The notes beneath the pieces are model-generated. The model searched no databases and had not been told where the DNA came from. It was given only the letters and a program-made list of their open reading frames with translations. Shown here in pieces: positions 1-47,179 of a stretch of 47,179 nt of DNA. The DNA lies in assembly GCA_022361275.1 (NCBI GenBank), contig JAKSBE010000015.1, positions 1 to 47,179 of the forward strand. Reading direction: 5' to 3'. Every line of letters starts with the position of its first letter. Positions within the stretch are counted from its first letter, which is position 1. The translations under genes and the position numbers were made by a program. This stretch comes from Kiloniellales bacterium (lineage in GTDB: Bacteria > Pseudomonadota > Alphaproteobacteria > Kiloniellales > JAKSBE01).

Positions 1-924
1 AACCCCGACGCGTTGCCCGGCCATTTGCGCCCGCTCCGCATACAAAGCGGCGAGCGCAGCGGCGCCACCCGGTTCCGACAGGTTGTGCGTCGCAGTGAGA
101 TAAAGGCGCAAGGCTTCGATGACCTGATCGTCGGAGACCTCGACGATGCGCTCGGCGCCCGCTCTGATGATGTCGAGCGCGAGCGGGGCCGCCCTTCGGT
201 TGATCAAGGAGTCGAGGATCGTCGGCCGGATTGCCGCCTCCAGAACCTCGCCGGCCTCGAAAGAGCGGGCGTAGGTCGGCGCAGCGGCGGGGACGACACC
301 GACGATGCGGGTCTTGAGGCCCAAGGCGTCGCGCACGTGGATCATGCCGCAGATGCCCGAGCCCAAGCCGATCGGCACATAGACCGTATCGAGGTCCGGG
401 ACGGCGCCGAGCAGTTCCAGGCTATAGGATGCCACGCCGCGCACCAGCAGAGGGTGGAACGACGGCATGAAATGGCGCTGCGTCGATCGGGCCAGGGCCT
501 TCGCATGGTCGAAGGCGTCATTGAAGGTCTGGCCCTGCTCGATCACCTCCGCGCCCAAGGCCGCCATCGCCGCCTTCTTCTCGACGGCGCCGGGCTCGGG
601 CGCCACGATCGTCACCGGCAGGCCATGTCGGCGGGCGGCAAAGGCCACGCTTTGGCCGTGGTTGCCGCTCGTTGCCGTCACGATGCCCGAGACGTCCGGC
701 TGCTGCCTGACCAACGCGTCCAGATAGACCAGGCCGCCCCTCACCTTGAAGGCGCCGATCGGCGTATGGTTTTCGTGTTTCACCCATACCTCGCAGCCGC
801 AGGCCCGCGACAACAAAGGCCAGCAATGCTGCAGCGTCGGCCGCACGCTCTCGTGCACCAGGCGCGCCGCGCCGCGTAGCGTCTTCAGGTCGGGAGGCGA
901 ACGGTCTTCCGATATCGCAGGCAT
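1..924 (-). CDS. Threonine/serine dehydratase-family PLP enzyme (C-terminus cut by window start)
   Basis: This is a fold-type II PLP enzyme of the threonine dehydratase family, which removes water and ammonia from hydroxy-amino acids to give 2-keto acids. The ATG lies 4 bp after the stop of the IclR-SMP30 gene. The 308 visible codons stay open to the window edge, so the C-terminus is missing. The PLP lysine is in GAFKVRGG (Lys60) and the phosphate/substrate loop is TSGNHGQS (about 85-92). A glycine-rich PLP phosphate loop appears as GLGSGICG. No ACT regulatory domain is visible in the part seen, which suggests a catabolic enzyme. It is the last visible gene of an eight-gene operon for sugar-type uptake and oxidation, so its substrate may be a hydroxy-amino acid or amino sugar acid made by that pathway. 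The family call is firm; the substrate is inferred. Confidence 0.88.
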   Translation of the reverse strand, partial: MPAISEDRSPPDLKTLRGAARLVHESVRPTLQHCWPLLSRACGCEVWVKHENHTPIGAFKVRGGLVYLDALVRQQPDVSGIVTATSGNHGQSVAFAARRHGLPVTIVAPEPGAVEKKAAMAALGAEVIEQGQTFNDAFDHAKALARSTQRHFMPSFHPLLVRGVASYSLELLGAVPDLDTVYVPIGLGSGICGMIHVRDALGLKTRIVGVVPAAAPTYARSFEAGEVLEAAIRPTILDSLINRRAAPLALDIIRAGAERIVEVSDDQVIEALRLYLTATHNLSEPGGAAALAALYAERAQMAGQRVGV

Positions 925-928
925 GTGG

Positions 929-2641
929 CTAGGCGCCGCCGTCGATTTCGAAGCTGCTTATGGGCAGGCCGGGCACGTCGCTTTGAACGGCGAGCAGGCT
1001 GCCCGAAAGCGGCGCGGTCGCGAGAACCTCATTGGCGACCCGGATGCGCGATGTGGTGACGTACAGCGTCTTCAAGTCCGGGCCGCCGAATATGCAGGAC
1101 GTCGGCCGCGGCACGGGTAGGACGACGGAACGATCGAAGCTGCCGTCCGGCCGATAGCGGTGCAAAGCCCAGGCGTCCCAAACGGCACACCAGACCCCGC
1201 CTTCGGCATCGACGACGAGGCCGGCGGGCATGTCGGGCTTGTTGCTGGGGTAGGTGACGAACGCGCGCCGCTCGGAGATCTCGCCGGTATCGACGTCGTA
1301 GGCGTAGGCGAAGATCGTCCGCTTCATGGCGTCGATCAGGTACATCGTCCGGGCGTCCGGACTCCAGCCAAGACCGTTGGGCTGAAAGAGGCCGGTTTCC
1401 ATTCGGGTGAAGCGGGCTTTGCCGTCGACACGGTAGAGAGAACCGCTGATCTTGATGCCGTGCAGATTGGTGGTCCCCGTCCAAAAGCGGCCCCGCGGAT
1501 CGCAGCGACCCCCGCTGAAACGGTTGGAGGGAAGCTCGGGTTCCGGATCGCCGAGCCGGCCCACGACTCTCCGCCGCGCCACGTCGAACAGAGCGAGACC
1601 CGAGGGAAACCCCAGGAGAAGGCGCCCCGGTCCGGCGAGACAAAGGGTGCTGAGGACCTCGTGCATCTCGATGACGCTGTCCTCCCCCGTCTCGGGAGAC
1701 GAGATATGGAGGGCCGGCGCCGCCGGGTCGGCCCAGTAGAGACGGCGGCTCTCGGCACACCAGCCCGGCGCCTCGCCGATCAATGCCTGCTCTCGGATCA
1801 CACACTCGACGTTCCGGGCCACCGCGACTGCCGGCTTGGAAACGGTGCTGACCCGCTTGATGCTGCCGCCGGCGTTCATCGACACGCGCCAACAGGCCTC
1901 GATGATCTCGGGCCCGCGCTCATGAAGGCGCTGGATGCTCAAGCGGGATGACGGTCCGACGAGACCGATGGCACCGACGGGAAGCCCGCGATGGTCCAGA
2001 ATGGCCGCCGCAACCCCGCTGATCCCTTCGATATGCTCGTCCTGCTCGATGGCGTATCCTCGCGTGCCGATCAGGTAGAGTTCTTTGAGCAGCGCGTCGC
2101 GGTCCGTCTTCGTCTTCTCGGTCAGGGCTTCGAGCGAAAGCTGGTCGATGATGTCCGACTGCTCCTTGAAGTCGAGGACCGACAAGATCGCCTTGCCGAC
2201 CGCCGTGCAGTAGACGGGGTCGCGCCGGCCCAGGCGCATCCGGGGCCGGATCGGCTGAGATCCATCGACTTCATCGATGTAGACGATCTCCGTACGGTCG
2301 AGCATGCCGATGCCGATCGCCTCGTCGGTCTTGTCCCGCAGCTCGACCAGCTCCGATGCGGCCGCACCGCGTATGTCGAAACTCTCCCATACGTGGTGCG
2401 CCATCTCGAACAGTCGCATGCCCAATCGGTAGCGGCGGTCGTCGGCTTGGAAGCGGACAAAGCCGGCCTCGATCAGGGTGTTCAGCAGGCGGTGAAGGAC
2501 GGCCTTGGCAAGCCCGGACGCCCGCTGGATCTCCGCAAACCTCAGCGCCGTTCTGGTTCCGGCCAGGACGTCCAGGACCCGAATCGCCTTTGCCAGCGTC
2601 GCCGAGCCTTCCGGCTTCCGGCGCTCTTCATCGGAAGCCAT
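929..2641 (-). CDS. IclR-family regulator fused to an SMP-30/gluconolactonase-like domain
   Basis: This one chain joins an IclR repressor to a sugar-lactonase-like beta-propeller. Residues about 12-70 are the winged HTH (AKAIRVLDVLAG, then LAKAVLHRLLNTL). Residues about 80-260 are the IclR effector domain, with the conserved PVYCTAVGKAIL segment. Residues about 277-570 match SMP-30/gluconolactonase/LRE proteins (IGEAPGW, DPRGRFWTGT, FQPNGLGWSPD, VVDAEGGVW, TSCIFGG). Ordinary IclR proteins have about 260 residues, so the second domain is a true in-frame addition. Two catalytic/metal positions of SMP-30 look replaced: Ser376 where Asn is usual (RFSGG) and Ala473 where Asp is usual (MPAGL). Glu290, Arg374 and Asn422 remain. 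The domain may therefore sense a ligand rather than hydrolyse lactones. The ATG at 2641 is chosen because GGGGAG precedes it; an in-frame GTG at 2665 is possible. The likely target is the inverted repeat at 9632-9673. Confidence 0.9.
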   Translation of the reverse strand: MASDEERRKPEGSATLAKAIRVLDVLAGTRTALRFAEIQRASGLAKAVLHRLLNTLIEAGFVRFQADDRRYRLGMRLFEMAHHVWESFDIRGAAASELVELRDKTDEAIGIGMLDRTEIVYIDEVDGSQPIRPRMRLGRRDPVYCTAVGKAILSVLDFKEQSDIIDQLSLEALTEKTKTDRDALLKELYLIGTRGYAIEQDEHIEGISGVAAAILDHRGLPVGAIGLVGPSSRLSIQRLHERGPEIIEACWRVSMNAGGSIKRVSTVSKPAVAVARNVECVIREQALIGEAPGWCAESRRLYWADPAAPALHISSPETGEDSVIEMHEVLSTLCLAGPGRLLLGFPSGLALFDVARRRVVGRLGDPEPELPSNRFSGGRCDPRGRFWTGTTNLHGIKISGSLYRVDGKARFTRMETGLFQPNGLGWSPDARTMYLIDAMKRTIFAYAYDVDTGEISERRAFVTYPSNKPDMPAGLVVDAEGGVWCAVWDAWALHRYRPDGSFDRSVVLPVPRPTSCIFGGPDLKTLYVTTSRIRVANEVLATAPLSGSLLAVQSDVPGLPISSFEIDGGA

Positions 2642-2679
2642 CGACCTCGCAGTCTCCCCTTGCACCGGTCGCGGCTCCG

Positions 2680-4176
2680 CTAGGCGTTCACGTCTATGGT
2701 GATCGTCTTGAGGTCGGACATCTCGGTGATCGTGTGCTTGCCGCCGGTTCGTCCGATGCCGCTATGTTTGCCTGCGGCCCCGCCTGCAGGAATCGCCATT
2801 TCCCAATAGCAGCTCATGTCGTTGATATTGACGATTCCATGGCGAAGTCGATCGCCGATCTGCAAGGCATCCTTGATACGCGTCGTGAACACCGATGCGG
2901 AAAGCCCGAAGCTGCTGGCGTCGACGATGTCCCAAAGCTGCGCGTCGTCCTTGAACTTCAAGACCGGGGCCACCGGCCCGAAGGTCTCGAGCCTGTTGAT
3001 CTTGGTGTCCTTCTGCACGTTGGTCAGCACGGTCGGCTCGAAGTAGAGATCGGAGGGCATGCCGCCTCGCCTGCCGCCGCCGGCATGCAGCTCGGCCCCG
3101 TTCTCCAGCGCTTCGTTGACGTGATCCTCGACCTTGTCGGCGCAGGACCGATTGTTCAGAGGGCCCATCGTCGTCGCTTCGTCCAGAGGGTCACCGAGCA
3201 CCACGCGCTCGGTGTTCTCAAGCAGGCCCTCGACAAGCCGGTCGTGCACGGCTTCATGCACCAGGATCCGTTCCGTGGCGGTGCAGATTTGTCCCGCGTT
3301 GGCGTAGCAGCCGGTCGCGATGCGCTTCGCAGCCAGCTCGAGATCCGCGTCGGCCATCACGATCGTCGGCCCGTTGCCGCCCAGTTCCAGGAGCAGCGGC
3401 TTTCCGGCGCCCCGCTCCGCGACGATCTGTCCGGTCTCCGCGCTGCCGGTGAAGGCCACGGCATCGGATTGGGGATGAACGATCACCGCGTCGCCGACCT
3501 GAGGCCCCTCCCCCGTCACCATGTTGACGATCCCGGTCGGCACGTCGGCCTCTTCGAGACACTCCATGAGCTTGACCGCACAGATCGAGGTCGTGGGCGC
3601 GGGCACCCAGGCCAGCGCATTGCCGGCCGCGAGACCCGGGCCGAGGTAGTAGGTCGCCGGCAGGGCGATGGGAAAGTTCCACGGGGTTACCAGGGCGAAG
3701 ACACCCTTGGGCTGAAGGTAGTTGAAGACTCGCTTTCCGGGCGCCTCCACCGGAAAGCAATCGGTCTCCAGCCACTTGATCTGCTCCCCGGCGTCCCGGA
3801 AGGAGGCACAGGCGGCCGCAATCTCCAGGCGCGCCTCGGTCGCAAGCGGTTTGCCCTGCTCCAGCGTCAGGACGCGCGCCAGGTCCTCCTTTCGTGCCTC
3901 CATGGCGTCCGCGATCCTGTGGCACATCCTGGCCCGGTCCCAAACCGACATCCGCGCGATCTTCGCCTTGCTGCGCCGCGCCGCTTCGACCGCGCGCGCC
4001 GCGTCGGCGCGGGTCGCCAGCGGCACGTATCCGAGGCATTGCCCCGTCGCCGGGCTGGTCACGGTCAGGAACGTCTCGGCGCCGCCCGTGGTCCACGCGC
4101 CCTCGATCAGGAACTTGTGGATCGGAAACGCCGAAGAGGGGGAATCGGTCACTTCAAGTCCGTGAATCTGGGCCAT
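2680..4176 (-). CDS. NAD(P)-dependent aldehyde dehydrogenase (succinate-semialdehyde dehydrogenase-like)
   Basis: This 498-residue aldehyde dehydrogenase oxidises an aldehyde to a carboxylate with NAD(P)+. The landmarks are TPWNFP (about 164-169), FTGSAETG of the cofactor loop (242-249), the general-base glutamate in LELGGNGP (Glu264) and the nucleophile cysteine in GQICTATER (Cys298). The length is usual for the family. The ATG at 4176 has TGGAGGAGGC just upstream, so it is preferred over a longer start at 4218. The gene lies 73 bp downstream of the Gfo/Idh oxidoreductase gene and just before the IclR-SMP30 gene on the same strand, so it is probably co-transcribed with the sugar transporter. 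The best sequence impression is the succinate-semialdehyde or 2,5-dioxovalerate group. Both are common in sugar-acid catabolism; the exact aldehyde cannot be read from the sequence. Confidence 0.9.
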   Translation of the reverse strand: MAQIHGLEVTDSPSSAFPIHKFLIEGAWTTGGAETFLTVTSPATGQCLGYVPLATRADAARAVEAARRSKAKIARMSVWDRARMCHRIADAMEARKEDLARVLTLEQGKPLATEARLEIAAACASFRDAGEQIKWLETDCFPVEAPGKRVFNYLQPKGVFALVTPWNFPIALPATYYLGPGLAAGNALAWVPAPTTSICAVKLMECLEEADVPTGIVNMVTGEGPQVGDAVIVHPQSDAVAFTGSAETGQIVAERGAGKPLLLELGGNGPTIVMADADLELAAKRIATGCYANAGQICTATERILVHEAVHDRLVEGLLENTERVVLGDPLDEATTMGPLNNRSCADKVEDHVNEALENGAELHAGGGRRGGMPSDLYFEPTVLTNVQKDTKINRLETFGPVAPVLKFKDDAQLWDIVDASSFGLSASVFTTRIKDALQIGDRLRHGIVNINDMSCYWEMAIPAGGAAGKHSGIGRTGGKHTITEMSDLKTITIDVNA

Positions 4177-4249
4177 CTCTGCCTCCTCCATTGGTCCTGT
4201 GCAGCCGCTTCTGCGCAAAACGGCCCCGCAACGCGCAATCTCTCGCCGA

Positions 4250-5275
4250 TCAAAGGCGCCAATCCGCGACTGTCTCCCGACGGCCGCTCCGGACCGATTT
4301 CAGGATCGCGTCGTTCACCGCAACCGCCCGGAGGGCCTCCTCGACCGAGATGACGAAAGGCCTGTCGTCCCGCACGGCGGCGACGAAGTGACCGATCTCC
4401 TCGCGAAGGTCGCCCGCCAGGCGACCGTTGACCTCCGGCCAGTGCAGGCCGTCCGGCAGCCGCCAGCCCCGAGGTCCCATGACCCGAAGGCCGTGGTCGC
4501 GGACGTCGACGTCGACCACGCCTTTGGTGCCGACGACCTCGGAGCGTGCCCAGATCCCGGTCGGCATGTCGCTCGGCAGGGACCATCCGCAATGGAGCGT
4601 TCCCACCATGCCGTCCTCCATCTCGCAGATCGAGAAGACGGCATCCTCGGAATCCACGCCCAGGGACGCCATCAGCGTGCCGGCGGCGCGGGCGAAGACG
4701 GTCGTTACGTTTTTCCCGGACAGCCACTGCAGGATATCGACGTCGTGGACGCCCATGTAGAAGCAGACGCTGGACGTTCCGTTCATCCGCAGCCCGACGT
4801 CCCGCACGGTCAGGCGGCCGGAGGAGGCGTGAATCGGGTCGCCGATCTCTCCGGCGCGGATCCTCTCCGCCGCCTGAACGTAGCGCGGGTCGAAGCGAAG
4901 AATATGCGCCACCATCAGGCGTGCGTCGCTTGCCCGGGCCGCTGCGGCGATACGCTTGGCCGCGTCGAGGTCGTGCGCCATCGGCTTTTCGAGCAGGACC
5001 GGCTTTCCCTGCTCCAGGATCGGAATCGCGACCTGGTGCTGGCGGTCGGCCACGGCGACGACAAAGGCGTCGATGTCGCTTCGTCCGAGCGCATCTTCGA
5101 CGGAAGCCAAGTGATGCGTATCGAAGAGCGCGGCGGCTTCCCGGCCCGCCGCTTCGACGGGATCGACGATGCCGGCAAGGCTCGCGATTTCGCTCTCGGC
5201 AATGCTTCGCGCGTGGAGCCGTCCCATGAAGCCGGCACCGACAACAGCTATGCGCAGTTTCTCGAAAGAGGCCAT
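4250..5275 (-). CDS. Gfo/Idh/MocA-family NAD(P)-dependent oxidoreductase
   Basis: This 341-residue protein has an N-terminal Rossmann fold (GAGFMGRLHARS, residues about 13-24) and the family's LLEKPMAHD motif. The lysine of EKP is the usual catalytic residue. The C-terminal half is the alpha/beta substrate domain. The family oxidises or reduces sugars, inositols and sugar acids, often giving a lactone or keto-sugar. GGAGGGATC sits directly before the ATG. It lies between the ABC ATPase and aldehyde dehydrogenase genes of the same operon, which fits a first oxidation step on the imported compound. A lactone product would be a natural ligand for the SMP-30-like domain of the operon's regulator; that link is inference. 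Confidence 0.9.
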   Translation of the reverse strand: MASFEKLRIAVVGAGFMGRLHARSIAESEIASLAGIVDPVEAAGREAAALFDTHHLASVEDALGRSDIDAFVVAVADRQHQVAIPILEQGKPVLLEKPMAHDLDAAKRIAAAARASDARLMVAHILRFDPRYVQAAERIRAGEIGDPIHASSGRLTVRDVGLRMNGTSSVCFYMGVHDVDILQWLSGKNVTTVFARAAGTLMASLGVDSEDAVFSICEMEDGMVGTLHCGWSLPSDMPTGIWARSEVVGTKGVVDVDVRDHGLRVMGPRGWRLPDGLHWPEVNGRLAGDLREEIGHFVAAVRDDRPFVISVEEALRAVAVNDAILKSVRSGRRETVADWRL

Positions 5276-5332
5276 GATCCCTCCGCGATGCCCTTGCCCA
5301 ACTCGACCCGATCGACGCGCTCTATGGGCCCG

Positions 5333-6418
5333 TCAAGGCGCCAACGCCCGCTCGCTGCCGGTGTCGAAGAGGGCGCACTCCGCGGCCTTCGGCCGCAGCC
5401 AAATCCGTTCGCCGATCTGCGTCGTCCGTTCCGCCGCGACAATGGTCGTCAGCTTGGTCCCGCGCCCGTCGACCGCGATCAAGATCGATTCCCGCCCGAG
5501 CTGCTCGAGTGCGAAGACCTTCGCCGGACAGGCCGCAGGAACCTCTTCGTAGGAGACCTCCAGGTGCTCGGGACGGATGCCGTAGGTCACGCCGTTCGTG
5601 CCCGCGACGCTGGCAAATCTCTTCGGCACGGGGACCCGAAAGCCCTCTGCTTCGAAGTAGAGCGCATCGGCTTCCGTGGACAGCCGGCCAGGAAGGAGAT
5701 TCATCGGCGGCGAGCCGACGAAGCCGGCGACGAACAGCGTCCTCGGGTTTTTGTAGACTTCGCTCGGCGCCCCCAATTGCTCGACCTTGCCGTCACGCAT
5801 GACGGCGACCTTGTCGCCGATGGTCATGGCCTCGATCTGATCGTGAGTCACCATGACCATGGTCGTCGTCAAGCGGCGCTGCAGGCTCACCAGCTCGGCG
5901 CGCAGGACCGACCGCAGCGCCGCATCGAGGGCGGCGAAAGGCTCGTCGAGCAGAAACACCGCGGGTTGCCGCACGATGGCCTTGGCCATGGCGACCCTCT
6001 GACGCTCGCCGCCGCTCAGGTGGCCCGGAAGCTTGTCGAGAAGCTTGTCGGCATTGACGATTTGTGAGGCCCAGGCCACCCGCTTGGCCAGGTCGTCCTT
6101 GCTCAGACCGCTATGCCGAAGGCTGACCGAGATGTTCTGCCGGGCGGTCAGATGCGGGTAGAGCATCGAGGACTGGAACACCATGGCGACGTTCCGCTTG
6201 TGCGGCGGAAGCGACGTGACGTTGTCGCCGTCGAAGAGAATGCGTCCCGACGTGGGCGTCTCCAGCCCGGCGATGCAGTTCAAGGTGGTCGTCTTGCCGC
6301 AGCCCGAAGGGCCGAGCAGGACGACGAGCTCCTGGTCGGGCAACTCGAGGTCGAGGCCGCTTACCGCGACGTGCGCCCCGTAGGACTTGTGAAGCTTCTC
6401 GATATCGATCTTGGCCAT
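5333..6418 (-). CDS. Sugar ABC transporter ATP-binding protein (MalK/UgpC type)
   Basis: This 361-residue importer ATPase energises the two permeases encoded directly upstream. Walker A is GPSGCGKTT (about residues 37-45), the signature is LSGGERQRVAMAKAI, Walker B is VFLLDEPFAALDA, and the switch histidine is in MVMVTHDQ. The C-terminal 120 residues form the MalK-type TOBE/regulatory domain, including GIRPEH. Length and layout are those of CUT1-family sugar ATPases. It starts 12 bp after the second permease stop, and 57 bp separate it from the Gfo/Idh gene. The subunit is cytoplasmic and bound to the membrane complex. Confidence 0.95.
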   Translation of the reverse strand: MAKIDIEKLHKSYGAHVAVSGLDLELPDQELVVLLGPSGCGKTTTLNCIAGLETPTSGRILFDGDNVTSLPPHKRNVAMVFQSSMLYPHLTARQNISVSLRHSGLSKDDLAKRVAWASQIVNADKLLDKLPGHLSGGERQRVAMAKAIVRQPAVFLLDEPFAALDAALRSVLRAELVSLQRRLTTTMVMVTHDQIEAMTIGDKVAVMRDGKVEQLGAPSEVYKNPRTLFVAGFVGSPPMNLLPGRLSTEADALYFEAEGFRVPVPKRFASVAGTNGVTYGIRPEHLEVSYEEVPAACPAKVFALEQLGRESILIAVDGRGTKLTTIVAAERTTQIGERIWLRPKAAECALFDTGSERALAP

Positions 6419-6430
6419 GGCGAAGGACTC

Positions 6431-7297
6431 TTATCTGACGGGGTCGACCAGGTTCATTTCGGCAACGTGTCGCTGCAGGAAGAAGGCGACCACGGCCGGC
6501 GGGATCAGCGTGACGAACAGCGCGGCGGCCAGGTGTTGCGGCTGGGGATGCTGAAACAGGAAGCCCGATACGGCGGCCGGCAGCGTCGTCGCGCTGGTCC
6601 CGTTTACCAGTATCTGCGCGTAGACGTACTCGTTCCAAGAGAACAGAAAGGCGATGATCGCGCCCACCGCGATCCCCCCCTTCGACATGGGAACGACGAT
6701 CATGAGGAAGGCCTTCAGCCGGGAGAAACCATCGATGCGCGCAAGGCGTTCGACCGGCGGAAGGTTGCGGAAGTAGCCGATCAGCATCCAGGAGACGAAG
6801 GGAATGGTGATCGTCAGCGTCACGAGGACCAGTCCCGTCCGCGTCCCGGACAGACCGAAGCGAAGGAACATCGTGTAGAACGGGATCAGGGTGGAGACCG
6901 GCGGCAAGGCGACGGACAGCAGGATCGCGAACAGGAGCTTGTTCTTGTGCGGAAAGTCCAGGCGCGCAAAGGTGTAGGCCAAGGGCGTCGCCAGAAGAAT
7001 CGTCAGGACCGTCACCACGACGGCGACGATCAGGCTGTTGAACAGGCCGCGAACGATCTGGCCGGCCTGCCCGGATGCGGCGAGCTCCAACCCGCCCTGC
7101 GTCGTGTAGTCGGCGCCGAAGATGTTGAAGAAGGCGCCGAGCTGAGGTTCAGACGGCCAGAGCGCCGGCGGGAAGGCCGATATCTGGCCCGGGGTCAGGA
7201 AGGCCTGCTTCAGGAACCAGTAGAGCGGCGCCAAGGTCCAGATCAGGATCACGGCGATGGCGATCTTGCCGGAGATGGAACGCTGCCCCATGGTCAT
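6431..7297 (-). CDS. Carbohydrate ABC transporter permease (MalG/UgpE type)
   Basis: This 288-residue inner-membrane permease has about six hydrophobic segments, beginning with IAIAVILIWTLAPLYWF near residues 11-27. The family's EAA loop appears as the stretch with ERLARIDGFSRLKAFLMIVVPMSKGG (about 185-210). Its ATG overlaps the stop of the upstream permease in an ATGA arrangement, which implies translational coupling; an ATG two codons later is also possible. It forms a heterodimer with the product of the gene at 7294-8181 and is driven by the ATPase at 5333-6418. The substrate is not known, although the family carries sugars, polyols or their amino derivatives. Confidence 0.93.
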   Translation of the reverse strand: MTMGQRSISGKIAIAVILIWTLAPLYWFLKQAFLTPGQISAFPPALWPSEPQLGAFFNIFGADYTTQGGLELAASGQAGQIVRGLFNSLIVAVVVTVLTILLATPLAYTFARLDFPHKNKLLFAILLSVALPPVSTLIPFYTMFLRFGLSGTRTGLVLVTLTITIPFVSWMLIGYFRNLPPVERLARIDGFSRLKAFLMIVVPMSKGGIAVGAIIAFLFSWNEYVYAQILVNGTSATTLPAAVSGFLFQHPQPQHLAAALFVTLIPPAVVAFFLQRHVAEMNLVDPVR

Positions 7298-8181
7298 GCG
7301 ACCTCGCGCCGCCCCCAGACGAAGTAAAGCAGAAAGGTGCTCCCGAGGATCGCAGCCAGCAGATAGAAGGACATCGCAGCGCCGTAGCCGAGGTCCAGGT
7401 TCTGGAAGCTCTCCTTGTAGATGAGAAAGGTCAGCGTGGTGGAGGAGGTCCCCGGTCCGCCCCTGCTCAGCACGAAGATCAGGTCCAGGAGCTTCATGGA
7501 CAGGACCGTCGCTATGGTCGTGAAGACGAAGAGCGTGAAGCGAATGGGCGGCAGGGTTACGTAGAGGAAGCGCTCCAGCGCGCTGAGCCGGTCGATCGAC
7601 GCCAGGTCGTAGAGCCGGCGGGGAATGGTGGAGATGTTCGCGATCAGGAACACGGCCACCAAGGGCGCTAGGTTCCAGGCGTTGGCAACGGCCAAGACTT
7701 CGATCACCCAGGCCTCGTTGATGAAGTTGACCGGCCGATCGAACCCGAAGGCATAGGACAACGCACTGGCAAGACCGGTCTGTCCTTGAGAGGCATTGAG
7801 GAAGATGATCCCGGTGCCGTAGAGCGAGACCGACCAGGGGAGAATGACGATCGCCCGGACCAGGTCTCGAAAGGGGAAAGAGCGCACAAGCGCCAAGGCC
7901 AAACCGAGGCCGATGGCGACCGTCAGGACGACGCTCTTGACGGTGAAGAGGACCGTAACGAGCATCGCGTCCCAGAAATCCGGCGACAGCAGAACGGCCC
8001 GGTAGTTCTCGAGACCGACGAACGTCGCCCGATAGCCGCCGAAGAACCCGATGCGGTGCAAGCTCATCCAGACCGCGTAGCCGAGCGGATAGGCGACGAC
8101 CAGCACGAGAAAGAGCAGCACCGGAACGGCCAGAAGCAGGGCGAACTGGAGATTGGTCAGCTCCGCCGTCCATCTCTTCAT
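7294..8181 (-). CDS. Carbohydrate ABC transporter permease (MalF/UgpA type)
   Basis: This 295-residue inner-membrane permease has six to seven hydrophobic segments. The first is FALLLAVPVLLFLVLVVAYP near residues 13-32, and the second opens a MalF-like periplasmic stretch containing GLENYRAVL. The EAA-like coupling loop is ASIDRLSALERFLYVTLPPIR (about 185-205). The ATG at 8181 follows GAGAGAGGTGAAGAC, a good ribosome site, and is preferred over a start 81 bp upstream that would cover the intergenic hairpin. It ends in an ATGA overlap with the second permease gene. It comes second in the operon, after the solute-binding protein. Confidence 0.93.
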   Translation of the reverse strand: MKRWTAELTNLQFALLLAVPVLLFLVLVVAYPLGYAVWMSLHRIGFFGGYRATFVGLENYRAVLLSPDFWDAMLVTVLFTVKSVVLTVAIGLGLALALVRSFPFRDLVRAIVILPWSVSLYGTGIIFLNASQGQTGLASALSYAFGFDRPVNFINEAWVIEVLAVANAWNLAPLVAVFLIANISTIPRRLYDLASIDRLSALERFLYVTLPPIRFTLFVFTTIATVLSMKLLDLIFVLSRGGPGTSSTTLTFLIYKESFQNLDLGYGAAMSFYLLAAILGSTFLLYFVWGRREVA

Positions 8182-8230
8182 GTCTTCACCTCTCTCGCAC
8201 AGGGTCGGAGAGATCACGTGGCCCGGCGGC

Positions 8231-8252
8231 GGGCGCAATCCGGCGCGCGCCC
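8231..8252 (-). terminator. Stem-loop between binding-protein and permease genes
   Basis: The arms GGGCGC (8231-8236) and GCGCCC (8247-8252) can pair around a 10-base loop. The hairpin lies in the 88-bp gap after the solute-binding protein stop. There is no T-run, so an mRNA-stabilising or partial-attenuation role is more likely than full termination. Such hairpins are common after binding-protein genes and allow excess binding protein. The pairing is seen; the role is inferred. Confidence 0.4.
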
Positions 8253-8269
8253 CCGCTCCCACCAGGTGG

Positions 8270-9607
8270 CTAGATCCCGTACTTACGGTTCAGCGACACG
8301 ATCCTGGCGTTGATGGCGTCGATCGCATCCGCAACGGGCAGGTCCTTGAGCAGGAAGTTCTGGAGGTGGTCTCGCAGCCAGGAATTGAACTCTTCGGACC
8401 AGGCCACGTTCCACACGCCTTTCGGGTAGGGGGATGCCGCGTAGAGATCCAGAAGCTTCCGATAGTTCTCGGGATTGATCAGGGCGCTCTTGATCTTCTC
8501 CTCGGCCTCCGGGCCGTTCATGACCGACTTGTAGGCCGAGAAGAGCATGGCTTCCCTCAGCCAGCGGCTGCCGACCGCCACCGCGCCTTCGTGGTCCTTG
8601 TAGCCGTACCAGCTGATCATGCGCTTGACGTCCTCGGTCAGCCCTTCGCTGCGCTTGCGCTTGGTCATGACGTACATGGCCGAATCGATCATGCCCCAGC
8701 TTTGTCCGTCCAACGGCAGAAAGCTCACCTTGCCGGCGATCTGAGAATGCTCGGGGTCGTTGAAGGTGGCGAGATCGTATGCCTGCTGCGGACTGAAGAC
8801 ATAGCGGCCCGAGGAGAAGGCCTTCAGATAGGCGGCCTCGTTCATGGTCAAGACTTCTTCGGGAACGATCTTCGCGTTCCAAAGCCGCTTCCAGTCGCTC
8901 AGCGTCTCGAAGCCGGCGCCTTCGGTCGTCGCCAGGGTCGGCCGATGCGTCTCGGGGTCGGCGACCTGACCGCCGCGGTTCATCACCTCGAACAGGAAGC
9001 CCCAGCTTATGCCGTGAAATTCGTTGAACCAGTGCGGCAGAAACGGCGTCTCGACACCCGCCTCCGACAGCGCCAGGACCTGATCGACGAGTTGATCCCA
9101 GCTTTCCGGATAGTCGGCCTCCGACTTGCCGGCGGCCGCGTACTTCTCCGTATTGACGTGGATGACCCCGCGCGTCGTCACGAAGTAGGAGAGCCCCAAC
9201 AGGTTGCCCTTGTGGGTCCAGGCCTCCCGGATGTTGGGAAACATGTCGGCTTCGATCTCTTCGGCGTTCGGAAGCTCCGAGGCCGGGAGAAGCCAGCCGC
9301 CCTCGTAGTAGCGAACGGCCGACGAGGGATTGGCGTAGATGATGTCCAGACTCTCCCCCGCGATCAGCATCGTCTCCATCAAGGTCGGATAGTCGCCGGT
9401 CACGGTGGCGTAGTCGACGTTGCCGTTCAGCGCCTCGTTGTAGCGCTGAATGTTCTCTTGGACGACGTCGGTCCTGTACTGCCATCCGCGGAAATACACG
9501 GTCTCCGATGTCGTCGGCGACAGCTCTGCAGCCGCCGCGTCCACGGTCACGGCCGAGGCCGCCATCAGCACGCCGACAAACGCAGGGGTCACCAGCAGTC
9601 TGGTCAT
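8270..9607 (-). CDS. Extracellular solute-binding protein of the sugar ABC transporter (family 1)
   Basis: This 445-residue periplasmic binding protein captures the substrate for the two permeases downstream. It begins with a signal peptide: positive MTR, the hydrophobic stretch LLVTPAFVGVLMAASAV, then an Ala-rich cleavage region near DAAAA-ELS (about residue 26). The mature part has the layout of CUT1 sugar-binding proteins, with repeated aromatic residues (YFRGWQYR, GGWLLP, WYGYKDHEG). The ATG at 9607 is preferred because GGGAGGAAGG lies just upstream; a longer start at 9652 would put the operator-side sequence inside the gene. It is the first gene of the minus-strand operon, and its promoter overlaps the palindrome at 9632-9673. 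Confidence 0.92.
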   Translation of the reverse strand: MTRLLVTPAFVGVLMAASAVTVDAAAAELSPTTSETVYFRGWQYRTDVVQENIQRYNEALNGNVDYATVTGDYPTLMETMLIAGESLDIIYANPSSAVRYYEGGWLLPASELPNAEEIEADMFPNIREAWTHKGNLLGLSYFVTTRGVIHVNTEKYAAAGKSEADYPESWDQLVDQVLALSEAGVETPFLPHWFNEFHGISWGFLFEVMNRGGQVADPETHRPTLATTEGAGFETLSDWKRLWNAKIVPEEVLTMNEAAYLKAFSSGRYVFSPQQAYDLATFNDPEHSQIAGKVSFLPLDGQSWGMIDSAMYVMTKRKRSEGLTEDVKRMISWYGYKDHEGAVAVGSRWLREAMLFSAYKSVMNGPEAEEKIKSALINPENYRKLLDLYAASPYPKGVWNVAWSEEFNSWLRDHLQNFLLKDLPVADAIDAINARIVSLNRKYGI

Positions 9608-9631
9608 CGTCCTTCCTCCCTTTGGGCGCCG

Positions 9632-9673
9632 ATTGTTCCGATAATCGGACATTGATTTGTTTATCGGAACAAT
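9632..9673. promoter_or_regulatory. Perfect 13-bp inverted repeat, candidate IclR-type operator in a divergent promoter
   Basis: ATTGTTCCGATAA at 9632-9644 is repeated exactly, inverted, as TTATCGGAACAAT at 9661-9673, with 16 bp between. The left arm also overlaps a shorter palindrome, CCGATAATCGG (9638-9648). The site lies 25 bp upstream of the solute-binding protein gene and 72 bp upstream of the divergent M20 gene. IclR-family operators are often GTTCCGATAATCGGAAC-like, and an IclR gene is in the operon. It is therefore the best candidate for autoregulation and control of both transcripts. Confidence 0.75.
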
Positions 9674-9744
9674 GGATAGTGCCGCCCCGTCAGACTGTCA
9701 AGACAATTGGCGATTGGGAGCACAGGCGGCATGTGGGGTTATCG

Positions 9745-10899
9745 ATGACGGAGGCCTTCGAAGCCGGACGAGTCGGCGCATTGCTCGAGCGACTGGTCGC
9801 CTTCAGGACGGAAAATCCGCCGGGCAGAGAGTTCGAGGCCGCCCGCTTCCTGGGCGACCTCCTCGGCCGGCGCGGGTTCTCGATCGAACTGCAAGAGGTG
9901 GACGGCGACGGTCGCGCCAACGTCGTCGCGCGGCTCGAAAACGGCGCCGGGCCCGCCTTCGCCTTCTGCTCCCACCTGGACGTCGTGCCCGCGGGATCGG
10001 GCTGGAGCACGGACCCCTTCCGCCTCGTGGAGAAGGACCGGCGCTATTACGGTCGCGGCGCCTGCGACGCGAAAGGCGCCGTCGCGGCCATGGTCGAGGG
10101 CATGTCCCTCCTGGCGAGCCGGAGAGGCGATTGGAGCGGCACCTTGATCGGCGTTTTCGTCGCCGATGAAGAGGTTCTGGCAACAGGTGCACGCAGCTAC
10201 GTGGCCCGCAGCCCCAAGATCGACTACGTCGTGATCGGCGAGCCGACCGACAACCAGGTGGCCTCCGCCCACAAGGGCTGTCTCAGACCCGTCGTGCGCA
10301 TCCACGGAAAAGAAGCGCACAGCGGCGAGCCGGAGCGGGGCATCAATGCGATCACCCTTTCCAGCCGCTTCGTCGGCCGCGTGGCAGATCTTGACGCGGA
10401 CCTCAGAAAAAGAAGCCATGCCTTGGTCGGCAACGCGGCGCTGACGGTCACCCGGATGAACGGCGGGCTGGCCGACAACGTCGTCCCGGCCCATTGCGAC
10501 GTGGTCCTCGACCGCCGCGTTCTGCCAAGCGAGCGCATGGAGGACGTCCGCCGCGATTTGCAGGCGTTTCTGGCGAAGGCCGAGGTCGAGATCGGATTCG
10601 ACGCGGACGTTTTGGAGTATCGCTCCGAGGCCGGTCCCTCGGAGACGCCGGAAAACAGCCCTCTCGTGCAAAAGGCCCTGGCCGTCTGCCGCGCCAACGA
10701 TGTCGCCGCCGACCGGCCTCGAGGTCTCACCGGGGGCTGCGATCTCGTGCACTTCCGGGAAATCTGCAGCGACGGCATCATTCTGGGTCCCGGTTCGCTG
10801 CTGGTCGCCCACAAGCCCAACGAGTTTGTGCCGATTTCCGAACTGAACCTGGCGTGCCGGCTCTACCAGGAGATCGCGCTGGCCATGTATCGCCGGTAG
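9745..10899 (+). CDS. M20-family deacylase/peptidase (ArgE/DapE-like)
   Basis: This 384-residue M20 metallohydrolase cleaves an amide, typically an N-acetyl or N-succinyl group from an amino acid or amine. The di-metal residues are visible in order: His in FCSHLDVVP, Asp in GRGACDAKGA, the Glu-Glu pair in ADEEV, and the late His in LVAHKPNEFVP. A dimerisation insert lies in the middle (about 175-285), with HSGEPERGINAI. It is transcribed away from the sugar transporter operon across the shared operator. With RidA downstream and a dehydratase-type PLP enzyme at the other operon's end, it suggests a nitrogen-bearing, probably N-acylated, substrate. Upstream in-frame sequence is not protein-like, so the ATG at 9745 is used. 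Confidence 0.9.
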   Translation: MTEAFEAGRVGALLERLVAFRTENPPGREFEAARFLGDLLGRRGFSIELQEVDGDGRANVVARLENGAGPAFAFCSHLDVVPAGSGWSTDPFRLVEKDRRYYGRGACDAKGAVAAMVEGMSLLASRRGDWSGTLIGVFVADEEVLATGARSYVARSPKIDYVVIGEPTDNQVASAHKGCLRPVVRIHGKEAHSGEPERGINAITLSSRFVGRVADLDADLRKRSHALVGNAALTVTRMNGGLADNVVPAHCDVVLDRRVLPSERMEDVRRDLQAFLAKAEVEIGFDADVLEYRSEAGPSETPENSPLVQKALAVCRANDVAADRPRGLTGGCDLVHFREICSDGIILGPGSLLVAHKPNEFVPISELNLACRLYQEIALAMYRR

Positions 10900-10979
10900 A
10901 GCTCGCGGCGCGAAGCCGCCAAGCGGCGCGGTCTTCCCTGCCCCGACACCCCCGGCAGTCTCTTGCAAAGGAGAGAGCG

Positions 10980-11366
10980 ATGACAATTCGGCGTTATGGT
11001 GTCGAAGGCGGCAAAGGCGCCGGCGATCAGAAACTCCCCTTCGCGCGGGCCGTCCAAGCCGACGGCTGGCTCTACGTCTCCGGCCAGGTCGCAATGGAAG
11101 GCGGCGAGGTCATCGAAGGCGGCATCGTCCCGCAGACGCACAAGGCGATCCGGAACATGCTGGCGATCGTCGAAGAGGCGGGCTACAGCACGGAGGACAT
11201 CGTCAGAATCGGCGTCTGGCTCGACGATCCCCGCGACTTCTGGACCTTCAACAAGATCTTCGCCGAATACTTCGGCGAGGCGCCGCCGGCCCGCGCCTGC
11301 GTGCAGGCCGCGATGATGGTCGACTGCAAGGTCGAGATCGATTGCATCGCGTATCGCAGGCCCTAA
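10980..11366 (+). CDS. RidA-family enamine/imine deaminase
   Basis: This 128-residue protein has the RidA/YjgF fold. It contains LPFARAVQADGWLYVSGQ near the start and the typical QTHKAIRNMLAIVEEAGYS helix. ARACVQAAMM occupies the region where RidA carries its active-site Arg. RidA proteins hydrolyse reactive 2-aminoacrylate-type imines released by PLP dehydratases, which fits the threonine-dehydratase-like enzyme of the facing operon. GGAGAGAGCG precedes the ATG. The gene follows the M20 gene by 80 bp on the same strand and is probably co-transcribed. Confidence 0.92.
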   Translation: MTIRRYGVEGGKGAGDQKLPFARAVQADGWLYVSGQVAMEGGEVIEGGIVPQTHKAIRNMLAIVEEAGYSTEDIVRIGVWLDDPRDFWTFNKIFAEYFGEAPPARACVQAAMMVDCKVEIDCIAYRRP

Positions 11367-11377
11367 AGCGGGATTCG

Positions 11378-11404
11378 GACATGAGGCCGGGTCGACCTCA
11401 TGTC
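11378..11404 (+). terminator. Strong 9-bp stem-loop after the RidA gene
   Basis: GACATGAGG (11378-11386) and CCTCATGTC (11396-11404) are exact inverted arms around a 9-base loop, 12 bp after the RidA stop. No T-run follows, so this may be a Rho-assisted end or an RNA 3'-protecting hairpin. The rest of the gap to 11563 shows no gene. Confidence 0.55.
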
Positions 11405-11563
11405 ATCGTGCTCCGGTACTGGAGTTGCGCTTTGCTCCGGCGTTGGTCGCGAGCGATGGCGGCCTGTGCTTGCGGCCCACCAAGTCGCCAGTCCGATGCC
11501 ATCGCCGCGGATGGCCTCGCCTTCGCAGTCCTCCAGGGTCCAACCGGCTCGACAGCCCGCCAT

Positions 11564-12979
11564 TCACGCGACCGGATAGGGTGCGAAACGGCTGGCATTC
11601 TCGTCGATGGCCAGGTCCCGGCCGATCGACGGAAAGGCGCGCTGCGGGCAGGCAGGCCGGTCGCAAACCTTGCATCCGGCGCCGATGGGCGTGGCCGCCC
11701 GCGCATCGCCAAGATCAAGGCCCTTGGAATAGACCAGCCGCGGGGCATGGTGCAGGTCGCAGCCGAGCCCGATCGAGAAGGTCTTGCCCGGGGCTCCATA
11801 TTCGCCGTGCGCGCGCGAGACCGTGCGGGCGATCCAGAGATAGGTTCGCCCGTCGGGCATTTGCGCAAGCTGGGTCAGGATGCGCCCCGGAAGGGCGAAA
11901 GCCTCGTAGACGTTCCAGAGCGGACAGGTGCCGCCGACCCGCGAGAAGTGAAAGTCGGTGGCCGACTGCCGCTTGGAGATGTTGCCGGCGCGATCGACCC
12001 GGACGAACAGGAACGGCACGCCGTTCGCCCCCGGACGCTGCAAGGTGCTGAGCCGATGGCATATGGTCTCGAAGCCGACCCCGAACTGGCGGCCCAGCCG
12101 CTCGATATCGTAACCTGCGGTCTCGGCCGCCTTCAGGAATTTGGTATAGGGCAGAAGCAGCGCGCCGGCGAAGTAACTGGCCAGCCCGATGCGCACCAGC
12201 GCGCGCGCCTCGTCGCCGGAAAGCGCAGCCTCGTTGGTCAGCTTGTGCAAAAGATCGCCCATTTCCAGAAAGGCGAGCTGTGTCGCCATCTGGAAAGCCT
12301 GCTGGCCCACCCGCAGATGCGGCGAAAGATACAGAACCTTGTTCGTCGGATCGTAGCGGCGTTGCTCGCCTCCGGACTCCGGGACCGACGCCATCGCCAC
12401 CCGCACGCCATGGCGCCGGGCCATGCAGTCGGCAAGGCCGGCGTTGAGAGGGCCGACCGCAAGACCTTCCGCGTCATGAAGGCGCTCCGCCGCCTCATCG
12501 AGCTCGGCGATATGGTTGTTGCGGGCATAGAAGTAATCGCGCGCCTCCTCGTAGGGCATGGGCGACGGCGCGGCCGCCGGCCAGTCCTCGCCAAGGCGGG
12601 CGGCCATCGCCTCGGAGCGCTCGACGCTTTCGCGGTAGCGCCGGTGCAGGCTGAGCAAAGCCCTGCCGACCGCCGGCATGTTTGCGGCCAACTCGCGGAT
12701 CTCCGTCAGCGCAACGGTCTCGCCCGTCTGGGTTTCCGACAGCACCTCGCGCAGATCGGCGATCAGCCGCGCCTCCTCATCCTCCGAGAAGAGCTGTACG
12801 TCGACCCCAAAGACCGAATTGATTTTCAGCAGCACGGGAACCGTCAAAGGCCGCTGGTTCTTTTCCAACTGGCTGAGGTAACTGGTGGACAGACCCAGGG
12901 CCGAGGCGAGCGCGGCCTGCGTCAGGCCGCGTTCCTCACGCAGCCGGCGCAGCCGCACGCCCATGAACGTCTTCTTCAT
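11564..12979 (-). CDS. Short-chain fatty acyl-CoA regulator (ScfR family, XRE HTH; PccR/RamB-like)
   Basis: This 471-residue regulator begins with an XRE-type HTH (RLRRLREERGLTQAALASALGLSTSYLSQLEKNQRPLTVP, about residues 8-50 in two adjoining segments). An IrrE/ImmA-like middle follows, then the DUF2083-type C-terminal domain. The tail has the family's cysteine cluster CKVCDRPACPQRAFP. The family includes RamB and PccR, which respond to short-chain acyl-CoAs and control propionyl-CoA or acetate use. It is divergent from prpDCB, so control of the methylcitrate cycle by a propionate-derived acyl-CoA is the natural inference. The ATG at 12979 is used; ATG codons at 13000 and 12964 are alternatives. 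The long inverted repeat at 12994-13083 is a likely binding region. Confidence 0.88.
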   Translation of the reverse strand: MKKTFMGVRLRRLREERGLTQAALASALGLSTSYLSQLEKNQRPLTVPVLLKINSVFGVDVQLFSEDEEARLIADLREVLSETQTGETVALTEIRELAANMPAVGRALLSLHRRYRESVERSEAMAARLGEDWPAAAPSPMPYEEARDYFYARNNHIAELDEAAERLHDAEGLAVGPLNAGLADCMARRHGVRVAMASVPESGGEQRRYDPTNKVLYLSPHLRVGQQAFQMATQLAFLEMGDLLHKLTNEAALSGDEARALVRIGLASYFAGALLLPYTKFLKAAETAGYDIERLGRQFGVGFETICHRLSTLQRPGANGVPFLFVRVDRAGNISKRQSATDFHFSRVGGTCPLWNVYEAFALPGRILTQLAQMPDGRTYLWIARTVSRAHGEYGAPGKTFSIGLGCDLHHAPRLVYSKGLDLGDARAATPIGAGCKVCDRPACPQRAFPSIGRDLAIDENASRFAPYPVA

Positions 12980-12993
12980 CCCGGCCCTCGATA

Positions 12994-13083
12994 TCCGCAA
13001 TCTTCACAAACCAAGGCCTCAAGCTTCGCAAATATACGCATTTCCAGGCCTGTACCTTGGTTGAAGTTTGTGGATATTGCGGA
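12994..13083. promoter_or_regulatory. Long imperfect inverted repeat in the prp divergent promoter
   Basis: An 18-base arm, TCCGCAATCTTCACAAAC (12994-13011), recurs inverted at 13066-13083 with two mismatches. The inner CCAAGG (13011-13016) pairs with CCTTGG (13055-13060). The arms flank an AT-richer core with a TTCGCAAATATACGC stretch (13025-13039). Arms facing opposite genes in the only gap between regulator and prpD suggest binding sites for the acyl-CoA regulator and the two promoters. The repeat is seen; the regulator assignment is inferred. Confidence 0.6.
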
Positions 13084-13163
13084 TCTGTATAATCGAATGC
13101 AAGACGTCGCGGCGGCTCTCGGGCCCAAGCTGCCGCCCCACGCCAAAGAGGGAAAAGAAGTTC

Positions 13164-14678
13164 GTGAAGGTCCACCACGTCCGAACCTACAAATCCGCGG
13201 AACCGCTGCCGCGCGAGGCGCAGCTTGCCTGGAAGATCGCGTCGGTTGCCGCCGACCCCGTGGCGGTCGAAGACGACGTGATCGAGATGATCGGCAACCG
13301 CATCATCGACAATGCCGCGGTGGCCGCGGCATCGCTGAACCGCCGTCCGGTCGCGAACGCCCGGGCGCAGGCGGCGGCCCATCCATACACCCCCGGCGCG
13401 ACTCTCTTCGGATTGGATGGGCAATGGCGCGTTTCGCCGGAGTGGGCGGCCTGGGCCAACGGCGTCGCGGTGCGCGAGCTCGACTATCACGACACCTTCC
13501 TGGCCGCGGACTATTCGCATCCCGGCGACAACATCCCGGCCGTCCTGGCGGTGGCGCAGCATTGCGGGCGGAGCGGCGCCGATCTCGTCCGCGGGATCGC
13601 CGCCGCCTATGAGATTCAAGTCGATCTGGTGAAGGGCATTTGCCTGCACGAGCACAAGATCGACCATATCGCCCATCTCGGCCCGTCCGCGGCGGCCGGC
13701 ATCGGCGCCGCTCTCGGATTGCCGGTCGAGACCATCTACCAGGCGGTGCAGCAGGCGCTGCACGTGACGACGACCACCCGCCAGTCGCGCAAGGGCGAGA
13801 TTTCAAGCTGGAAGGCGTATGCGCCGGGATTCGCCGGCAAGATGGCCGTGGAAGCCGTCGACCGCGCGATGCGCAGCGAAGGCGCTCCGTCACCGGCCTA
13901 TGAGGGCGAAGACGGCTTCATCGCCTGGCTGCTGGGCGGCCCGGCCGCGGCCTATCAGGTGCCGCTGCCCGAAGCGGGCGAGCCGAAACGCGCCATCCTC
14001 GATACCTACACCAAGGAACACTCGGCGGAGTATCAAAGCCAGGCGCTGATCGATCTCGCCCGCCGCCTCGGTCCCCGGATCGGCGCACTCGACCGCGTGG
14101 AGGAGATCGTCATACGGACCAGCCACCATACCCACCATGTGATCGGGACCGGCGCCAGCGATCCCCAGAAAATGGACCCGAAAGCGAGCCGTGAGACGCT
14201 CGACCACTCGATCATGTACATCTTCGCCGTCGCCCTGCAGGACGGCGGCTGGCACCACGAGCGCTCCTACGCGCCCGAACGGGCGTCGCGGCCGGACACG
14301 GTGGCGCTGTGGCACAAGATCCGCACCGTCGAGGATCCGGCATGGACCGAGCGCTATCATGCCACCGACCCGGCGGTGAAGGCCTTCGGCGGCAAGGTCA
14401 CCGTCACGCTCGACGACGGCCGCACCATCGAAGACGAGATCGCCGTTGCCGACGCGCATCCGCTCGGCGCCACGCCGTGGGGACGCGCCGACTACGTCGA
14501 GAAGTTCCGCAGCCTCGCGGCCGGGATCGTCCCGCCAGCCGAACAGGCGCGTTTCCTGGCCGAGGTGGACCGTCTGCCGCAGCTCACCGCCGATGACGCG
14601 AGCGGGCTGACCTTTGCCGTCGACCCCGGCGGGCTCGCGACTCCACAGACCGGCGGCCTCTTCACAAGACAAGGGTGA
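13164..14678 (+). CDS. prpD: 2-methylcitrate dehydratase
   Basis: PrpD dehydrates 2-methylcitrate to 2-methyl-cis-aconitate in the methylcitrate cycle, which turns propionyl-CoA into pyruvate and succinate. The 504-residue product has the MmgE/PrpD fold, with early [12 protein letters not shown], the catalytic-region [22 protein letters not shown] (about 110-132, two adjoining segments) and a C-terminal lid domain. Length is normal for bacterial PrpD. The GTG at 13164 is chosen because GAGGGAAAAGAAG lies just before it and the family N-terminus begins there. It is the first gene of prpDCB, 33 bp before prpC. No separate acnD/prpF pair is present, so this PrpD would be the route used. Confidence 0.95.
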
Positions 14679-14711
14679 CGGGCCCCCTATCAGGGATCAT
14701 CGGAGGAGGTC

Positions 14712-15887
14712 ATGGCACAACAGACGGTTCCGGCCCCGAAGAAGTCGGTCGCGCTTTCCGGCGTGACCGCAGGCAACACGGCGCTCTGCACGGTCGGGCG
14801 CAGCGGCAACGATCTGCACTATCGCGGCTACGATATCCTCGACATCGCGGAGCACTGCTGCTTCGAGGAGATCGCCCATCTGCTGGTCCACGGCGATCTG
14901 CCCACGGAGGTTGAGCTTGCCGCCTACCGGGACAAGCTGAAGTCACTGCGCGGCCTGCCCGCGGCGGTGAAGCGAAGCCTGCAGGAGCTGCCCGCCGCGG
15001 CGCATCCGATGGACGTGCTGCGCTCCGGGGTTTCGGCACTGGGCTGCGTGCTGCCCGAGGCCGCAGACCAGACCCAGGCCGGCGCCCGCGATATCGCGGA
15101 CCGGTTGATGGCCTCGCTCGGCTCCATGCTGCTCTATTGGCATCATTACGCGCATCACGGCCGGACCGTGGACGTCGAAACCGGGGACGACGGCATCGCG
15201 GCGCATTTCCTGCGCCTGTTGCACGGGCGCGGGCCCGCGGACGCCCATGTCCGGGCGATGGACACCTCTTTGATCCTCTATGCCGAGCACGAGTTCAACG
15301 CCTCCACCTTTACGGCGCGCTCGATCGCCGGCACCGGCGCCGACATCTACTCGGCGGTCACCGGCGCCATCGGCGCCTTGCGCGGTCCCAAGCACGGCGG
15401 CGCCAACGAGGCCGCGCTCGAGATCCAGCAGCGCTACGCCGACCCGGAAGAGGCCGAAGCCGACATCCGCCGGCGGATCGCCGCAAAGGAGGTCGTCATC
15501 GGCTTCGGCCACCCGGTCTATACCACCGCCGATCCGCGCAACGACGTGATCAAGCGCGTGGCCCGCGGCCTGAGCGAAGACGCCAAGTCCATGCGCATGT
15601 TCGCCATCGCCGAGCGCATCGAAGAGGTGATGGCCGAGACCAAGAAGATGTTCGCCAACCTGGACTGGTTCAGCGCCGTCTCCTATCACCGGATGGGCGT
15701 GCCGACGGCCATGTTCACCCCGCTGTTCGTCATCGCGCGCACCTCGGGCTGGTGCGCGCACGTGATCGAGCAGCGGGTCGACAACAGGATCATTCGGCCG
15801 TCGGCCAACTATGTGGGACCGGAAAACCGCGTCTTCGTGCCGCTCGCGCAACGCGGTGCCGACAAACGGCCCTCTCACGCCGCCTGA
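14712..15887 (+). CDS. prpC: 2-methylcitrate synthase
   Basis: PrpC condenses propionyl-CoA with oxaloacetate to 2-methylcitrate. The 391-residue protein is of citrate-synthase type: [20 protein letters not shown] near residues 35-55, [14 protein letters not shown] with the catalytic His (about 225-238), [13 protein letters not shown] with the second His, and the C-terminal arginine/aspartate region. The short length and its place between prpD and prpB separate it from housekeeping citrate synthase. GGAGGAGGTC precedes the ATG. It is co-transcribed with prpD and prpB. Confidence 0.95.
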
Positions 15888-15898
15888 GGAGACCTGGC

Positions 15899-16816
15899 AT
15901 GCCCTATCTCGTCGCCGCCGACCTGCCCGCCGAGCCCGCCGGCGCGCGATGGCGGCGGTTGCTCGACCGCCCCGGCATCCTCCAGATCCCGGGAACGCAT
16001 AACGGCATGGCGGCCCTGCAAGCCAAGGCGGCGGGCTTCGACGCGCTCTACCTGTCCGGCGCGGCCATGACCGCCTCGATGGGACTGCCGGACCTGGGCG
16101 TCATCACGGTCGACGAGGTCTGCTTCTTCATCCGGCAGGTCGCGCGGGCAAGCGGTTTGCCGCTGCTGGTCGACGGCGACACGGGCTATGGCGAGGCGCT
16201 CAACGTCATGCACATGGTGCGCGCCTTCGAAGACGCCGGCGCCGCGGCGGTTCATGTCGAGGACCAGCTCCTGCCGAAGAAATGCGGCCATCTCAATGAC
16301 AAGAGGCTGGCGGACGCCCGCGACATGGCGGCCAAGGTCGCGGCCGCGGCAAGCGCCCGCCGCCATCTCTACGTGATTGCCCGAACGGATGCGGCCGCCA
16401 GCGAAGGACTGGACGGCGCGATCGCCCGGGCCAGGCTCTATCGCGAGGCCGGCGCCGACGCCATATTCCCCGAGGCGCTGACCACCGCCGAGATGTTCCG
16501 CGCCTTCGCCGAAGCGCTGCCGGACGTCCCCCTGCTCGCCAACATGACCGAGTTCGGCCGGACGCCGTTCTTCAGCGCCAGCGCGTTCGAGGCCATGGGC
16601 TACCGCATGGTCATCTGGCCCGTCTCGTCGCTGCGCGTCGCCAACAAGGCACAGCAGCGGCTTTTCGACAGCCTGCGCCGCGACGGCGGAACCCAATCCA
16701 TGTTGGACGAGATGCAGACGCGCGACGAACTCTACGACCTGATCGGTTTGTCGGACTACGAAGCGCTCGATGCATCGATCCTGCGCACCGTCCTGGAGGA
16801 TTTGCCGGGAGAGTGA
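15899..16816 (+). CDS. prpB: 2-methylisocitrate lyase
   Basis: PrpB splits 2-methylisocitrate into pyruvate and succinate, the last cycle step. The 305-residue protein has the isocitrate-lyase superfamily barrel, with DGDTGYGEALNV for Mg binding (about 97-108) and the catalytic KKCGHLNDK loop (about 130-138). NGMAALQAKAAGFDALYLSG is near the N-terminus. The ATG at 15899 lies 11 bp after the prpC stop. It ends the prp operon; immediately downstream begins a zone of mobile-element remnants. Confidence 0.95.
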   Translation: MPYLVAADLPAEPAGARWRRLLDRPGILQIPGTHNGMAALQAKAAGFDALYLSGAAMTASMGLPDLGVITVDEVCFFIRQVARASGLPLLVDGDTGYGEALNVMHMVRAFEDAGAAAVHVEDQLLPKKCGHLNDKRLADARDMAAKVAAAASARRHLYVIARTDAAASEGLDGAIARARLYREAGADAIFPEALTTAEMFRAFAEALPDVPLLANMTEFGRTPFFSASAFEAMGYRMVIWPVSSLRVANKAQQRLFDSLRRDGGTQSMLDEMQTRDELYDLIGLSDYEALDASILRTVLEDLPGE

Positions 16817-16958
16817 AAGCCGTTCCAGATGGTCTAGCCTAGCCCTATCCGGCGGCCTGTCTTTGCACGCTGACCACCGGATTCGCTTGGCTTTCACGAA
16901 GCGAAGCCACACCGTTCCTAACCGCGTGCGCGACGGGGCTGGATGTCTGGAAACACCC

Positions 16959-17208
16959 ATGCGGCTCCCGGACGACCGCAAGAATTGGAAGCAGGCCGTG
17001 GCCAAGATCAAGATCACCAAAACCGTCGTCGACAATGCCGAACCGCGCGACCGCGAGTACGAACTCCGTGACACCACCATCCCCGGCTTCCTTCTCAAGG
17101 TGATGCCGACCGGACGCAAGGTGTTCATGGTGGCCTACCGGACCAACGCCGGCGTCTGGAGGAAGCCAGCCATAGGACGCTTCGGGGAACTCACGGTCGA
17201 GCAAGCGC
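16959..17208 (+). pseudogene. Integrase arm-binding domain remnant (DUF4102, tyrosine recombinase N-terminus)
   Basis: About 80 residues match the N-terminal arm-DNA-binding domain of phage/island integrases: KIKITKTVVDNAEP, YELRDTTIPGFLLKVMPTGRKVF, VAYRTNAGVWRKPAIGRFGELTVEQAR. The homology then stops and the frame continues into unlikely sequence, so the core-binding and catalytic domains are absent. A full integrase of this type has about 400 residues. The break coincides with the start of a different remnant at 17209 in another frame. It is a dead scar of an integrated element. Confidence 0.75.
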
Positions 17209-17391
17209 GGTTTCTCGAAAGCCGAGATCGCGAAGATCGTCGAGACCGTCCTCGCCGAAGAAGGCCGGCCGCCCGAAAGCGTGCTCGACTTCGTGCAGGG
17301 CATCACCGCGGTCGCGCGGTCAAAGCCGCAACAGGACGCGCGGCTTGCCATGCAGACCCGCGCCAAGACGTTCCTGGAGCGCGCGGCCTGA
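17209..17391 (+). pseudogene. DUF932-type plasmid/phage protein, C-terminal remnant
   Basis: In the frame closing at TGA 17389-17391 the sequence reads as 60 residues, including GFSKAEIAKIVETVLAEEGR, a LDFVQGITAVAR segment and a QQDARLAMQTRAKTFLERAA end. This resembles the tail of DUF932 (phage/plasmid-like TIGR03299) proteins, which usually exceed 300 residues. It has no start of its own and is joined out of frame to the integrase remnant. The gap from 17392 to 17523 holds nothing else recognisable. The identification is from memory of the family and is moderately sure. Confidence 0.55.
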
Positions 17392-17523
17392 CGGCGATTA
17401 CATACTGGAATCGAAGAGAAGGCCTGTGTCGCCAGAACAAGCGGCACAGCTCCCTACCTGCTACTAAGAATCCACGACGGCGGCTCAGAGCAGAAACCTG
17501 CGCGACTGCTCCTGGCCCGCAAG

Positions 17524-18042
17524 TCAAGAGTCGGAAGTCTCAAGACACTTCACAAGGAAGAGCACCAAGTCGTCATCAAGCCTAATCTGAGTTCCGTGCT
17601 TCTGGTTCTGCCCTTGATATGCGACTCCGTGACCATCCGGCATGTACCCTAGTGAGACATACAGGATTTGCGCTGCGCCGTACTCTGGAGTCAGGCCAAA
17701 GCCAATCCCAATCCTATCGAAAGAAGCAGTACACGTGTGTTCCGCCTTACCAATCAGTGTCGTCGCTATCCCTTGCCGGCGGAACTTTGGGAGTACGTTT
17801 AAGTCTTTGATTTCTGGGATATTATTTATCCGGAAACGCACATAATCGGACTTAAGCTTAACAGTCAAATAGCCGGCAAATACTCCGCCGGCTTCTGCCA
17901 CGATCACGATGCGCTCACCCGAGGATTGTTCAGATAAGTAGCGCTCAAATATGCTTTCAGGTTTTCGCCATCCAATTTGCCCAAATTCGGACGAAATCGT
18001 CCGTGGATCCCCCGGTCTGAGTTCTCTGAGCTGCAAAGCCAT
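17524..18042 (-). CDS. GNAT-family N-acetyltransferase
   Basis: This 172-residue protein has the GNAT fold. Strand one is LQLRELRPGD, the acetyl-CoA loop is LNVLPKFRRQGIATTLIGKAEH (R/Q-x-x-G-x-A, about residues 90-111), and the C-terminal FGLTPEYGAAQILYVSLGYMPDG segment is typical. Such enzymes transfer acetyl from acetyl-CoA to an amine; the acceptor cannot be predicted. Base composition is visibly lower in GC than its neighbours, and it sits between mobile-element scars and a metE remnant, so it was probably acquired. The ATG at 18042 is preferred; a GTG at 18069 is possible, and neither has a strong ribosome site. Confidence 0.75.
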   Translation of the reverse strand: MALQLRELRPGDPRTISSEFGQIGWRKPESIFERYLSEQSSGERIVIVAEAGGVFAGYLTVKLKSDYVRFRINNIPEIKDLNVLPKFRRQGIATTLIGKAEHTCTASFDRIGIGFGLTPEYGAAQILYVSLGYMPDGHGVAYQGQNQKHGTQIRLDDDLVLFLVKCLETSDS

Positions 18043-18188
18043 ACCGCAAGTAAGCAACACATCGTGCACCGCGCAACCTAATTGGCAAAGATCTTAACCT
18101 AAGCCTGCTCTGTCCGGTGAGGCATCGTCCAAGACCGCCGTCCCCATCAGATATGCCGCGGCCCGCCATTCCTTAGAGGGAGAGGCTG

Positions 18189-19016
18189 GTGCATGGCGAG
18201 TTCGAGCGCAACGACATGGTGCAGTATTTCGGCGAGCGGCTCACCGGCTTCGCCTTCACCAAGCACGGCTGGGTGCAGAGCTACGGGTCGCGCTACGTGC
18301 GCCCGCCGATCATCTTCGGCGACGTGTCCCGGCCCGCGCCGATGACCGTCGAGTGGTCCGCCTACGCCCAATCGCTGACCGACAAGCCGATGAAAGGCAT
18401 GCTGACCGGACCCGTGACCATGCTCCAGTGGTCCTTCGTGCGCGACGACCAGCCGCGCGAGGACACCTGCCGTCAGATCGCCCTGGCGCTGCGCGATGAA
18501 GCGGCCGACCTGGAGCAGGCCGGCATCGGCATCATCCAGATCGACGAGCCCGCCCTGCGCGAAGGCCTGCCTCTCCGGCGCGGCGACTGGGCACGCTATC
18601 TGGACTGGGCGGTCACGTGCTTCCGGCTCGCCTCGTCAGGGGTGGACGACGCGACCCAGATCCACACCCATATGTGCTATTCGGAGTTCAACGACATCAT
18701 CGAAGCGATCGGCGCGCTGGACGCCGACGTCATTTCCATCGAGACGGCGCGCTCGAAAATGGAGCTGCTGGACGCCTTCACCGACTACCGCTACCCGAAC
18801 GAGATCGGTCCGGGCGTCTACGACGTCCACGCGCCACGCTGCCCGCCGGTCGACGAGATGGCGGCACTGCTCGCCAAAGCCGGCGAGCGCCTGGCGCCGG
18901 ACCAGGTCTGGGTCAATCCGGATTGCGGCCTCAAGACCCGCAAATGGGACGAGGTACGCCCCGCCCTCGTCAACATGGTCGAAGCGGCGCGCAAGCTGAG
19001 AGCGGGATCGGCCTGA
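18189..19016 (+). pseudogene. metE: Cobalamin-independent methionine synthase, C-terminal fragment
   Basis: The 275 residues match the C-terminal barrel of MetE from [18 protein letters not shown] onward. The zinc ligands are kept: His and Cys in HTHMCYSEF, Glu in SIETARS and Cys in NPDCGLKTR. The N-terminal barrel (about 400 residues) and the first strand of the catalytic barrel are missing, and an in-frame TAG stands at 18174-18176. A GTG at 18189 preceded by GAGGGAGAGG could still start translation. Core-only methionine synthases exist but keep the first strand, so decay is the more likely reading. The ligand residues and codon use look intact, which points to a recent deletion. It lies just upstream of a cobalamin riboswitch, the usual regulator of metE. 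Confidence 0.75.
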
Positions 19017-19182
19017 TACCGTGTAGGCCGTCCCCGAGAGCCCGGTCTTGACGGGACGGCCGAACCGTATCTCGACCGCCGGACATACGGACGCCCCGCC
19101 ACGGAGGCGCGGCCGCCTGTCGTGGAAAGCGGTTTTTGCGTCGCATTCGCTATGCCGTCCGCGACGGAGCGGTGATTTGATC

Positions 19183-19373
19183 ACCTTGCTTGTGGTGCCG
19201 CCGCATCGCTTTGGTGCGGTGGAGAATTGGGAAACCGGTGAGATGCCGGCGCTGCCCCCGCAACGGTATGGAGAGTTTGGCCGCGGCAAGAGGCCATTGG
19301 GAGATGACCCCGAGAAGGCGCCGCGGCTGGCAACAGCCACGCTCCGAGCCCGGAAACCAGCCCAGGCAATGAC
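19183..19373 (+). ncRNA. Cobalamin (B12) riboswitch
   Basis: The core elements are present in order: AATTGGGAAACCGGTGAGAT, then CCGGCGCTGCCCCCGCAAC, typical of the conserved three-way core. A variable peripheral arm and the B12-box region follow (GGCAACAGCCACGC, then GAGCCCGGAAACCAGCC). The boundaries are approximate. Adenosylcobalamin or related corrinoid binding usually lowers downstream expression. The downstream gene is a Rieske oxygenase at 19518, so that operon should be on when B12 is scarce. The truncated metE lies upstream, not downstream, of the switch. Confidence 0.92.
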
Positions 19374-19420
19374 GCTTTCGGATCGCGGGTGGCGATCAAG
19401 AGGCTGCACCACACGGTGCG

Positions 19421-19436
19421 GCGGACATCTGTCCGC
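19421..19436 (+). promoter_or_regulatory. Candidate expression-platform hairpin of the cobalamin riboswitch
   Basis: GCGGAC (19421-19426) pairs with GTCCGC (19431-19436) over a 4-base loop. A second small hairpin, GCACC/GGTGC, lies just before it (about 19406-19419). They sit between the aptamer and the ribosome site GGGAGAG of the Rieske gene. No T-run follows, so translational or Rho-dependent control is more likely than intrinsic termination. The exact switching partner was not worked out. Confidence 0.45.
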
Positions 19437-19517
19437 GTGCCTCCAGCCCTCCTGACGTCACCGGCGACCCTGCCACCGTTCTCCCGGCCGCAAGGCTGGA
19501 AAATGGGAGAGATCGCT

Positions 19518-20756
19518 ATGGACGCAAGTCTTCATGCCGAGCGGCTGCTGTCCACCCGCCGCTCGGGGTACTCGCTGCCGCAAGGCTTCTACAACGACCC
19601 GATGCTATTCGACGTCGATATGAAGATCCTCTTCCACCATGACTGGCTGTTCGCCGGCCATACCTGCGAGATTCCCGATACCGGCGACTTTCTGACCTTC
19701 CGAGCCGGCGCCGCCGAGGCGATCGTCGTTCGCGGCGCCGACGGAGACATCCGCGCCTTCCACAACGCCTGCAGGCACCGGGGATCGCGGATCTGCCAGG
19801 CCGACAAGGGGTCGGTGCCGCGCCTGGTCTGCCCCTACCACCAGTGGACCTACGATCTCGACGGCCGGCTGCTCTTCGCGCGGGACATGGGCCCCGGGTT
19901 CGATCCGGCAGGCCATGCCCTCAAGCCGGTGCACTGCGAAACGACCGCCGGCTACATCTTCGTCTGCTTCGCCGAGGCGGCGCCCGACTTCGGCCCCTTG
20001 CGGACCCGGATCGAGCCCTACCTGGCGCCGCACAGACTTGAGCAGGCCAAGGTTGCGCACCAGACCTCGATCGTCGAAAGGGGCAACTGGAAGCTCGTCT
20101 GGGAAAACAACCGCGAATGCTACCATTGCTCCGGGTCGCATCCCGAACTGTGCCGGACCTTCTCGGACGGACCTACGGTCACCGGCGTCGAACGCGCCGA
20201 CAGCGACGCAGGCTTGCGGGCGCACTGGGACCGCTGCAACGCCGCCGGGCTGCCCAGCGCTTTTTCCATATCCGACGACGGTCAGTACCGGGTCATGCGT
20301 GCGCCTCTGCTGGGCGACACCGAGAGCTTCACCCTTTCCGGACGTCCCGCCAGCGTCAAGCCGCTGGGCGGGGTTGCCGAGCCGCGCATCGGCACCCTGA
20401 TGCTGTTTCACTACCCCTCGACCTGGAATCACCTTCTGCGCGACCACGCGATCTCCTTTCAGGTGACGCCGCTCGGCCCGCAGGAGACCCGGCTGACGAC
20501 GAAGTGGCTGGTGCACGAGGATGCGCTCGAAGGCACCGATTACGACGTGCAGGCCTTGACCGAGGTTTGGAACGCGACCAACGACCAAGACCGCCGCCTG
20601 ATCGAGCAGAACCAGCTCGGCGTGAACTCGCCGGCCTATGAGCCCGGTCCTTATTCGCCGGATCACGAAAACGGCGTGGCCCAGTTCGTCGACTGGTACT
20701 GCGCCGCGCTCTCCGCGCGGCTCGGCGGAAGCAAGCGCCTGGTCGCCGCCGAATAA
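19518..20756 (+). CDS. Rieske non-heme iron oxygenase, catalytic subunit (GbcA-like)
   Basis: This 412-residue aromatic-ring-hydroxylating-type oxygenase alpha subunit has a Rieske [2Fe-2S] motif, CRH (Cys85, His87) and CPYH (Cys105, His108). The mononuclear iron site is NNRECYHCSGSH (His203, His208), with an Asp in TNDQD as third ligand. Proteins of this layout include glycine betaine demethylase GbcA and other N- or O-demethylases. GGGAGAG precedes the ATG, and the reductase gene starts 20 bp downstream. Its leader carries a cobalamin riboswitch, so it is expected to be induced when B12 is low. Betaine demethylation is plausible, but the sequence alone does not fix the substrate. Confidence 0.9.
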   Translation: MDASLHAERLLSTRRSGYSLPQGFYNDPMLFDVDMKILFHHDWLFAGHTCEIPDTGDFLTFRAGAAEAIVVRGADGDIRAFHNACRHRGSRICQADKGSVPRLVCPYHQWTYDLDGRLLFARDMGPGFDPAGHALKPVHCETTAGYIFVCFAEAAPDFGPLRTRIEPYLAPHRLEQAKVAHQTSIVERGNWKLVWENNRECYHCSGSHPELCRTFSDGPTVTGVERADSDAGLRAHWDRCNAAGLPSAFSISDDGQYRVMRAPLLGDTESFTLSGRPASVKPLGGVAEPRIGTLMLFHYPSTWNHLLRDHAISFQVTPLGPQETRLTTKWLVHEDALEGTDYDVQALTEVWNATNDQDRRLIEQNQLGVNSPAYEPGPYSPDHENGVAQFVDWYCAALSARLGGSKRLVAAE

Positions 20757-20776
20757 CCGCTGGCCGGCGGAGACGA

Positions 20777-21862
20777 ATGGTGAAACTCAGTACGTTCAAG
20801 CCGCTGGACGAACGCGCCTATTGGACGGACGCGCAGGAGCTGGTCTGTGTCATGGTGACGCCGGAAGCGCCGGACGTGACGTCCTTCTGCTTCAAGACCG
20901 CGGACGATAGCTGGTTCCGCTATCTTCCCGGCCAGTTCATCACCCTCGAGCTTCCGGTCGGCAGCCGGCGTCTGTTGCGGACCTACACGCTGTCCTCGTC
21001 CCCGTCCCGCCCGCTCTCGATCTCGGTCACCGTGAAGGCACAGCGGAACAGTGTCGGCTCGCGCTGGATGCTCGACAATCTGAAGGTCGGCGATCGGCTT
21101 CACGCCTATGGCCCGGGCGGCATCTTCAGTTTCATGACCTACCCGGCCGAAAAGTACCTGTTCGTCTCGGCCGGGTCGGGGGTCACCCCGATGATGTCGA
21201 TGACACGCTGGCTTTTCGACAACGGGGAGCACACGGACATCGCCCTGATCAACTGCGCGCGGCGTCCGTCGGAACTGGTGTTCGCCAACGAGCTGCGGCG
21301 CATGGCGCAGCGCGTGCCCGACATCAAGCTGTCGTTCGTGGTCGGGGAGGACGATCCCTATGCCGTCTGGGCAGGCTACCGCGGCCGCCTCAACCAGCTC
21401 ATGCTGGAGCTGATGGCGCCCGACTACATGGAGCGCGAGATCTTCTGCTGCGGGCCGGAGCCCTTCATGAAAACGCTGCGCGATGTCCTGAACGCCGCGG
21501 ACTTCGACATGCAGCATTATCATGAGGAGAGTTTCCACGCCCCGATCCGGTCCGCCGACGAGATACCGCAACACGACGATACGGTCCCGAAACGGCAGGC
21601 AGCGGCCACCGTGCACTTCGCCCTCTCCGCAGTCGAGGCAGATTGCCATGAAACCGATACGATCCTTGCGGTCGCCAAAGCCCATGGGCTGAACATTCCC
21701 TCGGCATGCCAGTTCGGTGTCTGCGGAACTTGCAAGATTCGCAAGCTGGAGGGCGAGGTACACATGGTGCACAATGGAGGTATCTCCGACCGTGATGTCG
21801 ATGAAGGCTACATCCTCGCCTGTTGCTCCAAGCCTCTCGGCCGCGTGAGAGTCGAGGTTTAG
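20777..21862 (+). CDS. Ferredoxin-NAD(P)H reductase partner of the Rieske oxygenase (GbcB-like)
   Basis: This 361-residue electron-transfer flavoprotein passes electrons from NAD(P)H to the oxygenase encoded upstream. The FAD-binding RTYTLSSSP lies near residues 73-81. The NAD domain begins around SAGSGVTPMMSM, and a CGPEPFM motif is near residue 230. A plant-type [2Fe-2S] ferredoxin domain closes the chain, with Cys311, Cys316, Cys319 and a CC pair at 349-350. The order is FAD, NAD, ferredoxin, as in GbcB and hybrid-cluster NADH oxidoreductases. It is co-transcribed with the oxygenase under the cobalamin riboswitch. Confidence 0.92.
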   Translation: MVKLSTFKPLDERAYWTDAQELVCVMVTPEAPDVTSFCFKTADDSWFRYLPGQFITLELPVGSRRLLRTYTLSSSPSRPLSISVTVKAQRNSVGSRWMLDNLKVGDRLHAYGPGGIFSFMTYPAEKYLFVSAGSGVTPMMSMTRWLFDNGEHTDIALINCARRPSELVFANELRRMAQRVPDIKLSFVVGEDDPYAVWAGYRGRLNQLMLELMAPDYMEREIFCCGPEPFMKTLRDVLNAADFDMQHYHEESFHAPIRSADEIPQHDDTVPKRQAAATVHFALSAVEADCHETDTILAVAKAHGLNIPSACQFGVCGTCKIRKLEGEVHMVHNGGISDRDVDEGYILACCSKPLGRVRVEV

Positions 21863-22171
21863 CGATGCGAGCCGAGCTGGCCGGCGTTGTCCATGTGCCG
21901 GGTCGGCCGCGTCGCCCGAGGACCAACGACGGCGGCGCGAGCCTTAAGTCGTCACGCTTCACCAAAGGACTTGGCGAGCCGTCTTCTCGGCTGAGGAAGA
22001 ACACCTTGCGCCTGAGGAGTGTTGAGTATGTCTTCGTCGCCAAGAACACGTAGCGGAAAGCTCCGCACCTTGTCTTCTTCACCGGCCATCATGTAAAAGT
22101 CACAGGTGCCGGTCGGCCCGTCTCAAAGAGTCAAAATCTCTGTGTCGAGGAACTAGAGCGAGCCCGTCGCT
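21863..22171. other. Intergenic region without a convincing gene
   Basis: This 309-bp gap separates two convergent transcription units. It holds two short hairpins: AGCCG/CGGCT near 21977-21992 and GCGGA/TCCGC near 22053-22066. The second is followed by a pyrimidine-rich stretch on the plus strand (CACCTTGTCTTCTTC) and could end the oxygenase transcript. Short open frames here lack ribosome sites and family resemblance. Confidence 0.4.
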
Positions 22172-23335
22172 TCACGGCACGGTTTGTGCGAGCCCGGCCT
22201 CCTCGAGACGCCGGAGGAAGCTCGACTTCCTCGCGTGCCGCCCTTGGAGGGCGCCGATCCGCGCCGCCACCTCGGCCGTCCGGCCTTCGCGCGCGCCGAG
22301 ATCCCGAAGATCGCCCAGCAGTCGGACGGCCCGGTCATAGTCGCTCGGCAGCTTCGCCGCGACGAGGGCGTCGACCTCCCGCCAGGTCTCCGCCTCGCGT
22401 GCGGCCAGTTGGTCCAGATAGCGAGCGCGGCGCTCGGCCTCCTCCCGCTCCCGCCGGGCCCGCTCTCGGGCCTCCGCTTCGGCCGCGCGGCGCTGCCGCT
22501 CGGCGGCCCGGGCCTTGGCTGCGGCCAGGAGCGCCGCGACGCTGCGCGCGCCCGGCGCGGCGCCAGCCTCCGGGATCTGCCGTTCGCGGCCGTAGCGCTG
22601 CAGCAGTTCGGCCCGGAGGTGGAGGCCGTCGCCCGCGGCGAGCCGGACCAGATATCCGGTCTTGTCGGCCTCCGGCAGGGCCGCAAGCCAAGGCTCAAGG
22701 TCCTGGTCCTGGACGGAGTTCGCTTCGTCGCTCGCGTCGAGGCTGCGCTCGGCGGCCACGGCAATCAGGTCGCCGTCGATTCGCAGGAAATCGGCAAACG
22801 CCTTGAGCGGCGCCGTCAGCTTGCCCAGTCCCGGAGGCACCGGCGGTTCAGTCGCGTCGTCGCCGAACTCGCCGCGTTCCGCGCACAGAAGCCAGGCAAG
22901 GTACAGGGCCCGGTGGTCGCCGCCAGCGATGTCGGCGCGCAGCGGGATCAAGGAGGACAGCCAGCCAGATCCGTCGTCCCAGTCATCACCCGGCTCCTCC
23001 TCGGAGGTAAATCCCAGGATTACGGCATCGCCCCTGACCTCCGCGAAAGCCGCATCGCCGCCGCAGTAGGGTGCGACGGTGTCGAGGCCCAGGACCCGGC
23101 GGGGAAAGCGGAGCATGAACTCCTGCGTGCCCCAGTTCGCGAGATAGAGGAAGGCGTCGAAGTATCTCTCCATCCAGTCCAGAGGGGCCGCTTTCAGATC
23201 GCCCCAGTCGTAATGGTTCACGAAGCCGGTCGCCGTGATGTACGCGCGGCTCGAGACGGCCCGCAGTTCGGCCATCTCCCCTGCGTCGAGCGGCCGGTCG
23301 ATGGCGAGAAACTCGTAGTACTGGTATTCGCTCAA
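22172..23335 (-). CDS. Conserved-looking hypothetical protein with C-terminal coiled coil
   Basis: This 387-residue protein is not recognised. The N-terminal two thirds look folded, with many aromatic residues (YQYYEFLAIDRPL at the start, NHYDWGDLKAAPLDWMERYFDAF about 40-62). From about residue 265 to 340 it becomes a charged Ala/Arg/Glu-rich helix, very likely a coiled coil, followed by a short helical end. There is no signal peptide or membrane segment. It starts 18 bp after the stop of the small gene upstream (23354-23764), so the two probably form an operon and may act together. The start ATG is the first in frame. Confidence 0.7.
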   Translation of the reverse strand: MSEYQYYEFLAIDRPLDAGEMAELRAVSSRAYITATGFVNHYDWGDLKAAPLDWMERYFDAFLYLANWGTQEFMLRFPRRVLGLDTVAPYCGGDAAFAEVRGDAVILGFTSEEEPGDDWDDGSGWLSSLIPLRADIAGGDHRALYLAWLLCAERGEFGDDATEPPVPPGLGKLTAPLKAFADFLRIDGDLIAVAAERSLDASDEANSVQDQDLEPWLAALPEADKTGYLVRLAAGDGLHLRAELLQRYGRERQIPEAGAAPGARSVAALLAAAKARAAERQRRAAEAEARERARREREEAERRARYLDQLAAREAETWREVDALVAAKLPSDYDRAVRLLGDLRDLGAREGRTAEVAARIGALQGRHARKSSFLRRLEEAGLAQTVP

Positions 23336-23353
23336 GGATCAGGGCCCCGGGCC

Positions 23354-23764
23354 TCAGACAACCGGATGGAAAACACCTTCCGTTTCGAGGCGGGACAGCG
23401 CCTCGGCGAGGGAAACGCCACGGTAGACGGTCCACCACCGCCCGGTATGGCGAAAGTACGAGAGGTCGAAGCGGTCGGGGCTGACATACTCAAGGCGCGC
23501 GAAGGGGCTGTCGAATTCGGGCGCACGCGCGTTCTCCGGATGGTCGTTGCGAAAGCGCTGCAGGAAACGGTACTTGCCGCCGTGCCACTTGCCGAAGATG
23601 TCGATCGGATAGTTGAAGCGGGTCGGGCGGATTTCCGGCAGGAACCTCGGCCTCAGCACATTCTCGATGAAAGCCTCGCAGGCCTGGCTGATCGCGCGCT
23701 TTTCGCGTTCGGGCGGCTTATGTCCCGCAGACCCGCCCACATAGACCCAGCGCCCGCGTGTCAT
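23354..23764 (-). CDS. Small hypothetical protein, first gene of a two-gene unit
   Basis: This 136-residue soluble protein starts MTRGRWVYVGG. It carries IDIFGKWHGGKYRFLQRFRND and a C-terminal FARLEYVSPDRFDLSYFRHT with WWTVYRG. The pattern of Trp, Tyr and Arg looks like a conserved family, but I do not recognise it. GGAGAGGGGC sits directly before the ATG at 23764, and a TATAAT box (23796-23801) lies 32 bp upstream, so the longer start at 23794 is unlikely. Confidence 0.65.
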   Translation of the reverse strand: MTRGRWVYVGGSAGHKPPEREKRAISQACEAFIENVLRPRFLPEIRPTRFNYPIDIFGKWHGGKYRFLQRFRNDHPENARAPEFDSPFARLEYVSPDRFDLSYFRHTGRWWTVYRGVSLAEALSRLETEGVFHPVV

Positions 23765-23795
23765 GCCCCTCTCCGCGCGAATCCGGCAGGCCATG

Positions 23796-23801
23796 ATTAT
23801 A
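23796..23801 (-). promoter_or_regulatory. Candidate -10 box of the two-gene hypothetical operon
   Basis: The minus strand reads TATAAT here, 32 bp upstream of the ATG at 23764. The -35 position is weak (TGTCAT at a 17-bp spacing). The box lies inside the longer reading frame, which supports the shorter start. Confidence 0.4.
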
Positions 23802-23824
23802 GCGCGGAGGGCCCCGCCATGACA

Positions 23825-24178
23825 TCAGGAGACGCCGGGCGTGGCTGCCCGCCGACGGCCGGCGGCCGCCATGCCAACCCCTGCTCGAAGCGGGGTCAGG
23901 TGCCACCGCTTCAGCCTATCGACCAACATGTCGAAAAGCGGGACGGCGATCTTGGCTCCGACTCGTCCCGTGCCGCGCTCTGCGTCTTCTTGATGGCCCA
24001 TCCTGCCCGGCGGCCCACCTCTTCGGGCGGGCCCGTCAAACCCGAGGAAGGCCGGGGCATCAAGGCAACCATAATCTAGTAAAACCCCCATAATGACTTC
24101 GCGTTTATCTAAAATTTTCTTACAAGGCAAAAAAACTTATCACGACCGGGCGCACTTACATCAACATTGCCCGGCCTG
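23825..24178. other. Stretch without a supported gene, partly AT-rich
   Basis: About 350 bp separate the divergent hypothetical gene and the M23 peptidase. The left part is GC-rich, with a hairpin-prone CCGACGGCCGGCGG segment near 23855. The right part (about 24070-24160) turns AT-rich, with AAAATTTTC and a poly-A run, and may hold the peptidase promoter. A 101-codon minus-strand open frame spans it, but its composition is not protein-like and it has no clear ribosome site, so it is not called. Confidence 0.4.
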
Positions 24179-24742
24179 GTGTCTGTTCATACAAGTCTTT
24201 CCAAGGCAAAAGTCCGAGGCATCGCGATCACGCTTTGCATTCTGGTCGGCCTAAGGAACTCAAGCGCCCCCACCCCTTCCGCGGCCATCTGCATCGTCCC
24301 ACCGTTGGACCCGATGCCGGCCATCAGCAGCGGATACGGCCCTCGTGACGGGGGGTGGCACGCCGGCATCGATCTCCCGGCCAGGCCCGGCACGCCGGTA
24401 CAGGCGGTTGCTTCCGGCTTGATCGTCCGGGCATCGGCGCATCCCGTCTTCGGCCGGGTCGTCTTGCAAAGGATCGGCGCGGGACGACGCCGGGGACTGG
24501 GCACCTATGCTGTCTACGCCCATCTGAGAACCCTCGCCGTCGTCAGGGGGGACAGGGTGGCAGCAGGCGCCCTTCTGGGGACGGTCGGGAACACCGGAAG
24601 AACTACCGGCCCGCACCTGCATTTCTCTCTGATGAAGAACGTGCCGGACGCCAAGGTGCGATCGCGCGGCCCGATCGGCGTGCGCGAGCGCAACTACGCC
24701 GTCGATCCCGAGGGCGTGGCGGGGTGCGTCCCCATGCCGTGA
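24179..24742 (+). CDS. M23-family (LytM-type) peptidase, exported
   Basis: This protein of about 187 residues has the M23 zinc metallopeptidase fold: GWHAGIDLPARPGTPV gives the first His and Asp, YAHLRTL the next His, and GNTGRTTGPHLHFSL the HxH pair. Family members cut peptide cross-links in peptidoglycan or act as divisome activators. A hydrophobic N-terminal stretch (IAITLCILVGL) followed by a Pro/Ala-rich segment suggests export. The start is unsure: the GTG at 24179 is used, a TTG at 24167 is possible, and neither has a strong ribosome site. It converges on the gas vesicle cluster and seems unrelated to it. Confidence 0.8.
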   Translation: MSVHTSLSKAKVRGIAITLCILVGLRNSSAPTPSAAICIVPPLDPMPAISSGYGPRDGGWHAGIDLPARPGTPVQAVASGLIVRASAHPVFGRVVLQRIGAGRRRGLGTYAVYAHLRTLAVVRGDRVAAGALLGTVGNTGRTTGPHLHFSLMKNVPDAKVRSRGPIGVRERNYAVDPEGVAGCVPMP

Positions 24743-24798
24743 CCAGGGTGAGAAAGGCGGGCGGAGCGGCCCCGGTCTTTACCAGGAGGCGACCGGCA

Positions 24799-25122
24799 TC
24801 AGGCCAGCCTGATCTGGTCCAGCACCTCGCGGGCGGCGGCTTCGCTCTCCTGGACCATCGTCTCCCACCAGGACGGCTGGATTATCTCGGGATCGTAATG
24901 GATCGTGAGGGTAAAGGTGAGAGGACTGACAGCGACCCGCTGTACGCCTTCGATCGCATCCAGCAAACTAGACCCCGCTTGGCCCTGCATCTGGCGCAAG
25001 ACGCCGACGGCGCCGATCCGATAACCGAGCCGGATCCGGCCTTGCTCATGGCGCAGGATTCTCAGGTACCGGCGCAGTTTCATCAGAAGGTCCTTGTCCA
25101 CGGCGCGCATGCTCTTCTCCAT
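24799..25122 (-). CDS. Small HMA-fold (heavy-metal-associated-like) protein at the end of the gvp cluster
   Basis: This 107-residue protein resembles HMA_2-type domains: EQGRIRLGYR matches the GRIR opening, LLDAIEGVQRVAVSPLTFTL matches the GV-x-V turn and following strand, and IHYDPEII the YDP end. The metal-binding CxxC of true HMA domains is absent, so metal transport is not implied. It follows gvpK by 131 bp on the same strand, with a hairpin between, so it may be a late member of the vesicle operon or separately expressed. Its role is unknown. Confidence 0.65.
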   Translation of the reverse strand: MEKSMRAVDKDLLMKLRRYLRILRHEQGRIRLGYRIGAVGVLRQMQGQAGSSLLDAIEGVQRVAVSPLTFTLTIHYDPEIIQPSWWETMVQESEAAAREVLDQIRLA

Positions 25123-25177
25123 AGTGACGAATTCTCCGATACAAAGTCAGAAATCCCGGACTCAACCACGCCCCGCC

Positions 25178-25203
25178 GCCCGGCCATTCAGGCCGAACCG
25201 GGC
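25178..25203 (-). terminator. Stem-loop between gvpK and the HMA-like gene
   Basis: GCCCGG (25178-25183) and CCGGGC (25198-25203) pair around a loop that itself contains GGCC repeats. It lies in the 131-bp gap after gvpK. With no T-run, it could reduce rather than stop transcription into the last gene. Confidence 0.35.
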
Positions 25204-25253
25204 AGGTCTCCGGCGGCGGCGGTCTGCGGTGCCGGATCGCGGTCTTTGACCGA

Positions 25254-25652
25254 TCACGCCTCGGGCCTCCCGGGCGCAGGTCGGTCGGACGCACGGATAT
25301 CCTCCAGCGTGTCCAGCACCACATGAAGGTCGGCATCGGTCAGACCGAAAGCGGCCTTGAGTTCCTGCATACGCCGGTCGAGCCGCAAGAGCGTCTCGCC
25401 GAGCCGTTCGATCGCCGCGTCGTCCAGGTCTCCGGCCTCGACGCGCCGTATCGCCTGTCGTTCCAGCAGTTGCCGGACGAGCTCGACGACGCCGAGAACG
25501 AGCCTGGCGAGACTCCGCTCGGCGGTGCGGGGCTCCAGCTCGACTCGCGCCGGCAGCTCCAGAGGCCGGACAAGGCCATCGTCGAGTCCGCCCAGGTCGC
25601 TCTCGTCGATCGGTGCCGACAGAACCTTGTCGGCCAGCCGCCACCCGGTCAT
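25254..25652 (-). CDS. gvpK: Gas vesicle protein GvpK
   Basis: This 132-residue protein matches GvpK in its core RTAERSLARLVLGVVELVRQLLERQAIRRVEAG (about residues 42-75, two adjoining segments) and the amphipathic ERLGETLLRLDRRMQELKAAFGL helix. GvpK is an accessory protein needed for vesicle assembly in many bacteria. Its ATG overlaps the stop of the upstream gvpF/L gene as ATGA, showing translational coupling. The extra Pro/Asp-rich C-terminus looks unstructured. Confidence 0.9.
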   Translation of the reverse strand: MTGWRLADKVLSAPIDESDLGGLDDGLVRPLELPARVELEPRTAERSLARLVLGVVELVRQLLERQAIRRVEAGDLDDAAIERLGETLLRLDRRMQELKAAFGLTDADLHVVLDTLEDIRASDRPAPGRPEA

Positions 25653-26371
25653 CGCACCACGAGGTCCTGACTTGGGGGAAGCACGCCGTCCTCGACGAAG
25701 GAGTAGGGCGGCCAGGGGCCCGAGGCGAAGAGCATCGGCATCCGCAGGTCCCTGCGGGCCGCCCCCACCTCGCGCCGGAAGCGCGACACGGCACCCGCGG
25801 GGACCAGATAGGTAAATCGGAGCGGACCGCCGGACCGTCCGCCCGCAAGCCGACGCCCGCAGCGGGACAATTGCCGTAAGCGGGCATCCAGAGCCGCAAC
25901 CCGGGCCGCGAGGTCTCTCGCACCGCGGCTCAGGGCGGCGTCTTCCCGGCACAGCCGCGCCAGGTAGTCCCGCCCGCTGCCGGCAGTCGGCACCGCGTCG
26001 TCGCGATCCCGGCGGGTCGCGCGGCATCGTCCCTCGCCGGCCACGAGGCCGAGTTCCACGCATCCTGCGACGCGCCGCAGGTTGCCGAGGATAGCCGGCA
26101 GGTTGGACCCTATCGCGACCGTCACAGCTTCCAGGTCGGCAACAAGGGTCCCGAAACGGAACGGCAGCACCGCACGCGTCGCCATCAGGGCCTCCACCAC
26201 GGCCTCGTGCCGGCACAGGGCGGCGAGACGATCCTCGGGCAGACGCGTGGCTCGACCGAGGACCAGCACGATACCGCCGAGAGGAAGGGCTTCGGGAGGC
26301 GCGCCGCCGACGCCCCCGACTTGCGGCAGGGCCCGGGCGCTCGTCTCACCGATCGCGTAGAGGTAGGGCAT
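25649..26371 (-). CDS. Gas vesicle protein, GvpF/GvpL family (third copy)
   Basis: This 240-residue protein has the GvpF/L layout: the opening strand PYLYAIGE, the AVLPFRFGTLV core where members bind GvpA during assembly, and the family ending RFTYLVPAG...GPWPPYSFVE. GvpF and GvpL are minor vesicle components thought to nucleate the shell. It overlaps the upstream gvpA/J paralog by 26 bp and gvpK by 4 bp. It is the most divergent of the three F/L copies in this cluster, and whether it is F or L cannot be told from sequence alone. Confidence 0.88.
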   Translation of the reverse strand: MPYLYAIGETSARALPQVGGVGGAPPEALPLGGIVLVLGRATRLPEDRLAALCRHEAVVEALMATRAVLPFRFGTLVADLEAVTVAIGSNLPAILGNLRRVAGCVELGLVAGEGRCRATRRDRDDAVPTAGSGRDYLARLCREDAALSRGARDLAARVAALDARLRQLSRCGRRLAGGRSGGPLRFTYLVPAGAVSRFRREVGAARRDLRMPMLFASGPWPPYSFVEDGVLPPSQDLVVR

Positions 26372-26588
26372 CGCGATCTCCTGCCGGCCATCCGGCCTGC
26401 AGCCGCTCGGCGGTGTCCACCGAGGCCAGCAGCGCCTTGAGGCCCACGTAGAGCAAGTCGACGTCAGCGACCGAAATGGTGGCGTCGCCGCGGACGACCA
26501 CGCCTTTGGTCAGAGCCCGGTCGAGCAGCTCGGCCAGCGCCAGGCGCTGGGCGGGTCCGCCGGCCGCACCGTCGATGCCGTCCGTCAT
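26346..26588 (-). CDS. GvpA/GvpJ-family minor structural protein (second paralog)
   Basis: This 80-residue protein of the GvpA/J/M/S family has the core LAELLDRALTKGVVVRGDATISVADVDLLYVGLKALLASVDTAERL (about residues 18-62, several adjoining motifs), matching the alpha-beta-beta-alpha fold of GvpA. The changes V-R-G-D-A-T-I-S-V-A-D-V-D instead of V-D-A-W-x-R-V-S-L-V-G-I-E fit GvpJ-type minor proteins that form vesicle tips. It overlaps neighbours on both sides: 4 bp with the upstream gvpF/L gene and 26 bp with the downstream one. Confidence 0.88.
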   Translation of the reverse strand: MTDGIDGAAGGPAQRLALAELLDRALTKGVVVRGDATISVADVDLLYVGLKALLASVDTAERLQAGWPAGDRDALPLRDR

Positions 26589-27493
26589 GGCCGCGCGCGC
26601 TCCCGGTCATCGCCCTTGCCGTCGTCGCCGACCTGCATCCGGGCAAAGCTGTAGGGCGGAAGCGGCCCGACGACCTCGAAGCGCAGGCCCGCGGCCCGGT
26701 GTTGCGCGGCAAGACCGTCAATCACCGCCCGGAAGCGGTCTTCGGCCTCCTCGGGGACCAGATAGGCCGCGTTCAGAAGCATGTCCTGCCGACGCCCGTG
26801 GTGCGTCCGGGGCTGGACCGGCTGCCGCCCGCCGGCGCGGGCCGCGTCGATGAGCCCGTTGTGAATCGCGGCCGCGCGCGCGGCCGCGGCGCCGACGGCC
26901 GCCTGCCACGTCATGTCGTCCAGCTTGCGCTTCAGAAAGAAGGCGGTCCCGGGCGCCGCCGCCGCCGCCCTTCGGGCCAGCCGCACGAGCTGGGGCGTCG
27001 TGGCCTTGACGGCGCGGCAGAGCGCCGCGTAGTCGACGAAGAGCTTGACTCCCCATTCCCTGGCCCGGCCTACCGCCGCGAGGGCCGCGAGCAAATCGTC
27101 ACGGCAGCGCTCCAGCGCGCCGGCCAGGGCCTGGCGGTCAGTGAACAAGGTACAGAACTGCAGCGGCAGCAGAGCCTCCCCCGGCACCGTCGTCAGGACA
27201 CGATGGTGATCGAGCACGCGCGCCGCGACCCAGGCATCGTCCCGCAGGCGCTCCTTGATGGCCTCCCCGGAAAAGACCGCCTTGGGCACTTCGCTCACCA
27301 GGGCGGCCAAGCCGTGGTGGGCAACGGCCTGGACCGGACATCCGGGCAGGATCCCCGCGATCGCAGGAAGGCCGTCCGGCTTGCCTGCAGTCGACCGCCG
27401 GACGCCGTAGGCGTAGAGCAGCGTCTCGCCCGCGCTTTCGCCTCGCGGCCCAGACGGGGGCCCAGCGAGGGACTCGGCGGAAGGATGGGTCAT
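26585..27493 (-). CDS. Gas vesicle protein, GvpF/GvpL family (second copy)
   Basis: This 302-residue GvpF/L protein starts with an unstructured stretch, then TLLYAYGVRR. It contains ALLPLQFCTLFTD in the conserved core and ends with LLNAAYLVPEE...GPLPPYSFARM. It is about 50 residues longer than many relatives through the N-terminal leader and an Ala-rich helical insert. It overlaps the CDC48-type ATPase gene by 4 bp and the gvpA/J gene by 4 bp, so its product is probably made in step with both. Confidence 0.88.
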   Translation of the reverse strand: MTHPSAESLAGPPSGPRGESAGETLLYAYGVRRSTAGKPDGLPAIAGILPGCPVQAVAHHGLAALVSEVPKAVFSGEAIKERLRDDAWVAARVLDHHRVLTTVPGEALLPLQFCTLFTDRQALAGALERCRDDLLAALAAVGRAREWGVKLFVDYAALCRAVKATTPQLVRLARRAAAAAPGTAFFLKRKLDDMTWQAAVGAAAARAAAIHNGLIDAARAGGRQPVQPRTHHGRRQDMLLNAAYLVPEEAEDRFRAVIDGLAAQHRAAGLRFEVVGPLPPYSFARMQVGDDGKGDDRERARP

Positions 27494-29637
27494 GATACGG
27501 CCTCCCTATGGGTGACGCCGACCGCGCCGTCGAAATCGGCGCCGGTCACCAGAGCCGGGCCGGCGGCGTCGGGCTCGAGGCGCCGGCGGACCGCCAGCAT
27601 GGCGGCGTTGCGGCAGAGCGCGGCCAGCGCCGCACCGGACCACTCAGCGGTCTTGGCCGCGACGGCCGGGAGCGAGACGCTGTCGGCCAGGGGCATGGAC
27701 CTGGTGTGGATGCGCAGGATCGCCTCGCGCTGCGCCCTGTCCGGCAGCGGCAGCTCGATCAGGCAGTCGAAGCGACCGGGCCGGATCAGGGCCGGGTCCA
27801 GCCGGTCGACTCGATTGGTCGCCGCGACGACGGTGATGTCCTGAAGCTGCTCCATGCCGTCGAGGGCGACCAGGAGCTGCGCCACCATGCGCTCGGAGAC
27901 CGGATCCTCGCCGGAGCCGCGGCGCGGCGCCAGGGCGTCGATCTCGTCGATGAAGACCACGCAGGGCCTGGTCTGTTTCGCCTTCCGGAAGAGCTCGCGC
28001 AGCGCCCGTTCCGACTCCCCCACCCACATGCTGACGAATTGCGGGCCCTGGACGGCGATGAAGTTGGCGTCGCACTCGCCGGCCAGGGCCCGCGCCAGAA
28101 GCGTCTTGCCGCGCCCCGGTCCGCCGTGCAGCAGGATGCCGCGCGGCGGCCGCACGCCCATCCGGTCGAACAGCGGCCTGTGGGTCAGCGGCAGCACGGC
28201 GGCCTCGTGCAGCGCACGCTTCACCTCGTCGAGACCGCCGACGTCACGCCAGCCCGTTTCGGAGACCTCGACCGCGATCTCCCGCAGCGCGGAGGGGCCG
28301 ACCTCGTTCAGGGCGTCCTCGAAATCGGCCCATTCGACCCGGAGATCGCCGAGCTTGTCGACCGGCACGAGGCCCTCGTCGAGATCGATGTCGGGCATCA
28401 GTCGCCTGACCGCCGACATGGCCGCCTCCCGGGCCAGGGCCGCCAGGTCCGCGCCGACGAAGCCGTGCGTCAGGCCGGCCAGGCGGCCGAGCGTGACCCC
28501 TTTGCCCAAGGGCATGCCGCGGGTGTGAATCTCGAGGATCTCCTGGCGCCCCTCGCGGTCCGGGACGCCGATCTCGGTCTCCCGGTCGAAGCGGCCGGGG
28601 CGGCGCAGGGCGGGATCGAGGCTGTTCGGAATGTTGGTCGCCGCGGCCACGATGACCTGGCCCCGGGTGTTCAAGCCGTCCATCAGCGCCAGAAGCTGAG
28701 CCACGACCCGCCGTTCCAACTGCCGGTCGCTGCTCATCTCGGCGCGGCTGGGGGCGATGGCGTCGATCTCGTCGATGAAGACGAAGGCCGGCGCGTTCTG
28801 CTTCGCCTCGTCGAAGGCCTTGCGCAGATGCGCCTCGCTGGCGCCGTAGGCCTTGTCGATGATCTCCGGCCCGTTGAGATGGATGAAATGCACGCCGGCT
28901 TCGTGGGCGACGGCGCGGGCGATGAGCGTCTTCCCGGTCCCCGGCGGCCCGTAGAGAAGCACGCCCTTGGGCGGATCGATGCCGAGATGCTCGAACACCT
29001 CGGGATGCTTCAGGGGCAGCTCGATGATCTCACGGACCCGCCGGACTTCCTTCTGCAGGCCGCCGATGTCCTCGTAGGTCACCGCGCTGCCGGCCATGAC
29101 CCGGCCCTCGCAGCGGATCTGCGTCGTCTTGTCGAAGCTCACCTGGCCCGGCGGCTCGGTCTGCTGCACCACGAAGGTATGGGGCTGAGTCCCGAAGGGC
29201 GTGACCCGCACGCGGTTTCCCTGACGCACCGGGAGCCCGTCCAGCAGCTTGCTCAGATAGCGGGGCGGCAGGCTTCGTCCGGAAGACTCCACGGCCGCGA
29301 GGACGACGGAGCGGGCCGGGCGCGTGATCACGCGCCGGACCGTGACGTGCTGGTCCAGCCCGGTGCCGGCGTTGGCCCTGAGAATCCCGTCGATCTGGAT
29401 CAGCCGCTGCCCCCTCTGCGCCGCGTGTGTCGGAAGCACACGGCAGAGCGCGCTGCGCTTGCCGGCGACCTCGACCACATCGCCGATCTCGAGGCCGAGC
29501 GCGCGCATGTCGCGCGGGTCGAGGCGGGCGACCCCCCTGCCCGTGTCCCTGGTCATGGCCTCCGCCACCCTCAGGGCGTGGTGCCGCGGCGCCGCGGCGA
29601 GGGCCGCGCCCGACCTCGTGTCGGCGGCGCTGTTCAT
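27490..29637 (-). CDS. CDC48/p97-type double AAA+ ATPase inside the gas vesicle operon
   Basis: This 715-residue protein has an N-terminal double-psi barrel substrate domain (about 20-180) and two AAA+ modules. D1 has Walker A GPPGTGKT (230-237), Walker B FVFIDEIDA and RRPGRFDRE. D2 has an unusual Walker A, GGPGRGKT (505-512), where GPPGTGKT is usual, with Walker B VVFIDEIDA and IRPGRFD kept. Such ATPases unfold or extract protein substrates. Here it is embedded between a gvpA/J paralog and a gvpF/L gene with 4-bp overlaps on both sides, so a job in vesicle protein remodelling or turnover is likely. It lacks the C-terminal tail of eukaryotic p97. Confidence 0.93.
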   Translation of the reverse strand: MNSAADTRSGAALAAAPRHHALRVAEAMTRDTGRGVARLDPRDMRALGLEIGDVVEVAGKRSALCRVLPTHAAQRGQRLIQIDGILRANAGTGLDQHVTVRRVITRPARSVVLAAVESSGRSLPPRYLSKLLDGLPVRQGNRVRVTPFGTQPHTFVVQQTEPPGQVSFDKTTQIRCEGRVMAGSAVTYEDIGGLQKEVRRVREIIELPLKHPEVFEHLGIDPPKGVLLYGPPGTGKTLIARAVAHEAGVHFIHLNGPEIIDKAYGASEAHLRKAFDEAKQNAPAFVFIDEIDAIAPSRAEMSSDRQLERRVVAQLLALMDGLNTRGQVIVAAATNIPNSLDPALRRPGRFDRETEIGVPDREGRQEILEIHTRGMPLGKGVTLGRLAGLTHGFVGADLAALAREAAMSAVRRLMPDIDLDEGLVPVDKLGDLRVEWADFEDALNEVGPSALREIAVEVSETGWRDVGGLDEVKRALHEAAVLPLTHRPLFDRMGVRPPRGILLHGGPGRGKTLLARALAGECDANFIAVQGPQFVSMWVGESERALRELFRKAKQTRPCVVFIDEIDALAPRRGSGEDPVSERMVAQLLVALDGMEQLQDITVVAATNRVDRLDPALIRPGRFDCLIELPLPDRAQREAILRIHTRSMPLADSVSLPAVAAKTAEWSGAALAALCRNAAMLAVRRRLEPDAAGPALVTGADFDGAVGVTHREAVS

Positions 29638-30056
29638 GATGCGCTGTCCTCCTCGAAGTCGCTGCCCGGCTCCAAGTCGCGGCCTGGCCGATCCGCTGCC
29701 GGCCTTGCGTCCAAGGCTGGGCCGGCGGTCGGGTGAAGAGAATCCGGGGCCCTCGCTTCGATCCCGGCGAGCCGCTCCAGCCGCGCCAGGCGCTCATGCA
29801 TCCCGTCGGCGTCGTCCTCCAGGCGCCGTGCGGCGCTGGACAGTGCGGGATCGTTTTCCCACCAGTCGATGCCGATCTCCCGCGCCCGGTCGACCGAGGC
29901 GACCACCAGGCGCAGCTTGATCGTGAGAAGCTCGATCTCGACCAGAGAGACCGTGATGTCGCCCGCGATGACGACGCCCCGATCAAGGACCCGTTCCAGG
30001 ATGTCCGCGAGGCTGGTGCCCCCGGTCGGAGGCTGCATCGGACCGCCGCCCATCAC
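29634..30056 (-). CDS. gvpJ: GvpA/GvpJ-family minor structural protein with extended tail (first paralog)
   Basis: Residues about 14-65 match the GvpA/J fold: LADILERVLDRGVVIAGDI, then TVSLVEIELLTIKLRLVVAS. The 140-residue length, against about 70 for GvpA, and the long acidic, probably disordered C-terminus point to GvpJ. This group is made in small amounts and helps start the conical ends. It overlaps gvpO by 4 bp upstream and the CDC48-type ATPase by 4 bp downstream. The J assignment rests on length and residue pattern and is moderately sure. Confidence 0.85.
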   Translation of the reverse strand: MMGGGPMQPPTGGTSLADILERVLDRGVVIAGDITVSLVEIELLTIKLRLVVASVDRAREIGIDWWENDPALSSAARRLEDDADGMHERLARLERLAGIEARAPDSLHPTAGPALDARPAADRPGRDLEPGSDFEEDSAS

Positions 30057-30388
30057 TCGCCGACCTGGCCGCGGAGAAACCGCCGGAGCCGCCGATAGGT
30101 CACCAGTTCGCCGGAGGGATCCAGGACCGCCTCGTAGGTTGCGAGCACGTCGCTCGTGGTCGGCACCCGGCGGAGCTCCACAAGGTTGACGTAGGCGCGC
30201 CAGCCGCTCTCGTGCTCTTCCACCGCCGACACCGTCGCCACGTCGAGCCCGGTGATCTGCTGAAGCTGCTGCCTGGCCTTCTGAGCGGCCTGCACAACGG
30301 ACAGCAGCCGCACGGGCTTCGGGGGCGCGGCCGCTTCGGCCGGCGCCGGCTCTGCCGCCGGAGGCTGCGTCTTGTCGTTGTCCGTCAT
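30053..30388 (-). CDS. gvpO: Gas vesicle protein GvpO
   Basis: This 111-residue protein has a Pro/Ala-rich start, then the GvpO core ARQQLQQITGLDVATVSAVE and GWRAYVNLVELRRVPTTSDVLATYEAVLD (about 38-95), ending in YRRLRRFLRGQ. GvpO is a conserved accessory protein of vesicle formation. It overlaps the gvpJ-like gene by 4 bp and lies 6 bp after gvpG. Confidence 0.9.
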   Translation of the reverse strand: MTDNDKTQPPAAEPAPAEAAAPPKPVRLLSVVQAAQKARQQLQQITGLDVATVSAVEEHESGWRAYVNLVELRRVPTTSDVLATYEAVLDPSGELVTYRRLRRFLRGQVGE

Positions 30389-30394
30389 TCCTGG

Positions 30395-30652
30395 CTACTC
30401 CTTCTCTTCACTGCCGCGGAGATCGCGGATCGCCTTGAGACGCTCGAGCAGCACGGTCTCGCCCTCGTCCAGTTCCGCCTCGGTGATCTGGCCGAGGTCG
30501 TAGCGGAGCTGCAGCTGCTCCAGTTCCCGCTGGATCTTCCTCGGGTCGAAGACCTCCGCTTCGACCTTCTCCGCGAGCTTGCCGGCGATCCAGGCGAAGG
30601 CCTTGACCGGGCCGGCCACCGGGGCGGTCAGGAGGGCACTCAGAAGACCCAT
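30395..30652 (-). CDS. gvpG: Gas vesicle protein GvpG
   Basis: This 85-residue helical protein has the typical GvpG opening GLLSALLTAPVAGPVKAFAWIAGKL and the charged helix VFDPRKIQRELEQLQLRYDLGQITEAEL (two adjoining segments). GvpG is an assembly factor often encoded next to gvpF/L, as here. It lies 32 bp after a gvpF/L gene and 6 bp before gvpO. Confidence 0.9.
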   Translation of the reverse strand: MGLLSALLTAPVAGPVKAFAWIAGKLAEKVEAEVFDPRKIQRELEQLQLRYDLGQITEAELDEGETVLLERLKAIRDLRGSEEKE

Positions 30653-30684
30653 GGGTTCGACCGCGCGAGGTCCCCTTCGAGGGA

Positions 30685-31494
30685 TCAGCCACTCGGCGTC
30701 AACGCGAGATCCACGAAGTTGTAGGGCGCCGTCGGGCCGACCAGCTTGAACAGCAGGCGCTCTCCGTTGTCCCCGTCGAGTTGCGCCACGCGCTCTTCCA
30801 AGGCATCGATCTTGGACCGCCCGATCAGAAGCGCGGCGTTGAGGACCGTCTGCTCGCCGAGGGCATCCAGCCGTTTCGTCCGATGGGCCAGGGGGCCGAC
30901 GTGCTCCAGGAGCGCGCGGGCTTCCCGGTCGCGCTTCTCGGTGACCGCGGCGTCCATGAGCTCGCCGACCTTCACGCGCTCGTAGTAGGTTTCCTCGGGC
31001 GAACGCCCGAGCAGCTTGTCGCGAAGCTGCGCGATGTCCGGTCGATCGGAGAGAACCTCCGCGTAGAGGACGCCTTCCATCCAGAAGACCTTGAGCCCCA
31101 TCTCGACCCGCCCGTCCAGTTCGGCCAGGAGCGCTCGGATCGCTTCGCGCTGCGGCTTGAGCAGGGTGTCGTAGACCGTCTCTTCGTTCGGTGCGACGCT
31201 GCCGAAGCGGATCGGCACGATGGTGTGGTCCGCCATCACGGTTTCCAGGACCCGCATGTGGGCGGTGAGGTTGCGCCGCGTGCTGTCGTACTCCGCCTCG
31301 GGAGAGCGGCTCACGACGGCCGAGAGGCCTTCGAGCGGCAAGGTGTAGACCGCGTCTCCCGGCCCTCCGATGCCGTCGACGTCGAAGGTCTGCGGCGTGT
31401 CGCCGGCGATCACGCAGTACAGGTATTGACCTTGCCCGGCGGCCTTGCTTTCGGCGCTCGGGACGATGCCGTTGTCGGGGGTCTGCGAATCCAT
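30685..31494 (-). CDS. Gas vesicle protein, GvpF/GvpL family (first copy)
   Basis: This 269-residue GvpF/L protein is the most canonical of the three copies: QYLYCVIAG, ADHTIVPIRFGSVAPNEETV, MGLKVFWMEGVLYAE, and the end LLFKLVGPTAPYNFVDLAL. The ATG at 31494 is used because GGAGAAA lies about 10 bp upstream. A start at 31611 that overlaps the gvpH stop is possible, but its extra 39 residues are Pro/Gly/Arg-rich and not family-like. Being next to gvpG and after gvpH is a common order. Confidence 0.9.
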   Translation of the reverse strand: MDSQTPDNGIVPSAESKAAGQGQYLYCVIAGDTPQTFDVDGIGGPGDAVYTLPLEGLSAVVSRSPEAEYDSTRRNLTAHMRVLETVMADHTIVPIRFGSVAPNEETVYDTLLKPQREAIRALLAELDGRVEMGLKVFWMEGVLYAEVLSDRPDIAQLRDKLLGRSPEETYYERVKVGELMDAAVTEKRDREARALLEHVGPLAHRTKRLDALGEQTVLNAALLIGRSKIDALEERVAQLDGDNGERLLFKLVGPTAPYNFVDLALTPSG

Positions 31495-31607
31495 CGATCG
31501 GGTTTCTCCGTGCTCAAGGTTCTGGAAGGCCGGGGGGTCACCGGGAGTCGGCGGCGGCCTGGGACCACGGTCGAGGTGGCGCCTGGAGGCGCCGCCGCCG
31601 GGGTCGG

Positions 31608-32177
31608 TCATGACGCGCCCCCGGCGGCGCGGTCGAGTTTGCCCAGGCGCACTTCCAGCATGCCGTTGTTGCAGCCCTTCTCCATCCAGTCCGGATTGAC
31701 CAGGGCCGGCAGGGCAAGGTGGCGGCGGTACCCGCGGGCGCCGCTGGCGGTGATCGTCAGCCCGCGCCCGCCGGCGTCGATCGCGACCTCCACATCCGCG
31801 ATGCCGCAGCCCGGCACCTCGGCGGCGACGATGATCTCCGCGCCCTCGTCGAAGACGTCGACGAGCGGCTCGCGTATGCGGGACGGTGGCGCGACCGTCT
31901 CCTGGCCGAGCGGTCTGGGCGCGCCGTCGCTGCCGGCGGCGGCGTCCCAGGTCCGGGCCCGCAGGCCGAGATCCAGGACTCCGGTCCGGCCGCCCGCCCC
32001 CGGCCGCCCCGGGCGGAGCGGGACCTGCAGGGAGCGGGACACCTCGGTGGCGCCGTGCTCCAGCGCCTGGCTGACCAGTTCGGTGAACATGTTGAGGCCT
32101 TCCAGCAAGACCCTGGCCCGGCTGCTGTCGGTGGTCGCCGCCGGGCGGCCGCGCGGAGGGTGGCGTCTCTCGGGCAT
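31608..32177 (-). CDS. gvpH: GvpH-like Hsp20-fold protein
   Basis: This 189-residue protein has a helical N-terminus (VLLEGLNMFTELVSQALEHGA), a linker, and a C-terminal alpha-crystallin-like domain: IREPLVDVFDEGAEIIVAAEVPG, VEVAIDAGGRGLTITASG and NNGMLEVRLGK (about 115-185). GvpH proteins are small heat-shock-like chaperones of vesicle clusters. AGGAGACGACACC before the ATG at 32177 decides the start over two longer ones. It lies 44 bp after the small coiled-coil gene. Confidence 0.82.
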   Translation of the reverse strand: MPERRHPPRGRPAATTDSSRARVLLEGLNMFTELVSQALEHGATEVSRSLQVPLRPGRPGAGGRTGVLDLGLRARTWDAAAGSDGAPRPLGQETVAPPSRIREPLVDVFDEGAEIIVAAEVPGCGIADVEVAIDAGGRGLTITASGARGYRRHLALPALVNPDWMEKGCNNGMLEVRLGKLDRAAGGAS

Positions 32178-32221
32178 GGTGTCGTCTCCTGTCATCGAAG
32201 GTTTCGTGGGGCCGCCCGGCC

Positions 32222-32530
32222 TCACGGCCGCCGCCGCGGCCGCTCGGAACTCGGCGGCGCGGTCCGCCGGGGGACCGCCGTCGGGAGCCGGGCGATGCCG
32301 ATCACCCCATGGATGGCGTCGATCTGCGCCTGCAGCCGTCGCAGGCGCGCCTGTGTGGAAGCCTGCTGTTCGACCCAGACGCGGTTCAGGCGTTCCAGCA
32401 GCAGCTTCTGATGGTTGAGCCGCGCCAGCTTCGCGATCAGGCGCCCGCGATTCTTGGGCTGCAGCGGATCGGCGCGTTCGCTCATCGTGACGACGCTGTG
32501 GACTCCACGGGCCTTGGAGTAGTCGCTCAT
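32222..32530 (-). CDS. Small basic helical protein after gvpN (position of gvpV)
   Basis: This 102-residue protein is almost all helix in its middle, rich in Arg, Lys, Gln and Leu (LIAKLARLNHQKLLLERLNRVW, about 37-58), with a Pro/Arg-rich tail. No domain is recognised. Its ATG overlaps the gvpN stop as ATGA, so it is coupled to gvpN. In some proteobacterial vesicle clusters a small gene called gvpV takes this place; similarity to GvpV is inferred from position only. It could bind GvpN or the shell. Confidence 0.7.
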   Translation of the reverse strand: MSDYSKARGVHSVVTMSERADPLQPKNRGRLIAKLARLNHQKLLLERLNRVWVEQQASTQARLRRLQAQIDAIHGVIGIARLPTAVPRRTAPPSSERPRRRP

Positions 32531-33570
32531 GACGCGCACCCCCGCACGACGGTTTCCGGGCCGGCGTTCGCCGGAGCCGGGGGCGCGGACGCCCCGGCCG
32601 GCCCGATCGCGGCGCCGAGAACCGGAGCCGGGGCCCCGTCGAAGTGGTGGCGGGCGAGCGCCTCCAGGAAATCGCGGCGGGCGGCGCGCAAGGCCCGGTC
32701 GCCCTCGCTGCCGCGCTTCGATTCGAGCACGTCTGCGCAGATCTGGCCGAACAGCCGGTTGTTCATCGTGGTCTTCAGCCCGCCGGCCTGCACGATCTTC
32801 GCGATCATGATCGAGGCGCGCATGGTCGGCGGCTGGTCGTAGGCGCCGGACTCCCGATAGGCACGCACGAAGTCCACGATCCGCTCCACGACGCCGCGCG
32901 GTGCGCCGGCGCGGGACACGGTGATGTCGACCTCGGTGTTCCGGTCCTGATGGTCCAGATCGATGGTGATCATCCGATCGGCGAGGGCGTCCTGGACGCT
33001 GTGCGTGCCGGCGTACTCGGTCGGGTTGCTGGTCAGGATCAGGGAGAACCTGGGGTCGACCCTGACGTACTCCTCCTCCTTGCCGCGCGAGGGGAGTATC
33101 AGCACGCGTTCCTCGAGGATGCTCAGCAGGACGTTGTTGGCCGAGGCCGGAGAGCGATTGAATTCGTCGTAGACGAAGGTATAGCCGTCGCGGCACGCGA
33201 CGGTCAGACGGTGGTCCTGCCAGCCCTGGACGACGTTCTCCTCGACCCTGGTGACGGAGGTGACGAAGTTGTCGACGACGCGCTTGGTCTGATAGCCGGA
33301 CTTGGCGCCGACGAGATCGGCCGTGGTCATGTTCCGGTCGCCGGCCACCAACACCACCGGGCGCCCCAGGGACTGGCTGACGTGCATGGCGATCGAGGTC
33401 TTGCCGCAGCCGGCAGGCCCTCGAAGGTGGACCGGAATTCCGGCGCGCAGATAGCTTCGGATCCGATTCGACAGCTCCCGGATGCGCGCGTTCTCGACGA
33501 AGCTCGGCTTGGGGTCGGCTTGAAGGTTGCGCGGCGGCGTCGGGGCCTGGGTCGGGCTGACGGCACTCAT
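32527..33570 (-). CDS. gvpN: Gas vesicle AAA+ ATPase GvpN
   Basis: This 347-residue MoxR-like AAA+ ATPase has Walker A GPAGCGKT (51-58), Walker B FVYDEFNRSP (about 137-146) and LTSNPTEYAGTH as sensor region. GvpN promotes growth of vesicles to full width. The ATG at 33570 follows GGGAGAGAAG. The Pro/Ala-rich C-terminal 50 residues are unusual for GvpN and look disordered. It sits between the gvpC-like gene and the small gvpV-position gene. Confidence 0.93.
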   Translation of the reverse strand: MSAVSPTQAPTPPRNLQADPKPSFVENARIRELSNRIRSYLRAGIPVHLRGPAGCGKTSIAMHVSQSLGRPVVLVAGDRNMTTADLVGAKSGYQTKRVVDNFVTSVTRVEENVVQGWQDHRLTVACRDGYTFVYDEFNRSPASANNVLLSILEERVLILPSRGKEEEYVRVDPRFSLILTSNPTEYAGTHSVQDALADRMITIDLDHQDRNTEVDITVSRAGAPRGVVERIVDFVRAYRESGAYDQPPTMRASIMIAKIVQAGGLKTTMNNRLFGQICADVLESKRGSEGDRALRAARRDFLEALARHHFDGAPAPVLGAAIGPAGASAPPAPANAGPETVVRGCAS

Positions 33571-33659
33571 GCGACTTCTCTCCCTGGGATGTCTCGGCCG
33601 TTCATCGCGCACCGCACGGCCATGCTTCCGGTTGCCGAAGCGGCTTGGTCCCGGCGGTC

Positions 33660-34340
33660 TCACGGGCCGAAGCGGCGGAAGTCCTCGAAGCCGGGGCCGT
33701 GGCATCGCTCGGCTCGGCCGTGGGCCGAGGCCGTTCTGCCGAACGCTGCCACGGGCCATTCGGCGTCGCGGCGCTCTCGCGAGGCCTCCCAGGCCGCGCG
33801 CCGGCGGATTCGCTCTGCGCGCAAGGCGCCAAGCGTGTCTGCGGTGACGCGGCGCAGCTCGGCGCGCGCATCGGCGAGCTGCCTGCGGATCCGCTTGGTC
33901 CGCTCGACACCGGCTTTGTTGAAGCCCTCCAGAAGGCCGTGGGCGCAGGCACGCCGCCGACTCGACTGCGCGGCGAGCCCGGCACGGACTTCGGCCCGCC
34001 GCTCCCGGTGATCAGCGGCGAGGCCCGCCCCGTCCCGGCCCAGTTCCGTCAGGCGCTTCCGAACCTGACCGCGCAGTCGCTCCATGTCTGCGTTCAAGCT
34101 GAGAAGCTGGGCCCGCATCTCCTCACGGATGCGCCTGCGGACAAAGTGCCGCCGGTGCCGGAGATCTTCGAGCTCCCCGTGAACGACCGATCGCCGGGAT
34201 TCGCCGCCCGCGCGGAGGGCGGCGACGGCGGCCTGCCGGGCGGCGGCCTCCCTCTTGCGGACCACGGCGGCAGCGCGCCGCTGCCGCGCGGCCTGCTCGA
34301 TCCCCAGAAGGAACGCGCAGGGGTCGGTGTGACCGGGCAT
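33660..34340 (-). CDS. GvpC-like vesicle-reinforcing protein candidate
   Basis: This 226-residue protein is nearly all charged helix, rich in Arg, Ala, Glu and Leu. It has a recurring pattern of RxxLxxxRxEL-type segments (EEMRAQLLSLNADMERLRGQ, RKRLTELG, ERRAEVRAGLAAQ, RRQLADARAELRRVTADTL) and an aromatic end. GvpC binds the outside of the GvpA ribs through repeats of about 33 residues; clear repeats of that exact length are not evident. Its place between gvpA and gvpN and its composition support the call. The ATG at 34340 has AAGGAG upstream. A general coiled-coil protein is the alternative. Confidence 0.65.
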   Translation of the reverse strand: MPGHTDPCAFLLGIEQAARQRRAAAVVRKREAAARQAAVAALRAGGESRRSVVHGELEDLRHRRHFVRRRIREEMRAQLLSLNADMERLRGQVRKRLTELGRDGAGLAADHRERRAEVRAGLAAQSSRRRACAHGLLEGFNKAGVERTKRIRRQLADARAELRRVTADTLGALRAERIRRRAAWEASRERRDAEWPVAAFGRTASAHGRAERCHGPGFEDFRRFGP

Positions 34341-34479
34341 GGGATTGAACTCCTTGGACTCAGACCAGAACCGGAGAAGCCGTGGGCGAACCGCGCGACC
34401 GGCGTCGACAAGCATGACGGAAGGGGCTGCTGGACACGGGCAGGAGGGGAGCCCATCCCTGATGCCTGCCTGGCCAGCC

Positions 34480-34494
34480 GCGCGGTCCCCGCGG
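34480..34494 (-). terminator. Stem-loop directly after gvpA
   Basis: CGCGG (34481-34485) and CCGCG (34489-34493) pair around three bases within 20 bp of the gvpA stop. GvpA is needed in far larger amounts than the other proteins, so a partial terminator or 3'-protecting hairpin here would make sense. There is no T-run. The pairing is seen; the role is inferred. Confidence 0.4.
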
Positions 34495-34499
34495 TGGCG

Positions 34500-34754
34500 C
34501 TAGAGGTAGGCCGCCTCGGGACTGGCACCGACCCCCACGGCGACGGCTTCCGACGCGTTGGACGTCAGGCCGATCGCCTCGGCGTATTTCAGATAGGTGT
34601 CCACGCCCGCGACGACGACGCGGGCCTCGATGGCGAGCAGTTCGATGCCGACGAGGGAAACGCGCGCCCAGGCATCGACGACGATGCCCTTGTCGAGGAT
34701 ACGATCGATCACCTCAGCGAGGCTGTTCGAGGCAGCCGATTTTTCGATAGCCAT
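34500..34754 (-). CDS. gvpA: Major gas vesicle shell protein GvpA
   Basis: This 84-residue protein is clearly GvpA, the small hydrophobic protein that forms the ribs of the gas-filled shell. It has [54 protein letters not shown] (adjoining segments). It is about 12 residues longer than common GvpA through an Ala/Val-rich tail. AAGGAGAAGGTC precedes the ATG at 34754. It is the only canonical gvpA in the window and leads the cluster, 133 bp downstream of the regulator gene. Confidence 0.96.
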
Positions 34755-34887
34755 GACCTTCTCCTTGATCGCCCACCAACGAACTGATTTCCGCAGGTGA
34801 CGAATAGATAAGATCATGAAATTACGGGCTAATAAACCTGCTGCGTTTCTGATATCGACCTTGGGGCGATCCCTAGGATCTGCCCTT

Positions 34888-35595
34888 TTACTCCGTTTGA
34901 TCCGACGGCATCCGCACAGGACCTCCGCAGTCGCAGCCGTCGAAAACCGGCGAGGCCGTCATGCAACGCGCGCAGAGCGACAACCATCTGGCCATGACCA
35001 CGGAGGATCGCTGGCCGAGCTTCCGCATCATCCCGGCGCGATAGATCTCGATCGCCTTGGGGCTGACCTGGAGCATCCGGGCGATCTCCTTGTTGGAGCG
35101 GCCCTGCAGGACGCGGTCCAGCACCTGCCGCTCGCGCCGGGACAGGGTGCGGACTCGGCGGCAGCGGTCCGCGTGGGCCTGCTCCGCCAGGACCGACCGG
35201 CCGTCGCGTTCCGCCAGTTCGAGGATCCGCATCTGAAGCAGATGCGGGTCGAATGCGGTTTCCAAGACGTCCGCCGCCCCCAGGCGCATCGCCTCGACCG
35301 CGACGCGGGCCGTCGGCGCCTCCCCGATCATCAGAACCGGCGCGCTCGGCCTCCGGCCGCGCAGCTTCGCAAGGACGTCGAGGCCACCGGATGGCGGCAG
35401 GAGGAGGTCGAGCAAAGTGCAACCGGGCACGGCGGGATCGAACCGTTCCAGGAGTTCGCGCCCGGACGTCGATATCGCGAGCGTCAAGCCCGCGGCACGC
35501 AGGCCATCGCCAAGCGAGCCTGCCACCACCTCCGGATCGGAGTGGGCGACGAAGACCACGGGCCCGGGTCTCGGCTCCACGTCGCGGCCGGACAT
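34888..35595 (-). CDS. LuxR/FixJ-type response regulator with degenerate receiver and cysteine-rich tail
   Basis: This 235-residue protein has a receiver-like domain (about 11-128) and a LuxR-type HTH (148-205: [25 protein letters not shown]). The aspartate at the phosphorylation position is kept (Asp63 in LLDLLLP). The acidic pair that normally holds Mg is replaced (FVAHSD), and the conserved lysine is Thr113 (LETAFD). Signalling by ordinary phosphorylation is therefore doubtful. The C-terminus has four cysteines as CxxC (208, 211) and CxC (221, 223), which could bind metal or sense redox. GGAGGCGTTC before the ATG at 35595 decides the start. It lies directly upstream of gvpA on the same strand and probably controls the vesicle cluster. 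No histidine kinase gene is nearby. Confidence 0.88.
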
Positions 35596-36025
35596 GAACG
35601 CCTCCATGGACACAACTTGAGATCGCTGATGGCGCGGCGGTGAACGCCCAGCACTGGATCGAAAGGTAACAGAATCAGATAAAAAGCAACTCAAGAGCGA
35701 GCTTTTCCTTGTCATAACTCTATGAAATTATGAAGTAATAATATGGTAATCATATATTTCAAATAAAAATTGTAATTATATTGAATTTTAGCCAACATCG
35801 ATTACTCTGTTTTGGGACAGATTCGATCAATTTTTTATGTCATTTGTGATTATTACCGACATATACTTAGTAGGCCTGAAGCCAGCCAAGCGCCCTAGGC
35901 CAAGTGGAGGAGCCGGAGGAATTACTTGAAACCCTATATCTGAAAGTGTTGCATGTTGGGCATTCGGCCCAGTATTTATTTTAATATAGCGAGAAAATAC
36001 GACGCTTTTTCTGGATTTACTTGGA
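35596..36025. other. AT-rich region upstream of the gas vesicle cluster
   Basis: From about 35640 to 36020 the sequence becomes strongly AT-rich (for example around 35715-35790), unlike the surrounding high-GC DNA. A 71-codon minus-strand frame (35827-36042) lies in it, but it has no ribosome site or recognised motif and is not called. The region probably carries the regulator's promoter and is typical of island boundaries or of DNA bound by xenogeneic silencers. Confidence 0.55.
35681..35706 (-). terminator. Candidate Rho-independent terminator upstream of the regulator
   Basis: On the minus strand AAAAGC...GCTTTT pair (35682-35687 with 35701-35706), with CTC/GAG pairing inside, and the stem is followed by TTTTT. 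It would stop transcription coming from the AT-rich side before the regulator gene. The regulator's own promoter would then lie between here and 35595. Confidence 0.35.
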
Positions 36026-36667
36026 ATGCACCAAAGCTTCACCAGGCCCTTGACAGGTAACGCCGAGAAAACCCCTGCCGGCCTTGGGCAGCAGGCGCTC
36101 TACGACCCCCGGGGCGGCCGCAAGTATGTGACGGAAGCAGAGCGCCAGGCGGCTCTGGCCGTCGCCCGCTCTCGGCGTCCGGCGATCTACACTCTTTGCG
36201 CGACGCTGGCCTATTCGGGTTGCCGCCTGTCCGAGGCCCTGGAACTGGATGTTTCGCGGGTGGATTTCGAGCAAGGCGCCCTACTCTTCCGGACGCTGAA
36301 GAAGCAGGCCACTCAGGCGTTTCGCCTTGTACCGGTGCCGCGCCGGCTCTTGGCCGATCTTGAGAGCGTGCACGCCGTTCGATCGCGCCAGGCCTGCGAT
36401 CAGCAGGCAAAACAGCGGCTTTGGACCTGGTCTCGCACCCACGCGTGGCGCTTGATCAAGAGCATCCTGCGTGAAGCCGGGATCAGAGGGTCGGCCGCCA
36501 CGCCCAAGGCCCTGCGGCACGGCTTCGGCGTCACCGCTGTGACCAAGGGCGTCCCGCTGAATCTGGTGCAGCGCTGGCTGGGGCACGCCCAACTGACCAC
36601 CACGGCGATCTACGCCGATGCCCTCGGGGACGAGGAACGGCGCATAAACTCGCGGATGTGGAAGTAG
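36026..36667 (+). CDS. Tyrosine recombinase/integrase (compact, XerC/D-like catalytic domain)
   Basis: This 213-residue protein has a tyrosine recombinase catalytic domain: Arg I in LAYSGCRLSEALEL (about 60-73), the box II region PKALRHGFGV, where Lys stands in place of the usual first His, the third-box His in LGHAQLTTTAIYA and the nucleophile Tyr in that same segment. The N-terminal core-binding domain is very short, so it may be trimmed. It lies between the AT-rich edge of the vesicle cluster and the broken end of a TRAP permease gene, which marks an integration or deletion boundary. No strong ribosome site precedes the ATG. Confidence 0.85.
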   Translation: MHQSFTRPLTGNAEKTPAGLGQQALYDPRGGRKYVTEAERQAALAVARSRRPAIYTLCATLAYSGCRLSEALELDVSRVDFEQGALLFRTLKKQATQAFRLVPVPRRLLADLESVHAVRSRQACDQQAKQRLWTWSRTHAWRLIKSILREAGIRGSAATPKALRHGFGVTAVTKGVPLNLVQRWLGHAQLTTTAIYADALGDEERRINSRMWK

Positions 36668-36670
36668 CGG

Positions 36671-36814
36671 GCGGCCGCTTTTCTTCTCGTCTACCAGGGC
36701 CTGCTCACAGACGCGACCGGTCTGGCCCTGGCTATGGTCACGTTCCTTCTGCAGCGCCACAACCCGACCAGCGAGGAGATCCCTGCCGGTTCCGACCCAC
36801 CGCAAAACCGCTAG
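36671..36814 (+). pseudogene. TRAP transporter fused permease, C-terminal remnant
   Basis: In the frame ending at TAG 36812-36814 the last 47 codons read AAAFLLVYQGLLTDATGLAL, then AMVTFLLQRHNP and a polar end. This looks like the final transmembrane helix and tail of a TAXI-type TRAP 4TM/12TM permease. Everything upstream is replaced by the integrase, whose stop lies 4 bp before. The next gene is a broken TAXI binding protein, as expected for such an operon. Confidence 0.6.
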
Positions 36815-36835
36815 CCAATCTATCGGAGGAAGACC

Positions 36836-37137
36836 ATGCTCAAGAGACGGCACCTTGCCATAGGCCTGATCGCGGCGATTGCCGCTGCGCCGGCGGCGGC
36901 CGAGGAGAAACTCGTCTTCGTGACGGGATCGCCTGGCGGCTCATGGTTTCCTACTGGCGGTGCCATCAAGGCCGCCGTCGAAGAACTCTTCGACGGCATT
37001 TCGGTTCAGGTCCGGCCCGGTGGCGGCCTGGCGAACATCAAAGCTGTCTCGAAGGGGCTGGCGCAACTCGGCATGTCGAACAGCATCTCCTGCAGAAGGC
37101 GAACGCCGGCTTCTTCAAGGAAGTGAACGCAAACTGA
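36836..37137 (+). pseudogene. TAXI-family TRAP solute-binding protein, internally deleted
   Basis: A good ribosome site (GGAGGAAGACC) and ATG begin a signal peptide (LAIGLIAAIAAAPAAAEE) and the TAXI N-terminus: LVFVTGSPGGSWFPTGGAIK, GGGLANIKAVSKGLAQLGMSNS. After about 83 residues the homology jumps, in another frame, to a short C-terminal end with KANAGFFKEVNAN. Intact proteins have about 320 residues, so about 220 are lost. It is not functional. Confidence 0.75.
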
Positions 37138-37194
37138 CGGCCGGCCGGAGGCCGCGGCGCCTCCGCCCGCGCCGCAACGAAGGAGCATCATGTC

Positions 37195-38331
37195 TTGACG
37201 GACGCCGGGGTAGCAGAATCCATCCTTACGGACCCTGAGGGCCTCACCAAGCTGATCGGCGAGGTGCTGCACGCCGACGGCTGCAGCACCGAAGAGGCGG
37301 ACTGCGTCGCCGACCATCTGGTGGAGGCAAGCCTCTGCGGGCACGACAGCCACGGCGTGATTCGCCTGCCGCGCTATCACAGCTGGCTCGGCACCGGCCA
37401 GATCAAGGCGCGGCAGCCGCTGCGTCTGATCTCCAGTCTGGGGTCCGCCCGACAGTTCGACGGCGGAAACGGGCTGGGCCAGTGGCTTGCGCGCGCGGCG
37501 ACCGCACAAGGTGTCGCGCTTGCCCGGAAGGAGGGGATCGGCGTGATCCTCTTGCGCCGGGCCGGGCACATTGGCCGCGTCGGCGCCTATGCGGAGCAGG
37601 CGGCCGAAGCCGGCTGCGTAAGCCTCATTTTCGTCAATGTCGGAGGTTCGCGGCTGGTCGCGCCTTTTGGAAGCGCGCAGCGCGCCGGCTCGACCGCACC
37701 GGTCACCATTGGCGTCCCCAATGCGGAAGGGGATGACTTCATCCTGGATTTCGCCACCTCGAAAGTGGCCGAAGGCAAGGCACTGCTGGCAGCGCGCGGG
37801 GGAATCGATCTGCCCGACGACGCGCTCATGGGGGCGGATGGCCGGCCGACCGACGATCCGCTCGAGCTTTACGGGGCGAGCCTGCAGGAGCGCCTCCCCG
37901 ACCCCCGGGCCGGCAAGGGCGCGCTCCGGCCCTTCGGCGACCACAAGGGTTCGGGCCTCATGCTGGCCTGCGAACTGCTGGGCGGCGCTCTCACCGGCAA
38001 CGGTACGAACGGACCCACCGATCACGAGTTCGGCAATGGCATGCTCGCCGTCTTCCTCGAGCCTTCCCGCTTCGACGATCTCGGGATGTTCGATGGCGAA
38101 GTGGCGAGCTTCATCGACTTCGTGCGCAGTCGGACGCCTGCCCAGGGGAGCGATCTCGTCCTGATTCCTGGCGACAAGGAACGGCGCACCCGGGCCCAGC
38201 GGATCGTCCGGGGACTTCCCGTTCCACGCCCGGTTTTGACGGCGATCCTGAGAATCGCCCGGGAGCTCAATCTCGATTGGGACGAGGAGCGCCTGATGAA
38301 GCGCGGCGTCGCCATGACGGGGAAAGACTGA
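37195..38331 (+). CDS. LDH2-family malate/lactate/sulfolactate-type dehydrogenase
   Basis: This 378-residue NAD(P)-dependent 2-hydroxyacid dehydrogenase of the LDH2/MDG2 family is not related to the Rossmann-type lactate dehydrogenases. The conserved [14 protein letters not shown] (about 43-56) carries the catalytic His. [21 protein letters not shown] and FGDHKGSGL follow in family order. It starts at TTG 37195, 9 bp after AAGGAG; the ATG at 37190 meets a stop after one codon. Substrates in this family include malate, ureidoglycolate, 2,3-diketogulonate and sulfolactate. The HisD- and SDR-type dehydrogenases nearby would fit a polyol or sulfonate route. Confidence 0.88.
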
Positions 38332-38333
38332 CC

Positions 38334-38687
38334 ATGGCAAATCGGGCGCGGCGGCCGGAGCTATGCCGGCTCGACCCGCTGGGCCGGCTTGCGACGCGGC
38401 CGATGCAGGAGGTGCTGGCGCGCAGCCGGCGCGAGACTGCGGTCATTGCCCAGATCGAGGAGCCGGAGGGCGTCGAAGCCAGCGCCGCGATTGCGTGGAC
38501 GGAGGGCATCGACGGGCTGTTCCTCGGCCCGGCCGACCTGTCGGTTGCCCTGGGCAAGACCGACCAGGCCTCGCCGGCGTTGCTGGCACAGATCGAAAAG
38601 GTCGGCTCGGCGGCAAAGACGGCCGGCAAAGCCTTCGTCGAGTTCGTCGCCGCGGCAACGAGCGCACAACAAGCGAGGATAGGATGA
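38334..38687 (+). pseudogene. HpcH/HpaI-type aldolase, truncated remnant
   Basis: The C-terminal 85 residues match the HpcH/HpaI aldolase family: [48 protein letters not shown]. This includes the metal-binding QIEEPEG and the GPADLS loop. The first 31 residues do not match the family, and most of the barrel is missing (intact proteins have about 255 residues). The frame is open from an ATG just after the LDH2 gene and overlaps the HisD-type ATG by 4 bp, so it may still be translated, but it cannot form a full barrel. Confidence 0.75.
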
Positions 38688-39991
38688 TTGAATATCTGAA
38701 GCGAGGTAAGCAGGAAGCAGATCGCGTAGCGGAGGATGCCGAGGTGCGCGAGGTGGTCGAGCGCACGCTCGCGGACATCGAAGCGCGCGGCGATGCCGCG
38801 GTGCGCGAGCTGAGCGAGACGTTCGACGGCTACAGTCCGCCGTCGTTCCGGCTTTCCTCCTCCGAAATCGAGGCGCTGATCAACCGCGTCTCCGCTCGCG
38901 ACATGGAGGACATCGCCTTCGCTCAGACGCAGGTGCGCACCTTCGCCGAGGCACAACGCGCTTCGATGCAGGACATCGAGATCGAAACCCTGCCCGGCGT
39001 CGTGCTGGGTCACAAGAACATCCCGGTGCAGTCAGTCGGCTGCTACGTCCCGGCCGGAAAGTTTCCCATGGTAGCCTCGGCGCATATGTCGGTGCTGACC
39101 GCAGCCGTCGCTGGCGTCCCGCGCATCCTGGCGGCGACGCCGCCCTTCAAGGGCGAGCCGAACCCGGCCGTGGTGGCGGCCATGCATCTTGGCGGTGCGC
39201 ACGAGATCTATGCCCTCGGCGGCATCCAGGCCGTTGGCGCCATGGCGCTCGGCACCGAGAGCATCGAGCCGGTGCACATGCTGGTCGGGCCGGGCAACGC
39301 CTATGTGGCCGAGGCCAAGCGCCAGCTCTTCGGGCGCGTCGGCATCGATCTCTTCGCCGGGCCGACGGAGACTATGGTGATCGCCGACGAGACGGTCGAT
39401 GCGGAGCTCTGCGCGACCGACCTGCTCGGCCAGGCCGAACACGGCTACAACTCTCCGGCCGTTCTGGTGACCAACTCGCGCCGGCTGGCGGAGCAGACTG
39501 TGGTCGAGGTGGAGCGCCTGCTGGAGATTTTGCCGACGGCGGATACCGCGTCGGTCTCTTGGCGCGACTACGGCGAGGTCATCCTCTGCGACAGCTACGA
39601 GGAGATGCTGCAAGTGGCCGACGAGATCGCCTCAGAGCATGTCCAGGTCATGACCGATCGCGACGAGTGGTTCCTGGAGCATATGACCTGTTACGGTGCG
39701 CTCTTTCTCGGCGCGCGCACCAACGTCGCCAACGGCGACAAAGTGATCGGCACCAACCACACGCTGCCGACCAGGAAGGCCGGGCGCTACACCGGTGGCC
39801 TCTGGGTCGGCAAGTTCCTGAAGACCCACAGCTATCAAAAGGTTACCTCCGACGAGGCAGCGGCGGCGATCGGTGCCTATTGCTCGCGCCTGAGCATGCT
39901 GGAGGGCTTCGTCGCCCATGCCGAGCAGGCCAACGTGCGGGTCCGGCGCTACGGCGGCAAGAACGTTCCTTATGGTGCGGCCGCCGAATAG
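38684..39991 (+). CDS. Histidinol dehydrogenase-family enzyme (candidate sulfopropanediol 3-dehydrogenase-like)
   Basis: This 435-residue protein is clearly of the HisD family. The zinc and catalytic positions are kept: Gln and His in [10 protein letters not shown], the Glu-His base in ASEHVQVM, Asp in [14 protein letters not shown] and the late His in GFVAHAEQ. It is not in a his operon. It lies between an LDH2-type dehydrogenase and an SDR near TRAP transporter remnants, as catabolic HisD paralogs do, for example HpsN, which oxidises 2,3-dihydroxypropane-1-sulfonate to sulfolactate. That context makes a catabolic alcohol-to-acid oxidation more likely than histidine synthesis. The substrate is inferred. 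Confidence 0.9.
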
Positions 39992-40048
39992 CGGCCAGCG
40001 CCGGCCGCTCCGGCTTCCGCGATCCGCCGACCCAAGGAGGCTTTGTCG

Positions 40049-40849
40049 ATGACCCGCCGAGATCCCGATAGCGAGCAGATCACGGTCGAGTTGCCCGAAC
40101 CGCCGAGCTTTCGGCTTGACGGGCGCCGCGCGCTCGTCGCCGGCGCCAGCTCGGGCATCGGGCTTGGTTGCGCCGCGGCCCTGGCGGCGGCCGGCGCGCA
40201 AGTGACGCTGGCCGCGCGGAGGGCGGGGCGGCTGGACGGTCTGGCACAGGCCTTCGGCGGACGTGGCTGGAGCGCGGAAGTCCTGCCCCTGGATGTCGCC
40301 GACGTCGCCGCCACGGCCGCGGCCGTGGCGGCGAAAGGGCCCTTCGAGATTCTGGTCAATAGCGCCGGCCTCGCCCGCCATGGGCCGGCCCTCGAGACCG
40401 AGGCCGCGGACTTCGACGCCGTGATGAACCTGAACCTGCGCGGCGCCTACTTCCTGACGCAGGCCGTCGCCCGCGGCCTCGTCGCCGCCGGCAAGTCCGG
40501 CTCGCTGATCAACGTCTCCAGCCAGATGGGGCATGTCGGCGGCGTCGACCGGGCCCTATACTGCGCTTCGAAGTTCGCCGTCGAGGGCTTCACCAAGGCC
40601 ATGGCCATCGAATGGGGCCGGCACGACATCCGGGTCAACACGCTCTGCCCCACCTTCGTGCGCACGCCCTTGACCCAGCAGACCTTCGACGATCCCAGCC
40701 GGGTCCGCTGGATCGAGGAGAAGATCAGGCTCGGCCGCGTCGGTGAGGTCTCCGATATCATGGGCGCTGTCGTCTATCTGGCGTCCGATGCCTCCGCTCT
40801 CGTCACGGGGACGGCTGTGATGGTCGACGGTGGCTGGACTGCCGGTTAG
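40049..40849 (+). CDS. Short-chain dehydrogenase/reductase (SDR)
   Basis: This 266-residue classical SDR has the cofactor motif GASSGIGLGCA (about 35-45), NSAGLARHG, the catalytic Ser in NVSSQMGHVGG and YCASKFAVEGF with Tyr and Lys, ending in the usual VMVDGGWTAG. AAGGAGG precedes the ATG at 40049. It follows the HisD-type gene by 57 bp on the same strand and is probably co-transcribed. It likely interconverts a hydroxyl and a keto group of the same pathway's substrate. Confidence 0.92.
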   Translation: MTRRDPDSEQITVELPEPPSFRLDGRRALVAGASSGIGLGCAAALAAAGAQVTLAARRAGRLDGLAQAFGGRGWSAEVLPLDVADVAATAAAVAAKGPFEILVNSAGLARHGPALETEAADFDAVMNLNLRGAYFLTQAVARGLVAAGKSGSLINVSSQMGHVGGVDRALYCASKFAVEGFTKAMAIEWGRHDIRVNTLCPTFVRTPLTQQTFDDPSRVRWIEEKIRLGRVGEVSDIMGAVVYLASDASALVTGTAVMVDGGWTAG

Positions 40850-40854
40850 CTGCG

Positions 40855-40945
40855 GCGCGCACACCGGCAGGAGGACGACGGTGATGTTCTCCGGCAGGTG
40901 GAGGAAGGAAACGCGCTGGATCTCCGGGCACGCCCGCTTGGAGAA
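40855..40945 (-). mobile_element. IS630-type transposase fragment
   Basis: The minus strand reads VFSKRACPEIQRVSFLHLPE then NITVVLLPVCAPQL. This resembles the IS630 DDE region (LPENITLIxLPPYSPELNPVE) just before the last catalytic Glu. The match breaks off at QLTG, and nothing else of the element remains. It is a short scrap, so confidence is modest. The rest of the gap to 41054 shows nothing recognisable. Confidence 0.45.
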
Positions 40946-41054
40946 CACTGAGCCGCGAAGGCTGTTGCGTCAGGCAGCCTGCTTCCTGGCACACGGTTTT
41001 CCAGGTTTGCGCGAGATCAAGTGCGTCCGAGGGAGCACGAGCGCTGTGCTCTTG

Positions 41055-42293
41055 TCACACGACTGGCAAGCTGTTTCCGTCCGTTTCCGCTATGCCAAGC
41101 ATCGCCCCCAGGGTTGGACAAAACTGCTCGGCAGTCGCGTTTTGGATCAACTTTGCGCGCACCCCCGCGCCGGCAAAGATGCAGAACCTGTCATCCGCGG
41201 GAACGCCTGGTCGCAGGCCGTGCGATGAGATGTACTTCGGCGCTCGCAGCGGCGCCGGATCTCCTTCCGTGGAAGCCTCCTCAAAGCTATGCCCCGGCGG
41301 CGCCGCGAAGGCGGAGACCTGGGCCCGCAGCCTTCCCGGCACGTGGTCGTTGCCGATTGCCTCGGCGCCGACCTCGCTCAAGCGTCGTTCGGTTTCCTTT
41401 TCATGGGCGCGATCGCGGATCGCGACATGAAGTGTGGCGCCTTCGGATTGGAAAAGCGTCTCGGGAAGCACGGCCGAGGGGTTGATTGCGGTCTCGATCG
41501 GGCTGTGTCCGTGGTCGCTGGTCACGGCGACAGCGTAATCGGCCAGCCGGCCGGCCCGTTCCAGCCGGTGCATCATGTAGCCGATCAGCATGTCGGCCAT
41601 GCCCAGCGCCCAGTGGGCCGCAGGCGTGGCAAAGCCGAAACGGTGCTGGATCTGATCCGTCATCGCGATCTCGGTCAGGATCAGGTCCGGCGGCATATCG
41701 GAGCAGGCAAGATCGGCGGCGACGCCGATGGCCCTCCGGTCGCAGGCGAGGCCAAGCATGAGTTCCGCCTCCGGTCCTGCTGGCAGTGCGGAGGCTCTGG
41801 CCTCTTCCTCGACCTCCGAACTCCGATGCCCGCCGTGGTGGTGTGCCGCGAACAAAGCCGGAAGGGAGGCCGGATCGAGCGCCTTGGCGAAGCGGCTTCC
41901 TTCCATGAAGTCGCGCAGCCACCAGGGCGGCCGGTAGACGTCCGCGGAGTCGGGCCCGGCCATGGCGAAGCCGATGTTGGCGACGGCCATGCCGGCTTCC
42001 CGCGCGCGGCCGGCGATCGTCGGTACCGCGATGTCACCCGGCGTGGCGCATCGAAAGGTCGTGCCGTCGAACACATGATTGCCAAAGACGCCGTGATCCT
42101 GCGAGGGTCGGCCGGTGAGCATGCTCGCTCGACCGGGCATGGAGGTTGCCGGGACCGGGGAAGAGAGCCGGCGGATCCGCGTGCCGCCGGCTGCCAATTG
42201 CGAAAGATACGGCAGCTGCGTTGTGTGTTCCTCGTAGTAGTCCGCACTCAGGCCGTCGATCAGGACAACGATGAGTTTGCGTTCCGCTTTCAT
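41055..42293 (-). CDS. Alkaline phosphatase-superfamily phosphodiesterase/pyrophosphatase
   Basis: This 412-residue protein is of the nucleotide pyrophosphatase/phosphodiesterase type within the alkaline phosphatase superfamily. The two-metal site is visible: Asp in VLIDGLSADY (about 12), the Thr nucleophile region PVPATSMPGRASMLTGR (47-63), Asp-His in TSDHGHSP and His in SSHGLRPG. There is no signal peptide, so it is cytoplasmic. Related enzymes hydrolyse phosphodiesters, phosphonoacetate or nucleotide pyrophosphates; the substrate is not clear. AAAGGAACAGAGC precedes the ATG. Downstream of it on the minus strand is only the scar zone after the SDR. Confidence 0.85.
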   Translation of the reverse strand: MKAERKLIVVLIDGLSADYYEEHTTQLPYLSQLAAGGTRIRRLSSPVPATSMPGRASMLTGRPSQDHGVFGNHVFDGTTFRCATPGDIAVPTIAGRAREAGMAVANIGFAMAGPDSADVYRPPWWLRDFMEGSRFAKALDPASLPALFAAHHHGGHRSSEVEEEARASALPAGPEAELMLGLACDRRAIGVAADLACSDMPPDLILTEIAMTDQIQHRFGFATPAAHWALGMADMLIGYMMHRLERAGRLADYAVAVTSDHGHSPIETAINPSAVLPETLFQSEGATLHVAIRDRAHEKETERRLSEVGAEAIGNDHVPGRLRAQVSAFAAPPGHSFEEASTEGDPAPLRAPKYISSHGLRPGVPADDRFCIFAGAGVRAKLIQNATAEQFCPTLGAMLGIAETDGNSLPVV

Positions 42294-42354
42294 GCTCTGT
42301 TCCTTTCATGGCGGGATATCGAGAAGGGCTCGGCTGCCGAACTTGCTCCCGGGG

Positions 42355-42990
42355 CTAAGGGCGGTGCAGGCAAGCAGCAAAGTGACCGGGGGCGACTTCG
42401 CGCATGGGCGGCACGATCTCGGCGCATTCAGGGGTGGCGATCGGACATCGGGTGCGAAAGACACAGCCCGACGTCGGGTCGAGCGGGCTCGGAACGTCGC
42501 CCTGCAACCGGATCCGGGCCGCTCGCCCCTTCGACCTCACGCGCGGTGCCGCCGAGACGAGCGCCGTCGTGTAAGGATGGACCGGATTGTCTTGAAGCGC
42601 CTTTGCCGGCGCGCTCTCCACGATTCTCCCGAGGTACATGACGAGCACTCGGTCGGCGACAAAGCGGACGACGGAGAGGTCGTGGGATATGAACAGCATG
42701 GCGAGTCCCAGCCGGTCCCGAATGTCGAGCAGCAGGTTCAGCACTTGAGCCTGAACCGAGAGGTCCAGCGCGGAGACGGGCTCGTCCGCCACCAGGAAAC
42801 GCGGTTTCACCGCCAGGGCGCGGGCGATCCCGACGCGCTGACGCTGTCCCCCGCTCAAGCTGTGCGGATACCTTCGGGCCATCTCCGGCGGGAGGCCGAC
42901 TTCGCTCAGCAGGCGGGCGACGGCCTCCCTTCGGTCGCTCCTGCTTCCCAGTCGATGGATCGACAGCGCCTCGCCGACCAGGCTTCCGAG
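42355..42990 (-). pseudogene. Peptide ABC transporter ATPase (DppF/OppF), N-terminus missing
   Basis: The visible 210 codons run from [13 protein letters not shown] through the signature [19 protein letters not shown], Walker [15 protein letters not shown], the switch FISHDLSVV and the oligopeptide C-terminal cysteine region [14 protein letters not shown]. Walker A and the first 110 residues are absent. At about 42990 the sequence switches to a peptide-binding-protein fragment on the opposite strand. It is not functional as an ATPase. Confidence 0.8.
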
Positions 42991-43751
42991 ACGCCGTCGG
43001 CGGCCCCGTCGTCAACGTCCGCATGATCGCCTTCGACGTTGCGAACAAGAGCCCGCTCCGGAACAGGAAGGTGCGGCAGGCGCTCGCTCATTCGATCGAC
43101 TACGAAACGATCGTGAACGTGCTCTGGTCCGGGCAGACCAAGGAGGCGACGGGTTTCCAGATGCCGACCTTTGGCGAGATGTTCGTGGAGGACTACGAGC
43201 CGCCGAGATTCGATCCGAAGCGTGCAAAGGAACTGCTGGCCGAAGCGGGCTACGACGGCGAGGCGATCAACTTCTATTCCTTCCCCGACTACTATCCCAA
43301 CGAACTGACGGTCGGGCAGTACGTGCTGCAGACCATGCAGGACATCGGATTCAACATCAACTACGAGATCAGGGACGGCGCGCACCGCAAGACGCCACAG
43401 CGCCACATGAACATGCTGTCGAACACGGCGCATTACGCCCATCCGATCGCGATCATGGCGGCCAACTGCCCGGGCGGTGCCTACAACCTCGACAACAACC
43501 CCGACGGCGGCCGCTGGCAGAACGACGAGTTCGACAGGCTTTGCGGCGTCCTGAACGCTTCGACCGATACCGCCGAGATCAGGGCCGCGATGAGGCGCAT
43601 GATGGACATCATCCTGGTCGAAGACCCCGCCATGCTCGTGCTTCATCAGAATGCGATCATCTTCGGCAAGAGCGACAAGATCGCGTGGCAGCCTTCGAGC
43701 ATCTTCGCCATGCCCTTCGGTCCCGGCCAGTTCTCCATGCGGGCCGACTAG
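42991..43751 (+). pseudogene. Peptide ABC transporter substrate-binding protein, C-terminal fragment
   Basis: About 250 residues match the C-terminal half of DppA/OppA-type binding proteins: IAFDVANKSPLRNRKVRQAL, IDYETIVNVLWSGQ, DPKRAKELLAEAGYDG and the final DPAMLVLHQNAIIFGKSD. The signal peptide and first half (about 270 residues) are missing. The left edge meets the oppositely oriented DppF remnant head to head. An internal ATG at 43023 could start a short product, but without export signal it would be useless for transport. Confidence 0.78.
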
Positions 43752-43804
43752 CTGACCGACTAGGCGACGAAGCCGGGACGCCGGAAGCCGCGCCCTTTCC
43801 GCTC

Positions 43805-45016
43805 ATGAACGACCAGGCAATCCTCCAGGTCTCGAACCTCACCGTCGATTTCGACGACGGACTTTGCCTGACGAGGGCGCTGCACGGCGTGGACATTGCG
43901 CTCGCGCCGCATGACGCCCTGGGGATCGTGGGCGAGAGCGGCTGCGGAAAGTCCATCACCTGGCTCGCCGTCCTTGGCCTTCTCGGCCAACGTGCGAGGG
44001 TTCGCGGCTCGGCCCGCTTCGGTCGGGAAGAACTCCTGGGCGCGGCCGAGGAAAGCCTCTCCCGCGTCCGCGGCGGGCGCATTGCGATGATCTTCCAGGA
44101 CCCCTCAAGCGCGCTCAACCCGGTCCACTCCGTCGGCCGCCAGCTCGGCGAGGCGCTGCGGCTTCACCGCGGTCTCAAGGGGGCCGCGGCGAGGGCGGAG
44201 ATGCGGCGCCTTCTGGACCGCGTGGGCATCGGCAATGCCGGCCGGCGGCTCGACGAATACCCGCACGAGCTCTCCGGCGGCATGAACCAGAGGGTCATGA
44301 TCGCCATGGCCCTGGCGGGGGAGCCCGACATTCTCATCGCCGACGAACCCACCACGGCGCTCGACGTTACGATCCAGGCCCAGATCCTCGAACTCATCGC
44401 CGAGATTCGGGCGGAGGAGGGCATGGCGCTCGTCCTGATTTCCCATGACCTCGGCGTCGTCGCGGAGCTCGCCGAACGGGTCATGGTGATGTACTGCGGC
44501 CGGGTCGTCGAAAGCGCGCCGGTCGCAGACGTCTTCGACCGCCCCGCCCATCCCTACACGCGCGGGCTGCTCGACGCGCTGCCGTCGCTGCATGGGCCCC
44601 GCGCGCCGCTCACGGCCATTCCGGGGACCGTTCCGCAGCCCCGGCGCCTGCCGCCGGGCTGCAGCTTTGCACCCCGCTGCGCCTTTGCGGTTCCGGCGTG
44701 TCAAGTCGCCGTCATGTACCTCGGCCGGATCGTGGAAATCGGTGCCCCGGAGGACGTCTTCCATGCGCCCGCCCACCCCTATACGCGGGCGCTCGTCTCG
44801 GCGATCCCGGATCCGCGGCGCCGCGGGCGCCGCGGCATCCTGCTGACAGGCGACCCGCCGAACCCCATCGACCTGCCGACCGGCTGTGCCTTCCACAAGC
44901 GCTGCCCGGACGCCCGCGCTGCCTGTGCCGCCATCCGGCCGGCGCTACTGCCCGTCGGCGAGCGCAAGGTGGCCTGCCACCTCGTCCATCCGCCGGGGCT
45001 CGGGAGCAGGGGATGA
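43805..45016 (+). CDS. Peptide ABC ATPase DppD fused to the C-terminal end of DppF
   Basis: Residues 1-300 are a nearly complete DppD: Walker A GESGCGKS (43-50), signature LSGGMNQR (156-163), Walker B ILIADEPTTALD (176-187) and the C-terminal CSFAPRCAFAVPAC region. At residue 301 (base about 44705) the chain jumps into [19 protein letters not shown], a DppF segment after the Walker B region, followed by a second oligopeptide cysteine region (CAFHKRCPDARAAC). DppF's own nucleotide site is lost. This looks like an in-frame deletion between adjacent dppD and dppF genes. The product could work only as a DppD homodimer or with another DppF. The stop overlaps dppB by 4 bp. Confidence 0.88.
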   Translation: MNDQAILQVSNLTVDFDDGLCLTRALHGVDIALAPHDALGIVGESGCGKSITWLAVLGLLGQRARVRGSARFGREELLGAAEESLSRVRGGRIAMIFQDPSSALNPVHSVGRQLGEALRLHRGLKGAAARAEMRRLLDRVGIGNAGRRLDEYPHELSGGMNQRVMIAMALAGEPDILIADEPTTALDVTIQAQILELIAEIRAEEGMALVLISHDLGVVAELAERVMVMYCGRVVESAPVADVFDRPAHPYTRGLLDALPSLHGPRAPLTAIPGTVPQPRRLPPGCSFAPRCAFAVPACQVAVMYLGRIVEIGAPEDVFHAPAHPYTRALVSAIPDPRRRGRRGILLTGDPPNPIDLPTGCAFHKRCPDARAACAAIRPALLPVGERKVACHLVHPPGLGSRG

Positions 45017-45948
45017 TTCTCTGGCTCCTCGGCCGTCTCGGGCGGGCCGCCGTGACGGTCACGCTGATCGTCACCTTCGCTTTTGTCGTCCTGCGGCTCT
45101 CCGGCGACCCGGCCGAGCGCTTCTTCGACCCCGGCGACACGCCGCCCGATGTGATCGAAGCCTTCCGCAAGGCCTGGGGCCTCGACCAGCCCATTTGGGT
45201 CCAGTACCTCCGCTATGTGGAGAACGTCGCCCGCGGCGACCTGGGCAACTCGATCCGCGAAAACCGACCGGCCATCGATACCGTCATGGAGCGGCTGCCC
45301 ATGACTCTCGCCATCATGGTCCCGGCGCTCTTCGTCAAACTGCTGCTGGGTCTGACCGCCGGCGTCGTCGCCGCTCTCTATCGCAACACTTTCGCGGACC
45401 GCCTGATCATGGGCGTCTCCGTCTTCGGATTCACGGTTCCAAGCTTCGTTCTCGGCCTTCTTCTGGCGCTGCTCTTCGCCGTCCAGTTCCGTCTCCTGCC
45501 GTCCGGCGGCTCCTCGACGCTCGCCCACTACGTCCTGCCGGTACTCACGCTTGGCTTGAGCGGCGCGGCGGTCATCGCGCGCTACACGCGCTCGGCGATG
45601 ATCGAGGTCATGGGGCAGCCCTATGTGCGTACGGCCTCGGCTAAGGGCGTACTTTGGCACCGGGTCGTCTCCGAGCACGTTTTTCCCAACGCGGCGATTC
45701 CGATCATAACCGTGATCGGCTTCATGATCGGCTCCCTGGTCGCCGGCGCCGTGGTCGTGGAAACGGTGTTCTCCTGGCCCGGGGTCGGCTCGCTCCTGGT
45801 GAATTCGGTCAATGCCCGCGACCTTGCCGTGGTTCAGGTCATCCTGCTTCTTGTCGGCTTCTCGATGGTCGCAGCAAACCTCGCAGTCGACCTCCTCTAC
45901 GGCTTCATCGACCCGCGCCTGCACCGGGCACGCGGCGGCGAGGACTGA
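45013..45948 (+). CDS. Peptide ABC transporter permease (DppB type)
   Basis: This 311-residue inner-membrane permease has the DppB pattern: the first helix VTVTLIVTFAFVVLRLSGDP, the periplasmic loop YLRYVENVARGDLGNSI, and the coupling-loop region YVRTASAKGVLWHRVVSEHVFPNA. Six membrane segments are visible, and the length is normal. The ATG overlaps the stop of the DppD-DppF fusion, and dppC starts 3 bp after its stop. It appears intact despite damage to the other genes of the locus. Confidence 0.93.
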   Translation: MILWLLGRLGRAAVTVTLIVTFAFVVLRLSGDPAERFFDPGDTPPDVIEAFRKAWGLDQPIWVQYLRYVENVARGDLGNSIRENRPAIDTVMERLPMTLAIMVPALFVKLLLGLTAGVVAALYRNTFADRLIMGVSVFGFTVPSFVLGLLLALLFAVQFRLLPSGGSSTLAHYVLPVLTLGLSGAAVIARYTRSAMIEVMGQPYVRTASAKGVLWHRVVSEHVFPNAAIPIITVIGFMIGSLVAGAVVVETVFSWPGVGSLLVNSVNARDLAVVQVILLLVGFSMVAANLAVDLLYGFIDPRLHRARGGED

Positions 45949-45951
45949 TCC

Positions 45952-46836
45952 ATGACCAGCCTGGAGACGAGCGGCAGCCGGATCGAGCTCAAGGACCGCC
46001 GCACCGCCTTCCTCGAGGCCTTCCCGCCTTCGGTGCTCGTCTCGCTGGGCTGGATCGGCGCCATGCTCGTCCTGGCTCTCGCCGCCCCCTTCCTTGCGCC
46101 CCACGACTACCTCCGCGCCGACGTGCTGGTCCGGCTGCAGCCGCCTCTGCTTTTCGGCGGCACCTGGGAGCACCCCCTGGGCACCGACGAGCTCGGCCGC
46201 GACCTGCTCTCGCGCCTGCTGGTGTCGATCCGCATCTCCATCGTCATCGCTCTCGTCGCCACGCTGATCTCGACGTCGATCGGCCTGCTCCTCGGCTTCG
46301 CCGCGGCCTACTTCCGGGGGTGGACCGAGGAAGCCATCCTCGTCCTCGTCGATGCCCAGCTCGCCATGCCCTTCATGATCATCGCCATTGCGGTCCTCGC
46401 CTTCTTCGGCGACTCGCTGGCGCTCTTCGTCTTTCTGCTTGGCTTCAACGGATGGGAGGCCGTCACCCGGATCGCACGCGGCCTGGCAATCTCCGCCACC
46501 GAGCAAGGCTACGCCCAGGCCGCGCGCGACATAGGCGCATCGCCCTGGCGAATCTACTTTCGACACATCCTGCCGAACATCGCCGCAACGATCATCGTAG
46601 CCATGACGCTCAACGTTCCCGGAGTCATCATGCTCGAGAGCTCTCTCTCGTTTCTCGGCATCGGCATCCAACCGCCCGAGACCAGCCTCGGCAGCATGGT
46701 GGGCTACGGACGGCGCTATCTTCAGTCGGCGCCGTGGATCCTCCTGATGCCCTCCTGCATCATCGTCCTGACCACGCTCTCGATATCGCTGGTCGGCGAT
46801 TGGCTGCGCGACCGCCTCGACCCCACGATGTCATGA
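45952..46836 (+). CDS. Peptide ABC transporter permease (DppC type)
   Basis: This 294-residue inner-membrane permease has the OppC/DppC N-terminal helix (VLVSLGWIGAMLVLALAAPFLAP), the typical HPLGTDELGRDLLSRLL motif (about 78-93) and the coupling loop EQGYAQAARDIGASPWRIYFRHILPN. It pairs with the DppB-type permease encoded just upstream to import peptides or similar amines. It is the last gene of the operon. An 81-bp gap follows, then an oppositely oriented sugar permease. Confidence 0.93.
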   Translation: MTSLETSGSRIELKDRRTAFLEAFPPSVLVSLGWIGAMLVLALAAPFLAPHDYLRADVLVRLQPPLLFGGTWEHPLGTDELGRDLLSRLLVSIRISIVIALVATLISTSIGLLLGFAAAYFRGWTEEAILVLVDAQLAMPFMIIAIAVLAFFGDSLALFVFLLGFNGWEAVTRIARGLAISATEQGYAQAARDIGASPWRIYFRHILPNIAATIIVAMTLNVPGVIMLESSLSFLGIGIQPPETSLGSMVGYGRRYLQSAPWILLMPSCIIVLTTLSISLVGDWLRDRLDPTMS

Positions 46837-46917
46837 AGACCGGATCCTTTACCGCCCACCCCTTGCCGGCCCCCGGGAACGGGCGTGCCAACTCGCCGCA
46901 CCCCGACATCCGCTGCG

Positions 46918-47179
46918 TCACTTCACCGCGCCGAGGTTCAGCCCGTCGACGAACCAGCGCTGCGCGAAGAGGAAAGCGACGACCAGGGGGGCGACGATCA
47001 GCGTCGCGCCGGCCATGAGCGGCCCGTAGTCGGAGCCCGCCTCCTCGTTCTTGAAGGCCATGATGCCGAGCGGGGGCGGCATCAGTTCCTCGGAGCGCAC
47101 CGCGATCAGGGGCCAGAACAGGTCGTTCCAGTGCGCCACCACGGAGAAGATGGCGAAGGCCACCACCGCCGGCCAGGCG
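46918..47179 (-). CDS. Carbohydrate ABC transporter permease (UgpE/MalG type), C-terminal part cut by window end
   Basis: The visible 86 codons are open to the right window edge and end at the stop at 46918. The sequence VAFAIFSVVAHWNDLFWPLIAV, GIMAFKNEEAGSDYGPLMAG and ALIVAP-type last helix region, with the ending FAQRWFVDGLNLGAVK, is the usual C-terminus of MalG/UgpE-family permeases. The final transmembrane helices and the RxFVxGLxxGAVK end are characteristic. The rest of this second sugar transporter lies outside the window. Confidence 0.85.
   Translation of the reverse strand, partial: AWPAVVAFAIFSVVAHWNDLFWPLIAVRSEELMPPPLGIMAFKNEEAGSDYGPLMAGATLIVAPLVVAFLFAQRWFVDGLNLGAVK

Follow-up and report, generated by a model that had tools for sequence, protein, structure and literature searches.

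The genes nrdAB and metE encode classic B12-independent isozymes. In genomes that have both isozymes for a step, repression of the B12-independent one by cobalamin is an established riboswitch logic (PMC2211319). For the demethylation of glycine betaine, MtgB represents the B12-dependent step that matches the betaine monooxygenase; GbcAB-type enzymes release the methyl group as formaldehyde, and bacteria with GbcAB but without MtgBCDE are described in work on the B12-dependent route (PMC12478193). In Sinorhizobium meliloti, an Rfam cobalamin riboswitch was listed upstream of SMc00982 in 2007 (PMC2245857, PMC2573895), a gene that codes for a likely dioxygenase (PMC2848018). The passages on SMc00982 in these three papers assign it neither a function nor a B12-dependent partner. 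No description of a cobalamin riboswitch with a GbcA, Rieske or ring-hydroxylating dioxygenase gene, or with betaine demethylation or its B12-dependent counterpart, was found in the literature searched, which consisted of main texts and covered a minority of subscription journals.

This work describes such an arrangement in a stretch of 47,179 nt of a Kiloniellales bacterium (contig JAKSBE010000015.1), hereafter the window, and its recurrence in other genomes. We judge it to be a real and widely conserved case of a known kind, in which a cobalamin riboswitch controls an isozyme that would work without B12; that the GbcAB-like case was not found described in the literature searched is no proof of novelty.

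Riboswitch and leader of the oxygenase gene

The Rfam scan of the window detected one cobalamin riboswitch, on the plus strand at 19176-19378. With 101.7 bits (E 2e-24) and a complete match to the model (1-189), it exceeds the gathering score of 31.5 over the full aptamer and thus belongs to RF00174. This confirms the earlier note on this DNA, which had placed a B12 riboswitch ahead of a Rieske oxygenase gene. The closeness of the two elements stands as well, with the gap of 145 bp given there corrected to 139 nt between the end of the Rfam match and the ATG at 19518.

The aptamer is followed by a hairpin, GATCGC-GGGTG-GCGATC (19381-19397, plus strand). In 26 aligned leaders 95.5% of its cells are paired, four of the six pairs have changed on both sides, and the pairing is lost when the partner is slid along. 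The covariation of this expression-platform hairpin likewise argues for membership of RF00174. It lies 18-28 nt past the B12 box in all leaders listed. By analogy with class-I riboswitches, from which we take the kissing-loop reading, a G-rich-loop hairpin at this place would be P13, and its loop would contact L5. Complementarity between this loop and the C-rich L5 (19254-19261, GCCCCCGC) is approximate; L5 and L13 are nearly invariant across the leaders, and covariation is thus uninformative on their contact.

Closer to the gene, a putative hairpin that would sequester the ribosome site is predicted at 19480-19511 (plus strand), where TCTCCC (19480-19485) pairs with the Shine-Dalgarno-like GGGAG (19505-19509) in a leader fold with a z-score of -2.6. 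Shine-Dalgarno-like sites are also paired in many of the other leaders, though not in all. From this predicted fold we infer that control may be translational, via a closed ribosome site. A promoter between riboswitch and gene that bypasses the switch had been named earlier as an observation that would speak against control by the switch; no sigma-70-like promoter was found in this interval, which is weak evidence in a GC-rich genome.

Oxygenase and reductase

Domain and family scans, together with motifs, identify the gene behind the leader (19518-20756, plus strand, 412 aa) as a GbcA/Stc2-like Rieske non-heme iron oxygenase with the domains Rieske (PF00355) and Ring_hydroxyl_A (PF00848). After 20 nt follows a GbcB-like flavin/2Fe-2S reductase (20777-21862, plus strand, 361 aa) with the domains FAD_binding_6, NAD_binding_1 and Fer2, in agreement with the ferredoxin reductase that had been proposed in the oxygenase operon. 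The pair has the GbcA/GbcB-type layout of a Rieske oxygenase with an adjacent flavin/2Fe-2S reductase, and a reductase homolog lies inside the fetched flank at 74 of the 84 loci at which the riboswitch was detected (switched loci, see below).

The nearest families are the glycine betaine monooxygenase GbcA for the oxygenase (517 bits, below the equivalog cut-off of 670) and GbcB for the reductase (381.5 bits, below the cut-off of 500). Both proteins thus fall outside these NCBIfam equivalogs, as do Stc2 and the other homologs scanned. The nearest solved structures are 3n0q, presumably the Ruegeria TM1040 protein, and the Stc2 demethylase entries 3vca and 4qup. Similarity to Stc2, which acts on stachydrine, is about equal to that to GbcA, and the Rieske and facial-triad motifs are common to the oxygenase and Stc2 by eye.

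Conservation of the leader across homologs

Homologous loci were collected from named genomes (80 homologs), plasmid records and two drawn samples, 162 loci in total. The 80 homologs of named genomes were scanned for two conserved riboswitch motifs in the 700 nt upstream. The outcome was bimodal: 51 have a close cobalamin riboswitch match and the rest have none within this distance. Over the full set, 84 of the 162 loci are led by a riboswitch, called at most loci by the two-motif pattern and confirmed by Rfam in the subset tested. The distance from riboswitch to start codon is about 110-235 nt in the loci measured. Switched homologs occur in Rhizobium, Mesorhizobium, Labrys, Sinorhizobium, Ruegeria TM1040, Phaeobacter and Pacificispira, among others. 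Because it recurs in about half of the homologous loci, the association between switch and oxygenase is not a matter of chance, and the evidence for a regulatory association is strong.

At one locus (L061), a riboswitch-led transporter gene precedes the gbcA homolog. This apparent exception was counted as switched, a decision made after its PF06253 result (see below) was known. Riboswitch, transporter gene (Ni/Co-permease-like by eye) and gbcA homolog form one apparent operon there (L061:4575-7215).

Co-occurrence with MttB/MtgB-family methyltransferases

The B12-dependent quaternary-amine methyltransferases of the MttB/MtgB family are represented by PF06253. This family is present in 79 of 79 genomes with a switched oxygenase and in 18 of 64 with an unswitched homolog. 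Because this set contains many closely related genomes, less biased samples were used as well. In the Hyphomicrobiales sample, with the oxygenase in 45 of 397 genomes, PF06253 was found in all switched genomes (25/25), in 8 of 20 unswitched genomes and in 9 of 20 tested genomes that lack the oxygenase. The Alphaproteobacteria sample (385 genomes) gave 7/7 switched versus 6/17 unswitched genomes. A dependent model of evolution was favored over an independent one on a tree of 155 rows (LR 29.6, p = 6e-6), which is a gene tree rather than a species tree and contains one duplicate row (L011 and L137 are one locus). The independent-pairs test gave two to six concordant and no discordant pairs, which is not significant in most pairings, as few pairs are informative.

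The relation runs one way, from switch to PF06253, as 18 genomes combine PF06253 with an unswitched homolog. Lost B12 regulation was considered as the cause of the unswitched pattern and rejected: other cobalamin riboswitches are present in 20 of 20 genomes tested, 17 of which are unswitched, and the pattern therefore does not reflect loss of the regulatory system. Genomes hold several PF06253 paralogs. The window's genome has five matches, so that candidate B12-dependent counterparts are available for a B12-independent isozyme.

Neighborhoods in relatives and in the window's genome

In Labrys (L011), two Mesorhizobium (L021, L075) and a further member of the rhizobiales (L007), the gbcA riboswitch is immediately preceded by nrdAB, and metE, or the part of it within the fetched stretch, is found nearby. 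Separate Rfam riboswitches precede nrdAB, gbcA and metE in L021 and L075, and nrdAB and gbcA in L011. Three cobalamin riboswitches are thereby found per 10 kb (L021:1073-11440, L075:1118-11073). At three more loci (L078, L142, L149) the neighbor is nrdB. Beside another switched gbcA homolog, a second cobalamin riboswitch (L105:3241-3351) lies ahead of a ribonucleotide-reductase-like stretch with 38% identity to NrdA.

The Paracoccus versutus pTAV3 homolog is 58% identical and has no switch. Its cluster contains a large FAD oxidoreductase, purU, folD, a formaldehyde dehydrogenase (fdhA) and a BCCT transporter, a gene content that fits glycine betaine as substrate, suggestive only as it is. The strongest MtgB of the window's genome is divergent from a gene with DAO, FAO_M and GCV_T domains, of the dimethylglycine/sarcosine-dehydrogenase type. 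The other three riboswitches of this genome lie ahead of an ABC transporter region, of HupE/UreJ with CobU, and of a TonB receptor gene.

In the window, the metE reported upstream of the switch is correctly placed, but it is a C-terminal fragment: a family match at 18189-19016 (plus strand) spans positions 474-747 of the 750 of MetE, short of the full length and two domains of a functional enzyme. This 5'-truncated gene, probably a remnant, is the sole strong MetE match in the window's genome, where no full-length metE was found, which suggests that the B12-independent methionine synthase was lost in this lineage. As a working neighbor of the oxygenase, metE was therefore rejected. In place of its missing 5' part lie a GNAT gene and an integrase arm-domain fragment (16932-18069, flanked by prpB and the metE fragment); metE may have been disrupted here by a mobile insertion.

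The methylcitrate cycle is a B12-independent propionate route. Its genes prpD, prpC and prpB (13170-16816, plus strand; family scans) lie near the switched gene as context, with a divergent ScfR-type regulator (11564-16816 for the whole group); the Rfam scan of the window found no riboswitch of their own. Downstream of the reductase, a 387-aa frame on the minus strand (22172-23335) has no Pfam match and adjoins a DUF3024 gene, and positions 24800-33760 form a gas vesicle gene region that encodes a GvpL/F protein as well as a CDC48-like AAA ATPase.

Proposed function and alternatives

We propose that the riboswitch governs one member of a pair of isozymes. Using O2 and NAD(P)H, the GbcAB-type oxygenase and reductase would demethylate a quaternary amine; glycine betaine is the most likely substrate, and the products would be dimethylglycine and formaldehyde. 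MtgB-family enzymes of the same genome would carry out the same demethylation by means of a corrinoid cofactor. With ample B12, the riboswitch would bind it and the P13/L5 kissing loop would form, the ribosome site would be closed and the oxygenase would not be made; under B12 shortage, the oxygenase would take over. GbcAB as an O2-dependent, B12-independent stand-in for MtgB that is off under plentiful B12 is a prediction from sequence that we hold with considerable confidence. The earlier idea that an oxygen-dependent enzyme stands in for a B12-dependent one gains support from the confinement of the switch to PF06253 genomes among those tested and from the clusters with riboswitch-led nrdAB and metE in some genomes.

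The substrate assignment is tentative, with glycine betaine as the most likely candidate for this GbcAB-like pair. The same isozyme logic might apply with a different quaternary amine as substrate, for instance stachydrine (proline betaine) or carnitine, and the matching MttB paralog as partner, which we regard as possible though clearly the less probable version. Stc2 is a close solved relative, S. meliloti Stc2 shares its group in the tree with the switched genes of TM1040, Phaeobacter and Roseibium, and the B12-dependent partner might be another of the several PF06253 paralogs, a family that covers several substrates. The window protein itself falls outside the Stc2 group, together with the Pacificispira, Hwanghaeella and G436 homologs, and one homolog from the other large clade is part of a betaine-type cluster.

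It is unlikely that the oxygenase instead aids B12 synthesis, by supplying glycine for the tetrapyrrole or one-carbon units, and is derepressed with the B12 genes. Industrial B12 fermentation with S. meliloti makes use of betaine (PMC8123684), other riboswitches of the genome control B12 supply genes, and the L061 gene follows a riboswitch-led transporter gene. Such a role does not predict the strict link to PF06253, cobalamin riboswitches persist elsewhere in genomes whose homolog is unswitched, and the informative neighbors encode B12-independent isozymes and are not cob genes. The route suggested in the earlier note, in which betaine demethylation supplies methionine methyl groups when MetH is without B12, is very improbable despite the metE remnant upstream and the presence of an intact metE close by in a few relatives, as the known reaction yields formaldehyde and no methyl donor for homocysteine (PMC12478193), the adjacent metE is truncated, adjacency to metE is rare and metE itself already does that job. 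Since the methyl group leaves as formaldehyde, MtgB rather than MetH is the B12-dependent enzyme to be expected as counterpart.

If the proposed MtgB stand-in is correct, the few isozyme pairs known to be controlled by cobalamin riboswitches gain a further one, B12 supply is tied to the breakdown of a major osmolyte, and a function is suggested for an S. meliloti target known merely as a likely dioxygenase. We lean slightly towards a wider picture, in which many alphaproteobacteria have an RNA-level B12-shortage regulon that replaces B12-dependent enzymes by B12-free ones in three pathways together, namely by nrdAB (DNA precursors), metE (methionine) and GbcAB (osmolyte demethylation), in some genomes as one island with a riboswitch per unit.

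Comparison with described systems

The S. meliloti SMc00982 locus resembles the one described here in that, according to the passages cited above, a cobalamin riboswitch precedes a likely dioxygenase gene. SMc00982 and the switched S. meliloti gene in our set (L099) are very probably orthologs. The GbcAB systems of Pseudomonas and Chromohalobacter share the two-gene architecture and give the best family match, whereas the window pair scores below the equivalog cut-offs, has a cobalamin riboswitch leader and lacks an adjacent betaine catabolic cluster in the window. The many genomes here that hold a GbcA-like oxygenase together with MtgB-family enzymes bear on the description of bacteria with GbcAB but without MtgBCDE (PMC12478193). 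The stachydrine demethylase Stc2/Stc4 of S. meliloti pSymA includes a close homolog with a solved structure, Stc2, but stc2 has no riboswitch in the record checked and lies elsewhere in the tree. With the cobalamin riboswitches of metE and nrdAB, the present one shares the RNA family, the logic of two isozymes in one genome (PMC2211319) and sometimes the locus; it differs in that the controlled enzyme is an O2-dependent oxygenase of the quaternary-amine demethylase type, with MtgB as its proposed partner.
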